Below, one piece after another: positions 1 to 64,000 of a stretch of DNA of 64,000 nt. The stretch's first letter is position 1, and each line of letters begins with the position of its first letter. The translations under genes and the position numbers were made by a program. The stretch is taken from assembly GCA_913056395.1 (NCBI GenBank), contig CAJXMG010000008.1, positions 1-64,000 of the forward strand, read 5' to 3'. Source of the DNA: an uncultured bacterium (GTDB taxonomy: Bacteria; Planctomycetota; UBA8108; UBA1146). The notes beneath the pieces are model-generated. The model saw only the letters and a list, made by a program, of their open reading frames with translations, was not told where the DNA came from and made no database searches.

Positions 1-40
1 GAATCAGGGCATCAAGCCCGCGTCCGAGTTTGCGATTCAT
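1..40 (-). CDS. parB: ParB chromosome-partitioning protein, N-terminus only (truncated by window edge)
   Basis: Reverse complement of 1-40 reads ATG AAT CGC AAA CTC GGA CGC GGG CTT GAT GCC CTG ATT = MNRKLGRGLDALI, the typical ParB N-terminus; directly downstream of and overlapping parA. Confidence 0.85.
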   Translation of the reverse strand, partial: MNRKLGRGLDALI

Positions 41-791
41 GTTTGAGGATCTCCTTTGCCAAATTCATGTAGGACCACGCTCCAGGTGAGCGGGTGTCAT
101 AAAGGGAAACCGGTTTCCCGTGGCTGGTTGCTTCCGCCAGCGTGGAGTCCCTGAGGATAGGGGTCTCCATCGTTTCTTGGGGGAAGTACTGTTTCACTTC
201 TCGTGCCACATCGTGGCACAAGTCTACCTCCGGGCTGTAAAGGGTTAAGACTAGGCCCTGAAGCTCAATATCGCGCTGTAGTTCCTGTTCTGCCTGTCGG
301 ATTCTTGCCAGCACCTGTGCAAGGCCTTCCATGGCGAAGTACTCACATTGGACAGGGATCAAAACCGAGTCCGCAAGCCCCAAGGCAAGATCGGTCATGG
401 GGCCGAGGCTGGGAGGGCAGTCCAGGATGACGAAGTCCAGATCCGCTTCTTCGGCAAGCCAGGCTTCTCTGAGCAAGCTGACACCCGTTCCTCTGGCCTG
501 TTGTTCATCGATGGGAACTTGGAGGTGAAGAGAGCTGGGGAGGCAACGGAGTCCTTCGATGGGCGTGGACCGACACGCCCGTTTCCAGGAGAGGCGCCCT
601 TCAAGGATGTCCGGAAGGTGGGATCTCTCCGGGCCTTCCAGGCCTATTCCGCTGGTGGCATTGCTTTGAGGGTCCAGATCCACCAACAAGACCTTGGCGC
701 CTGCCATTGCAAGGTAGGCGGAAAGGTTGATTGCAGTAGTGGTTTTGCCGACTCCGCCCTTTTGGCTGGTGACGGCGATGATTCTGGACAT
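12..791 (-). CDS. parA: ParA/Soj chromosome-partitioning ATPase
   Basis: MSRIIAVTSQKGGVGKTTTAINLSAYLA deviant Walker A; LVDLDPQSNAT; parS sites immediately upstream. Confidence 0.95.
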   Translation of the reverse strand: MSRIIAVTSQKGGVGKTTTAINLSAYLAMAGAKVLLVDLDPQSNATSGIGLEGPERSHLPDILEGRLSWKRACRSTPIEGLRCLPSSLHLQVPIDEQQARGTGVSLLREAWLAEEADLDFVILDCPPSLGPMTDLALGLADSVLIPVQCEYFAMEGLAQVLARIRQAEQELQRDIELQGLVLTLYSPEVDLCHDVAREVKQYFPQETMETPILRDSTLAEATSHGKPVSLYDTRSPGAWSYMNLAKEILKHESQTRTRA

Positions 792-881
792 TCCCTATGA
801 TTCCCCTTCATCAAGTCAGCCCCTGAGAGTATCCGGGGGGAGTTGGGGATCAAGATCCCGTTTTGTGTGATTTATGGATTT

Positions 882-897
882 TGTTCCACGTGGAACA
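882..897. promoter_or_regulatory. parS centromere-like site 1 (TGTTCCACGTGGAACA)
   Basis: Perfect 16-bp palindrome matching the known bacterial parS consensus, next to parAB. Confidence 0.93.
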
Positions 898-930
898 ATT
901 CGAGGTTGGCGATGGGGCAAGGCAGGGAGT

Positions 931-946
931 TGTTCCACGTGGAACA
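931..946. promoter_or_regulatory. parS centromere-like site 2 (TGTTCCACGTGGAACA)
   Basis: Second identical palindrome, 49 bp from the first (start to start). Confidence 0.93.
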
Positions 947-1021
947 ATTTTGCAAAAAGCAGGATTGGTTTATATAGACTTGAATAAGGGTTAACATAAA
1001 GGGAGACAAGGAGTAGGGGAC

Positions 1022-1744
1022 TTGCGAATCGCTATCATCTCTGACATCCATGCAAACTTAGAAGCATTGGAAGCCGTCTACGAGTTTATCGACGGTCAAT
1101 CCATTGATCGTGTCCTGTGCTTGGGTGACGTGGTGGGATATGGACCAGACCCCTCACGTTGCTTAGAGATGATTCAGGAACGCTGTGAAGTCATTGTCGC
1201 AGGTAACCACGAACACGCAGTTCTCGGGCTTCTTGACCTGGATTACTTCAATCCTGTCGCACGTCATGCAACGCATTGGACTCGGGATGCCTTAACGGAG
1301 GCGGAATTAAAGGTCCTTCGCAGCTGGCCCCTGACTCACGTGGAAGAGAAGCTGACCCTCGTTCACGGAAGCCTCGACCAGCCAGACCTCTTTGATTACA
1401 TTCAGACCAGTTGGGAAGCCCATCTTTCTTTCCAACAGCTAAAGACCCCCGTGGCATTCATCGGCCACTCCCACGTCCCCATCACCTTCATGCTCACAGA
1501 CGTCGTTGACTATTCCCAAGAAGACCGGTTGCAGTTGGATCCTGGAGCGCAGGCGATCGTCAATGTGGGAAGCGTAGGTCAGCCCCGGGATGGTAACCCC
1601 GATTCATCGGTGGTGATCTTTGAACCTGAATCAGGAAACGTGGAGCGGCATCGGGTGCCGTATGATATTCAGACGGTTCAGGCGAAGATCCTCGAGTCGG
1701 GATTACCGGACTTTTTGGCCCATCGCCTTGCGGATGGAAGATAG
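1022..1744 (+). CDS. Metallophosphoesterase (YfcE/MJ0936-like calcineurin-type phosphodiesterase)
   Basis: MRIAIISDIHANLEALEAV, GDVVGYGPDP, GNHEHA, HGS, GHSHVP metallophosphatase motifs; TTG start. Confidence 0.88.
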   Translation: MRIAIISDIHANLEALEAVYEFIDGQSIDRVLCLGDVVGYGPDPSRCLEMIQERCEVIVAGNHEHAVLGLLDLDYFNPVARHATHWTRDALTEAELKVLRSWPLTHVEEKLTLVHGSLDQPDLFDYIQTSWEAHLSFQQLKTPVAFIGHSHVPITFMLTDVVDYSQEDRLQLDPGAQAIVNVGSVGQPRDGNPDSSVVIFEPESGNVERHRVPYDIQTVQAKILESGLPDFLAHRLADGR

Positions 1745-1832
1745 CCTAAGTCCTTATCAAATAGGTGTTTATGGCATCCCGGGGGTGGGTGTCACAGTTC
1801 GTTTCCTCCTACACAATTTCGCCAATTCAGAA

Positions 1833-1875
1833 AAAACCCGGCCCTCGCAACGTCAAGGTGCGAGGGCCGGGTTTT
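1833..1875. terminator. Bidirectional rho-independent terminator
   Basis: AAAACCCGGCCCTCGCA-N9-TGCGAGGGCCGGGTTTT, perfect 17-bp stem between two convergent genes. Confidence 0.88.
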
Positions 1876-1903
1876 GCATTCAAACTGAGGGAAAGATAAC
1901 GGA

Positions 1904-2143
1904 TCAGGAGTTGGAGTTCTCCCCGCGGTCTTCCTCCTCGACGCTCTTGTCGATGGTTTTCTGAATGTCCTGGCTGGTGTCCTTGATGCCTTTTTTAAAC
2001 TCGGTGATGCCGCGACCCATGTTGCGCATCATGTTCGGCAAGCGTCCGCCGAAAAGAAGCAGCGCGACGATGAGAATGACGCCCAGTTCAAAGGGACCCG
2101 GACTCCAGGCGAGTTGGATGAAAGGGGCGAGTGTTTCAAGCAT
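1904..2143 (-). CDS. tatA: Sec-independent protein translocase TatA
   Basis: GPFELGVILIVALLLFGGRLPNMMRNMGRGITEFKKGIKD; internal Met (MLETLAPF) chosen as start. Confidence 0.9.
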   Translation of the reverse strand: MLETLAPFIQLAWSPGPFELGVILIVALLLFGGRLPNMMRNMGRGITEFKKGIKDTSQDIQKTIDKSVEEEDRGENSNS

Positions 2144-2320
2144 CGATGCCTCCAAGAAAACAGTGGAACGACTCCGAACTGTTGAATGAAATTTCAACGG
2201 ATTGGAGACGATGGATCAAGGTTGAAACCAAAGTTTCTGACCTTTAATCCACCTTTATTCTACCCTCTCCGGTCGTGGAAGGGCAAGGCTCAGATGGCGT
2301 TAAATCGCCGATTTAAGCCG

Positions 2321-3016
2321 TTATTCGGCCTCTGCACCACAAATAGCCAGAGCGATCAACTGCGACATTTGAGCGCGCAGGGCGGCCAGCAATTCCCGTT
2401 CAGAAGCTTCAAAGGAAACGTAGATCTTTCCCGATTCAGGATCTTCCGGAACGCGAACGCTGAACTCTCGTGAAGAGACTCGAGTACCATCGCTGACTTG
2501 ATAGACCCACCAGCGAACGACGTAACGACCCTGCAACATTCCCGGAGTTCGCGGGTCGCGAAAACTGATGCGTTCGATGCGTCCGGTGAGAACGTGGGTG
2601 GCGTCCACTGCGCGACCGATGTCAGACCATGGAACTTCATCGGTGTCGGTGTGAAAAACCTGATCTTCCACTTTACGATCGGAGATGGGAGTGACGGTGG
2701 GGCAGTTACCACTCATTTGCAATTCAAGTGATTGAGCAAGTCGGATTCCTTCTTGGGACTCGTAGTGCCAACGCAGCGCTGAAACCCTTTGGCCTTTTTC
2801 CTGAAAGGGAACGATCAGCAGTTTTGCTTCACCGAGATCGACTTCCGGAGGGAGTCTTTCTTCTGTGGATGAACACCCCACGCTGATCAAGAGGGGAAAG
2901 AGTAAAACGGCGTAAAAAGGCATTTTAAAGGCCGAATACGGACGTTTGGCAAAGGATTGAAAAAGTTTCTCGAGCATGGTCAGACTCCGTATCGGTTCCC
3001 GAAATGGGAACCCCAT
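2321..3016 (-). CDS. Putative lipoprotein of unknown function
   Basis: Signal peptide with lipobox-like LLISVGCSS; no family recognised; exact start uncertain. Confidence 0.6.
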   Translation of the reverse strand: MGFPFREPIRSLTMLEKLFQSFAKRPYSAFKMPFYAVLLFPLLISVGCSSTEERLPPEVDLGEAKLLIVPFQEKGQRVSALRWHYESQEGIRLAQSLELQMSGNCPTVTPISDRKVEDQVFHTDTDEVPWSDIGRAVDATHVLTGRIERISFRDPRTPGMLQGRYVVRWWVYQVSDGTRVSSREFSVRVPEDPESGKIYVSFEASERELLAALRAQMSQLIALAICGAEAE

Positions 3017-3061
3017 GATAGGCCGCAGGGCTCACAAGAAAAAGGGCGATTCCCCAAGGCT

Positions 3062-6007
3062 TCAGGGTGTGGGTCGACGATCCAGTCGACCCATGCGACC
3101 CAGGCTCGATTCAATTTCTCGAAGCGACCAGCCGCCGGCACTGGGCAATGATTCGACTCGATAACCGCGTGTGCTTTGTGTGAGTTTGACCGCTCTGGAT
3201 GGTGGAAGACTCGAAACACCATCGCGAAACACCTGCACTTGTTGACGGGGGCTGCCGGTCAATTCGACGGTGCGATTGCGTGCAAGGATGCGCGCTCTTT
3301 CTGAAAGGATGCGATACGGTCCACCACGAAGATCCACCGATCCCCAGGCGAGTGCTTCATGGGCACGGATCGTCGGATCATTAGAATCTTCCCTCAACAC
3401 CAGCAGCAGTTCATCGGAACGAAGGTCGACTTTTCCAGGGGCTTCCCTGCGGTCCCCCTCGAGGTGGATGACGGCACTCAAAACCGAGGAAAGGAGTGCT
3501 TCCAGTCTTTCCGAAGATGCCTCTCCTGGCCTCGTAGTCCTCACCAGGACCACTTCCCGGGCAACGACCTCATCCTTGGGAGAGGTGCCCCTGTGGAAGG
3601 TTTGAAGCCCCTGACCGTCCTCGGAAGTGAGGCTCAATCGTTGCTGGGCCACGTCCCAAAGGAAGACTTGCCCACGAAACTCGAGAGAGTTTTCTGCCTG
3701 GGTCAGAGTGATTCCTCCGGAGCCACGAACCGATTTCAGAAGAACGGGATCACTCTCGAAATCGATGTTCGCCTCGATGGTTTTTGCATCGAGTGTCCAT
3801 GACATCGGTTGATCAGAAAGTTCTCCATACTTGCCAGGATCACTGGCGAGATAGATGCGTGCGCGTGCTTCATCGGCAAGAGTGACTTTTGAAATTGAAC
3901 GCTCGATGGTGATGGTTTTTGCTTCGATGAAGCCAGGTGATTTTTCTGCGGAAGCAACCTCGACCCGCTGCTTTTCGGGACCCTGAAAACGGAAGGTGTT
4001 TTCGACTGCGTTCCACAAAAACTCCTGTCCTTGTGCGCGCAGATTTTCATGCTCAATTCGCACCGGTACCGGAACTGTTCCCAGCGCTCTTGCCAGTTGA
4101 ATGTCACCCCAACGGGGTGCAGTGGAGGAGCCCTCGGGGGTCTCCATTTCTTCAAACTGGACCACCAATTCAGAGCAGTACAGGCCCAGGCTGGGAGACT
4201 CCAATTCACCTCCAGGACCCCTCAGGAGGCCATCTACGGCCCCTTTGCCCCTGGCCTGCCCGTCCAGGGAGGAGAGTTCCAGTGTCTCTGCGGTGAGCCG
4301 AATGCGATCTCCCATGACGATCTCCTGGCGACCATCTCCGGAGAGTTGGAGGAGACCGTTCTGCCCTGTCCAGCGCAATCGATGACTGCGTACGGTGAGT
4401 TGCTCTTCACCCTCGATTTGCATCGAAAGAGCCTCATCGTTTCCGGAGGCTTCCAGCACTTCGAGACGCTGTCGTGCATCCCATGAAAGTGACAACTCAT
4501 CTGCACGCACTTCGCCGCGTGCATCATCACCGAGCCATTGACTGGCTTTTTGAGTGGGACCTTGTGGCCACTCGATGAGGTTGGCCTGAACCTCACCCAT
4601 GAAAGAAAGGCGCGGAGAGTTGTCGACGAAGGCAACCCTGTTGGCAGAGATGCGATTCTCTCCTTCAGAGAAAGTGGCGCGGTTGTCTGCGCTGGAGATG
4701 ATTTCCAATTGGCGATCGCGGGCATTCCAGATCAGGGCTTCCCCACGGATAGCTGCACCTTGTGGGCGTTGCTCATTGACGATCACCGGTTGCCCTGCTT
4801 TGCCGACCGCCCGAAGCGTTTCCAGGTTGCCATCGCCAAAGTCAAAAGTGGCTAAATCCGCCTCTATTGACCATTTCTGGCCACCTTCGGGGCCCAGATT
4901 GTCGGAGGTTCCCGTCGCCGGTCCCTGCAAAGAACCGCGGATTCCACCGTCGAGGATGCACCGTGAAGCACCCGTCATCACCTGCGCGCGCTGGGCGTTG
5001 AAGCGCCCCGCCGGGTGGACGATGACGACGTCATCGGTGAGCTCGACATGGTCCGCTCCTTCTTTCCACATCAATCGGCGACCTTCGATGCGTGTGTCTT
5101 CATCCACAAAAACGGTGATCGGATTTTCCCGTGCTTGCGACTGGATGCTCAACAGTCGACGGCTGACAGGATCCAGTTCCATGTCGAGATAGTCGGCAGC
5201 GATGTGTTGAAGGGGAACATCCACATCCGGGTTGAGAGGGCTGGTCGCCGGCACTTCAAAAATTTTCACGCCACCATCAAAGAGTGCACCGCGCCCTTCC
5301 TTACCGAGGACCATCGGTCCGCGACAGAGGATGCGTACCTGTCCATTGGAGTCCTCTTCGGAGCGATCGATAAAGGGGCCGCTACCCTCGGCGGTCAGAC
5401 CCATCAGGATCGGTGGAGAGATCGTTAATTGCTCCAGTCCGGAGCTCGATCCGACGTTGCCCGTGAAGCCGTTGTTTCCACGTAACTCCAGTTCTGGCCA
5501 AATCATACGAACAGCGGACTGGCCCTTGAGGAGGACGTCTTCGCCGTCTGACCAGAGGATTTCGATATCCCGGGTTTCAAGTTTGGGAGAGCCTCCCGCA
5601 CCCTCTGCAAAGAGGGCACCCTCGACGCGTGCGTTCTCTGAATCCTGATCGGTGATGACCTTGTCCGCTTCGAGAAGGATGCGGTCATTCGCTTCCTGCG
5701 CATCTCCTTCGTAGACCGGCAGCTCGATTTCGGCATCGATGAGAGTGGTCTGATTGACGAGGTTCTCAGGAGAGATCACCACTCCGGATGATGCATCCAT
5801 GTGACCCTTGAGAAGGAAGCGGAGTCGTCCGCGGATCATGTCGTAGGAGCGGTAGGACATCCGGTTCTGATCGACCGGTTCTAGATCGATCTCTTCGACG
5901 TCGACGAGATCACTGTTTTCCTGTGGACCACCGAACTGGCCGGTGAGACCGAGGAAGGCGACCAGGCCCACTGAAAAGATGCCGAGAAAGAAGGAAAGCC
6001 GCTTCAT
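3062..6007 (-). CDS. Very long LptC/LptA(OstA)-like LPS-transport periplasmic protein, single N-terminal TM
   Basis: N-terminal TM MKRLSFFLGIFSVGLVAFLGL, then repeated beta-rich OstA-like segments (e.g. VELTDDVVIVHPAGRFNAQRAQVM); start overlaps the kdsC stop. Confidence 0.6.
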   Translation of the reverse strand: MKRLSFFLGIFSVGLVAFLGLTGQFGGPQENSDLVDVEEIDLEPVDQNRMSYRSYDMIRGRLRFLLKGHMDASSGVVISPENLVNQTTLIDAEIELPVYEGDAQEANDRILLEADKVITDQDSENARVEGALFAEGAGGSPKLETRDIEILWSDGEDVLLKGQSAVRMIWPELELRGNNGFTGNVGSSSGLEQLTISPPILMGLTAEGSGPFIDRSEEDSNGQVRILCRGPMVLGKEGRGALFDGGVKIFEVPATSPLNPDVDVPLQHIAADYLDMELDPVSRRLLSIQSQARENPITVFVDEDTRIEGRRLMWKEGADHVELTDDVVIVHPAGRFNAQRAQVMTGASRCILDGGIRGSLQGPATGTSDNLGPEGGQKWSIEADLATFDFGDGNLETLRAVGKAGQPVIVNEQRPQGAAIRGEALIWNARDRQLEIISSADNRATFSEGENRISANRVAFVDNSPRLSFMGEVQANLIEWPQGPTQKASQWLGDDARGEVRADELSLSWDARQRLEVLEASGNDEALSMQIEGEEQLTVRSHRLRWTGQNGLLQLSGDGRQEIVMGDRIRLTAETLELSSLDGQARGKGAVDGLLRGPGGELESPSLGLYCSELVVQFEEMETPEGSSTAPRWGDIQLARALGTVPVPVRIEHENLRAQGQEFLWNAVENTFRFQGPEKQRVEVASAEKSPGFIEAKTITIERSISKVTLADEARARIYLASDPGKYGELSDQPMSWTLDAKTIEANIDFESDPVLLKSVRGSGGITLTQAENSLEFRGQVFLWDVAQQRLSLTSEDGQGLQTFHRGTSPKDEVVAREVVLVRTTRPGEASSERLEALLSSVLSAVIHLEGDRREAPGKVDLRSDELLLVLREDSNDPTIRAHEALAWGSVDLRGGPYRILSERARILARNRTVELTGSPRQQVQVFRDGVSSLPPSRAVKLTQSTRGYRVESLPSAGGWSLREIESSLGRMGRLDRRPTP

Positions 6008-6513
6008 GCGGGGGTCTCCGTCAGTGCGAGAATCCAGTCGCAAACCTGCCGCACAGCCCCAAAACCGCCATTTTGAGGGGTGACCACGTCTGCCGCAGCG
6101 AGTACTTCTGGCACCGCATCCGCGGGGGCGACGGCGGTCCCGGCGACTTCAAAGGCGGGCAGATCGATGAGGTCGTCGCCGACAAACACCGTCTCCTCTG
6201 CGCCGACTCCGAGTTTTTCCATCACCGCTTTCAGGCATTCTCCCTTGTCACGGATACCGGTGTGCCACTCGGTGATGCGCAATTCCTTCGCACGCAGGTC
6301 GGTGCTCTCGCTGGGTCTGCCGGAGATCCAGATGACGGCGATACCCTGATCGAGGAGGCGACGCATGCCGGCTCCGTCGGGGATGAAGAAACTTTTCGAT
6401 TCGCTGCCGTCGGAGTGGATCGTCACCCGGTTGTCGGTGAGGACTCCGTCCACATCGAGGGCGAGCAGTCGGGGCCGCAGGGGGGCCAGATGGTCGGGAA
6501 TGGTGTGCTTCAT
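6004..6513 (-). CDS. kdsC: 3-deoxy-D-manno-octulosonate-8-phosphate phosphatase KdsC (HAD family)
   Basis: LLALDVDGVLTDNRVTIHSDGSESKSFFIPDGAGMRRLLDQGIAVIWISGRPS...VFVGDDLIDLPAF; internal Met at 6513 chosen. Confidence 0.9.
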   Translation of the reverse strand: MKHTIPDHLAPLRPRLLALDVDGVLTDNRVTIHSDGSESKSFFIPDGAGMRRLLDQGIAVIWISGRPSESTDLRAKELRITEWHTGIRDKGECLKAVMEKLGVGAEETVFVGDDLIDLPAFEVAGTAVAPADAVPEVLAAADVVTPQNGGFGAVRQVCDWILALTETPA

Positions 6514-6654
6514 GACAACAGTCTGGCCTGCGATCCCTGACGGGCAAGTCAGAATTCCGGCCTTCCTGCTCCCATCGGGCCGGCTTCTGCTATCCTGCGG
6601 GGGGCAGAATCTGTCGTCAGGGGTGCGATCCCCGGGCAGACTCCGCCTGATCAG

Positions 6655-7530
6655 ATGGAGGTTCGATTGGAAACGGCAAGCATGACGACGGAAGAAAGCG
6701 GCTCCAATCCCGGTCACACCGGTGAAAACGCGGCAGAAAATCCGTCAACGGATGCGGACAGTCCCGCCCTGGCGCCGTGGGAAGATGGCTTCTGTACCGA
6801 ACTCGAGGAGTACTCCGGTCCCCTCGAATTGTTGCTCTATCTGATTCACAAAAATGAAATCGACATCCTCGACATCCCGATTGCGGAAGTTCTCGGGCAG
6901 TTTTTGGGTCACGTTTCCGAAGCACAGAAGAGGGGGCAACTCGACCTTCTCAGTGCCGGTGAATACCTGGTGATGTCGGCCCGCCTCATCGAGATCAAGT
7001 CGCGCATGCTCTCGCCGCAATTGCTGGACGAAGAGGATGATCTTCTCGAGGAGGAGCTCGAGGATCCGCGCAAGCATCTGGTGGAACAGTTGCTGGAGTA
7101 CCGCGATTTCAAGGAGCGGGCACTGCTGCTGCAGGAGGCCCATCGTCGCCGATCACTGGGTTACGAGCGGGTTCAGGATGGAATGCCACCACCTCCTCCG
7201 GGAACTCTCGATCTTTCGGAGGCCTCCTCTCTGGATCTGTCCGCCGCATTTCAGCGGGTCCTCGACATGCTTCGCGAGCGTTCCGCCTTCGCCGTGATTC
7301 AGGGGGAAGAGGTGCCGATCGAGCAGTCGATGGGCGAGATCCTCGGAGCCCTCAAATCGCGTCCGGACAGGGCGCTCTCCTTTGAGGAGCTGTTCCCGCT
7401 GGAGCGTGGAATGGCGGGGGCGATCAGTACCTTCCTGGCACTTCTGGAGCTGGCGCGCATGCACCAGTTGAAGATGGTCCAGGTGCACAGCTCTGATCCG
7501 CTGATGGTTCACCTGCGTACCGAGGAGTAG
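6655..7530 (+). CDS. scpA: Segregation and condensation protein A
   Basis: EEYSGPLELLLYLIHKNEIDILDIPIAEVLGQF...AGEYLVMSARLIEIKSRMLSP. Confidence 0.92.
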   Translation: MEVRLETASMTTEESGSNPGHTGENAAENPSTDADSPALAPWEDGFCTELEEYSGPLELLLYLIHKNEIDILDIPIAEVLGQFLGHVSEAQKRGQLDLLSAGEYLVMSARLIEIKSRMLSPQLLDEEDDLLEEELEDPRKHLVEQLLEYRDFKERALLLQEAHRRRSLGYERVQDGMPPPPPGTLDLSEASSLDLSAAFQRVLDMLRERSAFAVIQGEEVPIEQSMGEILGALKSRPDRALSFEELFPLERGMAGAISTFLALLELARMHQLKMVQVHSSDPLMVHLRTEE

Positions 7531-7534
7531 GCCG

Positions 7535-8533
7535 ATGCGCATCCTCTTTCTCGGGTCTGGCCCCTTCGGGATTCCGGCCCTGCGCCAACTGCAGCCGATC
7601 TGTGATGATCTGGTGGTGGGCACCGTTCCCGATGCTCCCCGTGGCCGCCAGCGCAAACCGGCTCCCTGTCCCCTCAAGGAAGTGGCTCTTGAGTTGGGAT
7701 TGCCCATCTTTGAGAGCGAGCGTCTGAAGGGGGCCGCGGGACGCGAGTTTCTCGAAACCACCGGCGCACAGTTGGTGATCACCGCAGATATCCGTTTGAT
7801 TCTCGGGCGCTCTTTTCTCGAATCGGTGCCGTTGGGATGTTTCAACCTTCACGGATCCATCCTGCCCCGTTGGCGTGGAGCAGCACCGATCGTGCGTGCT
7901 CTTCTCGCCGGCGATGAAGAGATCGGCGTCTCCCTCTATCGCATGGTGCCCGCCCTCGATGCGGGCCCGGTGGTTTCGATGTACCGGTGGACACCATCGG
8001 ACCGCATCACCGCCGAAGAGGCGGAGGAGTACCTCAGTGAGCGTGCGGCGGAACTGTTGGTGGATTCCCTCGAAGCCCTGAAATCGGGAGAGCCTCCCCT
8101 CGTTGAGCAGAATGATGCGGCAGCGACGTTGGCACCGAAGGTCGACAAGTCGGAAGGGTGGATCGACTGGGGGCAGAGTGCGGCCCGGATCGATCGGCAG
8201 ATTCGCGCCCTGCAGCCGTGGCCGCGGACCCGCAGCCACTGGCAGGAGGCGGATTCGACGGCAGAAGAAGGGGAGATCCTGATCATCCACAGCGGGATCC
8301 CGGAGGATTCAGCCCCGGATTCATCTGCCACAGATCTTCCGGGAACAGTGACGGATGTCTCTTCGGAGGGTATCTTGGTGGCATGCGGTGAGGGTTCCCT
8401 CCGCATCGGACGCCTGCAGCGTTCCGGCAAGAAACCGATGCCGGCGGCAGACTTTCTGCGCGGATTGCCGATGAAGCCCGGGGACCGATTTGTTACGCAT
8501 GCACCACCAGAGAAGGGCGACGAGCCACGATGA
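7535..8533 (+). CDS. fmt: Methionyl-tRNA formyltransferase
   Basis: MRILFLGSGPFGIPAL; CFNLHGSILPRWRGAAPIVRALLAGDEEIGVSLYRMVPALDAGPV. Confidence 0.92.
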   Translation: MRILFLGSGPFGIPALRQLQPICDDLVVGTVPDAPRGRQRKPAPCPLKEVALELGLPIFESERLKGAAGREFLETTGAQLVITADIRLILGRSFLESVPLGCFNLHGSILPRWRGAAPIVRALLAGDEEIGVSLYRMVPALDAGPVVSMYRWTPSDRITAEEAEEYLSERAAELLVDSLEALKSGEPPLVEQNDAAATLAPKVDKSEGWIDWGQSAARIDRQIRALQPWPRTRSHWQEADSTAEEGEILIIHSGIPEDSAPDSSATDLPGTVTDVSSEGILVACGEGSLRIGRLQRSGKKPMPAADFLRGLPMKPGDRFVTHAPPEKGDEPR

Positions 8534-10203
8534 CCGGACACGGCAGCGACACGGGCCAGAGGCCTGCGAGAAATTCGGATCGCCCCGGTCGCCCCGAGGG
8601 TCGGGGTCGTCCTGATGGCCCCCGTCACGATGGCCCCCGTCACGATGGTCGCCGCCCCGATCGATCGGGACCATCCGGAAAAACCGATGCCGCCGATCAC
8701 GAAAATGAAGAAGCGGAAGTCGAGGAGATTCTCGAGCCGCCTTACACCGCACCGCTGTTGCAGGGGAGTGGGGTCAAGGGGGGCGAAGTCTTCAGTGCAC
8801 GGGCAGCAGCAATCCATCTGCTGACCCTCTGGGAGCAGTCCTCCTCAGCACCGATGGAATCCCTTCTCAGTGAGTATCTCGAATACACCGGTCTCGCCGA
8901 TTCGGATCGCCGTTTCCTGGTCGAGCTGTGCTACGGCAGCGTTCGCATGCGCGGCACTGTGCGGCATCTTTCGAATCATTTCATGGACCGGGATTTCACC
9001 GAAGCGGAACGCACCCTGCGCTCCGCCATCGCCATCGGAATCTACCAGCGTGTATACCTGAAGACCGCTGCCCACGCCGCGGTTTCCGCCACCGTCGATG
9101 CGTGGCGGGAGGTGGCGCGTTTCCTGCCGGAAGTGATCGGAGATCCGCCGGAGCGTCGCAATCCGAAGGCGGAGAGTGGCTACATCAATGCGGTTCTCAG
9201 GAGTGCCTGCGACGGTCTCGAGCATGTGACGGAAGAACTCGATGACCCCACCGATGCGGTCAGGGCGGCGAGCGGTTGGGTTCGCGTCCGCGACCTGCGA
9301 TTGCCCGGCGGCAACAAGGGCAAGATTCTGCGCCGGGGCCTCCAGTACAGCCACCCGCCGGAATTGCTGCGGCGCTGGTTGGAGCGTTATCCGGAGGAGC
9401 GGGTCCTCGAGATGTTGCAGCGCAACAATGAGGCTCCACCCCTCTTTATCGCTCTCAAATCCTCCCGTGAACCGGAGCACCAGCTGCGCATGATGGCGAC
9501 CATCGATCAGGAAGCACGCATCGCCCGTGGAGCACCCAGAACCCTGGAGGTTCTTGGAGGTGGCCGCATCGAACGGATCCCCGGATTCACCCAGGGCGAT
9601 TTCTGGGTTCAGGATCTGACCGCTCGCCGTCTCGCCCTGCGCATGCCGAAGGGTCAGGATGTGGAACTCCTCGACCTGTGCAGTGCACCCGGGGGCAAAC
9701 TGGCCACCCTTCTCGATCGCGGAGGCATCCGCAAGGCGCTCGCCTGCGATGTCTCGCAGGAGAAACTGCAGCTGATTCGTGAAAACCTGGATCGTCTCAA
9801 CCTGCTCGACCTGCATCAGACCGAGTTTTCCGAGGTGCCGAAGGATCCCACCAATCTGCGGTTCGATGATTCCTTCGATCAGATTCTCGTCGATGCCCCT
9901 TGTTCCAACAGTGGCGTGCTCAATCGAAGACAGGATGCACGCTGGCGTTTTCGTCCCGATGAAATTTCCGAGTTGGAGCAATTGCAGTCCGGTCTCCTGA
10001 AGACGGCGATTCGTCATCTTCGAAGGGGAGGGCATCTTTTGTATTCCACCTGTTCGGTTGAACCCCAGGAGAATCAGGATGTGATTCGCCGGGTGCTCGA
10101 GCAGAACACGGAGATCCGTCTCGTTGAAGAGATGGAAGTGCTTCCCGGTGATCTTGGGGGTGATGGCGGTTACGCCGCTTTGCTCCAGCGGGTGGATCGC
10201 TGA
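8530..10203 (+). CDS. rsmB: 16S rRNA m5C967 methyltransferase RsmB/Sun (NusB-like domain + SAM methyltransferase) with disordered N-terminus
   Basis: NusB-like region; LLDLCSAPGGKLATLL; LVDAPCSNSGVLNRRQDARWR; LLYSTCSVEPQENQDVI. Confidence 0.9.
   Translation: MTGHGSDTGQRPARNSDRPGRPEGRGRPDGPRHDGPRHDGRRPDRSGPSGKTDAADHENEEAEVEEILEPPYTAPLLQGSGVKGGEVFSARAAAIHLLTLWEQSSSAPMESLLSEYLEYTGLADSDRRFLVELCYGSVRMRGTVRHLSNHFMDRDFTEAERTLRSAIAIGIYQRVYLKTAAHAAVSATVDAWREVARFLPEVIGDPPERRNPKAESGYINAVLRSACDGLEHVTEELDDPTDAVRAASGWVRVRDLRLPGGNKGKILRRGLQYSHPPELLRRWLERYPEERVLEMLQRNNEAPPLFIALKSSREPEHQLRMMATIDQEARIARGAPRTLEVLGGGRIERIPGFTQGDFWVQDLTARRLALRMPKGQDVELLDLCSAPGGKLATLLDRGGIRKALACDVSQEKLQLIRENLDRLNLLDLHQTEFSEVPKDPTNLRFDDSFDQILVDAPCSNSGVLNRRQDARWRFRPDEISELEQLQSGLLKTAIRHLRRGGHLLYSTCSVEPQENQDVIRRVLEQNTEIRLVEEMEVLPGDLGGDGGYAALLQRVDR
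8614..8658. repeat. 15-bp tandem repeat (gatggcccccgtcac x2 plus a degenerate third copy) encoding DGPRH units
   Basis: 8614-8628 and 8629-8643 identical; 8644-8658 gatggtcgccgcccc degenerate. Confidence 0.85.
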
Positions 10204-10347
10204 TTCCCTGATTTTCCGACTCTTTCCCTTGAAGCGGGCGAGCCCCTCTTGGTCCGCAATTGTAAAGATTAAATAAACATCTTAAAAAGAGATCGTGTAT
10301 TTCAGTCCGTTTTTGTGTAGATTGACAGAGGCAGGGCAAAGGGGCGA

Positions 10348-11097
10348 GTGATGCAAGAGACTGTAATCAAACAAGTTATGGGATCCCGCCCGATTCCGGC
10401 CCCGCGACTCTTCACGTTCTTGATGTTCAGTGTTCTGTGTTCCCCGCTGGTTTTCTCCGCTCCGGCTGGAGACGGCGCCGGGGCTGCTCGCAGGCCTCTC
10501 GATCTCCCTTCAGGCGGGGCGACCCATTCTGAAGAGGAGGAGGAAGAGGCACCTGATCTGATCCACTTCTATGGCCATGATCACGAGGGAGACAACTTTG
10601 TTTGGGTCCTGGATATATCAGGCAGCATGGGCGACGAAACCGGTGGTGAACTGATCGATCAGTTGAAGATGGAGTTTTCCCAGGCGGTGACGTCCCTCAG
10701 TCGAACCAGTTCTTTCAGTGCCCTCGCTTTTGACAACAACCTTTATCCCTTCGATATGGTCAGTCGCATGGCCGTTCCATCGCGCAAGAATGCGGCGATC
10801 TCCTGGTGCAACGGGTTGATTGCAGAGGGTGCGACGTGCCTGACTGTGGCAACGATCACCGGGCTGGAAATTTCCCGCACTCGCCAGACTGATTCCACGC
10901 GCCTGATCATCGTCGGGGATGGAGTCCCATACTGCTATGGTGAGGTCGATCTTGAGCAGTCCATCAGTGATATTCAGAATGCCAACTGGGAACAGATCCC
11001 CATCGATGCGGTGTATGTTGGAGATCAGGAACTGGGCCTTCAGTACTTCCAAATGCTCACCGAGAGTTGCAACGGTCGCCTGACGATCTGCCAGTAA
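10348..11097 (+). CDS. Secreted von Willebrand factor A domain protein
   Basis: Signal peptide; MIDAS DISGSM; acidic EEEEEE linker. Confidence 0.8.
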   Translation: MMQETVIKQVMGSRPIPAPRLFTFLMFSVLCSPLVFSAPAGDGAGAARRPLDLPSGGATHSEEEEEEAPDLIHFYGHDHEGDNFVWVLDISGSMGDETGGELIDQLKMEFSQAVTSLSRTSSFSALAFDNNLYPFDMVSRMAVPSRKNAAISWCNGLIAEGATCLTVATITGLEISRTRQTDSTRLIIVGDGVPYCYGEVDLEQSISDIQNANWEQIPIDAVYVGDQELGLQYFQMLTESCNGRLTICQ

Positions 11098-11154
11098 CCG
11101 GGCTCTCCGAGGCGAGTGCTTGACCTCTCCACGGTTCTTCCGTGTGATGGGGAC

Positions 11155-12102
11155 ATGCAAAAAAAGACCTTTTCGAAAACGCCGAATCTCTCTCGAATCG
11201 TCAGCATCGGACTGTTTTGTGCCGTAATGGTTCATATTCCGGCTCTCGAATCCCGCAGCCAGGAGAGCCCGGCCGGAGGATCGGCCACAGCTGATGGGGC
11301 AGTCGTTGCTGCGAATGATCTGGATCTTGCCATCGATCGGGAACTGGATCGGGTTGACCGTGAAGAGAACCAGGTGCGCTACCGGGGGCAATACCGTGCA
11401 CTCATTCCCCTTGGCCATCCGGGTGCGGAAAGATTGCTGGAGCGACTCCTGGATGAGTCGCGTCTCTTTGACCGCCGCCAGTCGTGTGCGAATGCCTTGA
11501 TGGATGTCGCCACTGCAAAGTTGATCCCGACCGTGGAGGAGGCTTTGCAAAAAGATGTTCTGATGGAGGTGTGGGTCGAACGGGAACTGGTGTTGCTGCT
11601 GGCGAAGCTGGGTCAGCGTCAGCGGGTGGATCGCTGGATGTTCGATCTGCAAAAGCGGGCGGACCAGGTTCCCAACACGGCGACACTGCCGGCGATTCTC
11701 GATGCTCTCACCCGTCTCGGAGATCTGCAGTTCCGCAGTGGACTGATCAGGGAAGCGAGCGAAACCCACCAGAAGCGCATCGACCTGCTTGGGGACATCG
11801 CCCGCAGGGTGCGGCCGGAATTACGCCCGGGTCTCGTCGATGAGCAGTGGGCGATCCACTACAACCTGGCGTGTTGTTTTTCACTGCTGGGGGAGGCTGA
11901 GAAGGGTTTACAGGCCCTGGAGACGAGTTTGGCCTCGACCACGATCCGTCTCGAAATGGCCCTGGTGGATGGGGATCTCAAGCTTCTCAGGGAACAGGAT
12001 GGATGGCCCTCATGGGTGGAGCGGATGAAGGCCGGGGAATCCGGACCGGAAGACGAGCAAAAAAAAGAAGCACCGGCAGAAGAGGATGGTGGAAAGCGAT
12101 GA
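11155..12102 (+). CDS. Secreted TPR/HEAT-like repeat protein, unknown function
   Basis: Signal-like N-terminus; AIHYNLACCFSLLGEAEKGLQALETSL resembles a TPR; overlaps the next gene by ATGA. Confidence 0.6.
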   Translation: MQKKTFSKTPNLSRIVSIGLFCAVMVHIPALESRSQESPAGGSATADGAVVAANDLDLAIDRELDRVDREENQVRYRGQYRALIPLGHPGAERLLERLLDESRLFDRRQSCANALMDVATAKLIPTVEEALQKDVLMEVWVERELVLLLAKLGQRQRVDRWMFDLQKRADQVPNTATLPAILDALTRLGDLQFRSGLIREASETHQKRIDLLGDIARRVRPELRPGLVDEQWAIHYNLACCFSLLGEAEKGLQALETSLASTTIRLEMALVDGDLKLLREQDGWPSWVERMKAGESGPEDEQKKEAPAEEDGGKR

Positions 12103-13652
12103 GAGGAAAGCGATGCCTCTGGCTGTTGCCGCTGTTGTTGGTTTGCTCTTCCCTTGCAGCCCAGAACTCTCCCGCCGAGAAAGAGGAAAAGCAGCCACCC
12201 AATATTCTCTTTTTCATCACCGATGATCTCGGGTGGCAGGACACGGCGGTCTCTCTTCACAAGGAGAGCGCTCCCTTCCAGCAACACTATCGCACCCCTC
12301 ACCTGCTCCGACTTGCCCGCGAGGGATTGGTCTTCACCAACGCCTACGCTTCATCGCCGGTGTGTACACCGACCCGTACCAGCATCATGACGGGGCGATC
12401 TCCGCAGGCGAATGGCATCACCTATTGGATCCTCCGCAAGGATCAGGACACGGGTGGCCCACGGGAGGGAACAGTCCCTCCGCAGTGGAATGTCAACGGC
12501 CTCCAGTCGGGAGATGTGACCCTGCCCGCATTGTTGCAAAAGGGTGGCTACCGGACGATTCATGCCGGAAAAGCCCATTTGGGGGCACGTGGAAGCAGTG
12601 GCGCTGATCCAAAAAATCTGGGTTTTGACGTGAACATCGCCGGCCATGCTGCCGGGGCTCCATCCGACTTCCGAGGGCGCAGGAACTTCGCCCGCGATCC
12701 GGAAAAACCGGGAGATCGCATCTGGGATGTTCCCGGTCTCGAAAAATATCACGGCAAGGATACTTACCTGACGGAAGCACTGGCACTGGAGGCTGCGACT
12801 GCAATCCATCAGGCGCACCAGGATGGCCAACGTTTCTTCCTGCACTTCTCACCCTACGCAGTTCATACACCGATCATCGCCAACGACCGTCACCTGGATC
12901 ACTACCCGGATTTGTCCAAGGTGGAGGCCGCCTATGCGACGATGATTGAATCGGTCGATGAGGCGCTGGGGGTCCTGCTCAAGACCCTCGAAGATTTGAA
13001 GATCCTCGATGAAACCGTGATCATCTTCACCAGTGACAATGGCGGGCTCTCCGCTCACACCCGTGAAAAACCGCATCACCGTCACAACCATCCGTTGAGT
13101 AGCGGCAAGGGCTCTGCGCTGGAGGGGGGCACGAGAATTCCGTTAATGGTGCGATGGCCTGGAGTGGTTGAGGCTGGGCGTCGTACCGATCTGCCCGTGA
13201 TCAGTCATGACCATTTTCCAACCTTGCTCGAGGTGGCCGGAGTCGAGGGACCGCAGGATCACATGACCCGGGTGGAGGGTTGGAATCTGTTGCCGATTTT
13301 TCGCGACGACGGTCGCGGGACGGAAACCGGAGGACTGCTGGAGGGTTGGGGCGAGCGGGTTCTCTGCTGGCACATGCCCCACTTCTGGGGCCCCAGAGGC
13401 CCGGGAATTCAGCCATTCAGCTCCATCCGTCGGGGTCCCTGGAAGATGATCTACTACTACCATCCCGAGCCAAAGCGGGTGCTCTATCACCTGGGCAAGG
13501 ATTTGGGAGAGAGTCGCGACCTTGCTGATCAGCAGGAGAAAATTCTCGAGGACCTCTCCGAAAAACTGGCGAGACATCTGCGTGAAACAGGGGCCTCACT
13601 TCCCAGCGTCAACGGACAGACCATCCCCCTGCCGGATGAACTCAAACAGTGA
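12099..13652 (+). CDS. Secreted Cys-type sulfatase
   Basis: PPNILFFITDDLGWQD; sulfatase signature VCTPTRTSIMTGR; HAGKAHLG; FTSDNGG. Confidence 0.93.
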   Translation: MRGKRCLWLLPLLLVCSSLAAQNSPAEKEEKQPPNILFFITDDLGWQDTAVSLHKESAPFQQHYRTPHLLRLAREGLVFTNAYASSPVCTPTRTSIMTGRSPQANGITYWILRKDQDTGGPREGTVPPQWNVNGLQSGDVTLPALLQKGGYRTIHAGKAHLGARGSSGADPKNLGFDVNIAGHAAGAPSDFRGRRNFARDPEKPGDRIWDVPGLEKYHGKDTYLTEALALEAATAIHQAHQDGQRFFLHFSPYAVHTPIIANDRHLDHYPDLSKVEAAYATMIESVDEALGVLLKTLEDLKILDETVIIFTSDNGGLSAHTREKPHHRHNHPLSSGKGSALEGGTRIPLMVRWPGVVEAGRRTDLPVISHDHFPTLLEVAGVEGPQDHMTRVEGWNLLPIFRDDGRGTETGGLLEGWGERVLCWHMPHFWGPRGPGIQPFSSIRRGPWKMIYYYHPEPKRVLYHLGKDLGESRDLADQQEKILEDLSEKLARHLRETGASLPSVNGQTIPLPDELKQ

Positions 13653-13715
13653 TCCTGAAACCCTGAGTTGCGGCTCGGGCTTGTTGAGGGATGTGAGTAA
13701 CTGTGAAGCGCTGCT

Positions 13716-13991
13716 CTAGTTGGCGGGCTTGATCAGACCGGCATCGAGGAGAGTACGGTAAGCACCCTTCTTGCTGATGGTCTTGAGTGCACGTGCACTG
13801 AGGCGAACCCGAATAAAGCGGTTCAGCTCGGGAACCCAGATGCGTTTGCTTTGAAGGTTGACCTTGAAGCGACGCTTGGTCAGGCCGGTGATCTTGATTC
13901 CGACGTGGCCGGAGCGCTTGGATTTACCGCGGGTCTTTTTGCGATTTCCAGAGGCAGTACGGGCTCCGGTGATCTGGCAACGGCGTGACAT
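13716..13991 (-). CDS. rpmB: 50S ribosomal protein L28
   Basis: MSRRCQITGARTASGNRK...KRRFKVNLQSKRIWV...VRLSARALKTISKKG. Confidence 0.93.
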   Translation of the reverse strand: MSRRCQITGARTASGNRKKTRGKSKRSGHVGIKITGLTKRRFKVNLQSKRIWVPELNRFIRVRLSARALKTISKKGAYRTLLDAGLIKPAN

Positions 13992-14399
13992 CGTTTCGGT
14001 CCTGTCCTAAGTCGGAGAATGGATCTCCGCGAGCAATCATTGTTCATTTCAATCGAGGACTGTGACAAACAGACCTGACCCCGGACAAGGATACGGAGAA
14101 ATCGATTCACCGATACACATCATCGACAGGGAGACCCGGAAGAGTCCTCTACCAAAGACGGAGCGTACCGATCTGCCCTGAAAGGGTCAACCAAACCCGC
14201 CCCTCTAACAGGCCCTGCCTGGAGGGCTGAAAACCGGTGAAAACCCTCAGATACAGGCGATATCGGGCCAAAAGAGCCAATTTGGGGTCATCCCGTGAAA
14301 GTTGCCAAAGTTGCCAAGAATCGTGGCTGTGCACTGGACCCGGAGGTATCCGGGCACATCATGACCCGGTGAATGATTCGACCGAATGGAGCGAAGCTG

Positions 14400-15587
14400 A
14401 TGGGAATTCTGCAAAAGCAGTGGGGTATGTGGCTTTTGGCACTGGTGATCTTGGCCAGCGGCTGCGTGGGCAGCTCGGAGTGGATCCGTGAACAGGGTGA
14501 GAGAGGTGCTTCCGTGGTGGACGGTGTGGTCGTGGAACCCTGGGGTGAAATCGATGGCGAAGAAGTTCTGCGATACACCCTCGACAACGGTTCGATGAAG
14601 GTGCGCATCATCAATTACGGAGCAACCGTCACCGAGTGCCTGGTTCCATCCGCAGCGGGGGGCGAACTGGTCGATGTAGTCCTCGGGTTCGATGATCTCG
14701 ATGGCTATCGCGAGAAGAGTCCCTACTTCGGTTGCATCGTGGGTCGTTGTGCAAACCGCATCGCCGCCGGCAAATTCGATTTGAATGACAGCAGTTACAC
14801 TCTGGCCACCAACAACGGACCTCATCACTTGCATGGCGGAAACAGGGGATTTGACAAGAGAATTTGGGAATCGAAACCGATTCAGAGTAACAGGGGGCCC
14901 GGTGTTGAACTGCGTCTGGTCAGTGAGCCCGGCGATCAGGGATACCCGGGAGAAGTACGGGCCGCGGTTCGCTACATCCTGACCGGGGCCAATCAGCTGC
15001 GTGTCGAAATGGCTGCTGAATCGAGCATGGAGACTCCGGTCAACCTCGCGCATCACTCCTACTGGAACCTTGCTGGTCACGAATCGGGAAGCACTCTCGA
15101 TCAGGAGTTGCTTCTCCGTTGTTCACGTTACACCCCCGCGCAGGACCTGATTCCGACGGGTGAAGTCGCCCCCGTTGCCGGTACTCCGCTCGATTTCACA
15201 ACCTCGAGGGCCATCGGCTCACAAATGGATCAATTGCCCAAACCGGGCGAGCCCTTTTACGCCGGAGGTTACGACCACAACTTTGTGGTCGATGGAGAAG
15301 AGGGCGCAGTTCGCGAGGTGGCGGTGGCACGATCGGGGAAGACCGGGATCGTCATGACCGTCTTCGCAGATCAGCCCGGTGTGCAGTTCTACAGCGGCAA
15401 CTTCCTCGATATCGCCGGTGGAAAAGGGGGAGCGTCTTACCCCCAATACAGCGGTTTCTGCCTGGAAAGCCAGATCTGGCCCGATGCCATCAATCGTCGG
15501 GATGTCGCAGGCTGGCCGGATGTCGTGCTCAAGCCCGGGGAACTTTACACCCACACCATGAGCCACAATTTTTCCATTGAGGAGTGA
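14400..15587 (+). CDS. galM: Aldose 1-epimerase (galactose mutarotase), lipoprotein form
   Basis: Lipobox VILASGCVG; INYGATVTECLVP; GCIVGRCANRIAAGKF; LHGGNRGFDKRIW; AHHSYWNLAGH. Confidence 0.88.
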   Translation: MGILQKQWGMWLLALVILASGCVGSSEWIREQGERGASVVDGVVVEPWGEIDGEEVLRYTLDNGSMKVRIINYGATVTECLVPSAAGGELVDVVLGFDDLDGYREKSPYFGCIVGRCANRIAAGKFDLNDSSYTLATNNGPHHLHGGNRGFDKRIWESKPIQSNRGPGVELRLVSEPGDQGYPGEVRAAVRYILTGANQLRVEMAAESSMETPVNLAHHSYWNLAGHESGSTLDQELLLRCSRYTPAQDLIPTGEVAPVAGTPLDFTTSRAIGSQMDQLPKPGEPFYAGGYDHNFVVDGEEGAVREVAVARSGKTGIVMTVFADQPGVQFYSGNFLDIAGGKGGASYPQYSGFCLESQIWPDAINRRDVAGWPDVVLKPGELYTHTMSHNFSIEE

Positions 15588-15594
15588 GGTCTCC

Positions 15595-16050
15595 ATGATC
15601 GTTATTTTTCTGACACTGATTTCGATCTTCAATGTTGGTTTCGGGCTGTGGGTGATGCTCGATCCAGTGCAGGTCATGGAGATGATGCTGACCTGGCAGA
15701 CTCCTGAAAACCCGCTTCTCCCCGACCGTGAGGCGATCCAGCCGGCGACGATCGGCGAGTTTCGCGCACTTCTTGGAGGACTCATCCTGTCTCTGGGTCT
15801 GGTGACCCTGAGATGTCTCTGGAGCCCTGCCTATGCAATATGGCTCCAACCTCTCGCATGGTGCTTCCTGGGCCTGGCTCTGGCACGCTTTTCCAGCCTG
15901 ATGCTCGATGGAATTTCCACTTACACCATCGTGGCAGCATCGATCGAGGTGGTGACCGCATGGGCGCTGGGAGTCCACGCCCAAAGGCTGCTTTCCGGCG
16001 GGGTTGAAATGGAAGAAGAGCTCGAGGAAGAAGAAGTCGAGGATTATTAA
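15595..16050 (+). CDS. Small multi-TM membrane protein (DUF4345-like) with acidic C-terminus
   Basis: Four hydrophobic segments; GGAGTGAGG upstream of ATG 15595; tail MEEELEEEEVEDY. Confidence 0.6.
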   Translation: MIVIFLTLISIFNVGFGLWVMLDPVQVMEMMLTWQTPENPLLPDREAIQPATIGEFRALLGGLILSLGLVTLRCLWSPAYAIWLQPLAWCFLGLALARFSSLMLDGISTYTIVAASIEVVTAWALGVHAQRLLSGGVEMEEELEEEEVEDY

Positions 16051-16297
16051 CAAATCCGGCTTTCGCTGAGCCTTAGTGAGTAGGCCGTTTTAACAGGGGA
16101 GGCGTTCTGCCTCTTCGCTGTCTCATTGATATGTCTCTCCGGATTTATCGAACGAGGTCGACATAATATGGTGTTGGACTTTTCAAGATTTACACCTGAA
16201 AATCTCGTGAACAAAGGTTTTGAACCTCCATAAATCTGTTCAAGCATGGTCTGGCCGGGGTGGGACATTCCCGGGTCGGAACAGTGAAAGGTTTGAG

Positions 16298-18226
16298 ATG
16301 ATTTTGAAGAAATCTGCCTTTTTTCCGCTCTTCCTGAGAACGGGCGGCGCATTTCTGGTGATTGCCAGTGTTGTTGCCGCAACCCACCTGATCGAGAGTT
16401 CGGTGGCATTGACCCAGGATCCACCCGCAGAAGAAGAGTTGCTCGACGATGATTTGCTCGATGATGAGTTGCTTGATGACGACCTTCTCGGTGATGACCT
16501 CCTGGAGTCAGATGAGAAGGTTGCGGAAACCGGAGAAGAAGATGCCTTTTCGTCGATTGAGGCTCACGAAAAAGTCTTCGCCAAGAGCAACTTTCCCTCC
16601 GCAGACGAGTGCGCGTTGTGCCACCCGAAGCAATACAAGGAGTGGTCCGTTTCCCAGCACGCCTACTCCCAGTTGAGCCCGCTGATGATGTCGATGCAGA
16701 ACGCCATGAATGTGGGAACGAGTACCACCAATGGTGATTTCTGCCTGCGTTGTCATGCTCCTGTGGGATCAGACATTGGCGAGCCCTTCAGCGCCTCCAA
16801 TCTCGATCGCCATCCTGCTTCGAGAGAAGGGATTACCTGTGTGACCTGCCACCGCATGAGTGCGGGATATCGCAAGGTTTCGGGAAGAATCGGAATCGAC
16901 CAGGGTGACGTCTTCGACTCTGTCAAGGGTGCCTTGGGCAATGCGGAACTCGCCCGGGTGCTGGCCGACAAAAAGCAGTTCAAGGTCAATACCGATCGTG
17001 ATGGAGTGGGACGCGCGATCCACACGGAGATTGAACCCTTCTTCGAGTTGACGACTCCTGCATTCTGCGGATCCTGCCACGAGGTGTTTGCCCCCAATGG
17101 ACTTCGGGTTCATGAGTTGATGACCGAGTATCGCAATTCGCCCGCAGCGGAAGAGGGAATCACCTGCAACGACTGTCACATGGGCAAGGAGCAGGGCGTC
17201 CCCGCTGGATATGAGTGGGGTCCCGCCGCGATTGTCGGCGGCAAGGAAACCGCGCCGCGCAAGTTGACCAATCACTTCTTCGCCGGGCCCGATTATTCCC
17301 TGATTCACGAGGGTATATTCCCGGTCAACAAGAAAGCGAATGAGTTCAAGAGCCTCCAGGAGTGGTTGCTCTTTGATGTCGACGCCGGTTGGGGAACCGA
17401 TGAGTTTGAGGACAACTGTCCCGAGGATTTCCCCTTCCCGGAATCCTGGGTTTCCATCGATGACCGATACGAAGCGCGGGAAATCATCGCTGAGCAGCAA
17501 GAGTTGCTGGGTTGGGCGAAGGAGCAGCGAATCGAAGTTCTCAAGCGAGGCTTCGGGCTCTCGGACATCCGTGTGACCAACCATGATGAGAGTGGTCTCG
17601 ATTTTGAAATTGACGTTCGCAACCTGACGAGGGGGCACAACCTGCCGACCGGCTTTGATGCGGAGCGGGTTTTCGTGGTCCAGATCGATGTGAAAAATGC
17701 TGCCGGTGAAATCGTATTCCAGTCGGGAGACCGGGATCCGAATGGTGATTTGCGGGATACTTTTTCCCTTTATGTCCGCAATGGAGAAGTGCCTCTGGAT
17801 GAGCAGCTCTTTAACCTGCAATCCAAGTTCATGTCGCGAAACATTCGCGGGGGTGACCAGGAGCAAGTGCTGACCATCAACAGTTCCGTGTCGGCCTTGC
17901 CCTTCATTCGCCCCGCTTCTCGTCCCAACAATATCTACGGACACCCCAAGGGGATGCGCAAGCATCGCCGGGGCATTGAGCCGCTGGGGCACAGGACTGC
18001 GGAATACCATGTCAGCCCGGATCTGCTGAAGGGCGAAGGGCCCTTCACCATCGATGCCCGATTCGTTTCCCAGTCGGTGCCGGTGAACCTGATTCATCAG
18101 ACGATGCACGTTGGCTTCGACTACAACATGTCTCCACGGGCTCTTGCGGAGAAGTTGGTTGAGGGCGCAGTGGTAGTCGCTGAAAAGTCAGCGGTCACCC
18201 GTGCGGCAGAGAAGGCAGGACAATGA
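16298..18226 (+). CDS. Pentaheme c-type cytochrome with N-terminal DDLL acidic repeat and C-terminal non-heme domain
   Basis: Five CXXCH motifs (CALCH, CLRCH, CVTCH, CGSCH, CNDCH); LLDDDLLDDELLDDDLLGDDLLESD; signal anchor. Confidence 0.88.
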   Translation: MILKKSAFFPLFLRTGGAFLVIASVVAATHLIESSVALTQDPPAEEELLDDDLLDDELLDDDLLGDDLLESDEKVAETGEEDAFSSIEAHEKVFAKSNFPSADECALCHPKQYKEWSVSQHAYSQLSPLMMSMQNAMNVGTSTTNGDFCLRCHAPVGSDIGEPFSASNLDRHPASREGITCVTCHRMSAGYRKVSGRIGIDQGDVFDSVKGALGNAELARVLADKKQFKVNTDRDGVGRAIHTEIEPFFELTTPAFCGSCHEVFAPNGLRVHELMTEYRNSPAAEEGITCNDCHMGKEQGVPAGYEWGPAAIVGGKETAPRKLTNHFFAGPDYSLIHEGIFPVNKKANEFKSLQEWLLFDVDAGWGTDEFEDNCPEDFPFPESWVSIDDRYEAREIIAEQQELLGWAKEQRIEVLKRGFGLSDIRVTNHDESGLDFEIDVRNLTRGHNLPTGFDAERVFVVQIDVKNAAGEIVFQSGDRDPNGDLRDTFSLYVRNGEVPLDEQLFNLQSKFMSRNIRGGDQEQVLTINSSVSALPFIRPASRPNNIYGHPKGMRKHRRGIEPLGHRTAEYHVSPDLLKGEGPFTIDARFVSQSVPVNLIHQTMHVGFDYNMSPRALAEKLVEGAVVVAEKSAVTRAAEKAGQ

Positions 18227-19605
18227 TCAGAGTCATCGCATTTACCCTGCTCCTGTTCAGTCTTGTCTGTCTTCCTGTTGGAGCGCAGGAGGGGGAGAGC
18301 CCCAGCAGACTGCCGGACTACCCGATTCCTCTGGTCGACGAATCGTTGATCAAGCCTCACCCGCCCTTGATCCAGATTGGACCGGGGCTGGTTCAGACCG
18401 GGCGCCTTGAAAGAGGTTTCGATGTTCCTGGAGGTGCGGTCTGGCGACCGTCTTTCTGGGTCTATGGAAATCTTCGTTCCGGAATCAACCTCGTTGATCC
18501 CGGAGGCAGCGGAGACCGGATCGTCGAATGGGCTCAGCGCATGGACCTTTTTGGAAACCTGCAACTGAATGGCACCGAGAGATTTCTCATCGGTCTTTCC
18601 CCCCTGCATCAGCGGGGAAGTTTCAGTCGATATGTTTTCGAGCCGGAAAATGAAGAGGGTTGGGTCGACGAAACCAACACCAGGGTTACCACATTTTTCT
18701 TCGAGGGCGAGTTGTCTGAGCTGATACCGGCTCTCGATCCGGATGGCACCCGCAAGCTGGATTACGGGTTCAGTGTGGGCCGTTGGCGCGTGGATCTACA
18801 AGACGGACTGCTCGTCAATGACATGATGGATGCGGTTGGAATCACCCGCTTTGTGGCGGTTCCCGGGACGGCGACGACGCGGATGACGTTGATCGCCGGC
18901 TGGGATGAAGTGAGCCGGGACAACAACCTGCTCTCCGAGGAGTCCCGCTACCTTTCCTTCTCTGCGGAAGCGGATACCTACAAGAGCACCATCGACCTCG
19001 ATGTGGTCCATGTGGATGCACCTGTTGCGGAGGGCGGCTCTGCCTGGTTCCTCGGCTGGGGATCATCCCAGAGACTGAAATTTGGTGGGGAGAGTTACAA
19101 CACCACTTTCCGAATCTGCAGTTCCATCGCGGATGAGGACGACAACGCAGCGGTCAGTGACGGAACCCTGTTTTTTGCTGAGGCATCAAAAACTCCCATC
19201 GGGACACCCGATATGGCATATGCCACCTTCTTCTTGGGTATTGACCAGTTTGCATCCGCTGCCCGCGGTGAGACCAATGGTGGACCTCTCGGCAAGGCTG
19301 GACTGCTCTTTGCGGCTGCCGGTTTGGGAAGATATCGACCCGCATTGGGCAACCGTGCGGATGATTCCTATGGTGGATCTGTAGGTTACCAGTGGAGCTA
19401 CGATCAGGGTGCTTCGAACCTGGTTTTTGAGGGAGGTTTCAGATCCGCTTTGGAAGGGGACGGTCCGTCCACTGGAGCAGTAGGTGGCCGTTATCAGAAA
19501 AAACTGAATGGCCGAACGATGTTCCAGATGGATACCTATGTGAAAAAAGAGGAGAGCCTCGATGTGGGACACGGCCTCCGAGCCGAAATTCTGGTTCGGT
19601 TCTAG
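18223..19605 (+). CDS. Probable outer-membrane beta-barrel protein
   Basis: Signal peptide ending VGAQ; alternating polar/aromatic strands; C-terminal ...AEILVRF (terminal Phe beta-signal); ATGA overlap with the cytochrome gene. Confidence 0.65.
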   Translation: MIRVIAFTLLLFSLVCLPVGAQEGESPSRLPDYPIPLVDESLIKPHPPLIQIGPGLVQTGRLERGFDVPGGAVWRPSFWVYGNLRSGINLVDPGGSGDRIVEWAQRMDLFGNLQLNGTERFLIGLSPLHQRGSFSRYVFEPENEEGWVDETNTRVTTFFFEGELSELIPALDPDGTRKLDYGFSVGRWRVDLQDGLLVNDMMDAVGITRFVAVPGTATTRMTLIAGWDEVSRDNNLLSEESRYLSFSAEADTYKSTIDLDVVHVDAPVAEGGSAWFLGWGSSQRLKFGGESYNTTFRICSSIADEDDNAAVSDGTLFFAEASKTPIGTPDMAYATFFLGIDQFASAARGETNGGPLGKAGLLFAAAGLGRYRPALGNRADDSYGGSVGYQWSYDQGASNLVFEGGFRSALEGDGPSTGAVGGRYQKKLNGRTMFQMDTYVKKEESLDVGHGLRAEILVRF

Positions 19606-19614
19606 GTCCTGAAG

Positions 19615-20862
19615 ATGGAAATCGTTTACGTCACCGGACTGGTCCTGATGGGATTGGCGCTGCTGGATGCCGTGGCAGGGATTTTCGTGTCTATACGGCA
19701 ATCTTTCGCCCGGTCGAAGTTTCAACAGCGTCAGGCTGAGCAACTGAGAAGCATGATGGACGAGGGGCAGCACGGGCCTTCAAAAGAGTCTGTGGGGAGC
19801 TGGAAGGGTTTCCGCAGATTCAATATTGTGAACAAGGTGCTGGAAGCGGAAGACATCTGCTCCTTTTACCTGGGGCCTGTTGATGGTGAACCGATTCGAT
19901 CCTTCGAACCGGGACAGCACATCGGTTTTCGATTTACGGTACCCGGCGATTCCAAGCCGACGATCCGCAGTTACTCCCTGAGTTCAGGTGTTCTGGAAGA
20001 CAACCTTTACCGCGTCACCATCAAGAAAGTGCCAGCACCACCCGAGACCGATTTCCCACCTGGAAAAGGCTCCAGTTACTTTCATGAGGAACTGGAGATT
20101 GGATCGGTCATCGAGGTCAGTGCCCCCAATGGCAAGTTTTATCTCGACCGGGAAGATGATCGACCTGCTGTGCTCATCGCCGGCGGGATCGGAATCACGC
20201 CCCTTCTCAGCATGCTGGAAACGATCTGCAAGGAAGGCATTGAAAGAACCTGTTATCTGTTTCATGCCGTAAGGAGTCACCGGGACCATGCTTTTGCTGA
20301 GCGATTGAATGAATTGATGCAAGTGAGAGATCATCTGCATCTCCACACTTACTTCAGCCATCCGGAAGACGGTCATGAATTGCCGGAGGGTTCGAAGACG
20401 GGATTTTTGTCCGTGGATGCCATTCAGGAAACGGTCGGTCATCTGGAGGCTCAGTTCTACATCTGTGGGCCGCCACCGATGATGCAGGCACTGGTGCCAT
20501 CCATGGAGGCGGCCGGAATCCCGAGTCGGGATATCAAAATGGAAGCGTTTGGCCCAGCCTCCATCAAAAAGAAAAAACCTCCTGAAGATTCAGGGGCTGC
20601 CACAGAGAGTGACTCTGCGACCGTGATCCGTTTTTCAAAAACGGAAGTGAAATGGGACGGAGAGTCTTCGATTCTTGAAATGGCAGAGGAGAACAGTGTG
20701 GAGATTGACAGCAGTTGCCGATCGGGCAGTTGCGGAACCTGCCAGGTGAAAGTGCTCTCCGGAAAAGTTAAATATGAAGATGAGCCGGGTTTTGACCCGG
20801 ACGAAGGAAGTTGTTTGACCTGCGTCGGAATCCCCGACGGAGACGTCGAGCTGGACGTTTGA
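19615..20862 (+). CDS. Membrane-anchored FAD/NAD(P)H oxidoreductase with C-terminal plant-type [2Fe-2S] ferredoxin domain
   Basis: N-terminal TM; FNR-type RSYSLSSG, GGIGITPLLSML, YICGPPPMM; CRSGSCGTCQVKVLSG...SCLTC. Confidence 0.9.
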   Translation: MEIVYVTGLVLMGLALLDAVAGIFVSIRQSFARSKFQQRQAEQLRSMMDEGQHGPSKESVGSWKGFRRFNIVNKVLEAEDICSFYLGPVDGEPIRSFEPGQHIGFRFTVPGDSKPTIRSYSLSSGVLEDNLYRVTIKKVPAPPETDFPPGKGSSYFHEELEIGSVIEVSAPNGKFYLDREDDRPAVLIAGGIGITPLLSMLETICKEGIERTCYLFHAVRSHRDHAFAERLNELMQVRDHLHLHTYFSHPEDGHELPEGSKTGFLSVDAIQETVGHLEAQFYICGPPPMMQALVPSMEAAGIPSRDIKMEAFGPASIKKKKPPEDSGAATESDSATVIRFSKTEVKWDGESSILEMAEENSVEIDSSCRSGSCGTCQVKVLSGKVKYEDEPGFDPDEGSCLTCVGIPDGDVELDV

Positions 20863-20914
20863 CAGATTCCCTTTGCAGACTGGCTAAGGTTGTTGCTTCG
20901 AAAAGAGGACTGGA

Positions 20915-21916
20915 ATGATTCAGAATTTGATTCCCTTGTTGTTGGTCGCAATGGTGGCTGTGGGTTTGGGCCAGGAGGCTGAAACCTCAAAGTTGCCCAC
21001 TGGTCCCGGCTTTGACCCGAAAGCCATCGTCGGTGCTTCGGAGTGCACTGAATGTCATACCCATTCAGGAGCGGTCTGGGAGCAGACTGTCCACCATGGA
21101 ACCATCACGGATATGCCCCGTACCGAGAAAGGCCGGGAGATCGCCAAGAAAATGGGGATTCGCCGGATCAAGAGTGAAAGCCTGTGCCTCGATTGCCATG
21201 CCACGAGTCATTGGGAGGATGAAAAACTGAAGCCCTCTTCGGGGGTATCTTGCGAATCTTGCCATGGCGCTGGAATGGGCTGGGTCAAACTCCATGGCGA
21301 GTTCAGCGGCAAGGAAGAGGGACAGGAAACGGCAGACGAAATTGCTCGTCGTTGGAAGGCCTCTGAAGCTGCAGGAATGTTGCGCCCAACGATGATCGCA
21401 GACATCGCGCGTAACTGCGTCAGTTGCCATGTCGTTCCCCACGAAAGCCTTGTCAATGTCGGTGGGCACCCGGCCGGATCTGACTTTGAGTTGGTCGCCT
21501 GGAGTCAGGGAAAAATGCGCCACAATAATTTTTACACCAAAGGCAAGGAAAACAAGGTCGCCTCGATTGAGCGCCAGCGTTTGCTCTACGCAGTAGGCAT
21601 CCTTGCTGAATTGGAATTGTTGCTGAAGGCCGTGGGCACTGCAGAGGAGATGGGCGACTATGCCAAAGCAAACGCACGCAGAGTCAGTGCGCTGCGCAAG
21701 AAACTGGCAACAGCTGCGAAGGCAACTCAACAGTCAGATCTCGTGAAAGCCCTTGAAGCGGTAGGATCGCTGAAGTTGAGTTTGAAAAACCAGCCAGCGA
21801 TGCTGGAGGCTGCCGCTGCCATCACGATTTCACTCGATAATCTGGCGGCAACATCCAACGGCGAAGACCTCGCAGGTCTGGATTCCATGTTGCCCAAAGC
21901 AGAAGACTACAAATAG
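20915..21916 (+). CDS. Tetraheme c-type cytochrome (cytochrome c554-like)
   Basis: Four CXXCH (CTECH, CLDCH, CESCH, CVSCH); signal peptide. Confidence 0.88.
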   Translation: MIQNLIPLLLVAMVAVGLGQEAETSKLPTGPGFDPKAIVGASECTECHTHSGAVWEQTVHHGTITDMPRTEKGREIAKKMGIRRIKSESLCLDCHATSHWEDEKLKPSSGVSCESCHGAGMGWVKLHGEFSGKEEGQETADEIARRWKASEAAGMLRPTMIADIARNCVSCHVVPHESLVNVGGHPAGSDFELVAWSQGKMRHNNFYTKGKENKVASIERQRLLYAVGILAELELLLKAVGTAEEMGDYAKANARRVSALRKKLATAAKATQQSDLVKALEAVGSLKLSLKNQPAMLEAAAAITISLDNLAATSNGEDLAGLDSMLPKAEDYK

Positions 21917-21926
21917 GAGTTGATGC

Positions 21927-23612
21927 ATGTGCCCCGTCACCGGATCTGACATGAACGATTCGGAAGAGAATTCTCGTGATTATCGTTTCAGTAATGAAGC
22001 GATCCCACGAGAAGTTCTCGATTGGGCTCGGTTCAACTCAGTTCTTTCGATTGCATGGGATGAATGTGAATCTAGGGGGAAATCCATCGAGTCGATTTTA
22101 CAGATGGATGCCAGAGTCATTGAATATCAAAAAGCGGACATCATTATTCGTAAAGGCGATTATGGCGGCTCAGTCCTGATTCCCATCGAAGGGGAAATAC
22201 GTGCCAACCTCGACGAATCTGGGGAAAAGTTTTTTTTACGCAAAAACGTCACGCGTAGACGAAGTTGGCTTTCAGCGCTGAAGCAGTTTTTTCGGTGGCA
22301 AACCCCAGTGGAGCGTATCAGCTCTGATTCCTCAAATAGAAACTTATATTCTGAAAAATCCCGCGTTCCTCGTTTAGACATCAATATCGAAGAATACATG
22401 ACAAAATATCTTACGCGTAGGATCGGACTCGGGGAAATTTGTGGAGAAATTGCTGCCTTACGCAGGAGCCCAAGGACTGCCTCCGTCTTTGCAGAAACCG
22501 ATTGCAAGGTGTTGGAAATTAGGTGGCAGGGAATCCGCGAGATACTCAAAAACTCAAAAGAGCTCAGTTACTACCTTGAAGACCTGATAGGGGATAGGCG
22601 CCATCAGATTTTCAGCGGAATGAAAGTCCTGACCAATTTACCCGAATCGGTGCAGAGAACACTATCCGCGAGAAGTATTTTTGAGAGGTGGGGTTCGGAT
22701 CATTGGAATCGACACTTCCGAAAAATCATGCAGTCCAAATCTTCCATGATCGACCGCGAAGCAGTCGTCCTTCAACAAGGTCATCACATGGATGGCTTGT
22801 ATGTTCTTCTCAGTGGATTTGCACGAGTCACAAATAAAGAGGGCAGTGAAGAGAAGACTGTCGGGTATCTTCGTCCAGGTGACGTCTATGGTCTCAAAGA
22901 ACTGCTTAAAGATTCCAAGTCAAGTGTCAGCTCACCGGCTTTGAGAAGTATTCGTGCGGTAGGCGCCATCGATCTCGTGGTAATTCCCAGCAATGATTTT
23001 GTCGAATACGTGTTGCCGGAGTTGAAGAATCTGGACATCGATCAGTTGGGATCAGAGAAGGGCCTGATTTCCACGGAGCTGCTCAACTTCTTTCTCGATC
23101 GCAGGATCGTCAACGGTAACCAGACGATGGTGATCGATCTGAACCGCTGCACTGACTGTGATGATTGTGTCAAAGCTTGTGCTGTAACACACGATGGGAA
23201 TCCCCGTTTTATTCGTGAGGGATACCGTCATGCAAAGTTGATGGTGGCAACAGCCTGTATGCACTGTATTGATCCTGTCTGCTTGATCGGCTGTCCCACT
23301 GGAGCAATTCACAGGGAGCATACGACCGGAAATGTGGTGATTACTCGAAGTGAGTGCATCGGTTGTGCTTCTTGCGTTGAATCCTGCCCTTATGACAATA
23401 TTCGAACCGTCGAAGTTCAGGATGCAAACGGTGAACCTGTAATCGATCTTGAGACGGGGAAGCCTGTTCTTAAAGCAACCAAATGTGATCTTTGCATTGA
23501 TCAGCCTTCTGGGCCTGCGTGTGTCAACGCCTGTCCACATGATGCATTACATCGCATCAATTTTTCAGACGCTTCAGGAGTTTCCAGCATCGTTGAGAGG
23601 ATTACGGGATGA
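21927..23612 (+). CDS. Cyclic-nucleotide-binding-domain (two copies) / four-cluster [4Fe-4S] ferredoxin fusion (DmsB/NrfC-like)
   Basis: Two CNB-like regions (IIIRKGDYGGSVLIPIEGEI..., VVLQQGHHMDGLYVLLSGFARV...); CTDCDDCVKAC, CMHCIDPVCLIGCP, CIGCASCVESCP, CDLCIDQPSGPACVNACP. Confidence 0.85.
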   Translation: MCPVTGSDMNDSEENSRDYRFSNEAIPREVLDWARFNSVLSIAWDECESRGKSIESILQMDARVIEYQKADIIIRKGDYGGSVLIPIEGEIRANLDESGEKFFLRKNVTRRRSWLSALKQFFRWQTPVERISSDSSNRNLYSEKSRVPRLDINIEEYMTKYLTRRIGLGEICGEIAALRRSPRTASVFAETDCKVLEIRWQGIREILKNSKELSYYLEDLIGDRRHQIFSGMKVLTNLPESVQRTLSARSIFERWGSDHWNRHFRKIMQSKSSMIDREAVVLQQGHHMDGLYVLLSGFARVTNKEGSEEKTVGYLRPGDVYGLKELLKDSKSSVSSPALRSIRAVGAIDLVVIPSNDFVEYVLPELKNLDIDQLGSEKGLISTELLNFFLDRRIVNGNQTMVIDLNRCTDCDDCVKACAVTHDGNPRFIREGYRHAKLMVATACMHCIDPVCLIGCPTGAIHREHTTGNVVITRSECIGCASCVESCPYDNIRTVEVQDANGEPVIDLETGKPVLKATKCDLCIDQPSGPACVNACPHDALHRINFSDASGVSSIVERITG

Positions 23613-24436
23613 AAATCCGCCCTCCTCATTCGGGTGCTCTGTTATTGATCCTGATCGGCATCGTTGTCAGTTTGTATTTTCTGGAGCAAGCAGACGCAAC
23701 GCTTGCCAATCCTGCTGTTACCAGCGGCTGGATCTTATTGGGAAGCTTTGTGCTCCTCTGTCTTTATGGGGCACGCAAAAAAGTTCCCTTTTTGCCGATT
23801 GGTAAAACGGCGACATGGTTACAGCTGCATCTGGGTTTTGGGGTGATCAGCACCTGGTTATTTCTGGAGCATGTGGGTTACAGATTTCCGACAGGACTGT
23901 TTGAGACCCACCTTTATGTGCTTTATTCATTGTTGTTGATCTCCGGATTTCTCGGCTGGTTGGTCATGAGGGCATTGCCTGAAACACTTCGAGCGGATGG
24001 CAGAGAAGTGAACCCCTTGCGCATACCTGACGAGCTGGCAGGAATGGTGAAGAAAAGTGACGACTGCATCGCCGGGCTCGAACCTGGAGAGTTGAATCCT
24101 GAGATACTCAAAGGGTACTTTGAGGTGGTTCGACCTTATTTGTGTTCAGGCTGCGGGGTACTGCCATCACGAATTCACCCGGAATTCGGAGTGCCCCAAA
24201 CTTTGATCCAGCGATTGCAGGATTACGAATCTCCGACAGTGCTCTTTTCTTCAGAGCCATTTCTTCCTGTACACAAGATTGTTAGGGAAAAAGCTGTTCT
24301 GGACCTTCATCAGGTACGCCAAAGGTGGATGCGCGGCTGGCTTTTTGTCCACGTGCCGGTGACCGGAGTGATGGTCCTGATGATCATTTTGCATGTCATT
24401 CTTGTGACAGCGTTCAAAGCCGGGGGGGCGCAATGA
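23609..24436 (+). CDS. Integral membrane b-type cytochrome-like subunit
   Basis: Hydrophobic helices with paired His (LQLHLGFGVISTWLFLEHVGY; WLFVHVPVTGVMVLMIILHVILV); ATGA overlaps on both sides. Confidence 0.65.
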   Translation: MKIRPPHSGALLLILIGIVVSLYFLEQADATLANPAVTSGWILLGSFVLLCLYGARKKVPFLPIGKTATWLQLHLGFGVISTWLFLEHVGYRFPTGLFETHLYVLYSLLLISGFLGWLVMRALPETLRADGREVNPLRIPDELAGMVKKSDDCIAGLEPGELNPEILKGYFEVVRPYLCSGCGVLPSRIHPEFGVPQTLIQRLQDYESPTVLFSSEPFLPVHKIVREKAVLDLHQVRQRWMRGWLFVHVPVTGVMVLMIILHVILVTAFKAGGAQ

Positions 24437-26568
24437 ATATAAAGCCTCGTGGTGCCTTTGATTCACGAACAACGCGATATTTGCGTCCTGATCGTCCCTA
24501 CATTTGTGGCAACAGTTCCCAGCCTTGCTCAAGCGGTCCGACAGGATCCGGAGTCTGCCCCCATGGAGAGGCGGGCTGCTTTCCGCGCATGAGCGAAGGC
24601 TACCTTCGAAAGAGGGTCCAGCGCAGTCTTTTTCTCCTTTTTCTGGGCGGGTTGATGGTCACCCTTGCCGCTGGAGGAGATGAGAAGGGCCCCTTTGATC
24701 AGGAGTTGATCTCGCCGGGCCCCTTGTCCCATTTTCATTCCCAGTTTGATTGTAGTGATTGTCACTCCGCTGACTTGAATTCATGGCAAGGGCTTTTGTC
24801 CAGTGTTTGGGATGGAAGTGGAGACACCTTTGCCAGCGATGGTTGTCTCAAGTGCCATGATCAGGGCCCTCATGCGATGAGTGCCCATGGTGTTTCGCCG
24901 GAAGCTTTGCGTGAGAGAAGTGGTCTGCAGGGTGTCGCTCCCTTCCACGATCAAACAGAGTGTGCAGTTTGTCATACTGAACATGGTCATGGCAGTCATG
25001 ATGTTCAGCTCTCTGACTCCCGTTGCCAGACGTGTCACCAGCAGCAATTCGAAAGTTTTGTGTCAGGCCATCCTCCTTTTTCGGAAGACTTCGGAAATAA
25101 ACCGAGAACACTTTCTTTCAGTCACTCTGATCATGCATTGCGTCACTTCAAAACCATGCCCGAGTATGCTCCCCAATCCTGTTCGGGGTGCCACCAGTTG
25201 AATGAGACAACCGGAGCCATGACGGTCCTTCCCTATGAAGAGTCCTGCGGCCAGTGTCATACCGACGACATCATCAAGAGCGAGGCCGTGAAGTTTTTCG
25301 CACTGCCTATGATTTTTGGTCTGGAGGAGATGAAGGAAGAGGGGATGGGTGTCGGAGATTGGCCGTACATCGATATTCTCGATCTCACACCCTGGACTCG
25401 GCGCTGGTATCAAAGCAGTGAAATGGATTCTGAATTTTCCGAATTGATGAAACTGTCAGAGCTTGAAGGTGATGAACCTGGAAATCCGGCCAAAGTGCGG
25501 GAGGTTCAGGAGTTTGCCATGTCGATCAAGCGATCATTCATGAAAGACATGATCAGTGATTTGCGGTCATGGATAGGAAGACTGTTGCCGGGGGAGTACA
25601 GCGAATGGACCAGTGACGAACTGGCCCAGCTCTCAGGCCAATTCCCGATCGCCTTGCTGGTCAAAATGCAGGAGCGCTGGTTCCCAAATCTGGACGAAGA
25701 ACTGAACCGTTTCGACAGTGGCATGTTGGTTGAACCTCAGGCAAGTGAAGAGGGGATGACAGAAGAAAACACCGCTGTTGCTGCTGCTGTTGCCGAAGAG
25801 GATGATCTCCTCGCTGGCGGCGAAGATGATCTGTTGCTGGAAGATGAAGGCGATCTACTTGCGGATGAAGATGACCTGCTCATGGATGAAGAGGATCTGC
25901 TGGCGGAAGATGAGGACCTTCTTGCTGGATCCGAAGAAGATCTCTTGCTGGAAGAAGACGATCTTCTCTCAGGTGATTTGGATCAGGAGAAGGACGCAGA
26001 TAAAGAGGAGACAATTGTTCAGGAGCACTCCCTCGAAGAAACCAGTGTTGGTCGTGATTGGGCCAATCTCGGTGGTTGGTACGAGGAGGCAGGGGTGGTT
26101 TGGTACAAGCCTGTCCAACACGCTGACCCTTTCCTGAAAGCATGGATCGAAGCGGAAATCCGTCACGGAGCGGGTGAAGAAACCTCCGCAGAAATTCTGT
26201 CACTTCTGTTGGCAGATAACGCTCCCGGTAAATGCAGCAAGTGCCATTCCGGGGTTTCTGCTGAGAAGGGTGCCTTGAACTGGACCCCCGCTGCCAGGGA
26301 AGAAGCGGTTCGATTTTCGAAATTCAGTCATGCGGATCATGTGTTCAGCGACGCAGATCTTCAATGCACGAGCTGTCATCAGCCACGGGAGTCTCAATCC
26401 TCCAGTGGTCATGACTGGTTTCCTGTAAAAATGGAATCATGCACAGATTGCCACGGTCAGGAAGTCGCAGATGACTGTACTCTTTGTCATCAGTATCACG
26501 CTTCCCCTGGAATCAGAAAGCTCAAGTCTGCGAGTATCAATATTTTCCGCATGTCAGAAGAAAACTGA
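24433..26568 (+). CDS. Decaheme c-type cytochrome with N-terminal Cys motif, single TM and internal DDLL repeat
   Basis: Ten CXXCH (CSDCH, CLKCH, CAVCH, CQTCH, CSGCH, CGQCH, CSKCH, CTSCH, CTDCH, CTLCH); EEDDLLAGGEDDLLLEDEGDLLADEDDLL... Confidence 0.88.
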   Translation: MNIKPRGAFDSRTTRYLRPDRPYICGNSSQPCSSGPTGSGVCPHGEAGCFPRMSEGYLRKRVQRSLFLLFLGGLMVTLAAGGDEKGPFDQELISPGPLSHFHSQFDCSDCHSADLNSWQGLLSSVWDGSGDTFASDGCLKCHDQGPHAMSAHGVSPEALRERSGLQGVAPFHDQTECAVCHTEHGHGSHDVQLSDSRCQTCHQQQFESFVSGHPPFSEDFGNKPRTLSFSHSDHALRHFKTMPEYAPQSCSGCHQLNETTGAMTVLPYEESCGQCHTDDIIKSEAVKFFALPMIFGLEEMKEEGMGVGDWPYIDILDLTPWTRRWYQSSEMDSEFSELMKLSELEGDEPGNPAKVREVQEFAMSIKRSFMKDMISDLRSWIGRLLPGEYSEWTSDELAQLSGQFPIALLVKMQERWFPNLDEELNRFDSGMLVEPQASEEGMTEENTAVAAAVAEEDDLLAGGEDDLLLEDEGDLLADEDDLLMDEEDLLAEDEDLLAGSEEDLLLEEDDLLSGDLDQEKDADKEETIVQEHSLEETSVGRDWANLGGWYEEAGVVWYKPVQHADPFLKAWIEAEIRHGAGEETSAEILSLLLADNAPGKCSKCHSGVSAEKGALNWTPAAREEAVRFSKFSHADHVFSDADLQCTSCHQPRESQSSSGHDWFPVKMESCTDCHGQEVADDCTLCHQYHASPGIRKLKSASINIFRMSEEN

Positions 26569-26569
26569 T

Positions 26570-27634
26570 TCAGGAAGCGGACAGCAGCCTATTTTGTTCA
26601 GTTCTGGCTCGGCGAATTCTCGAATTGAGTAAGGGGCGGCGCTGACGAATAAATTCAGTTAGACAGATGTCTAGCGAAGCGAAGAATCCGTTTTCCAATT
26701 CGTCCAATAAATCTCCCAGCAACAAAGCATCTTCAAGGTCCGAATCCACTCCTGAATATAGATCTGGCAATGTGGGGTGAGCTGCTTTGCCAATCAACAC
26801 CACATTGTCTTTGTGGAAGAAGCGGGGAAGTCTCCGGTCAGAACATTTGGATATTTCAACCGCATTGATGGCTTCCTCACTAAAGATCGGACGCAGCTCT
26901 TTGGGCCAATTGCGACTCCACTTGAAGATCAGTTTTCGGCATTCTTCGGAGGAGCTGTTGGAGTGGATGAGTAGCCCTTTGGCGTCCACTTGCAACCGCC
27001 AAGAGACACTTTCGGAATCGACAGGATAGATGATCAGTTCACCGAAAGTTTGTGGAATCTTGTATGAGAGAACTCGCTCGTTAAAGATGGCAGCGGTATT
27101 ACCAGTTGTTGAAGTCCCGCTTATTTGAATAGTATGCGACAATGAGAGTGCAGGCCCTGGTATGTGCATTTCTCTGATTACAGATTGAACACCGTCTGCA
27201 CCGACGAAGAGGTCTGCATTTGATCGTGTACCATTTTTAAAATGGGCAGATTCGATTTTATATCCCAAATACGGTTCAAAATGACTGAACTGAGCACCAA
27301 ACCGGTATCGGTCTTCTCCAACACACTTTTGAATTTCTTGATGTAGTCGCAATGCATCGGCAGTGAAAAGAAAGTTTCCAGATTCCGTCCGAAATTGATC
27401 TGAAACGGAGTAAGCCCTTCCCCCTCTCAGAGGGGTGACCCAATTGCGGAGCTTCAGGCCCAATGAAGATAGAGATTCCAAAGAGACCGAATTGAAAAGG
27501 TATCCGCTGCTACAGGAATCGAGTCCTGTTTCAGGAATGCAGATTTCTACTTCGTGTCTGGATTGAAGTAAGCGCAGTGCGAGCGCCATACCAGACAGGC
27601 AGGAGCCCAATATAGTGATTTTCATACTCTTCAA
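26570..27634 (-). CDS. FAD-dependent monooxygenase/oxidoreductase (PHBH-like fold)
   Basis: MKITILGSCLSGMALALRLLQSRHEVEI; FVGADGVQSVIREM; NVVLIGKAAHPTLPDLYSGVDSDLEDALLLGDLL. Confidence 0.82.
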   Translation of the reverse strand: MKSMKITILGSCLSGMALALRLLQSRHEVEICIPETGLDSCSSGYLFNSVSLESLSSLGLKLRNWVTPLRGGRAYSVSDQFRTESGNFLFTADALRLHQEIQKCVGEDRYRFGAQFSHFEPYLGYKIESAHFKNGTRSNADLFVGADGVQSVIREMHIPGPALSLSHTIQISGTSTTGNTAAIFNERVLSYKIPQTFGELIIYPVDSESVSWRLQVDAKGLLIHSNSSSEECRKLIFKWSRNWPKELRPIFSEEAINAVEISKCSDRRLPRFFHKDNVVLIGKAAHPTLPDLYSGVDSDLEDALLLGDLLDELENGFFASLDICLTEFIRQRRPLLNSRIRRARTEQNRLLSAS

Positions 27635-27795
27635 ACGCCTCTGAATAAGAGATTGGGCCGCTCGCAGTTAGCATCGCTTTGAAATAGTCGGTCCTGATAT
27701 TAATAGCAGTAAAGTCGCAATAGTCACACCGAGTAATGGAGATAGGCAAAATTGACACAAATGACAGTTTAGTCATAAAAATATCGCTCACTCCT

Positions 27796-29031
27796 TTAGT
27801 AGACTCTGATCGAATCCCAGACAGTTTCGATTCTCATCAGTGCCTCATTCAGAATCTCCTGTGAAGTTGCAACGGAGAGGCGCAAGTGTCCCTCAGCACC
27901 CGGGCCAAACCATCTCGCAGCACCCGGAACGACACTGACTCGTGCTTCTTTCAAAATCTTTTCCGCCAGAGTTTCCATCTCTGTATTCGGAATTTGGATT
28001 TTGGGAAACAGCAGGAAGGTGCCCTCCGGAACGGGGCATTGGATCCCTTCCAGAGCTGAGAGTCGCTGGGCTGCAGAGGGGATTACCTGTCGCAAATGGT
28101 CGACAAAGGCTCTGCGCCATTTGCCCCCGTGTACCAGAGCCGCCTCAGCAGCCACCTGGGAAAGGGCAGTGGCGCCACCACTGGTATCGAGGATCCCTGA
28201 TTCTTCAGTGATTTTTCTGAAGAGATGATCATTACAAGTGTGCAGGTATCCGACCCGCAACCCTGACAAGCCGTCACTTTTTGAGAAGCCTGAAATTGAC
28301 ACCGTTCTCGCAGCGATTTCTGCAGAAAGAGAAGCCAGCGAGGTCATGGGTACATCCCCAAGGATGATTTCGGACCAGACTTCATCACTGACCAGCACCA
28401 AATCGTGTTTCTCTGCGAGATGGGCCATGGCTTGGAGTTCTTCAGTTCTCAAAACCCTGCCTGTGGGGTTGTGGGGATTACAAACCAGCAGGGCTTTTGT
28501 CTTGGCAGTGATCATCGACTCGAGCTGCTGAATGTCGAAAGCCCCCCCGATGGGTGAAACGGGACAGCGATGAACCTTTGCTCCGGCCAGCTCTGCACAG
28601 TGGGGAAGCAGAAAATCAACGGGGTCAAAAGTCAGGGCTTCGTCGCCAGGGTTCAAAATGGCGCGACAGGCAACCTTGAGTGCGGAAGCTGCTCCATCGA
28701 TGACGAGAACCTTGTCCGCGCTGGCGGGTATCCCCTTGCTGCACAAGCCTTCGGCGATGGCTTCCCGAAAACTTTCGAACCCCTGTGGAGGGCAGTAACC
28801 CAGATATCCCTGTTGGATGTGACGTCCTACGGCATCGGCAACCTCAGGGCAAATCGGATAATCCATTTCACCGGCAGTCAGAGGAATCACACCCTCTTCA
28901 ACCGTGGCCCAGCGCAGATTGAAAGCAGTTCTTCTGAGCGCTTTTTCATCGATCCGGTCATGACTGAACAATTCAGGGGTAGGGGTAATCTTCATCGGCG
29001 GGGCTTCTTTCTGATCTTTGTTCAGGCACAA
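27796..29031 (-). CDS. PLP-dependent aminotransferase class I/II
   Basis: LLVCNPHNPTGRVL; LVSDEVWSEI; SISGFSKSDGLSGLRVGYL. Confidence 0.9.
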   Translation of the reverse strand: MCLNKDQKEAPPMKITPTPELFSHDRIDEKALRRTAFNLRWATVEEGVIPLTAGEMDYPICPEVADAVGRHIQQGYLGYCPPQGFESFREAIAEGLCSKGIPASADKVLVIDGAASALKVACRAILNPGDEALTFDPVDFLLPHCAELAGAKVHRCPVSPIGGAFDIQQLESMITAKTKALLVCNPHNPTGRVLRTEELQAMAHLAEKHDLVLVSDEVWSEIILGDVPMTSLASLSAEIAARTVSISGFSKSDGLSGLRVGYLHTCNDHLFRKITEESGILDTSGGATALSQVAAEAALVHGGKWRRAFVDHLRQVIPSAAQRLSALEGIQCPVPEGTFLLFPKIQIPNTEMETLAEKILKEARVSVVPGAARWFGPGAEGHLRLSVATSQEILNEALMRIETVWDSIRVY

Positions 29032-30110
29032 ACGGGGACTCGGTCAATGGAGTGTGATTCAAGACCCAGAAATTGTCTCTGCAGGCTTCGACCCTCTTCC
29101 AGTCGTCGCTGAAGAACCGGAATCCGTTTGTTGGCAAAATCCGTCAGGCGTCGATCGAGACTGTCGACGGAAGTGGAGTCCCAGTCACTCAGGGTATCCC
29201 CAAGATTCAGGCCATCCTCGAGTGCGGACCCGACTCCCTGACTGGTGAAGGTCAACAGGGGATGAGCGGCGTCTCCCACCAGTAGTACATTCCCCTTGTG
29301 AAAACGGGAGGGAAGATCCATGTCAGTGGTTCTCCAAAGATGACAGTGGCGCAGATCCCCGGATCCGACGACCTTTCTGACCAATGTTGGCCATCTCTGC
29401 AGTTCTGACTTCAGCCAATCGGATCTTGCTTCGGAATCCAGCAATGTCTGGGGCCATCGACGGAGGTCCCACTGGAAGTACCAGATCACCTTCTGGTCTG
29501 CGGTTGGAACCATCCCCATGGCAGCCCCCTCGCGACCATTCATGAACTTTTTGAAGGTGCCTTGCAACTCTGCTGGGATTTTTTCGAATTGAGTCATGCC
29601 GACGATCTCAACAGATTTGACGGAGCTCAAAGTCGATTCGGGGAAACAATCGCGGCGAATTTTCGACCGGACACCATCCGCACCAATGAAGAGATCCGCT
29701 TCGATGATTCTTCCATTCCTCAGGGCAGCAGCACGGGTAGATCCGTTTTTTTCCACAATGAAGTGGTCAAACTCAGACCCGAAGTGAATCGTTCCCGGCT
29801 GGAGCTGATTTCGCATCTGGCTAACCAGACGTTGCCTCTCAATTCCCTGGCAATCCTGTAGGGGCTGTCGGGAATGGAAGTTGTGGTTCAGATCGTGGAC
29901 GTGGTACTGCCCGATTGCGTGGGTATGGCCTGACACCGAAACGCCCAATTCCCGAAGATTCTGGCAAGTGTTGGCATCGAAGATCATTCCGAATCCACCA
30001 GAAGCAGCGGAGGATCTTCGCTCCAGTATTGAAACGCGGTGTCCGCTTTTCTGCAGGCCCAGGGCGCACGCCATCCCGGCAATACTGCCCCCTATGATAA
30101 CGATCCTCAT
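29022..30110 (-). CDS. FAD-dependent monooxygenase, paralogue of 26570-27634
   Basis: MRIVIIGGSIAGMACALGLQKSGHRVSILERR; FIGADGVRSKIRRD; NVLLVGDAAHPLLTFTSQGVGSALEDGLNLGDTL. Confidence 0.9.
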   Translation of the reverse strand: MRIVIIGGSIAGMACALGLQKSGHRVSILERRSSAASGGFGMIFDANTCQNLRELGVSVSGHTHAIGQYHVHDLNHNFHSRQPLQDCQGIERQRLVSQMRNQLQPGTIHFGSEFDHFIVEKNGSTRAAALRNGRIIEADLFIGADGVRSKIRRDCFPESTLSSVKSVEIVGMTQFEKIPAELQGTFKKFMNGREGAAMGMVPTADQKVIWYFQWDLRRWPQTLLDSEARSDWLKSELQRWPTLVRKVVGSGDLRHCHLWRTTDMDLPSRFHKGNVLLVGDAAHPLLTFTSQGVGSALEDGLNLGDTLSDWDSTSVDSLDRRLTDFANKRIPVLQRRLEEGRSLQRQFLGLESHSIDRVPVCA

Positions 30111-30332
30111 GATTCACCTCTCTCAGCGGGGTAAGGGAGGAAATCCGAATTTCCCTGTCCCGATATATCTGGAATCCGGATCTGGGGAAGAAGGGGACCG
30201 AAAAACTCCAAATTGTCGAGCAGGCCGTGTATTTGGCGTTTAACAGGGTTTTTTGAGTTGGGGATATACCAGAGGTCCTGGGGCGTTTTTCCATTGTCCG
30301 GGAATTGCCCAAAGATGTGAAGTGACAGAGGA

Positions 30333-32312
30333 GTGGTGATGAATGATTCCACAGATCAGAAAACGGAATGGCCTTTTCCGATTCTGGAAGTTCTGAATGA
30401 AATCAAACTTTCTAGCGATCAGTACATAGATCTTTATTCCGGTGCATATATTCTTTGCGCTTCGATTTGCCTGATCATAGGCGGTCTGATTCTCAGCACT
30501 TCAGCTTCGAGAAAAAGTGGACACAGAAAACTGATCGCAAGCCACTGGGGATTTCTTGCGCTTTTCTATCTGGGCGCACTTGTGAGTTTGCAAGGTCGCA
30601 GTGCTGCTGGGTTTATAGATCCCTATTGGACCCCGAGGGTTGCCTCATTCTTTTCCCAGATTGGTTTTTATTTGTCATCTGCCTTCTTGCTGATGGGTCT
30701 TTGGGAAATGTTTCACTCCAGCAGATTTTCAAAGAAGGTAATCCAAGGCGTGGTTTTTACAGGATTGGCCATCGTATTTTTGTTTCAGGTCAGATGGGCA
30801 TATATGAATCCTGAGGGATTAGGCGAACAGCGCTTTTTAGAAAAAGTTCTTTTGCCGATGCTGTTAATGGGGAGTTCCTATGTGGCAGCAGGTCTGCTGT
30901 TTTGCCCTTGTTTGAATAAAACGCTTTCGAGGTTCAGGGAATTCAAATCCAGTTACTTTCTGAATATGCCTTTGCTCGCATTCGGCTTGATTAATTTCGG
31001 ATGGTTCACGCTGTATTTTGTTGGATACAGTCTTTTTGAAGTGCATGTAGTGAGAAATATGGGATTGTTTCTGTTTGGTATACAGACCCTGGTCCTGCTG
31101 TGCATCGGGTTAGGCCTCTTGAGAGTGGCCATGCTGATAGAACAAACACAATTGAACAAGGTCAGCCGCCTGGTCAGGCAAAATCAGATTCACGGTGAAT
31201 TGGGTCAGCTTTCCGCAGGAATCGTTCACGATATCAACAATTGCGTTTCTGTGATCAATATGTCCGCCGAACTGGCAAAATCCCAAGTGCACAAGGGCTC
31301 TTCTGCTGAAGCGATCGAAAAGAAACTCGACGTGATTATTGATCGGGCAAAAACCATTTCTCAAACTTCCGGTGAGATGCTCGATTCAATTCGTGCACAA
31401 ACAATCTCCGTAAACAAAAGATATCCGATTGCGCCTGATGAATCCCTGTCCCTTCTTAGGCCAGCGTTGCAGATGATCGTTCCCAACAATGTTCGTTTGG
31501 ATTTCGACCTCAAGACCCCGGTAAACAAGAAAATCTGTTGTGCCATTAATGATTTCGAAATGATCATCCTGAATCTGGTAAAGAATTCGGTGGATGCCAT
31601 CTCTGAAAAAGGTGGACTGGCCAACAAAGGTACGATCAAGATTCAATCGGAGTGGGTCTCAGTCGGCAGCGCTGTGGCTACTGGAATTGCCGAGGATCAG
31701 AATGAGTACATTCGAATTTCCATCGCCGACAATGGTTGCGGGATGTCTGAGGATGTTCTGCAGCAATCCACGGAAGTAGAGTTCAGTACAAAAGGTGATG
31801 ATGGTTCAGGATTTGGCCTGGCAAATGTGCAAAACTTTGTTCACGATTTGAAAGGCCGTCTCTCTATCCAATCGGAAGAGGGCCAGGGGACGACGGTAGA
31901 GTTGCTGATACCCGTGGATCTTCCATATGTCGTCGTGGCCACCGAAAGCAGTAATGCAGTGGCCCAAACCGTGAACTCTGCAAGCTGGAATACGGTCAGC
32001 ATCTCCAACGGAGATTTTTCCGACGTGAGTATGTCTGGTCAGGGTGGAGTGGTTTTGGTGAGCGACGAATCTGAAGTTTCCCCACGTGAATTGTTGGGAC
32101 AGTTGAACGGGGATTCAGAAATCAACCGCTGGAGCGTTCTCGAAGTGGTCAATGATTCTGAAGTGGATCGTTCAAGACGATGGCGAGATCGGGGAATCCC
32201 CTATGCCGGGATTCATGTGAGACACTCTGCTTTGGAGTTGCATGCCGCCATCCGAAATCTGTTGAACATGGAATGGGAAGGCGAGGCGAGGTCGCCTGAA
32301 GTCCAGTCCTGA
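30333..32312 (+). CDS. Membrane-bound sensor histidine kinase
   Basis: About seven N-terminal TM segments; H-box GELGQLSAGIVHDINNCVSVI; N-box LVKNSVDAI; G-box IADNGCGM, GSGFGLANV; C-terminal extension. Confidence 0.85.
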   Translation: MVMNDSTDQKTEWPFPILEVLNEIKLSSDQYIDLYSGAYILCASICLIIGGLILSTSASRKSGHRKLIASHWGFLALFYLGALVSLQGRSAAGFIDPYWTPRVASFFSQIGFYLSSAFLLMGLWEMFHSSRFSKKVIQGVVFTGLAIVFLFQVRWAYMNPEGLGEQRFLEKVLLPMLLMGSSYVAAGLLFCPCLNKTLSRFREFKSSYFLNMPLLAFGLINFGWFTLYFVGYSLFEVHVVRNMGLFLFGIQTLVLLCIGLGLLRVAMLIEQTQLNKVSRLVRQNQIHGELGQLSAGIVHDINNCVSVINMSAELAKSQVHKGSSAEAIEKKLDVIIDRAKTISQTSGEMLDSIRAQTISVNKRYPIAPDESLSLLRPALQMIVPNNVRLDFDLKTPVNKKICCAINDFEMIILNLVKNSVDAISEKGGLANKGTIKIQSEWVSVGSAVATGIAEDQNEYIRISIADNGCGMSEDVLQQSTEVEFSTKGDDGSGFGLANVQNFVHDLKGRLSIQSEEGQGTTVELLIPVDLPYVVVATESSNAVAQTVNSASWNTVSISNGDFSDVSMSGQGGVVLVSDESEVSPRELLGQLNGDSEINRWSVLEVVNDSEVDRSRRWRDRGIPYAGIHVRHSALELHAAIRNLLNMEWEGEARSPEVQS

Positions 32313-32334
32313 TGCGGATCTTGAGTATTGTGGT

Positions 32335-33024
32335 TCAAAAAGGGATCGTCGTAGAGATGGTCGGGTCTTCTCCACCCAACAGGATGAAGGAAATATTGAC
32401 CCAATCTCCGCGCCAGGTCACCAACGGGTGAAGATTATCGCCGTCCCAGATCATTGATCCACTCAATGTATTGGTAAGGTTGTACTGCAGACTCCCCGGC
32501 ATTTTCCAACTTCCATCATCCGGGGTGTAGGAAATTGAAACAGATCCGCTGGTTCGGGAATTCAGTAATGTTGCTGCGGAGATAAAAAATGCATTGCCAT
32601 CCACTTCACCAGATGGCCAGGCAGAACTGGTTCCGGCAAAAAAAGCGGGCATTCCATCCTTGGCTTCTCTTAATCGATAATTCATTACCGGATAGTAGTC
32701 ATTGGAAGTGACCCCATGCTCCAATCCAATTTGAAGATCGGGTGTGAGCAGATGGGTCAAGCTGAATGTCAGTTCTTCCCTGTTCGTATCTTCGGCAAGA
32801 ACGTTTCTCATCGTGAAATTCCAGCCCCCTGTTTGCACTGCTCCTGAGCCCCAGACCGAGGCTCCTTCACCGGGTCAGCCGACTCACATGGGTACAGTGG
32901 GGGAATTGGAAAAGGGGGCCTTGGAGAAGCGGCCACTGGAAACTACCTCAGGGCCAGAGTGGCAACCTGAGAGGGTCGAAGCAGCAAGGGCACAGAAGGC
33001 TGTGATCCATATGAGTCGTAACAT
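32335..33024 (-). pseudogene. Lipoprotein signal + beta-barrel-like frame interrupted by two in-frame TGA codons (intact 3' ORF 32335-32838)
   Basis: Reverse strand from 33024: MLRLIWITAFCALAASTLSGCHSGPEVVSSGRFSKAPFSNSPTVPM*VG*PGEGASVWGSGAVQTGGWNF..., same frame, ending ...TISTTIPF. Confidence 0.55.
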
Positions 33025-33220
33025 AGAGCGGGCCTTTCATGTAAAGTCTTGGACCGAACGAAGGTCCCTACGAATTCATCGACGGGAAAGGTTCCGAAAT
33101 TTAGCCATATTTTGCGAAAATAGCGATTTAACTGGCCAGTCAGTGGGTTGACCGTCAGCCTCAATTCCATAACGCTTCGAGTTCTGCATGTTGAGAACAG
33201 ATTTGACAGGAGTTGGAGCG

Positions 33221-33982
33221 ATGGAGTCTAATTTTTCACTTTCCGGAAAAACTTTTTTAGTAACCGGCTCAACTACCGGTCTGGGACGTGCGATGGCCAA
33301 TGCACTCGGGGCTGCTGGTGCACGGGTTGCCCTGAATTATCAGAACAATGTTGAGAGAGCGGAGATCGCCTTCAGGGATTTCCAAAGCCTTGGTTACGAA
33401 GGGTCGTTGTATCGAGCGAATGTGATCGATGCTGGCGACATCGCCCGATTGAGACAGGATATCGAAAAAGACCTTGGACCGGTGGACGGTTTCATTGTCA
33501 ACGCGACTCCGGCTCAACCACTGAAACCGATTGAGGAATACGACTGGGATTTCTACCAGTCGATGATCGATTTCTTTATCAAGAGCCCCTACCTTTTGAC
33601 CCGCGAGTTTCTTCCCCATATGCGTCAACAGAAGTGGGGTCGCATTATCAACATCGCCAGTGAAGTTTTTACCCGAGGTGTGGCGCCCTTCAGTGCATAT
33701 GTGGCAGCCAAGGGCGGGCAGATCGGCTGGACCCGAAGTATGGCCAATGAGCTGGCTCCGGATGGCATCACCGTCAACGCGATTTCCCCGGGTTGGATCC
33801 CTGTGGAGAGACATGCGGATGATCCGGAAGAGGACAAACAGGCTTATCTGGATATCATTCCCATGCAAAGGTGGGGTGTCCCCAAGGATATGGCAGGGGC
33901 GACAGTTTTTCTTGCCAGTGACTCATCCAGTTTCGTGACAGGGCAAAATATTCACGTCAACGGTGGAACGATTCTTCCCTAG
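33221..33982 (+). CDS. SDR family oxidoreductase (FabG-like)
   Basis: LSGKTFLVTGSTTGLGRAMANAL; YVAAKGG; VNAISPGWI; FVTGQNIHVNGG. Confidence 0.88.
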   Translation: MESNFSLSGKTFLVTGSTTGLGRAMANALGAAGARVALNYQNNVERAEIAFRDFQSLGYEGSLYRANVIDAGDIARLRQDIEKDLGPVDGFIVNATPAQPLKPIEEYDWDFYQSMIDFFIKSPYLLTREFLPHMRQQKWGRIINIASEVFTRGVAPFSAYVAAKGGQIGWTRSMANELAPDGITVNAISPGWIPVERHADDPEEDKQAYLDIIPMQRWGVPKDMAGATVFLASDSSSFVTGQNIHVNGGTILP

Positions 33983-34001
33983 TGACCCGGAGGTGATTTC
34001 G

Positions 34002-34991
34002 ATGCGTTACCTGATGTTGTTGTTGTTTCTGGCTGGCTGTGGTGGTCCAGGACAACCCACGACTTCGGCGGAGCCGAAGGTGGCCTTTGTCACCAACGGG
34101 GTGGCAGACTTCTGGATTCTTGCAGGCAAGGGTGTCGAGGATGCCAGTGCGGACTTGAAGATCGAAGCCAGTTTTCATATGCCGCCGGATGGACTTTCCG
34201 ATCAGAAACGAATCATTGAGGACCTGTTGGTCAAGGGAGTGCAGGGCATCGCTGTCAGTCCCATTGACCCGGCCAATCAGACTCCTTTTCTGAATGAGGT
34301 CGCGTCCCGTACCAAATTGATTACTCACGATTCGGATGCTCCTGACTCCCAGCGTCTCTGTTTTGTCGGAGTCGACAATTATGAGGCGGGCTGGATGTGT
34401 GGAGAAGTGGTCAAGGAGGCGATCCCTTCCGGCGGCCGTATCGCTGTTTTTGTTGGCCGGCTGGAACAGGAAAATGCCCGTCTGAGAAGACAGGGAATGA
34501 TCGATTATCTGCTGGGGAGAGAAGCGGACCCAACCCGTTACGACGAGCCTGGAGAGAAGATCTCTGGTAACGGATATGAGATCGTGGCGACCCTGACCGA
34601 TCAATTCGACATGGCCAAAGGAAAAGCCAATGTGGAAGACACTCTGTCCGCATACGGTGATCTGGATTGCATGGTCGGTCTCTTTGCCTATAACACGCCG
34701 CTGATCCTCGAGGCCCTTGGGCAGTCCGGAAAACTGGGCAAGATCAAGGTCGTCGGATTCGATGAGGACGAGAGAACTCTCGATGGGATACGTGCCGGAA
34801 CGGTCCACGCCACAGTTGTTCAGGACCCCTACGAGTATGGAGCTCTTTCCATCGCTGTTCTCAAATCCCTGTTATCAGGGGATGACACTGTGATTCCACC
34901 GGGAGGGTTTCTGAAAGTTCCCGCCAAGGTGATCGGCAAAGATCAGGTCGATGAATTCCAGAAAGACATGCTCAAGAAATTGGGCAAGTGA
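34002..34991 (+). CDS. Sugar ABC transporter substrate-binding lipoprotein (RbsB-like)
   Basis: Lipobox LFLAGCGG; periplasmic-binding-protein-like fold sequence KVAFVTNG...IAVSPIDPANQTPFLNE...KVVGFDED. Confidence 0.88.
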   Translation: MRYLMLLLFLAGCGGPGQPTTSAEPKVAFVTNGVADFWILAGKGVEDASADLKIEASFHMPPDGLSDQKRIIEDLLVKGVQGIAVSPIDPANQTPFLNEVASRTKLITHDSDAPDSQRLCFVGVDNYEAGWMCGEVVKEAIPSGGRIAVFVGRLEQENARLRRQGMIDYLLGREADPTRYDEPGEKISGNGYEIVATLTDQFDMAKGKANVEDTLSAYGDLDCMVGLFAYNTPLILEALGQSGKLGKIKVVGFDEDERTLDGIRAGTVHATVVQDPYEYGALSIAVLKSLLSGDDTVIPPGGFLKVPAKVIGKDQVDEFQKDMLKKLGK

Positions 34992-36487
34992 CGGCAGCGC
35001 CCGCGATTCTCGAAGCCCGATGTGTCAGCAAGGCCTTCGGTGGCGTGCAGGCTTTGAAGGAGGTCTCTCTTTCCCTGGGTGCGGGTGAGATCGTTGCCGT
35101 CATCGGTGAAAACGGGGCCGGCAAGAGCACTCTGCTGAAGATCCTCTGCGGCGTTTATGAAGCGGATAGTGGGGAAGTCTTCTGTGAAGGGAACCCCCGC
35201 AGATTTCTCGGTATTCACGATGCCATGCAACAGGGAATCGCCCGGATTCCCCAGGAACTCGAACTGTGTGAGTCGATGACGGTGGCAGAAAACCTGCTGT
35301 TGGGACGTGAGCCGACCCGAGGCTGGGGAGTGATCGATGAAGAGCCCGCACGGCAGATGGCCCGGCGTGCCCTCGATCGACTGGGATTGGATTTCCCCCT
35401 CGACCAGCCGGTTTCAGAACTGGGACATGGGCAACGGCAGCTGCTTTCCATCGTTCGTTCTCTCGATGCCGAAGCTCAGGTTCTTCTTCTCGATGAACCG
35501 ACGGCGACCCTCTCCCCTGCGGAAACCGACGTCTTGCTGCAAACCCTTCGGGATCTTCGCGAAAGTGGCAGCTCTCTCATTCTGATTACCCATCGTTTGG
35601 CGGAAGTGGAGGCGGTGGCGGATCGAGTCATCGTTCTTCGGGATGGATGTCACGTGGGAACTTTGGATAGAAAAGAGATCACGAGGTCGGCGATGGTTCA
35701 GGGGATGGTGGGCCGTGATCTGGAGCCCGTGATTCATCCTGAGCCCGTTTCAGGAGGGTCGGCCTTGACTCTGGATAAGGTGACGACTGCCGAGCACCCC
35801 GATCCGATCAGCCTGCAGGTGAATCAGGGTGAGTGCGTGGCTCTGGCCGGACTGGTGGGTTCAGGTCGCAGTGAACTGCTGGAAGCGGTCTTTGGATTAC
35901 GCCCCCGACAGGGTCTGGTCCATGTGGGAGATCGGCTGTTGTCACCCCAATGTCCGGTTCAATCGGTCGAAGCGGGTCTGTGCCTGATTCCTGAAGAGCG
36001 AGCAGAGCAGGGGTTGTCGCTGGATCAGAGCGTTGCAGAAAATGCGGCTCTTCCAGGCCTGTATCGTCAGGCGGGTTTCGCGGGTTTCCTGAAAGATGGA
36101 ATCACTCAGGAAGTCGCAACCCGGGTGGTGGATCATCTGAATGTTCAGCCACCCAAGCTACATGTTCCCATCCGCGACCTTTCCGGCGGCAATCAGCAAA
36201 AGGTGGTCATCGGCAAATGGCTCGACCTTGACCCTTCCGTACTGATTCTCGACGAGCCGACCCGGGGTGTGGATGTGGGCGCAAGGGAAGAGATTCACCA
36301 GCGTCTGCGAAAGTGTACCGCTGACGGAAAAGCGATCCTGTTTGCCTCCAGCGAAATGGAGGAGATCTTTGCCATTTCCGATCGCATCGTGGTCATGGCA
36401 GAGGGCCGGGTGATGGGATCCTGTCCGACAAAAGAGGCAACAGAGGAGTGGGTCATGGAGTTGGCAACGAAAGCGGGTCTTCGATGA
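34988..36487 (+). CDS. Sugar ABC transporter ATP-binding protein, two ABC domains (RbsA/MglA-like)
   Basis: GENGAGKSTLLKILCGVYEADSGEV; second domain LSGGNQQKVVIGKWL, LILDEPTRGVDVGAREEIHQ. Confidence 0.93.
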   Translation: MTAAPAILEARCVSKAFGGVQALKEVSLSLGAGEIVAVIGENGAGKSTLLKILCGVYEADSGEVFCEGNPRRFLGIHDAMQQGIARIPQELELCESMTVAENLLLGREPTRGWGVIDEEPARQMARRALDRLGLDFPLDQPVSELGHGQRQLLSIVRSLDAEAQVLLLDEPTATLSPAETDVLLQTLRDLRESGSSLILITHRLAEVEAVADRVIVLRDGCHVGTLDRKEITRSAMVQGMVGRDLEPVIHPEPVSGGSALTLDKVTTAEHPDPISLQVNQGECVALAGLVGSGRSELLEAVFGLRPRQGLVHVGDRLLSPQCPVQSVEAGLCLIPEERAEQGLSLDQSVAENAALPGLYRQAGFAGFLKDGITQEVATRVVDHLNVQPPKLHVPIRDLSGGNQQKVVIGKWLDLDPSVLILDEPTRGVDVGAREEIHQRLRKCTADGKAILFASSEMEEIFAISDRIVVMAEGRVMGSCPTKEATEEWVMELATKAGLR

Positions 36488-37431
36488 AAAAGATCGTCGG
36501 CATTTTTGTCGTCCTTTTGTTGGTCATGCTGCTGACCGCCTGGATCAGCCCCGCTTTCTTCAGTGCCTACAACATCGAGAATCTGATGCGCAGGAGCGCC
36601 CTCTTCGGAATCATGGGGATCGGCGCCGCCTTTGTCATCATGACCGGGGGCATCGACCTGTCCATCGGCTCACTGATTTGTCTGGTGGGTTGTCTGACAC
36701 CGTGGCTGGTGACTCAGGGATTTCCCGTGCCGCTGGTGTTGCTGGCGATGCTGTGTCTTGCGATCGGGGCCGGTGGCCTGCATGGCTGGCTGGTCTCCAG
36801 AGTCCGGCTGCAGCCTTTTCTGGTGACGCTGTGTGGCCTGTTTATCTATCGGGGCATCACCCGCGGATTGCTGGCAGATCGCACTGTCGGCTTTGGTACC
36901 GAGGGAACCGCGTGGAAGTTTCTCGGTAACGGCCGAATCCCCATTACGGAGCAATTCGGATTACCGATTCCTCTGGTCATTCTGATTCTGGTCGCCGTGG
37001 GATCCGGCTTTCTGTTGAGAAAGACGGTGTGGGGCCGCCACTTGCTGGCCATTGGCAGCAACGAAACCGCAGCCCGTCACTGTGGTATCGATGTCGATCG
37101 GGTCAAAACCGGAGCCTATCTGCTCTGTGGATTTCTGGCCGGTGTGGCGGGGCTGCTTTTTGTGCTCGATACGGGCACTGCCCAGCCATCCAACTTCGGC
37201 AACTTTTATGAGCTCTATGCCATCGCTGCGGCTGTGTTGGGGGGGTGTTCCCTGCGAGGGGGTGAGGGAACGATTCTCGGTGTCCTGATCGGTGCGACGC
37301 TGGTTCAGGTGATTCGCAACTCCATCGTGCTCATTGACCCCATCCCCGACTCCATCGAGTTTGCGGTCATCGGCGGAATCATTCTTCTGGCGGTCATCGC
37401 CGATGAGACGATTCGTCGAAGAAGCGCTTGA
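36484..37431 (+). CDS. Sugar ABC transporter permease (RbsC-like)
   Basis: GIMGIGAAFVIMTGGIDLSIGSLICL; AVLGGCSLRGGEGTILGVLIGA. Confidence 0.92.
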   Translation: MKKIVGIFVVLLLVMLLTAWISPAFFSAYNIENLMRRSALFGIMGIGAAFVIMTGGIDLSIGSLICLVGCLTPWLVTQGFPVPLVLLAMLCLAIGAGGLHGWLVSRVRLQPFLVTLCGLFIYRGITRGLLADRTVGFGTEGTAWKFLGNGRIPITEQFGLPIPLVILILVAVGSGFLLRKTVWGRHLLAIGSNETAARHCGIDVDRVKTGAYLLCGFLAGVAGLLFVLDTGTAQPSNFGNFYELYAIAAAVLGGCSLRGGEGTILGVLIGATLVQVIRNSIVLIDPIPDSIEFAVIGGIILLAVIADETIRRRSA

Positions 37432-37447
37432 ATCCTTCATACAAAAA

Positions 37448-37472
37448 CAGCCCGGTGCATAGCACCGGGCTG
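37448..37472. terminator. Bidirectional rho-independent terminator
   Basis: CAGCCCGGTGC-ATA-GCACCGGGCTG between convergent genes. Confidence 0.85.
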
Positions 37473-37500
37473 CTGTTGATCTTCAAAGTGAAGTACTCGA

Positions 37501-40008
37501 TCACTGACAGGCGTTGGCCTGAATGCAGTCGAGGGTGTCGTGACTCGGGTCTGAAGCGCAGTTGGGGTACGGCGCAGAGGGTGCCGGACCATTGGCGAAC
37601 AGGTAACCGAGGACGTTGATCGGGTCGGAAACATCCAGCTGACCATCGTCATTCCAGTCGGAAGCGTCCTCACAGGCGATCGGTGCGCCGGTAAAGATTC
37701 CGTCGAGAAGATCAATGGCGTCGCCGACGTTCAGCGTGCCGTCGAGGTTGGCGTCTCCACGAAGGAAGTAGGCCAGAGTGCCTGGGGTCATACCCTGGCG
37801 AACGAAGCAGGCCTCAGACTTCAGCTCCATACCCAGGTAGTACGGGGTCAGGAGGTAAAGAGTGGTCTTCGGACGGAAGCCGGTGTACTCGAAGGAGGTC
37901 TGCGAGCCGGGGACCATGAAGGTTTCCACGCCCATGATGCCGCCGTTGTCGACTTCAAGGATGTAGTTGGAAACAGCGGTGGTCGGAGTCCAGGAGATCT
38001 GGATCTTTCCATCCTGCTCGTAGCAGATCATGTCAGTGATCGGATCCGGAGTGGCACCGGTTCCACCGAGAGGTCCCGGTGATGGCATGGCCGGTGCACC
38101 GGTTCCAGTCTCAAGGAAGCCTTTGACGGGCGGGTGGCCGATTTCGGCACGACCCCCGGCACCCACGGCCGGCAAAATGATCATGTCATCGATGGCTTCG
38201 CCAGCGTTGACACCGCCTTCAGCGACAGCCTGGGAAGTTCCCAGATGTCCGTTCGGAAGGAACAGTTCCGGGTGATCGAAGGGAGCCATCTCCCAGCGTA
38301 CACGCTCATCAGTGAGGGCCTCCATGAAGGCAACCATCGCCTGCTGACGCGGAAGCTTGCCGTCCAGTTTTCCGATCGGATTGATGTACTTGTGAACATC
38401 CCCGGGGTTCATGTGAGTGAAGTCACCTCCACGGGTGTAGAACTGGACCACCTGCAACAGGGTGGCCTGGCTACCGTTATGCATGAAGGGGCCGGTCAGC
38501 TCGATATTACGGAGTGTCGGAGTCTTGTAGGCACCCACGTTTTTGTCCATGCCCGAAAGATCTTCGTCCGGATGAACAGGGCCGGGGAGGGCATTGGTCA
38601 TTCCCGACAGGTACTGGGCTGCCCAGGTCTGATCGCCGATTCCTGCACGACCGATGTCCTGACCACTCGGGCGAACACCGATGTTATAGAAACCCTTGTC
38701 TCCGTATCCGTCGTCTGCATTGGTCTCGACCTTTACAACAGGGCCGATTCCAACAGCAGTGTCATTATTCAACTCACCCCAGGTTGCAGCAGACAGCAGG
38801 GGACCTGAGTGGCACTTGGAGCACTTGGTTCCTCCACTGTAGAAGGCGTCCATGCCATTCTCTTCTTCAGGAGTCAGGGCATCCTCGTTACCGGCAAGGT
38901 ACTCGTCAAAACGGGTCTGATCAGAAACGAGAGTGGACTCGTAGCACATCACTGCCAATCCCCAAATCAGGGAGAAGTTCTGTTCCATCAGCGTGAACTG
39001 ATCGGGTCCATCCGGGTTGCCGTTGCCAATGTGGGCGCCGTTATTGTCGAAGAGGGCGTCGGAGTTCCAGTACTCGGGGCGGAATGCGGCCTGAATCATT
39101 TCCACATAGGAGATGTTCAAACCCTTGCCGTCTCCGGCGGGCACTGCGTAGGGTCCAAGAACGCTGTCCGTCATGGAAACCTGCTGGCGGCTGAGGGGCA
39201 TGACATTGCACATCTTCTTGCCAAGGTCATTCCAGTCACGACCCGCTCCAGACATCTCAACGGAGCTCAGCGGAGGTCCGATGGACTGGGAAGCGAGTGC
39301 AGCACGGTCCATGGAGATACCACAGGGAATGATGCTGCCATCGGTATCCACCTTGCGAATCATGGCATTGGGGTTGCCGTTACCACTGGGGTCGACACCG
39401 TTGAAATCGGAACGGGCACGACCATCCCAGAAAGCATCCACATAGAAGATGGCATTCACCGCATGAGGAGCGTTTCTGCCCGTGGTCTGACGGGTGTTGA
39501 TTCCCAGTACGTTGTGAACCGGATCGGGAATCGGAGAGCAGTCATCTTCCTCTTCGGATCCAGTGAGCCCGAGATCTAAACCATTGAAGACCTGCTTGGG
39601 AATTCCCTGGGAACCGACGACCTCGGTGGAGTCCCAGATCACGGAAGAAAGTGCGTCGTCGGGATCTGCGAGTTTGCGCAGAGGGAAATCCGAGTGCACG
39701 AAGGTGTGGTTCGGGCCAAATCTCTGGAAGGATCCAGCGACACCCGGGTGAGCCTGGTTTTTGTTGCGGGTATCCGCGCCTGCAGAATAGTGGCAGGTGG
39801 CACAGGCGGTCAGTCCGTCAGAACCGGCCTGCATGTCCCAGAAGAAAGCCTTGCCCAGCTCGACTGCGCGGTCCATGTCCTGAACAAACTCCAGGAGGTT
39901 GGATGGCAGTGGCGTAGTGGAAACATTCAGCGGACCGAAGTCTTGGGCTTCGGCCGTGGTGCTGAAAGAGACCATCAGGCAAACAGTAAATGAATAGAAG
40001 AGGCGCAT
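37501..40008 (-). CDS. Secreted diheme cytochrome c peroxidase (MauG/CcpA-like) with C-terminal dockerin-like EF-hand domain
   Basis: Two CXXCH (CATCHYSAG, CSKCHSGP); FMHNGSQATLLQVVQFYTRGGD; RGDANLDGTLNVGDAIDLL...DWNDDGQLDVSDPINVLGYLF. Confidence 0.9.
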   Translation of the reverse strand: MRLFYSFTVCLMVSFSTTAEAQDFGPLNVSTTPLPSNLLEFVQDMDRAVELGKAFFWDMQAGSDGLTACATCHYSAGADTRNKNQAHPGVAGSFQRFGPNHTFVHSDFPLRKLADPDDALSSVIWDSTEVVGSQGIPKQVFNGLDLGLTGSEEEDDCSPIPDPVHNVLGINTRQTTGRNAPHAVNAIFYVDAFWDGRARSDFNGVDPSGNGNPNAMIRKVDTDGSIIPCGISMDRAALASQSIGPPLSSVEMSGAGRDWNDLGKKMCNVMPLSRQQVSMTDSVLGPYAVPAGDGKGLNISYVEMIQAAFRPEYWNSDALFDNNGAHIGNGNPDGPDQFTLMEQNFSLIWGLAVMCYESTLVSDQTRFDEYLAGNEDALTPEEENGMDAFYSGGTKCSKCHSGPLLSAATWGELNNDTAVGIGPVVKVETNADDGYGDKGFYNIGVRPSGQDIGRAGIGDQTWAAQYLSGMTNALPGPVHPDEDLSGMDKNVGAYKTPTLRNIELTGPFMHNGSQATLLQVVQFYTRGGDFTHMNPGDVHKYINPIGKLDGKLPRQQAMVAFMEALTDERVRWEMAPFDHPELFLPNGHLGTSQAVAEGGVNAGEAIDDMIILPAVGAGGRAEIGHPPVKGFLETGTGAPAMPSPGPLGGTGATPDPITDMICYEQDGKIQISWTPTTAVSNYILEVDNGGIMGVETFMVPGSQTSFEYTGFRPKTTLYLLTPYYLGMELKSEACFVRQGMTPGTLAYFLRGDANLDGTLNVGDAIDLLDGIFTGAPIACEDASDWNDDGQLDVSDPINVLGYLFANGPAPSAPYPNCASDPSHDTLDCIQANACQ

Positions 40009-40282
40009 TACGAACCTGCTTTCAAATGTCAACATCATCTCAACACTGGTGAGAATACGAACACACTTGTTATGGTTACTTAATGACTGAGTTTGTAATG
40101 AGAAAAAGCCCTTTCCCGAGAGCACTCCCCAAGATAATCAGTCAATATCCTTAATATTCGACACATCAGTTTGGAGGGATTTCCTCCTTCTGCACCGATT
40201 AAAAGGTTTACAGTGGCTTCTCGCAACCTGATTTGTTAGCAGTTATTGTTAATACGTAAGGCAGGTAAGTCAGGAAAGACCG

Positions 40283-40321
40283 AAGCCTCCCCCATCGCCG
40301 TGAAAGCGATCGGGGAGGCTT
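40283..40321. terminator. Rho-independent terminator downstream of the 40365-42905 gene
   Basis: AAGCCTCCCC-c-ATCGC-loop-GCGAT-c-GGGGAGGCTT hairpin. Confidence 0.8.
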
Positions 40322-40364
40322 TGGCAGTGTCCTCTGATTTTCACAGAATCATTCAAAGCGCCCT

Positions 40365-42905
40365 TCAGGGGCAAATACTCGAACTTTCGCAAGTGAGTGA
40401 GTCGAAAACAGGGTCCGTCCCACAGGCTGGATAGGGAGCAGCTGGAGCGAGCCCAGAAGCAAAAATGTACGACAAGGTGGCAATCGGGTCACTGATGTCA
40501 TGCTGGCCATCGTCGTTCCAGTCCGCCGCATCTTTACAGGCGACTGGAACACCCAGGAAGACCGATTCCAGTGAATAGATGGCATCTGCCAGATCCAGTT
40601 GGCCGTCATTACTGATATCACCCCGCAGGAATTGGGTGACCGATCCAGGTTGAGCTCCCCGGCGGATGTAACAGGCAGAAGACTTCATTTCAGACCCCAA
40701 TGTGAAGGGGGTCAGCAGGTATCCGGTGACGCCGGGCCTGAAGTTGGAATCGGTGAAGGAGGTCTGCCCTGCCGGAAGGACATGGGTCTCGGTTCCCATA
40801 ATACCGCCATGGTCGATCTCCAGCGTGATGCTCGTCACAGCCGGGGACTGGATTTCCCAGGTCAGAAGAACCTCGTCTCCGCTTTCAAAACAGGTCGGGA
40901 CAAGAACTTCTTCAACAACGGAAGACAGGGTTCCGGTTGTGTTGGTATTGGAAGAGTTTTCCTCAAGGAAACCCTTCACAGGAGGAAGGCCCTGGGCTGC
41001 ACGTCCGGACGCACCGACTGCGGGCAAGTTCAAAAGGTAGTCGTCGGAGTCATTCAGGTTCAGGGGACCCAGTTGTGCTTCGCCGTTTTCATCCAGTGCA
41101 GCACCATTCGGGATCAGCAATTCCGGGTGGTCGAAGGGGGCCATCTCCCAGCGAACACGCTCGTCGGTGAGAGCCTTCATGAAGGCGACCACTGCTTCCT
41201 GACGCGGCTCTTTGCCACGCAGTTTGCCGATGGGGTTCACGTACTTGTGAACGAATTGCGGCTCAATATGAGTGAAATCACCACCACGGGTGTAAAACTC
41301 TACCACCTGTTTGAGGGTGGCCTGACTGCCGTTGTGCATGAAGGGGCCATTGAGTTCGACGTTACGCAGCGTCGGGGTCTTGAAGGCACCGATGTTTCGA
41401 TCCGGATCTCCATTATCGATATCTTCGATCTGGTTGTCGGGCAAAAGGTAGTCATTCCCCGCGGCGAGAGCTCCGGCCCAGGTGTTCTCTCCGAGAGCGG
41501 CTCGACCGATATCTTCGGCAACCGGACGAACTCCAATGTTGAAGAAGCCCTTGTCAGCATTACCTTTACCGTCATTCATCGGTTGATTGACAACCGGACC
41601 CTCTCCCACCTTGTCATCGATGTTCAATTGGTCCCAGGTGGCCGCAGAAAGCAGAGGGCCGCTATGGCAGTGACCGCACTTCAGGCCGCCACTGTAGAAA
41701 GCATCCATTCCGTTTTCAGCTTCCGGAGAGAGGGCGTCCTCATCACCGGCGAGCCATGCGTCAAAGGGGGTCTGATCAGAAACGAGGGTGGCTTCATAGA
41801 GCATCACCGCCAATCCCCAGATCATGGAAAAGTTGATTTCCATCATGGTGAACTGGTCGGGACCATCGGGAGCGCCGGTCAACGGCTGACCTGTAGCGTC
41901 GAGCAACGGGTTGCCCTGCACATCAAAGAGTGCTTCTGAATTCCAGTATTCGGGACGGAATGCGCCCTGAATCATTTCCACATAGGAGATGTTGAGACCT
42001 TTACCAGCCATGCCGGTATTGGCCAGGTTTCCAAGGACACTGTCGTCGGTAGCGACGGTTTGCAGAGCCAATGGCTGAATGTTGCAGATTTTTTTACCGA
42101 GGTCGGCATAGGCTCTTCCGGCACCAGACATTTCGACACCACTCAACGGGGGGCCTACCGCCTGGGAGGCCAGGGAAGCTTTTTCCATGGTGATGCCACA
42201 CGGAACCACATTGCCATCCGCATCCAATTTCAAGATGGCAGCGTCCGGGTCAGTGAGTCCTCCCGGATTGACTCCGTTGAAATCGGAGCGTGCACGACCA
42301 TCCCAGAAGTTGTCGACGTAATGAATGGCGTTGACTGCACTGGGAGCGTTGCGTCCCGTGACCTGCCTCAGGTTGACGCCATTCAGGTTGAAGGTGGGGT
42401 CCTCGATGGGGAGTCCGTCAGCATCCAGATTGGAGCAGTCGTCTGCAGCGCCGGATTCCCCGAGAGCATTGAACGAAATCCCATTGAAATCCTGAATATG
42501 AATGCCGGCAGATCCACCGACCTCCGTGGAGTCACGCAGCACTGCTGACTCTGCGTCATCCGGGTCTGACAACTTGCGGAAGGGGAAGTCGTCTGCATTG
42601 AACACATGGTTGGGGCCCAAGTTGGAAAAGGTGCCCAGTGCACCGGGATGAGCCTGACCTACCGCTCGGGTATCGCCTCCCGCAGAAAAGTGGCAGCTGG
42701 CGCATGCTGTCAGGCCATCCGAACCCACCTGCATATCCCAGAAGAGGGCTTTACCCAGTTCGATGGCTTTGGATTCGTCGAGAATGAACTCACTCAGATT
42801 ACCAGGCAGCGGCGTTTGCAGTGAGCCCAGCGGGCCGAAGTCCTGAGCCGCCATAGGGGTAGCCAGGAACAGGGACAGAAAAAATACAATGAAGATGCGT
42901 TTCAT
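40365..42905 (-). CDS. Secreted diheme cytochrome c peroxidase with dockerin-like domain, paralogue of 37501-40008
   Basis: CASCHFSAGGD, CGHCHSGP; same architecture; RGDISNDGQLDLADAIYSLESVF...DWNDDGQHDISDPIATLSYIF. Confidence 0.9.
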   Translation of the reverse strand: MKRIFIVFFLSLFLATPMAAQDFGPLGSLQTPLPGNLSEFILDESKAIELGKALFWDMQVGSDGLTACASCHFSAGGDTRAVGQAHPGALGTFSNLGPNHVFNADDFPFRKLSDPDDAESAVLRDSTEVGGSAGIHIQDFNGISFNALGESGAADDCSNLDADGLPIEDPTFNLNGVNLRQVTGRNAPSAVNAIHYVDNFWDGRARSDFNGVNPGGLTDPDAAILKLDADGNVVPCGITMEKASLASQAVGPPLSGVEMSGAGRAYADLGKKICNIQPLALQTVATDDSVLGNLANTGMAGKGLNISYVEMIQGAFRPEYWNSEALFDVQGNPLLDATGQPLTGAPDGPDQFTMMEINFSMIWGLAVMLYEATLVSDQTPFDAWLAGDEDALSPEAENGMDAFYSGGLKCGHCHSGPLLSAATWDQLNIDDKVGEGPVVNQPMNDGKGNADKGFFNIGVRPVAEDIGRAALGENTWAGALAAGNDYLLPDNQIEDIDNGDPDRNIGAFKTPTLRNVELNGPFMHNGSQATLKQVVEFYTRGGDFTHIEPQFVHKYVNPIGKLRGKEPRQEAVVAFMKALTDERVRWEMAPFDHPELLIPNGAALDENGEAQLGPLNLNDSDDYLLNLPAVGASGRAAQGLPPVKGFLEENSSNTNTTGTLSSVVEEVLVPTCFESGDEVLLTWEIQSPAVTSITLEIDHGGIMGTETHVLPAGQTSFTDSNFRPGVTGYLLTPFTLGSEMKSSACYIRRGAQPGSVTQFLRGDISNDGQLDLADAIYSLESVFLGVPVACKDAADWNDDGQHDISDPIATLSYIFASGLAPAAPYPACGTDPVFDSLTCESSSICP

Positions 42906-43249
42906 AGGACTCTCCTCAAAATCGCAATAGGGCCGTCAAATCAAGTGGGAGTGTGATAGGGCAACTCCCCAACTTTGTAAAAAGAGGACTTTGATTCGTT
43001 TGGTCAGGATCTCTGTCCACAACGAAAACAGTGTCAGTTTCCTCACTACTGTCACTATCCGACTGCTCTTCTAATAACTGTCAGACAGGGTTGCACGAAC
43101 TTTTTGAGTGAAAGTTGCAAATAGAATCAATTTCGTAAATCAAACGGGATGTTAAGACAGGTGAGTCAGAGTTGATCAGTTTTTCAAACAAATGTCGCTT
43201 GGATTCAGCGGTAGAAATCACAGACAAATCTTCAACTGTCTGAATGAAA

Positions 43250-43273
43250 AAGGCTGGCCAATCGGCCAGCCTT
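43250..43273. terminator. Rho-independent terminator (peroxiredoxin gene)
   Basis: AAGGCTGGCC-AATC-GGCCAGCCTT, T-run on the - strand. Confidence 0.85.
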
Positions 43274-43319
43274 CTGAGTTTTCTTTCGGTGGTTTCCAGC
43301 TCGAAACAAGCGGGAAAAA

Positions 43320-43844
43320 CTAGCTCGCAAACTCTTCACCTTTTTTCCAATTTGCCGGGCAAAGACCGCCGGAAACAAAGGCTTGGGTCATGCGCAGCAT
43401 CTCCTCAGGGCTGCGGCTGACGGCGAGGTCATTGACGGAGTGCATGCGAATCGTTCCTTCGGGATCGATCAGCACCATGGCTCTGTAGGCAACCCCAAGA
43501 TCTTCCCGGAGGATGTCGAACGCCTTGCAGAAGGCGTGGGAGGTGTCTGCGATGATCGGGTGGGTGATGGGGCTGGAGAAGGTCTCGCCATCCTCAAACC
43601 ACTTTTTGTGAACGAGGAAGGAGTCTGCGCTGGCACCGATCACTTCAACTCCCTCAGCCTTGAAGTCGTCGAGCAGGTTTTGAATCCCCTGTATTTCCGT
43701 GGGGCAGAGCCCTGAGAAATTGAAGGGGTAGGAATAGATCATGTGCCATTTGCCTGCGAAATCCGCGTGGCTCAGGGCTTTGTTGTCGCCATTCAGGTAA
43801 GCGTTTGCATTCCACTCGGGGGTTTTATTTCCAACCATCGTCAT
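43320..43844 (-). CDS. Peroxiredoxin (AhpC/Prx family)
   Basis: DFAGKWHMIYSYPFNFSGLCPTEIQGIQ; second Cys GGLCPANW; start at 43844 after GGAG. Confidence 0.88.
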   Translation of the reverse strand: MTMVGNKTPEWNANAYLNGDNKALSHADFAGKWHMIYSYPFNFSGLCPTEIQGIQNLLDDFKAEGVEVIGASADSFLVHKKWFEDGETFSSPITHPIIADTSHAFCKAFDILREDLGVAYRAMVLIDPEGTIRMHSVNDLAVSRSPEEMLRMTQAFVSGGLCPANWKKGEEFAS

Positions 43845-44045
43845 GGGTTTCTCCAAATACTGTTTTTGTGCGAGATTTGCACCGCTAATGATCTCCATGT
43901 AAATTTCAAACTCTCCCAATATCATGAAGCCGCTGCTGCCGATTTGAAACCCCAACACGCAAATAGGTCATCGATTCTTGGAGTTGTCCAATCTTGACCA
44001 TAATCCCGTTTTTGAATAGTTTCAGAAGCCGAGAGGGGCTGTTGA

Positions 44046-45575
44046 TTGAGTCTATCAAAGCAATCGAAGCACAAAAAATCCCGTTCAGGCAAGACCGAAG
44101 AGACCTATGCTGCGATTGATTTAGGTTCGAATTCATTTCATCTGATCGTTCAGAGCATTTCCAGTCAGGGCATTCGCACCCAAGACCGTCTTCGTGAAAG
44201 AGTGCGGTTGGGAGAGGGCATCAATTCTTGCAACTCCCTTACTCAGCAGGTCAAAGATAGAGCAGTGGAATGCTTGAAAAGATTCTGTGAGAGAATCAGG
44301 CCTGTGAAGCCGAGAAACATTCGTGCTGTCGGAACCCAGGCACTTCGCAAACTCGAATCTGATGACCAGTTATTGACAGAATTTGAATCTCATTTGGGGT
44401 GTCCTATCGAGATCATATCTGGAGTGGAAGAAGCCCGTCTTATTTGGTTGGGAGCGAGATCAGAATTTACAGAAGAGCATGAAGAGGTGTTGCTGATCGA
44501 TATAGGAGGCGGCAGTACGGAGTTGGTTTCGGGAAAAGGTGGTGTTTCAAGCCAACTGGCCAGCCTGGAAGTCGGTTGTGTTCAGATCATGAACAGCTTT
44601 TTCAAGGGCGGAGATCTCAGTAAAAATAAATATCAGGATGCGAAGTTGGCGATCGCCATCGAATTGGAGCCTGTGATCAAGAGATTCAAAAGCAGGCCCC
44701 TTCAGAATTATTTTGGCACTTCAGGATCCATTCTCGCTATTTCTAAAATTCTTGGAACATGGGAGGAAGGCCGGCAGATCACCTTGAGAAATTTGAAGGA
44801 GATCCGCGAAAAACTCTTTTCACTTGGAAACGTCAGTGAAATCGATTTGCCGCAGATATCCATGGAGCGAAAAAAGGTATTACCCGGAGGTGTTATAATC
44901 CTTGAAGTCTTGATGCGAGAGTTGAAAATTCAATCTCTAGAGGCGATTCCCGGTGGTTTGCGGGAAGGAATTTTAACAGATCTGATTGGCAGGGATGAGG
45001 GTCTCGATATCCGTGAGCAGACCATTTTGTCAAAGATGAAGAACTTTGGCATTGACGAATCACATGCACTAAGAGTGTCCGATTTGGCGCAACAGATTTA
45101 CCGTTCAACGAAAAAGCCCTGGGGTATTGATACTCTCCAAGTGGCCAACTGGATCCGTTGGTCAGCGTTGCTCCACGAGGCAGGCCTTAGCCTTGGGCAC
45201 GATTCACATACAAGGCATGGCGAATACCTGATTCGAAATTCCGACATGCCTGGATTTTCCTATACAGATCAAAAAATGATGTCATTTCTGGTCAGGAATC
45301 AGAAAAGAAAGATCAATGAGCAGAACTTTTTTGGCCTGGGTCCTATTCAGGTGGCAGACCAGTGTCGACTTCTGCTGATTATTCGATTGGCTGTGTTGTT
45401 GAACCGGTCACGAATAAGTTTGTCCATACCTTTGGAAGTCTCAGCCAGTACAAACACTATCAGCCTTTTCTTTGACAGGGATTGGATAGACGAGCGACCT
45501 CTGACTCAAGCATTGCTGGATCGTGAAAAAGAGCTCTTTGGTAATTTGGGCCTTAATTTGGATTGGAACAGTTAA
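44046..45575 (+). CDS. ppx: Exopolyphosphatase / pppGpp phosphatase (Ppx/GppA)
   Basis: YAAIDLGSNSFHLIV; VLLIDIGGGSTELV; C-terminal HD-like region. Confidence 0.9.
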   Translation: MSLSKQSKHKKSRSGKTEETYAAIDLGSNSFHLIVQSISSQGIRTQDRLRERVRLGEGINSCNSLTQQVKDRAVECLKRFCERIRPVKPRNIRAVGTQALRKLESDDQLLTEFESHLGCPIEIISGVEEARLIWLGARSEFTEEHEEVLLIDIGGGSTELVSGKGGVSSQLASLEVGCVQIMNSFFKGGDLSKNKYQDAKLAIAIELEPVIKRFKSRPLQNYFGTSGSILAISKILGTWEEGRQITLRNLKEIREKLFSLGNVSEIDLPQISMERKKVLPGGVIILEVLMRELKIQSLEAIPGGLREGILTDLIGRDEGLDIREQTILSKMKNFGIDESHALRVSDLAQQIYRSTKKPWGIDTLQVANWIRWSALLHEAGLSLGHDSHTRHGEYLIRNSDMPGFSYTDQKMMSFLVRNQKRKINEQNFFGLGPIQVADQCRLLLIIRLAVLLNRSRISLSIPLEVSASTNTISLFFDRDWIDERPLTQALLDREKELFGNLGLNLDWNS

Positions 45576-45583
45576 GGCCCAGC

Positions 45584-47710
45584 TCAATAGCCATATTTTT
45601 CAAGTAGCCATTGCTGAGCTGAGTGGGGAGTTTCATCCACAATAATTTTTGAATATTGGGTATTGGGGAGCAACTCCCAGCTTCCCTGATTGTCAGCAAG
45701 GTAGGTCTCGATTCCTTCTTCGATGACCTTGGCCTTGAGTTTCTTGGAACGGATCGGGAACACCAGTTCGAGACGTTTGAAAAAGTTCCGCGGCATCCAA
45801 TCAGCGCTGGCCAGATAAACCTTTTCTTGACCCTGAGCAAAAAACGCAAAAATTCTGGGGTGCTCAAGGAACCTTCCCATCACTGACTTGATGCGTATGT
45901 TTTCCGAGATACCCGGAATTCCAGGTTTCAAAGCGCATGCCCCACGGACGACAAGATCGATCTGGACCCCGGCCTGGGAGGCACGGTACAAGGCCTTTAT
46001 CACTTCGGGTTCTATAAGCGAGTTCATTCTGGCCTTGATCCAGGCTTCCCCTCCCGCTCTAGCGTAATCTGCCTCCTCATTGATCAGTGCCATTATTTTT
46101 TCATGGAGGTGAAAAGGTGCCTGAATCAATGAGTTCAGCTTCGCGACTTTTCCAAGCCCTGTTATCTGTTGAAAAACCTGATGAACGTCCTCGCCGATAG
46201 CATCATCACATGTCAACAGGCCCATGTCTGTATAGGCTTTGACGGTGCCCTCATGGTAGTTTCCGGTGCCCAGATGACAGTACCGTTTAATTTGCCCATG
46301 TTCTCTCCGAACGATCAACATGGTCTTGGCATGGGCTTTATATCCGAAAATTCCGTAGACGACAGTTATGCCCACTTCCTGAAGTCGTGTTGCCAAGTCA
46401 ATATTTGCGACCTCGTCAAAACGTGCGCGCAATTCAACGACAACCGTCACTTCTTTACCGGATTTGGCGGCCTCCATAAGGGCATTAACCAACTTGGAAT
46501 CTTTTGAGGTTCTATAAAGCGCAAGTTTGATTGCCAGAACATCGGGGTCAGTAGAGGCTTCCTTTACCAAGTTGATGACGGGGTCGAAGGATTGGAAAGG
46601 ATGGTGCAACAGGATGTCTTTTTTACGAATGATGTCGAAGGCTGATTTGTCTGAGAGTAATGCTGCTGGCGTTGAGGGCGCAAACTTCCTGAATTTCAGG
46701 TCAGGGCGATCAACCAGATCGTAGAGCATTGCCAATCGGTGCAAATTTACAGGACCATCACAGCGATACAGGTCCTGAGGTTCCATACCAAATTGATTGA
46801 GCAGAAAGTCGACATTTTCATCAGAGCAGTTGTCAGCAACCTCAAGTCGAACCGTTTCACCAAATCTTCTTTGATCCAGCTTTCCCTGGAGTGCTTTCAT
46901 GAGGTCGACAACTTCTTCTTCTTCCACCCACAGGTCACTGTTGCGGGTAACCCGAAACTGAAAGCAGCCCTTGATTTCCATCCCCGGAAAAACAATGTCA
47001 AGATTGGCGTGGATGATCGAAGACAGGAGAACAAACTCCTGCACATCTTTATCAGGGCTTGGAAGTGCAATAATCCTGGGAAGAACTCTTGGAGCCTGGA
47101 CAATGGCCACGCGACTGCTTCGATGAAAAGCATCCTTGCCTTTTAGATTGATGATGAAATTCAGGCTTTTATTGGGAATATTCGGAAATGGATGTGCAGG
47201 ATCGAGGCCTATCGGAGTCAAGACCGGCAAAACCTGTTCAATAAAGTATTTTCGAACCCAATCCTTCTGAGTCGCGTTCCAACTTTGCCGACGAAGAAGG
47301 AAAACACCCTTCTGTTCCAGTGCTGGCAACAAGTTTCGGTTTAATTCCTGATATTGTGCCTCAATCAGGGCCTTCGCTTTTTCTGAAAGAAGAGAATGTA
47401 GAGTGGATGCCTGAATACCGTCGGGTGATTTCAAATCGATATTATAGGCAAGGTGCTCTTTCACACCCGAAACCCTGATTTCAAAAAACTCATCCAGATT
47501 GGAAGTGCAAATCGTCAGGAACCGCAATCTTTCCAGAAGTGGAAAAGATGTGTCTCTGGCAAGATCCAGAACCCGTTGGTTGAACTCCAAAAGTGACAGT
47601 TCCCGATTGATGTACAGTTGTGGATCATCAAGATTTGAATCAGTACCGATCAATTCGCTGAGTCGAGCGGATGGGTAATCCGGGACATTACTTGCTTGAT
47701 AAGAGTTCAT
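45584..47710 (-). CDS. ppk1: Polyphosphate kinase 1
   Basis: YINRELSLLEFNQRVLDLA; HHPFQSFDPVINLVKEA; KVTVVVELRARFDE-like; RYCHLGTGNYHEGTVKAYTD. Confidence 0.95.
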   Translation of the reverse strand: MNSYQASNVPDYPSARLSELIGTDSNLDDPQLYINRELSLLEFNQRVLDLARDTSFPLLERLRFLTICTSNLDEFFEIRVSGVKEHLAYNIDLKSPDGIQASTLHSLLSEKAKALIEAQYQELNRNLLPALEQKGVFLLRRQSWNATQKDWVRKYFIEQVLPVLTPIGLDPAHPFPNIPNKSLNFIINLKGKDAFHRSSRVAIVQAPRVLPRIIALPSPDKDVQEFVLLSSIIHANLDIVFPGMEIKGCFQFRVTRNSDLWVEEEEVVDLMKALQGKLDQRRFGETVRLEVADNCSDENVDFLLNQFGMEPQDLYRCDGPVNLHRLAMLYDLVDRPDLKFRKFAPSTPAALLSDKSAFDIIRKKDILLHHPFQSFDPVINLVKEASTDPDVLAIKLALYRTSKDSKLVNALMEAAKSGKEVTVVVELRARFDEVANIDLATRLQEVGITVVYGIFGYKAHAKTMLIVRREHGQIKRYCHLGTGNYHEGTVKAYTDMGLLTCDDAIGEDVHQVFQQITGLGKVAKLNSLIQAPFHLHEKIMALINEEADYARAGGEAWIKARMNSLIEPEVIKALYRASQAGVQIDLVVRGACALKPGIPGISENIRIKSVMGRFLEHPRIFAFFAQGQEKVYLASADWMPRNFFKRLELVFPIRSKKLKAKVIEEGIETYLADNQGSWELLPNTQYSKIIVDETPHSAQQWLLEKYGY

Positions 47711-47891
47711 TTCTCGGTTCCTCAAGGATCAAAGTGGGCACTGACCTCAAAATAGAGTCGAAAACAGATAAAAATCATGCTCGATAGAAATCACCGGCAC
47801 CTCTTACCCTATCGACTCAACAATCCCAGATATACTTGATTCTAGCAGTTTTATTTGGCGACCCGCGGGGGGGGGGCCGGATATGGCTGGA

Positions 47892-48692
47892 TTAACGCGA
47901 ATCGCGGTAGGAGGATCCGGTGCTGGCGACCAATGCCCTCCTCAGACTGGCGGGAATCAGGCCAAGGAGAGTCAACAGTGAGCGATAGAAGAAACCGGGA
48001 ATGCAGTAAACGTTGCCCCGCTCACAATCTTCGAGAGCTTCGCGGGCGACCCGGTCCGAGTTGAGCCACATGAATCCGGGGATGCCTGACATACGCTCAC
48101 GGGTGCCATTGACATCGTGAAACTCGGTCAGCGTAAAGCCCGGGCACAGTGCGGTGACATTGACTCCGCTGCCCTTGCATTCGAGGGACAGGCATTCGGT
48201 AAAGAGATTCATGGCAGTTTTCACTGCGCCATAAAGGGTGTGCCCTGCGGTCCCTGGAATAAACCCGGCAAAGGATGAAACCTGAATGATGCGGCCCTTG
48301 CCCCGTTCTTTCATGCCTGGCAAAAGACGGTGGGTCAATTCGCAAACGGAGAGCAGCAGCACCTGCAGAAAGTCCTCATGCTCTTTCCAGGTTCTGGAGA
48401 GAAATGCACCCGACAACCCGTAACCGGCGTTGTTGATCAGTACCTCAACTTCAACCCCATCCGATTCGAGTCGCTCAACCAGAGGTTCAATTTCCTCGGA
48501 GCGAGCGAGATCCACGGTTTCCACCCGGCACTGAATTCGGTGTTCCCGTTGCAACTCTTCTGCGATCGATTCGAGTCGGTCCTTGCGGCGTGCAACGAGA
48601 ACCAGATCGTAACCGCGGGTAGCGAGCTCGCGGGCGAAGCTGAGGCCGATTCCGGAACTGGCACCGGTGATCAGGGCGACGGGTGTAGACAT
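47892..48692 (-). CDS. SDR family oxidoreductase
   Basis: ALITGASSGIGLSFARELA; LINNAGYG; YGAVKTAMNLF; internal Met at 48692. Confidence 0.88.
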   Translation of the reverse strand: MSTPVALITGASSGIGLSFARELATRGYDLVLVARRKDRLESIAEELQREHRIQCRVETVDLARSEEIEPLVERLESDGVEVEVLINNAGYGLSGAFLSRTWKEHEDFLQVLLLSVCELTHRLLPGMKERGKGRIIQVSSFAGFIPGTAGHTLYGAVKTAMNLFTECLSLECKGSGVNVTALCPGFTLTEFHDVNGTRERMSGIPGFMWLNSDRVAREALEDCERGNVYCIPGFFYRSLLTLLGLIPASLRRALVASTGSSYRDSR

Positions 48693-48859
48693 GGAAACCC
48701 CAATTCTGAAATGCGGGTCGGGAATCGAACTCCGGAAGCGGGTGATTCCGGCGGAGAGTTCTGGTCTCCCCCCGATCTGTCTGGCAATTTGCTCTCTGGG
48801 TGACGTTGCAGGGGAAATCTCCAACGATTCAGAGGACTGTCAAGGAAACGGTTTAACCG

Positions 48860-49450
48860 ATGCTGAGTGGAATCTACAGACACCTGTTCCGGTCAAACCT
48901 GCATCCTCTGGATCCGCCCCATGTCTGGCGAATCGCCCGTGGCTCAGGTTCCGCGCGCTGGTTTGAGGGAGTTCTGAAGTCCCTGAAGATACGGACCGCC
49001 ATCGATCTTCGTCGCCCCGAGTCCTCCGATGGTACCCGCGGAGAGATCGACTTCTCGGGTTTGGGTGTGACTTATCACAATCTTCATTTGAGATCGTCCC
49101 GATTGCCAAGGCCGGAAGCGGTAGCCCGTTACCTGGAACTGCTTCGCACCTGCGAACGGCCCCTGTTGCTCTATTGCAAAAGGGGGAAGGACAAGACCGG
49201 GTTTGGCTCAGCCCTGTATCGTCACGTCTGTCTGGGGGAGAGCCTGGAGGAGTCGTGGCAGGAGCTGCGGCGGATCCCCTACGGTCATCGAAAGCGGGGG
49301 CATGAAGGCCCCCATGATTTCAAGGCTTTACTGGATCAGCACCGCGCTGCCAATCTGGATCAGTGGGATCTGGATCAATGGGTGAGAGAGGTTTACCCGG
49401 CGATCTTTGAAGACCTCACCGGAGAGCCTGCCGTGATCGACAAGCCCTGA
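48860..49450 (+). CDS. Dual-specificity/tyrosine phosphatase-like protein with non-canonical P-loop
   Basis: LLLYCKRGKDKTGFGSALYRH matches the DSP P-loop except Lys at the Arg position. Confidence 0.7.
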   Translation: MLSGIYRHLFRSNLHPLDPPHVWRIARGSGSARWFEGVLKSLKIRTAIDLRRPESSDGTRGEIDFSGLGVTYHNLHLRSSRLPRPEAVARYLELLRTCERPLLLYCKRGKDKTGFGSALYRHVCLGESLEESWQELRRIPYGHRKRGHEGPHDFKALLDQHRAANLDQWDLDQWVREVYPAIFEDLTGEPAVIDKP

Positions 49451-49474
49451 GTGCATCCCTTCTCTGTTCTCCAT

Positions 49475-49514
49475 AAAAAACCAGGGCCACCGGACGTTGC
49501 ATCCGGAGGCCCTG
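49475..49514 (-). terminator. Rho-independent terminator, - strand
   Basis: CAGGGCC-a-CCGGA...TCCGG-a-GGCCCTG stem; A-run at 49475-49480 gives a U-tract on the - strand. Confidence 0.7.
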
Positions 49515-49705
49515 CGAGGAGGTGTGTGCATTTTGAACAAGGGTTGGGGGGGATCGCCAGCCCGCCTTCGGCGCCCCCCCTCCCCATGACCTTAGATCCG
49601 GTCGGGACAGAGGGTCGGACAGGTATTTTCAAAAAAAACCTGATTAGGCGAATTCTGTGTCTATTGGCTGATTGGCGTCATTCTGGCACAAGGGGAATCA
49701 GTGTC

Positions 49706-50194
49706 TCAATCGCAGGAGGCACCAAATCGGAGTTCCAGAGTTTGGCCGTTTCGCTGATCCCGGGATTCCCCCGGTTGCCAGCTGACCACGTACAAACGGT
49801 CGAAGATGTGTCCGGGGATCCACGGCTGCCCCGACAGCATCTCCATGCCGGAAATCTCGCCACCCGCTTCCTCGACGAAGAGGGGAACGGTGTTTTGGTG
49901 ACCACAGATGACGATGGTTTCACCCGCTTCCACTTCACTGACGACCCTTCGCCAGCGGGGAGCGTCTTCTGCAGAAATTGTCTCGATTCCTGCGCCATTG
50001 ATTGCAGACAGTGGCTCGAGGGTCTGCCGGGTACGGATGTACTCGGTGCAATACATCCGGTGGATAGGGACCCCTTTGAGCAGTTGGGTCAGATCCTTCG
50101 CTCTTTGGCGCCCCTGTTCAGTCAGATCCGGATCTGCTCCGGTACCCTTCTCGGCGTGGCGCAATACGATCATCGTGCAGGGTTTAGGGTTCAT
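49706..50194 (-). CDS. Histidine phosphatase (phosphoglycerate mutase/SixA-like)
   Basis: MIVLRHAEKGTGADPDLTEQGRQRAKDL; ETIVICGHQNTV. Confidence 0.85.
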   Translation of the reverse strand: MNPKPCTMIVLRHAEKGTGADPDLTEQGRQRAKDLTQLLKGVPIHRMYCTEYIRTRQTLEPLSAINGAGIETISAEDAPRWRRVVSEVEAGETIVICGHQNTVPLFVEEAGGEISGMEMLSGQPWIPGHIFDRLYVVSWQPGESRDQRNGQTLELRFGASCD

Positions 50195-50350
50195 ACTGTT
50201 CCTTCTCACCAGTGAAGAAGTTGCCAAATTAAGCGATTTTTCCTTCAAAACTTTGCAAAAAATGGCTTAATTACGCCGCACTCATATGCCCCGATTCCAG
50301 CCGGGAAAGAAGGCTGGTTATTCCACCCCGTTTTGGTGGGGAGAATCAAA

Positions 50351-51316
50351 ATGAAAACATGGATCCTCTACAGACTGAATGGCAATCAGATCAGTTCTGA
50401 GTTCTACGAAGTCAATCGCTTGCGGGAAGTTGGCTCTGCCAGAGGTTTTGATCTCGAAGTGATTTCACCGGAACAGGTCGAACTGATCGTGACTCGGGAT
50501 GACCCCAAGTCGATTCGAGTCGACGGTTCAGTGGTCACTCTTCCTGATGTTCTCTTGCCTCGGATGGGAGCGGGAACCACCTACTTTGCATTGTCGGTGA
50601 TTCGGCAGCTGGAACGGTTTGGGGTTCCAACCTATAACGCCTCGACCGCGATCGAGACGGTGAAAGACAAGTTGCATACCCATCAGGTTCTTTCAGCAGC
50701 CAAGTTGCCGATTCCCAGAACCATGTTGGCCAAATTCCCCATCGATCTCGATTTGGTTGGAAGTGTTCTGAATTTTCCGTTGGTCGTCAAAACTCTTTCT
50801 GGATCACAGGGGAGTGGTGTCTTCCTGTGTGAATCCCGCTCCAATTTCAGGGATCTGATGGAGTTGATTCAGGCTACCCAGGCCAACGCCAACTTCATCT
50901 TCCAGGAGTTTGTGGCAGCCAGCCGCGGTTCAGACATTCGTGTGCTGGTGATCGGTGGAAGAGTTGTCGCAGCCATGGAAAGAACGTCCCAGGGTGATGA
51001 CTTCAAGGCCAACTTTTCCCAGGGGGGGACTGTCCGGGAGTTTGCCATCGATCGGGAAGCGGAGTGGTTGGCTTTGGAGAGTGCAAGATTGCTGGGCCTC
51101 GATATCGCCGGAATCGACCTGCTGAAAGATGAGGATGGATACAAAATCTGCGAGGCCAACTCCTCGCCGGGATTTGAAGGCATTGAATCATGCTGCGACG
51201 TCGATGTAGCCTCTGAGATCTTTCAATTCATTGAGTTGCGACTTCACGGCACGCGTAGCAAACCGCAAATCACGTTGCCCAAGTCTGCTCCCGGATTGGT
51301 AAAGTCTGAAGAATGA
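50351..51316 (+). CDS. RimK-like ATP-grasp ligase
   Basis: FPLVVKTLSGSQGSGVFLCES; FQEFVAASRGSDIRVLVIGGRVVAAM; LDIAGIDLLKDEDGYKICEANSSPGFEGIE. Confidence 0.9.
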   Translation: MKTWILYRLNGNQISSEFYEVNRLREVGSARGFDLEVISPEQVELIVTRDDPKSIRVDGSVVTLPDVLLPRMGAGTTYFALSVIRQLERFGVPTYNASTAIETVKDKLHTHQVLSAAKLPIPRTMLAKFPIDLDLVGSVLNFPLVVKTLSGSQGSGVFLCESRSNFRDLMELIQATQANANFIFQEFVAASRGSDIRVLVIGGRVVAAMERTSQGDDFKANFSQGGTVREFAIDREAEWLALESARLLGLDIAGIDLLKDEDGYKICEANSSPGFEGIESCCDVDVASEIFQFIELRLHGTRSKPQITLPKSAPGLVKSEE

Positions 51317-51367
51317 TCAGTTTCCGGTCCAGTTGACCGGGAAGTCCCAAGGAGTTCAGGAGGCCTG

Positions 51368-52474
51368 ATGGAAGCTGGTATCGTTGGTTTGCCCAATGTA
51401 GGCAAATCCACATTGTTCAATGCGCTGACATCGGCGGGTGCCCATGCGGCGAACTACCCGTTTGCGACCATCGAGCCCAATGTGGGAGTGGTGCCGATTC
51501 CCGATCCGCGCCTGGCGACACTGGAAGAGCATATTCCGACCCAGAAGGTGATCCCCGCATCCCTGAAGATCGTGGATATCGCGGGTCTGGTGCGTGGAGC
51601 CAGTACCGGTGAGGGACTGGGTAACCAGTTCCTCAGTCACATCCGTGAAACCGATGCCATCGTTCAGGTCGTGCGTTGCTTCGAAGAAGCCCCCGGCGGC
51701 GAAGAGATCACCCACGTGGATGGCACCATCGATCCCCTGAGGGATATCGAAACCATCGAGATCGAATTGGTGCTCGCCGATTTGCAAACGGTGGAGGGAT
51801 CCCTCGAGAAGGCGAAACGTTCCGCACGCAGTCAGGAAGAAGAAGCGCTGTTGCGCCTGGAGCTTCTGGAGAAGTTGCATCCTGTTCTGGCAGAGGGGCG
51901 TCCTGCCCGCGAAGCGGACATCGGCAGTAACCCCAAGTCACCAGGACTGCTCAAGGGATTGGGACTGATCACCACCAAACCGCAGATGTTCGTGATGAAT
52001 GTCAGTGACGACGATGTTTTGGGCGAGGGCCCTCTGGCCCAGAAGGTGCGCGAGCTGGCGGAGGAGCGCGGCAGTGAAGCGGTTCCGGTTTGTGCCCGCA
52101 TCGAGGAAGAACTGTCGGAATTGGACGAAGCAGACCGGCTCGAGATGCTGACCGATTACGGCATGGATGAGCCGGCTTTGGCAAAACTGGCCCGGGCTGT
52201 CTATTCCCTGTTGGGACAGCAATCCTTCTACACCGCCGGCGAAAAAGAGATCCGCGCCTGGACGGTGCATCAGGGTGCTTTGGCTCCGGAAGCCGCGGGG
52301 GTCATCCATACCGATTTCCAACGCGGTTTCATTCGCGCAGAAATTTTCTCGGTCGCTGATCTTCAGGAATATGGCAGTGAGAAGTCAATCCGCGAAGCGG
52401 GCAAGTTGCGGGTGGAAGGCAAGGATTACGTCATGCAGGATGCGGACGTCTGCCACTTCCTGTTCAACGTCTGA
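51368..52474 (+). CDS. ychF: Redox-regulated ATPase/GTPase YchF
   Basis: [65 protein letters not shown]. Confidence 0.95.
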
Positions 52475-52488
52475 TTCGAGGACTGTCG

Positions 52489-52719
52489 ATGAATGAAGTC
52501 CCTGGTGTGTTTATGATCCTGTGGCTCACACTGAAGGGCAGGCGAGACGACGTCTTGGAGATGGCCGAATGGGTCTCCCAATCGAATGGCACCCTTTCCA
52601 CTCCAGTTCAATGGGCCATCAATTACGGGTATCAATTCTGGTTGCTGATTTTCGCCAGCATTCTGTTTGTTCTGTACAGGTTGCTGAGCAAAAGAAGAGA
52701 AACTGCGTCCGAAGGATGA
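52489..52719 (+). CDS. Small single-TM protein, unknown function
   Basis: 76 aa ORF with hydrophobic FWLLIFASILFVLYRLL just after ychF. Confidence 0.4.
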   Translation: MNEVPGVFMILWLTLKGRRDDVLEMAEWVSQSNGTLSTPVQWAINYGYQFWLLIFASILFVLYRLLSKRRETASEG

Positions 52720-52751
52720 ACGGGATCTCCCGTTCATCCGCTGCAGTGCGA

Positions 52752-53327
52752 TCAGGGTTCAGTCCGCTTGCGTCTCTGCCACCGGAACCAGCCGTAAGCA
52801 AGGCCTCCGACCAGCAGTATCGGCAGCAGAGGCTGTGTTGTTCTCCACGCTTTGATCGACAAGGAAGTGTTGTCCTGAACTTCACCGGGATTGGCGGATT
52901 TCTCAAGAATGGTGTATCCGTTGGGCGCGAGGACCGGGTAGACGGTGGTGCCGTCGTCCATTTTGGCCGCTGCTTCCAAGTGTGCCCGGACCCGATCACC
53001 GGTATCGGGGATGGGAAACTGACTGGGTCCGCAGAGGATCATCGTCGATCCATCAGTCGTGTTGAAGGTGGTGACGATCTCAGTCGCAGAAAGCTCACCT
53101 TTTTCCACTTTTGAAACGCGCATGCGAACCTGCCACAGGTAAATCCCGCTATTGGCATCGCTCGCCATCATCGCTTTTTCCATCGCCAGAATTTCGCCGA
53201 TTGCGATGATCTCAGAGGAAGCGACCAACTGTTCCGCTGAATACGGTGCCTTGCTCGCCTCGAGGGTGGGCGAGACCAGGGAAACCAGCAGTGCCAGAAT
53301 CAGGTAAACGCTTCGCTGAACCATCAT
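52752..53327 (-). CDS. Secreted/membrane protein of unknown function
   Basis: Signal peptide and C-terminal TM + RWQRRKR; ATGA overlap with the next gene. Confidence 0.6.
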   Translation of the reverse strand: MMVQRSVYLILALLVSLVSPTLEASKAPYSAEQLVASSEIIAIGEILAMEKAMMASDANSGIYLWQVRMRVSKVEKGELSATEIVTTFNTTDGSTMILCGPSQFPIPDTGDRVRAHLEAAAKMDDGTTVYPVLAPNGYTILEKSANPGEVQDNTSLSIKAWRTTQPLLPILLVGGLAYGWFRWQRRKRTEP

Positions 53328-54622
53328 TCCTGCTTCATTCGGGTTCCGACCTGCTCCATCGATTTCATCTCCGTGCCATCTGGCAACACGCTGAACATGT
53401 CAAAGCGGAATTGATCTTCGGAGAGGATGGTTTCGACCGCCCGCATCTTTGAATCCAGACCAGTCATGGGATCGGTCAGTGTCCAGGTCCACTCGATCAC
53501 CGGAGGCATGTTGATCCCTCTCTCGGTTGTTTTCCCGATTCCCGTTGCAATGCCGGTACCAAAACTGTCGATCCAGGAAGAGACATACGATTTTTTGCCA
53601 TTATCAAATCCAATGAATCCCCGTGCTTCAAAGGGCATGCCGTTGTAGTCCATCGGCAGCACTCTCTGCAGCAGGTAGCGGCCACCCATCGTCAGCTCGT
53701 ATTCGGTGACCATCGTGGTTTCGACCGGTTCCTGATCGGGCGCCATCCACTGTCGATTTTGCATCTTCCAACGGCCGACACGCTGCTTCAGGAACTCATG
53801 CTCCTGACCCGGAGTCATGAACTCCATCCACTTTTGCATAGGATCGACAGCATCCGTCTTTGTTTTGGATTGCTCGAAGATCCACTCCCACAGTTCCATG
53901 TCGCCGTAAGTCTGTCTGAGTATGTTGTGTCCAGCACCCGGGTACTCGGTGTACTTCACATTTCCATCGACAGCCTTGAGAGCCTCGACCATGACTCTGG
54001 AGCGTTCTGCAGGAATGACGCGATCGTTTTCACCGTGGAAAACCCACGTCGGAACATCTTTGAATGCGGCAACAGAGGCAGGATCTCCCCCTCCACAAAG
54101 GGGAACCGCTGCGGCGAAGAGGTCTGGCCTTTTGGCGATGATGCCGAAGGTGCCGATCCCGCCCATCGACTGCCCGGTGACGTAAATGCGAGTGGGGTCG
54201 ATGGGAGAACTCTGAATCATGCCTTCGATCAGGGCGATCACATCGGGGTTCCTCTCCTGGCGATCGAGCCAGCGCTCCTCTTCCCAGGATCCCGGTTTCG
54301 CCCACACCGCTTGTCTGCCTGAAACGGGAGCGATGACAAAGCAGGGGAACTGTGCGCGCATCTCATCCTTGGCCAGCACATCCGCGGCCACCGACTTGCC
54401 ACCCCTTCCATGGAGAACGACGACGAGGGGGTACTTCTGATCGATCCTCAGGTTTTCGGGAATCATGATCTGGTAGGAAAGGGCTCCGCCATCCGGGTTG
54501 GTGTAATAAGCCTGTTTGAAGTAGGGGCTGCTGACCGGGACATCCTGTGCACTGATCAACAGGGGAGATCCAAGAAGGCACAAGCACATCATCACGATAA
54601 AAAAGGATGACACTGGTTTCAT
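53324..54622 (-). CDS. Secreted alpha/beta hydrolase (dienelactone hydrolase/esterase-like) fused to DUF1579-like domain
   Basis: LVVVLHGRGGKS; YVTGQSMGGIGTFG; HGENDRVIP; C-terminal QEHEFLKQRVGRWKMQNRQW...GGRYLLQR. Confidence 0.8.
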   Translation of the reverse strand: MKPVSSFFIVMMCLCLLGSPLLISAQDVPVSSPYFKQAYYTNPDGGALSYQIMIPENLRIDQKYPLVVVLHGRGGKSVAADVLAKDEMRAQFPCFVIAPVSGRQAVWAKPGSWEEERWLDRQERNPDVIALIEGMIQSSPIDPTRIYVTGQSMGGIGTFGIIAKRPDLFAAAVPLCGGGDPASVAAFKDVPTWVFHGENDRVIPAERSRVMVEALKAVDGNVKYTEYPGAGHNILRQTYGDMELWEWIFEQSKTKTDAVDPMQKWMEFMTPGQEHEFLKQRVGRWKMQNRQWMAPDQEPVETTMVTEYELTMGGRYLLQRVLPMDYNGMPFEARGFIGFDNGKKSYVSSWIDSFGTGIATGIGKTTERGINMPPVIEWTWTLTDPMTGLDSKMRAVETILSEDQFRFDMFSVLPDGTEMKSMEQVGTRMKQE

Positions 54623-54660
54623 TTCACGATCCTTATCAAGCTCGGGTATGGACACCCCAT

Positions 54661-56301
54661 TCATTTTCCGGAGTCTTCCAGTGGTTTCAATGGGGGCCTC
54701 TGCTCGTGAAAATCGCCCAATTCCTGCCAGGCTCTGCCAAGAGCGATCAATCGGGATTCGTCGAAGAGTTGTCCGTTGAAAGTCAGCGATACCGGCATGC
54801 CATCCCGGAAGCCACAGGGGGCGACCAGAGCGGGGTGCCCGGTCAGATTGGTGATCCCCAGAGTTTCAAAGTTTCCTGCGGGTGAGACAAACGCAACAAG
54901 GTCCCGGAAGGTCTCTGCGATCTCACGCATCAACAGGGTACGAATTCTCTGGGCGCGGATGTAGTCGACGGCGGGAATCAGTCGTGCCACGCGGAAGGTG
55001 TTGGGCCATGCGTTGGGGCCCTGTTCGACCAACTTGTCATCCAGATTGCTGCGGGTCAGATCATCGAAAGCGGCGGCACATTCGGCGAAGAGGATGATCA
55101 TCATTGGCCACACGGGATATTTCGGTAACTGAACCTCTACCAGTTCCACACCCAGTTCACGCAACTGTTCCAGGGCCGCCTGGTGTTTGGGACTGTTTTC
55201 AAAATGGGAAGGGGAATAGCCGACCTTCCAGCCTCGAACATCGGTTCTTCCGGGAATTGCAAAGTCGGTGGTGACCGCCGCGAGATCCTTGCCATCCGCT
55301 CCGTGAATGGCGTCGAGAACAAACGCGGTATCCTGCAGGGTTCTGCACATCGGTCCGAGCTTGTCCATCGTCCACGAGAGTGCCATCGCACCGGTGCGCG
55401 AGACTCTTCCGAAGGTGGGTCTCAGGGATGAATTTCCGCACAGGGTCGATGGGCTGACGATGGAACCGAGGGTTTCCGATCCGATAGCAAAGGGGAGTGC
55501 ACCCGCCGCCACGGCAGCAGCAGAACCGGCGGAGGACCCGCTTGAGCCGACAGCGGTGTTCCAGGGGGACCGGGTTTTCCCGCCGTACCACACATCACCC
55601 ATTGCGAGAGCACCGAGGGTCGTTTTGGCGATGAGAACCGCACCCGCGGATTCCAACTTCTTCACGACGGCAGCGTCGTTTTCGATCCTCTGGTCCTTGA
55701 AGGGGTTGGCTCCCCAGGTGGTTTTTGTTCCGCGCACAGCGCAGAGATCCTTGAGCCCATAGGGGATTCCATGCAAGGGTCCGCGCCAGCGTCCCTGAGC
55801 CAACTCTTCATCCCTTTGCTGTGCCTGAGTCAGGGCGATCTTCTCGGTGAAGGAGGTGACGCAAAACAGGGTTTTGTCGACCTCTTTCAGGCGTTCGAGA
55901 AACAGCTCGGTCAGTTCAAGGGACGTTACCTGACGATTCTTCAGCAATGCCGAAAGTGTCGGAATGTCTGCCCAATAGAGGTCTTGCAGATTTTCAGGTC
56001 GCAGGGCATTCGGTAACGGATCCTGCTTTGCCACCCGGGAGGATCTGTTTCCCTGTTGCAAGGGCATGAAGATGGTTGCAGGTGCAATTCCGTTTTCGAG
56101 TTCGACTCCGCGCAAGACCTCGAAAGAAGCGATGTTGTCGGTCGCCCATGGCAGCAGTTGGGCCAGCTCTTCATCAGTCATCGACAGTCCGGCAAATTTC
56201 ATGGCGGATTGAATCGGCTCGAGATCATTGCCCGGTTTTGAATCCGCAGGATCTTGCGGGGTCCAACCCAATAGGGCTGTTACCAACACAGTCAGGATCA
56301 T
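54661..56301 (-). CDS. Secreted amidase (amidase-signature family, GatA-like)
   Basis: GIPYGLKDLCAVRGTKTTWGA; NTAVGSSGSSAGSAAAVAAGALPFAIGSETLGSIVSPSTLCG. Confidence 0.88.
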   Translation of the reverse strand: MILTVLVTALLGWTPQDPADSKPGNDLEPIQSAMKFAGLSMTDEELAQLLPWATDNIASFEVLRGVELENGIAPATIFMPLQQGNRSSRVAKQDPLPNALRPENLQDLYWADIPTLSALLKNRQVTSLELTELFLERLKEVDKTLFCVTSFTEKIALTQAQQRDEELAQGRWRGPLHGIPYGLKDLCAVRGTKTTWGANPFKDQRIENDAAVVKKLESAGAVLIAKTTLGALAMGDVWYGGKTRSPWNTAVGSSGSSAGSAAAVAAGALPFAIGSETLGSIVSPSTLCGNSSLRPTFGRVSRTGAMALSWTMDKLGPMCRTLQDTAFVLDAIHGADGKDLAAVTTDFAIPGRTDVRGWKVGYSPSHFENSPKHQAALEQLRELGVELVEVQLPKYPVWPMMIILFAECAAAFDDLTRSNLDDKLVEQGPNAWPNTFRVARLIPAVDYIRAQRIRTLLMREIAETFRDLVAFVSPAGNFETLGITNLTGHPALVAPCGFRDGMPVSLTFNGQLFDESRLIALGRAWQELGDFHEQRPPLKPLEDSGK

Positions 56302-57119
56302 CGGTTTTTCCTTTCTTCGAGTGCGAGAAGCTCCAGCAATCGGGTTTCGATTTGTTGCCACTCCACGGGGTCTCCGGAAATCGCAATCGCGGGAGATCTC
56401 TCGGGAATGGGCTTCATGTCGTTGGAAATTATATCCGCAGGTATCAGTCGAAGAACAGGGGGGCCCAATCTCACTGTCAGTTCTTCCGAGAGGGAGATCA
56501 GATCCGTTTCGGGAAAGATCACACTGACCGGAAAGGAGTGAAGGTCCCACCATTGGCGAAAGAGGGGCAGTTGGTCCTCCTGGAGCCGGGTCGAGCAGAC
56601 GATGACCGCATGCTGGGAGAGTTGGAGCAGTCCGTCGAGAACCGGCGTGTGGGGCAGGGGGGGGTCATCTGTTCCGAGTGAACTCCAGGGGCGATCGGCG
56701 ATGAAGGGATCGATGTCGACGGCAATCCACGGTGATTGGGGATCGAGGATGGTGAGGGTGCCGTTGGAGATGGCCGCAGGGGCTTCACCGGTGGCGGGCA
56801 GAGCGGACCACAGATGCATTCCGTGGGATCCCACCCCTTCCGGAATCGCAACACGAGTCTGCATGCGACCGTTCTTTACGGCGACCGGCGTCGGAGGAAC
56901 CAGGCCCGGAGCAGTGGTGGCGATGCGCACGCGATAACCGTCTTTGAGAGGGACCACTGCTTGCAGATCGATGAAGTGGGTGTTGCGGGTGATGGCATCC
57001 CGGGCAATCCAGACCGGTGCTGGCTGATTCGACAGGAACATCATGAAGGTGAGCCCGGCAGCCCAGGCAATCAGAAGGAATCGGATCCAGCGACTCGCAG
57101 GCATGTTGCTTCCGCTCAA
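56298..57119 (-). CDS. Membrane-anchored protein of unknown function
   Basis: N-terminal TM WIRFLLIAWAAGLTFMMFL; coupled to flanking genes by 4-nt overlaps. Confidence 0.6.
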   Translation of the reverse strand: MSGSNMPASRWIRFLLIAWAAGLTFMMFLSNQPAPVWIARDAITRNTHFIDLQAVVPLKDGYRVRIATTAPGLVPPTPVAVKNGRMQTRVAIPEGVGSHGMHLWSALPATGEAPAAISNGTLTILDPQSPWIAVDIDPFIADRPWSSLGTDDPPLPHTPVLDGLLQLSQHAVIVCSTRLQEDQLPLFRQWWDLHSFPVSVIFPETDLISLSEELTVRLGPPVLRLIPADIISNDMKPIPERSPAIAISGDPVEWQQIETRLLELLALEERKNR

Positions 57120-57796
57120 TCCTGTGAAAGGTCTTTCCCGGACAGAAGCGGCCAGGACTGCAGGTCGGACAGATCGTAGTTGTCGATGTCGAGGGGCGAT
57201 CCCTGTTTGTTCCAGGCAAGAGTTCCACGATGGAATCGCCCTTGTCCCAGAGCCCGGTCCTCCATGCGCAAACGCAAGCTCCAGTGGGTCACCGGGAATG
57301 CCAATTCATCCCAGGGGATCTCGGAATAATTGAACCAGCGCACTTCGAGGCTTTCGGGACCCGCTTCAAACTCGTCCGATTTCATCTTTGCCAGATATTT
57401 GACATGAATCTGGCCGATACGGGTCAGGTCGATGGAGACGAGGGGCTGCACCACTTCCACCTTCGCCCGCGCCTCTTCCCATGTTTCGCGGATGGCGCCG
57501 TCGACGGTGGATTCACCGACTTCCAGGAAGCCGGCGGGGGGTGTCCATTTGCCATGGGCCGGTTCGATGGCGCGTCGGCAGAGAAGGATGCGATCTCCCG
57601 ATTCGATCACGGTACCGACCACCACCCGGGGATTGATGTAATGAATGTTGCCACAGGAAGTGCAGACTCCCCGGGGACGGTCTTCCCCATCCGGGATCTT
57701 GTGGGTCAGGGTTTCCCCACACTGGTGACAGAATTTGGGATCCGGGTCGATCAATGGGCCTCGATTTCCATGCCATGAAGGTGGCAGAGAGCCCAC
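57116..57796 (-). CDS. NUDIX hydrolase with N-terminal zinc ribbon
   Basis: FCHQCG...CTSCGNIHYINPR; Nudix box GFLEVGESTVDGAIRETWEEA. Confidence 0.88.
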   Translation of the reverse strand: MGSLPPSWHGNRGPLIDPDPKFCHQCGETLTHKIPDGEDRPRGVCTSCGNIHYINPRVVVGTVIESGDRILLCRRAIEPAHGKWTPPAGFLEVGESTVDGAIRETWEEARAKVEVVQPLVSIDLTRIGQIHVKYLAKMKSDEFEAGPESLEVRWFNYSEIPWDELAFPVTHWSLRLRMEDRALGQGRFHRGTLAWNKQGSPLDIDNYDLSDLQSWPLLSGKDLSQD

Positions 57797-57914
57797 TCCG
57801 AGGCAAGGAGTCCAATGGCTGACAGAGAGGAATGGTCACAAACGGTGGCGGGGTTTCCGGTTGGACAAGGGTCGAGATGCCTGTCTAATTTGGCCCATCT
57901 GAAGAGGGGGAGCG

Positions 57915-59285
57915 ATGAAGCTTTCGAGATCACTGCTGGGCCTGATGTCGTGCCTGATCCTGGGGGGTTGTGCACAGATTCCTCAAAAGAGTGAATCTTC
58001 TCCGCCATCGGTGATTCTCGTCTTGGCAGACGATCTGGGCTGGGCAGATATCTCCTGTCAGGGAAGTGCGTGGGCGACCCCCGCCATCGACCAGCTGGCA
58101 GCTGAAGGGGTACGACTGACGAGGGCTTATTCCAATGGACCCAATTGTGCACCGAGTCGTGCCTGTCTGATGACGGGACTCGATGTCGCTGAGCATGGAG
58201 TTTTCACGGTGGCCCCCGCGGCTCGCGGCAAAAAAGAGAATCGCAAACTGATTCCGCCGAAAACCCGCCGCACCCTCGAGGATGATGAGATCACCATCGC
58301 CGAGATGCTCAAGGACAGCGGTTATCGCAGTGCGCATATCGGCAAGTGGCACCTGGGTGATGATCCCCGCTCACAGGGATTTGATGTCTCCATCGCCGGT
58401 GATCGCCGCGGTCACCCCAAGACACACCTGGCACCGTGGAAGTTGCCCCATCTTCCGGAGCAGGAGGATGGGACCGAGTTGGCGGATGCGCTGACCGACC
58501 ACGCCATCGACTTTATCCGTGAGTGTGGAGACCAGCCGTATCTGCTGGTTCTGTCGCATTACGCCGTGCACACACCGGTTCAGGTTTCCGAAGCAGCTCT
58601 GAAAAGGTGGCAGAAGATCTGGCCTGAAGGGACGCGGAGACAGCAGAAATATGCAGCCCTCGTCGAGAGTGTGGATCGATCGGTCAGTCGGTTGATGGAT
58701 GAAGTGCGAGCAGCTGGCGAAGGCCGCGAGACGGTCATCCTCTTCACCAGCGACAATGGTGGTCTGGAAGGCTTTACCGATAACGGACCCCTCCGCGGTG
58801 GCAAGGGCATGCTCTACGAGGGGGGAATTCGCGTACCGATGATTGTGTGGGGCGAACGCATCCCGGGGGGAAGAGTGAACACTCAGGACCCGGTTCAGCT
58901 GACCGATCTGGTGCCGACCCTTCTGGAGTGGTCGAGAACCCGGGCTCCGGAATCGTTGCCCCTGGCGGGAACCAGCCTCGTCTCCCTGTTGGAAGATGGG
59001 ACTCCTCTTCCGCAGAGGGATCTCTATTGGCACTTCCCCGCCTACCTGTCCGGTGCAGCCAAGCGTCATGGACTTTGGAGAACCACCCCGGTCTCCGCCA
59101 TCATGCGGGGGGATGACAAATTGCTGGAGTTCTTCGAGTCGGGAGAACGGCAACTGTATGACCTCTCCGACGTGTCAGAGGAGAGGAATCTTTCAGAGGA
59201 GCGACCTGAACAAGCCCTGAATCTGCATCAACGCCTGATTCGCTGGCGTGAAGATCGCAAAATGCCCATGCCATCCACCCCCTGA
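57915..59285 (+). CDS. Sulfatase, lipoprotein, Cys-type
   Basis: Lipobox LILGGCAQ; VILVLADDLGWADISC; NCAPSRACLMTG; HIGKWHLG; FTSDNGG. Confidence 0.92.
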   Translation: MKLSRSLLGLMSCLILGGCAQIPQKSESSPPSVILVLADDLGWADISCQGSAWATPAIDQLAAEGVRLTRAYSNGPNCAPSRACLMTGLDVAEHGVFTVAPAARGKKENRKLIPPKTRRTLEDDEITIAEMLKDSGYRSAHIGKWHLGDDPRSQGFDVSIAGDRRGHPKTHLAPWKLPHLPEQEDGTELADALTDHAIDFIRECGDQPYLLVLSHYAVHTPVQVSEAALKRWQKIWPEGTRRQQKYAALVESVDRSVSRLMDEVRAAGEGRETVILFTSDNGGLEGFTDNGPLRGGKGMLYEGGIRVPMIVWGERIPGGRVNTQDPVQLTDLVPTLLEWSRTRAPESLPLAGTSLVSLLEDGTPLPQRDLYWHFPAYLSGAAKRHGLWRTTPVSAIMRGDDKLLEFFESGERQLYDLSDVSEERNLSEERPEQALNLHQRLIRWREDRKMPMPSTP

Positions 59286-59384
59286 GGGGGCTGTTCGCTC
59301 GACAACACCGCTCTCAGGGTGGATTCTTGATCAGGATAAAGGCCACCCCATTTCGGGATTCACCCGACAGGATCAGGAGAGCGC

Positions 59385-61139
59385 TTGTTTCCGTTTCGTG
59401 CTTTCCGGTTTCTGGCCCCGCTGATCCGTGAGCAACGGCCGATCTTTGCCATCGGCGTCGTCCTCATCCTGCTGACGAGTCTCTCCCAGGTGGCGGTGCC
59501 ACGTCTGGTGGGCCTGGCCATTCAGAAATTGGAGTCCGGGATCGGCGTCGACCTGATTGGTCCGATTGCTCTGGCGATGGTGGGCGCAGTCCTGATCCGC
59601 GGTCTGACATCTTTCTGGACCCGGGAAACGGTGATCGCCTCCAGCCGTCGCATCGAGAAGAAACTTCGCGACCAACTCTATGAGCATATCTCGGGTCTCG
59701 ATGGATCTTTCTATTCGAAGACTCACACCGGTGATCTGATGAGTCGATTCACCAGTGACATCGAAGCGGTGAGGATGGTCTTCGGGCCAGCGGTGATGTA
59801 CTCGGTACAGACCGCTTTCACTCTCATCTTTGCGTTATCGATGATGATCCAGATCGACTGGCAACTGACGCTGTACTCGCTGATCCCGCTTGGTTTTCTC
59901 ACCGTCGCGATCCGGGTGATCGGACCGAAGGTGCATCGGGAATCGATGCGTGCCCAGGAGATGCTTTCTGGTATCTCGGTACACTCCCAGGAAAACTTCG
60001 CCAACGCCCCGGTGATCAAGGCATTCGTGGTTGAGGATGCGGAAGTCGAGCGGATGCAGCGCTTGAGCCACGACTACTTCCGCCAGAATCTGCGCATCGC
60101 CCGATTGCGAGCCATCTCCGGCAGTGCCATGTGGCTCTTCGGCGATCTGGCACTGGTCACGCTTTTGTTGATCGGCGGGATGCGCATCCTTCAGGGAGAT
60201 CTGGGTCTCGGTGACTTCGCCACCTTCAACGGTTGCCAGCTGTTGTTGATCTGGCCGATGATTGCCCTTGGCTGGGTGATGAACCTGTTTCACCGCGGGG
60301 CTGCCAGTGCGGAAAGATTGCAGGCGATACTCGATGCCAAGCCCCTCGTCGATGATTCCCGCGCGACCGGATTGACCGCTGTTCAAAAGGGTAGTGTCGA
60401 GTTTCAGAACGTTTCCTTCCGTTATCCGGAGGGAGAAGTGCCGGCACTGGAAAACGTTTCTTTCGATCTTCCACCAGGGGGAACTCTGGGCATCGTCGGT
60501 GTGACCGCCAGTGGAAAATCCAGCCTCCTCAATCTGATTCCACGATTGTCGCCGGCAACATCCGGTCTGGTCCTGATCGACGGCAAACCGATCGAGGAGT
60601 ACCCCCTCAAGGTATTGCGCGATTCGATTTCGATGGTCCCACAGGAACCGTTCCTCTTCAGCGCCACCATCGCCGAGAACATTGCGTTTGGAGTCGGTGA
60701 TGCTTCGGAGGAACAGGTGCGGGCGGTGGCTAGACTGGTTCGTATCGATCAGGAGATCGACAAGTTCCCGAACGGTTACGAGCAAAGAGTCGGTGAGCGG
60801 GGCATCACCCTCAGTGGTGGACAAAAGCAGCGCATCGCTATCGCCAGGGCAATCTTGCAAAAGCCGAGGATTCTTCTACTCGATGACGTGCTCTCCGCCG
60901 TCGATTCGGAGACGGAAACTTCCATCCTTGAGGGACTCAAGGACTGGACCCGTGACCTGACCGCTCTGATCGTTACCCACCGCCTCAGTGCGGTGACCCA
61001 TGCGGATGAGATTCTCGTTCTCGATGGGGGCAAAGTGATCGAGCGCGGTACCCACTCCGAGTTGCTGGAAAAGAAGGGCAAGTACTCCGAGTTGTGGCGC
61101 AAGCAAACCATCGAGAGTGAGTTGGAGGATCTGGAATGA
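59385..61139 (+). CDS. ABC transporter, fused TM-ATPase half (MsbA/MdlA-like)
   Basis: ABC TM region; VTASGKSSLLNLIPR; ITLSGGQKQRIAIARAIL; ILLLDDVLSAVD; TTG start. Confidence 0.92.
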   Translation: MFPFRAFRFLAPLIREQRPIFAIGVVLILLTSLSQVAVPRLVGLAIQKLESGIGVDLIGPIALAMVGAVLIRGLTSFWTRETVIASSRRIEKKLRDQLYEHISGLDGSFYSKTHTGDLMSRFTSDIEAVRMVFGPAVMYSVQTAFTLIFALSMMIQIDWQLTLYSLIPLGFLTVAIRVIGPKVHRESMRAQEMLSGISVHSQENFANAPVIKAFVVEDAEVERMQRLSHDYFRQNLRIARLRAISGSAMWLFGDLALVTLLLIGGMRILQGDLGLGDFATFNGCQLLLIWPMIALGWVMNLFHRGAASAERLQAILDAKPLVDDSRATGLTAVQKGSVEFQNVSFRYPEGEVPALENVSFDLPPGGTLGIVGVTASGKSSLLNLIPRLSPATSGLVLIDGKPIEEYPLKVLRDSISMVPQEPFLFSATIAENIAFGVGDASEEQVRAVARLVRIDQEIDKFPNGYEQRVGERGITLSGGQKQRIAIARAILQKPRILLLDDVLSAVDSETETSILEGLKDWTRDLTALIVTHRLSAVTHADEILVLDGGKVIERGTHSELLEKKGKYSELWRKQTIESELEDLE

Positions 61140-63070
61140 CCTCCAAAAAAACCGCAGAGAAGAATAAGGAAAAAGACGACGCAGAAGACTTCTACGTCGA
61201 AGAGGTGATCGATCGCCCCTTCAGCCGGGAGCTGGCGGGTCGATTGATGCGCTACCTGCGCCCCTACAAGGGGCTGGTTCTGCTGTCGGTGATGTTGATT
61301 CTCACCAACACCGCTCTCTCGTTGATCGGACCCTTGCTCATCAAGGAAGCAGTCGATGGTCCCCTGGCACTGCCCACGGAAGAGACGGAGTCGAGAGAGT
61401 TGACCGGGATCGGCCAACTCATCACCGATCTGGGAGAGGGTGCGGGCCTCAGTCCCATCGCAGTGGGTTCTTCCATCGATGAGCGAACCCAGTGGCTGTG
61501 GGTGCTTGTCGGAATCTACGCTTTCACTCTGCTGATCCAGATACTGATGCGCTACGGCGAAACGATGGTGCTCAATCGCACCGGTCAAAATGTCATGCGC
61601 GATCTGCGATTGCAGATCTTTGACCACCTGCAAAAACAGAGCGCGTCCTTCTATCACAAAAATCCGGTTGGTCGCCTGGTGACCCGTGTCACCAGTGATG
61701 TGGAAGCACTCAACGAACTCTTCACCAGCGGATTCGTCACACTGGTCGGTGATATTCTGGCGATCACCGGAATCGTGATCATGCTCTTCTGGACCAATGC
61801 GGAATTGGCTTCGATGGTACTGGCGACTGCCCCTCTGTTGTTGATCTCAACGACCATCTTCCGCCGGTTTGCCCGCAAGCACTATCGGGAGGTTCGTCGA
61901 AGACTCGCACATTTGAATGCCTTCACCCAGGAGTCGATCAGTGGCATGGAGGTGATTCAGGTTTGTCGCAGGGAGGAAGAGCAGGCCCAGCAGTACTCGG
62001 GAATCAACGGCAAACTTCAGGATGCCCATCTGAAGAGTATTTTCTGGTACGCCCTTTTCTTCCCGACGGTGGAACTGTTGTCTGTGGTTGCCCTTGGAAT
62101 CATCGTTGTCCAGGGCGGAGAGCGGATTGAGATGGGCACGGCCACCTTTGGTGAGTTCTTCCTCTTCTGGACTTATCTGACGCGACTCTTCACGCCGGTC
62201 AGGGATTTGGCAGAAAAATACAATCTGCTGCAATCGGCGATGGCTTCCAGCGAGAGAATCTTCACGGTTCTCGATACGGATACCACTTTTGCCGAGGTCG
62301 ATTCAAAGAGCGAACCGGCGACGAACAGCGAGCAGGATTCTCTCGATGAGATCCGTTTTGAAAATGTCTCATTCTCCTACGACGGAGAAACCCCGGTGCT
62401 GGAGGATGTTTCCTTCTCCGTCAAAAGGGGCGAGACCCTCGCCATCGTGGGTGCTACCGGTGCCGGCAAGAGCACGATCATCAACCTTCTTTTGCGTTTC
62501 CACGATCCGGTCGGCGGACGCTTGTTGGTCAACGGTGAAGATATCCGTGAGCATTCTCTGGAAGAACATCGACGTCGCTTTGGCCTCGTGCTTCAGGATG
62601 TCTCGGTGATGACCCGTAGCCTGGGCGAGAACATCCGTTTTGATCGGGATATTTCACGACAGCGGATCAGCGAAGCACTCGAGCAGGTCAATGGAACCGA
62701 AATCGTCGAGCGGCAGAAACTGGGCCTCGACGAACCGATGATGGAGCGGGGTCGTACCCTCTCCAGCGGTGAGCGGCAGTTGATCTCCTTTGCCCGTGCT
62801 CTCGCCGGCGATCCGGAAGTTCTCGTTCTGGATGAGGCCACCAGCCATGTGGACACGGAGACTGAGGCGAAAATCCAGGAGGCCATCGATCGAATGGTGG
62901 AGGGAAGAACTTCCGTCATCGTCGCCCACCGCCTGAGCACCGTACGCAAGGCGGACCGGATTCTGGTTCTGCACCACGGTCATTTGCGCGAGTCGGGAAC
63001 CCACGACGAACTGGTCGAAAAGGGCGGAATCTACGCACGTCTGGTCAAGTTGCAGTTCCAGTCACGCTGA
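61136..63070 (+). CDS. ABC transporter, fused TM-ATPase half (MsbA/MdlB-like), partner of the previous gene
   Basis: GATGAGKSTIINLLLRFHDP; RTLSSGERQLISFARALAGDPEVLVLDEATSHVD; ATGA overlap. Confidence 0.92.
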   Translation: MTSKKTAEKNKEKDDAEDFYVEEVIDRPFSRELAGRLMRYLRPYKGLVLLSVMLILTNTALSLIGPLLIKEAVDGPLALPTEETESRELTGIGQLITDLGEGAGLSPIAVGSSIDERTQWLWVLVGIYAFTLLIQILMRYGETMVLNRTGQNVMRDLRLQIFDHLQKQSASFYHKNPVGRLVTRVTSDVEALNELFTSGFVTLVGDILAITGIVIMLFWTNAELASMVLATAPLLLISTTIFRRFARKHYREVRRRLAHLNAFTQESISGMEVIQVCRREEEQAQQYSGINGKLQDAHLKSIFWYALFFPTVELLSVVALGIIVVQGGERIEMGTATFGEFFLFWTYLTRLFTPVRDLAEKYNLLQSAMASSERIFTVLDTDTTFAEVDSKSEPATNSEQDSLDEIRFENVSFSYDGETPVLEDVSFSVKRGETLAIVGATGAGKSTIINLLLRFHDPVGGRLLVNGEDIREHSLEEHRRRFGLVLQDVSVMTRSLGENIRFDRDISRQRISEALEQVNGTEIVERQKLGLDEPMMERGRTLSSGERQLISFARALAGDPEVLVLDEATSHVDTETEAKIQEAIDRMVEGRTSVIVAHRLSTVRKADRILVLHHGHLRESGTHDELVEKGGIYARLVKLQFQSR

Positions 63071-63084
63071 TTCGAACCGGTGGG

Positions 63085-64000
63085 TCAAACAGAACCGATC
63101 TTCGGCAACTCTCCCACCAGCGGTGCGACATAACTCAGGAACTCGTCGGTGACATCGCACCCATCCTGAATCCACGATGCGGGCATCACCTTGGTTTTCC
63201 GTGCCACTTCCTGGAGCGGTACCGGAACGTATTCGATGGTGTAGGGATCATCCGAAGTTCGACGCAGGGTCAGGCTGGCACCTTCATGGCCATCGAGGGC
63301 GGCCTGAACCGCTGCGCGACCACTCTCCCTGGCTTCCCGGCGATCACTTTCACTGACGCAATCGGCAAAAGATCGCTGCAGATAACCGAAGGTATCCGCA
63401 CGAACACGCAGCTTTTCACCGAGTCGTTCACGGATCAGGCGTGCGAGGTAATCTCCCAGGGCACCGCTGCCGGAGAGTTGAACATTGCCGTGGGCATCCC
63501 GCTCCACTGAACCGGAGAGTTGTTCCGCCAGCATCTGGGTGATGGAAGTGCCATCGGCATCGTGAATTCCCTCGCTGACGGCGATCATGCAACGGCCCTC
63601 TTTGCTGTAAACACGATCCACGTCGGCGATAAACCGATCGATCTCAAAGGTCGATTCGGGCAGGTAGATCAGGTGCGGCCCGGTTCCATGCTCTGTCCGT
63701 GCCAGTGCACTGGCGGCGGTCAGGAAACCGGCGTGACGACCCATGATGATGTCGATCTTGATTCCCGGAAGTGCGCGGTTGTCGAGGCTGTCACCGAGAA
63801 GGGCACAGGCGACAAAGCGTGCTGCGGAGCCAAATCCGGGGGTGTGGTCATTGAGAACCAGATCGTTGTCGATGGTTTTGGGAACGTGGAAAGCGCGCAG
63901 CTCATAACCGGCCTGTTGGGCCACTTCGGAAACGATGCGACAGGTATCAGCGCTGTCATTGCCGCCGATGTAGAAGAAGTAGCGGATGTCCCGGGCTGAA
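63085..64000 (-). CDS. Diphosphate-dependent 6-phosphofructokinase (truncated at 5' end by window edge)
   Basis: PKTIDNDLVLNDHTPGFGSA; IIMGRHAGFLTAASALA; frame continues upstream as FFYIGGNDSADTCRIV (GGNDS, the PPi-type Asp). Confidence 0.85.
   Translation of the reverse strand, partial: SARDIRYFFYIGGNDSADTCRIVSEVAQQAGYELRAFHVPKTIDNDLVLNDHTPGFGSAARFVACALLGDSLDNRALPGIKIDIIMGRHAGFLTAASALARTEHGTGPHLIYLPESTFEIDRFIADVDRVYSKEGRCMIAVSEGIHDADGTSITQMLAEQLSGSVERDAHGNVQLSGSGALGDYLARLIRERLGEKLRVRADTFGYLQRSFADCVSESDRREARESGRAAVQAALDGHEGASLTLRRTSDDPYTIEYVPVPLQEVARKTKVMPASWIQDGCDVTDEFLSYVAPLVGELPKIGSV

Follow-up and report, generated by a model that had tools for sequence, protein, structure and literature searches.

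A PCC4 subgroup II operon of a planctomycete with a predicted cyclic-nucleotide site in its ferredoxin protein

The PCC4 gene clusters were described by He, Barco, Emerson and Roden (2017, Front Microbiol 8:1584; PMC5566968) as a candidate extracellular electron-transfer system. Subgroup II clusters encode a porin and cytochromes with 4, 5 and 10 hemes, and lack an extracellular multiheme cytochrome (MHC). A pfam13247 iron-sulfur gene is located upstream of the gene for a membrane protein (IMP), which has five transmembrane helices, an SGXXG motif and two WX3HX13H motifs, and a redox gene is located upstream of the tetraheme gene. PCC4 is carried by marine planctomycetes, and by Zetaproteobacteria and Hyphomicrobium, where it is tied to iron or manganese oxidation; in the published model, electrons flow inward, to quinone (PMC5566968). 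The main text of that paper does not mention cyclic-nucleotide-binding (CNB) domains (no 'cyclic', 'cNMP' or 'pfam00027'). Our literature search found no experiments on PCC4 and no biochemistry on any member, and a term search of the Nitrospina gracilis genome paper found no mention of the gene system. MtrCAB, PioAB and OmbB-OmaB-OmcB follow the same logic, in which an inner-membrane feeder, periplasmic multiheme carriers and an outer-membrane barrel are combined. Porin-MHC clusters of Verrucomicrobia, found in Opitutaceae, encode a large porin together with periplasmic and extracellular MHC, with an 8-heme periplasmic partner (He et al. 2017 mSphere, PMC5615132).

Layout and identity of the operon

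The window, a stretch of 64,000 nucleotides from an uncultured planctomycete, contains seven co-directional genes, here called A to G, at 16298-26568 on the + strand. ORF coordinates and domain matches bear out the gene order and domain content of the original prediction. As it had also stated, three junctions are 4-nt overlaps (A/B, E/F and F/G) and the rest are gaps of 9-52 nt (9, 52 and 10 nt). The start of G is the ATG at 24433; the GTG at 24325 that opens the longest ORF was not taken as the start. CXXCH motifs number 5, 0, 0, 4, 0, 0 and 10 in A to G, so that the predicted total of 19 is reached by A, D and G. Domain calls were C554-type in A and D, FAD_binding, NAD_binding_1 and Fer2 in C, cNMP_binding and Fer4 clusters in E, and cytochrome c7/c3-type in G.

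This operon belongs to PCC4 subgroup II. We regard this as practically certain, because every published feature open to testing is present. Heme counts are 4/5/10 in the window, and among homologues D has 4 hemes in 36/36, A has 5 in 24/26 and G has 10 in 32/35, the three deviating G homologues being cut by contig ends. E lies directly upstream of F and matches PF13247 (E=5.5e-12), and C lies directly upstream of D. Both IMP motifs were found in 47/47 F homologues, five hydrophobic segments were read from the alignment, and B is a modelled barrel with porin fold matches. The original prediction had called the system undescribed, a claim that was rejected on finding PCC4, published in 2017 (PMC5566968). 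What is new is the CNB cassette in E, the NAD(P)H-linked C, the barrel model of B, the homology of A to a c552 and the different putative porin in Verrucomicrobia. The novelty is modest, and the possible cyclic-nucleotide gate is its testable surprise.

Proteins of the operon

Sequence and alignment indicate that A (16298..18226, + strand) is a 5-heme c-type cytochrome with a signal peptide, an acidic (LLDD)n spacer and a C-terminal non-heme region; no lipobox was found by reading. The spacer, an acidic dileucine repeat, spans 16430..16513 (+ strand), and TRF detected a 15-nt period at 16436-16497. A matches the pentaheme cytochrome c552 of Thermochromatium tepidum (PDB 5ze8) in a profile search (E=3.7e-17) and in a fold comparison (E=3.3e-8), the latter with a model of A that has low confidence (pLDDT 60). 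These matches indicate that A is a homologue of this solved protein, on which a literature search found no papers. Of the seven proteins, A is conserved best between phyla, with 37-50% identity beyond its own family. Further His residues are conserved at 90, 121, 242, 326, 337 and 447, and therefore all five hemes could be bis-His ligated.

B (18223..19605, + strand) is predicted to be an outer-membrane beta-barrel of about 18 strands with a C-terminal Phe and a conserved loop R-x4-GGPLG. A barrel had been anticipated for this product and was obtained in the AlphaFold2 model (pLDDT 76.8); the best Foldseek matches were MOMP, OprD-family and AlgE porins (E about 1e-10). The B family has no Pfam or NCBIfam match (17 B members lack a Pfam match at E<=1), and a profile search of B against PDB sequences returned nothing meaningful. 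The MtrB-type barrel has 26 strands. Membership in MtrCAB was rejected because B has no MtrB family match, has about 18 strands and is closest in fold to smaller porins; in addition, no extracellular multiheme lipoprotein is encoded in 16298-26568. The likeness to MtrCAB that had been suggested therefore holds for the trans-envelope logic, but neither for an MtrB match nor for an extracellular cytochrome. The feeder is also different from that of MtrCAB-type conduits, as it consists of an NAD(P)H/FAD protein, a CNB-ferredoxin and a diheme b protein. The strand number of B argues against full insertion of a cytochrome, for which the barrel may be too narrow. With this OprD/AlgE-like model, a cytochrome-filled conduit and contact with the outside are hypothetical.

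C (19615..20862, + strand) is an N-terminally membrane-anchored NAD(P)H/FAD oxidoreductase with a C-terminal plant-type [2Fe-2S] domain (PF00970, PF00175, PF00111). It groups with NAD(P)H-oxidising flavoprotein reductases, namely flavohemoprotein, PaaE, BenC, Hcr and NqrF. D (20915..21916, + strand) is a 4-heme, c554-like c-type cytochrome (PF13435; 1bvb profile E=1.1e-13). F (23609..24436, + strand), which corresponds to the IMP of PCC4, is an inner-membrane protein with 5 hydrophobic segments. Its motifs are W70xxxH74-x13-H88, S112-G-x-x-G116 and W244xxxH248-x13-H262, and both HX13H pairs are unchanged throughout an alignment of 26 homologues. F is thus b-type-like and predicted to carry two hemes. 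The ferric reductase/NOX membrane domain PF01794 matched weakly in 4/26 F members (best 2e-4), and a profile search of F against PDB sequences gave nothing meaningful. The original prediction had likened this part to NrfBCD/DmsBC; an NrfD/DmsC membrane subunit was rejected, since no such Pfam match was found in the 26 F members and four His ligands are conserved, which makes F a diheme-b-type protein. FRE/NOX proteins share with this operon an NAD(P)H-FAD dehydrogenase and a diheme-b membrane domain with HX13H pairs. Because C belongs to NAD(P)H-oxidising families and F has these pairs, C and F together resemble a split FRE/NOX. A one-protein FRE/NOX was rejected, because the dehydrogenase is encoded separately in C; moreover, a CNB-ferredoxin would link the two here, and electrons would continue to c hemes.

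Domain calls and alignment divide G (24433..26568, + strand) into an N-terminal 4-Cys unit, one transmembrane helix and a 10-heme periplasmic cytochrome. The 4-Cys unit (24505..24585, + strand; invariant C25, C32, C42 and C49) is probably cytoplasmic, and is present in one copy here and in two in nearly all other lineages. TRF and repeat comparison placed an acidic loop of (D/E)DLL repeats after heme 6 and before heme 7 (25774..25964, + strand). The presence of acidic repeats in A and in G covaries (Fisher p 8e-4, with no correction for kinship); their sharing of 5-mers is marginal (permutation p 0.04). A link between the two repeats is a lead, short of evidence.

E (21927..23612, + strand) is a predicted cytoplasmic protein, in which two CNB domains (PF00027, 2.7e-27) are followed by the 16-Cys, pfam13247 ferredoxin part for four [4Fe-4S] clusters (23118..23561, + strand; domain calls and alignment). 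Its profile matches are HycB3 and PKA/PKG regulatory domains. Homologue alignment placed the phosphate-binding cassette of the first domain, CNB1, at 22443..22487 (+ strand), GEIAALRRSPRTASV. The cassette Glu is present in 49/49 E homologues and the Arg in 46/49 (45 by pattern and L049 by reading), with loss in L021, L029 and L030; CNB2 is degenerate. CNB1 thus has a canonical cassette and is a predicted cyclic-nucleotide-binding site. A literature search on CNB-ferredoxin fusions found nothing relevant. The conserved cassette, together with three class III cyclase domains in the source genome, supports gating of electron flow through E by a cyclic nucleotide, which we put forward tentatively, at somewhat below even odds. 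CNB1 could also be a structural relic, which counts against gating.

Proposed electron flow and its alternatives

We propose an outward, reductive chain. NAD(P)H would reduce C, first at FAD and then at the 2Fe-2S cluster, and C would hand electrons at the cytoplasmic face to E, with its four [4Fe-4S] clusters; we infer the contact between C and E from co-conservation. Electrons would cross the inner membrane through the diheme-b F and reach the pentaheme A by way of G and D with their periplasmic hemes. At the outer membrane, A would act with the barrel B to reduce an acceptor that is extracellular or a small soluble molecule. Binding of a cyclic nucleotide to CNB1 may switch or tune this flow. 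For the operon as a PCC4-II reductive chain as a whole, the chances are balanced. Flow from NAD(P)H to the periplasm is somewhat probable, and reduction of the acceptor at or outside the outer membrane is an even call. On this reading, the seven genes of this marine planctomycete would form a wire that carries electrons from the inside of the cell to its outer membrane.

It is less likely, though a serious alternative, that A is a periplasmic (or outer membrane-attached) terminal reductase of a small molecule, that B is the substrate-selective porin admitting it, and that no electron exits the cell. The B model does resemble the OprD-family, AlgE and MOMP small-solute channels, the conservation of A across phyla is as expected of a catalytic unit, and the four genomes with L012, L022, L024 and L035 encode A at another site. 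However, hemes that could all be bis-His ligated suit electron transfer more than catalysis, and in Verrucomicrobia the same feeder is tied to a putative large porin and a cytochrome.

The published direction of flow appears improbable for this locus. In that model, an extracellular donor, such as Fe(II) or Mn(II), delivers electrons to a porin-cytochrome conduit and further to periplasmic cytochromes, F and the quinone pool, and C possibly makes NAD(P)H by reverse flow. The association of PCC4 with metal oxidation in Zetaproteobacteria and Hyphomicrobium agrees with it (PMC5566968), and the cytochrome b-like HX13H pairs of F could serve a quinone site; quinone binding by the diheme would count against outward flow. 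On the other hand, C matches NAD(P)H-oxidising families, which favours outward over inward flow, and B is narrow for a cytochrome conduit. Moreover, the source genome has COX1 and no RuBisCO match, and thus an aerobic heterotroph fits better than an autotrophic iron oxidiser.

Conservation across genomes

The order A-B-C-D-E-F-G on one strand was found in 17 fetched loci, of which 14 are complete and 3 are truncated where the contig ends; they come from Planctomycetota, Latescibacterota, SAR324, Nitrospinota, Poribacteria and Proteobacteria; other fetched loci had rearranged or split versions. Recurrence across six groups is far beyond chance and agrees with the prediction of a conserved trans-envelope electron-transfer system. 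Homologues also co-occur, as had been expected: in a sample of 246 Planctomycetota genomes, 23 of the 24 with a strong F match also had a strong B match, when about 3.3 were expected. Chance adjacency of seven unrelated redox genes, for which we found no support, is refuted by this synteny and by the co-occurrence of F and B, and its probability is negligible.

PCC4 thus occurs widely among phyla, and its carriers include marine planctomycetes that have an aerobic oxidase. In nine Verrucomicrobia loci that lack A-B nearby, E-F-G (and C where the contig reaches) are followed by a putative large porin, for which a profile search against PDB sequences gave nothing meaningful. This arrangement, in which the inner half is coupled to a different putative porin, is expected if C-E-F-G feeds outer-membrane cytochromes. 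More speculatively, and on balance doubtfully, PCC4 may be a trans-envelope reductase that NAD(P)H drives and a second messenger gates, with cAMP or cGMP at CNB1 allosterically controlling flow, and C-E-F-G may be a portable feeder that evolution has combined with two or more unrelated outer halves, A-B or the putative large porin with an LVIVD 10-heme cytochrome. If true, this would to our knowledge be the first envelope electron chain under direct allosteric control by a cyclic nucleotide. The NAD(P)H-driven flow proposed in place of the published direction, the conserved cyclic-nucleotide site and the reusable inner-membrane feeder are all directly testable. In eight of the nine Verrucomicrobia loci, the 10-heme LVIVD cytochrome is also encoded downstream. 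Some related loci (L027, L028 and L035) have an outer half downstream of C-E-F-G comparable to the published Verrucomicrobia clusters (PMC5615132), to which they are likened, not equated.

The seven-gene locus and its type

Seven + strand genes (A to G) were confirmed at 16298-26568 as originally predicted, with 5, 4 and 10 CXXCH motifs in the cytochromes A, D and G, respectively. Neighbouring genes share 4 nt at A/B, E/F and F/G and are separated by 9, 52 and 10 nt at the remaining junctions. The predicted domains of A, C (an NAD(P)H/FAD/2Fe-2S protein), D, E (a CNB-CNB-4x[4Fe-4S] protein) and G were also backed by Pfam and NCBIfam. B, the predicted beta-barrel protein, matched no Pfam or NCBIfam family, and F, an inner-membrane protein of diheme b type, had no significant match in either. 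The window, contig C8, comes from a 2.77-Mb genome (95% complete), whose nearest relatives are marine Planctomycetota MAGs, e.g., TMED53 and MCMED-G47. The flanks appear unrelated: upstream (12003-16050) are sulfatase-like and aldose-epimerase-like genes and a DUF4345 protein, and downstream (26570-30110) two FAD monooxygenase-like genes and one aminotransferase-like gene (DUF4345 and one monooxygenase were tested, the others called by reading). Two adjacent additional Cytochrome_C554-family proteins are encoded elsewhere in this genome (G000 C2:164393-166159).

The claim that this system is undescribed fails, because the locus matches PCC4, published by He et al. 2017 (PMC5566968). In PCC4, a porin is encoded together with three periplasmic cytochromes (4, 5 and 10 hemes), further redox proteins and a conserved inner-membrane protein that has five transmembrane helices, SGXXG and two WX3HX13H motifs. 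Subgroup II, whose carriers include marine planctomycetes, also has an Fe-S gene (pfam13247), which lies upstream of the one for the inner-membrane protein (PMC5566968). The window locus agrees with each of these points and is PCC4 subgroup II, as assigned by feature agreement with the published description. Every F homologue of scorable length (47 of 47) has both SGXXG and the two WX3HX13H motifs. The system is real and well conserved, and its type is published; no experimental test of this type was found in the literature searched.

Conservation and possible reuse of the inner-membrane part

We fetched 55 loci with E as query and compared all their ORFs against the seven window proteins. Planctomycetota, Latescibacterota, SAR324, Nitrospinota, Poribacteria and Proteobacteria together contributed 17 loci with the order A to G on a single strand, of which 14 are complete and three are truncated at the edge of a contig. 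The order is D-E-F-G-A-B-C in two others, one from Thiotrichaceae and one from Verrucomicrobiales. A-B is divergent from C-D-E-F-G in L033, and from D-E-F-G in the Gimesia-type loci L026, L034 and L036, where no C was found within the fetched stretch. The locus lacks A-B in 17 genomes, four of which carry A elsewhere. An extra pentaheme gene copy, 66-73% identical to the window's A, lies directly upstream of A in L008, L009 and L011. Among 246 sampled planctomycete genomes, 24 had a strong F hit (E<=1e-60), 34 a strong B hit (E<=1e-70) and 23 both, versus about 3.3 expected under independence (thresholds applied and expectation calculated by hand). Weaker F-like proteins share contigs with other CNB-ferredoxin-like proteins in G018, G031, G041, G050 and G054 of this phylum sample, which suggests that membrane pairs of this kind form a broader family in Planctomycetota. 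Planctomycetota did not form a single clade in the tree of E, and therefore the cluster was likely acquired more than once; individual joins in this tree are, however, unsafe because of several long branches.

In each of nine Verrucomicrobia loci (L017, L019, L027, L028, L035, L037, L038, L046 and L048), several of them truncated at contig ends, a putative large porin comes after E-F-G; it has about 750-800 aa and is called from its size, lack of transmembrane helices, aromatic C terminus and synteny. C accompanies E-F-G wherever the locus extends far enough, and eight of the nine have an LVIVD-repeat cytochrome after E-F-G (up to 1324 aa; 10 hemes where complete). This arrangement points to C-E-F-G as an inner-membrane feeder able to serve different outer halves. 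There may be overlap between these loci and the porin-MHC clusters that He et al. (PMC5615132) described in Verrucomicrobia, for which that paper reports a periplasmic partner with 8 hemes. The L017 record is titled Akkermansia muciniphila and its cluster is of Opitutaceae type, so that the MAG label is doubtful.

Direction of electron flow and the outer components

In the best reading, electrons would pass from NAD(P)H through C to E, cross the membrane from E through F to G and D, and reach A acting with B. C, through its protein families, is the basis for the input end, F for the membrane step, and B together with the feeder context for the outer end; direction, carrier order, acceptor and gating by a cyclic nucleotide are all inferred. 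The published model instead has electrons entering from an extracellular donor and flowing inward to quinone. The genome encodes one COX1 and gave no RuBisCO match, which mildly favours a heterotroph; weak RuBisCO-family matches in genus relatives (about 44 to 62 bits) may be RuBisCO-like proteins.

The model of B (pLDDT 76.8, pTM 0.73) matched MOMP, OprD-family and AlgE porins. It has about 18 main strands when two short neighbouring strands are paired as one (range 18 to 20), whereas the MtrB barrel has 26, and a barrel of this modelled size may be too narrow for a pentaheme cytochrome. The pentaheme cytochrome c552 of Thermochromatium tepidum is a homologue of A; the model of A was poor (pLDDT 60.5), as expected because the prediction lacks hemes. 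G consists of an N-terminal 4-Cys unit, one transmembrane helix and ten hemes. The 4-Cys unit, of which the window's family has one copy and almost every other lineage two, is probably cytoplasmic, because basic residues precede the helix. Acidic hydrophobic repeats occur in both A (16430-16513) and G (25774-25964), and in the same regions in L007 and L042. The motif is often identical within one genome (DDLL in the window's genus, DDML in L007, DDFG in L042), and the repeats covary in presence, by a statistic that ignores kinship.

A putative cyclic-nucleotide-binding ferredoxin

E bears two CNB domains, of which CNB2 is degenerate. The CNB1 motif, FGEIAALxRxPRTATV, closely resembles the one in regulatory subunits of PKA, and a profile search with E matched PKA and PKG regulatory domains. 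All 49 homologues keep the cassette Glu, and 46 of them keep the Arg (exceptions L021, L029 and L030; L049, outside the scripted pattern, was added by reading). The genome encodes three class III cyclase domains. He et al. 2017 (PMC5566968) make no mention of cyclic nucleotides in their main text. Experiments are best aimed at the predicted cyclic-nucleotide site and at the reusable feeder. In two gammaproteobacterial homologues of E (L039 and L041), the CNB1 region contains an inserted FHA domain (E=3e-18 and 5e-17), a hint of a further signalling input.
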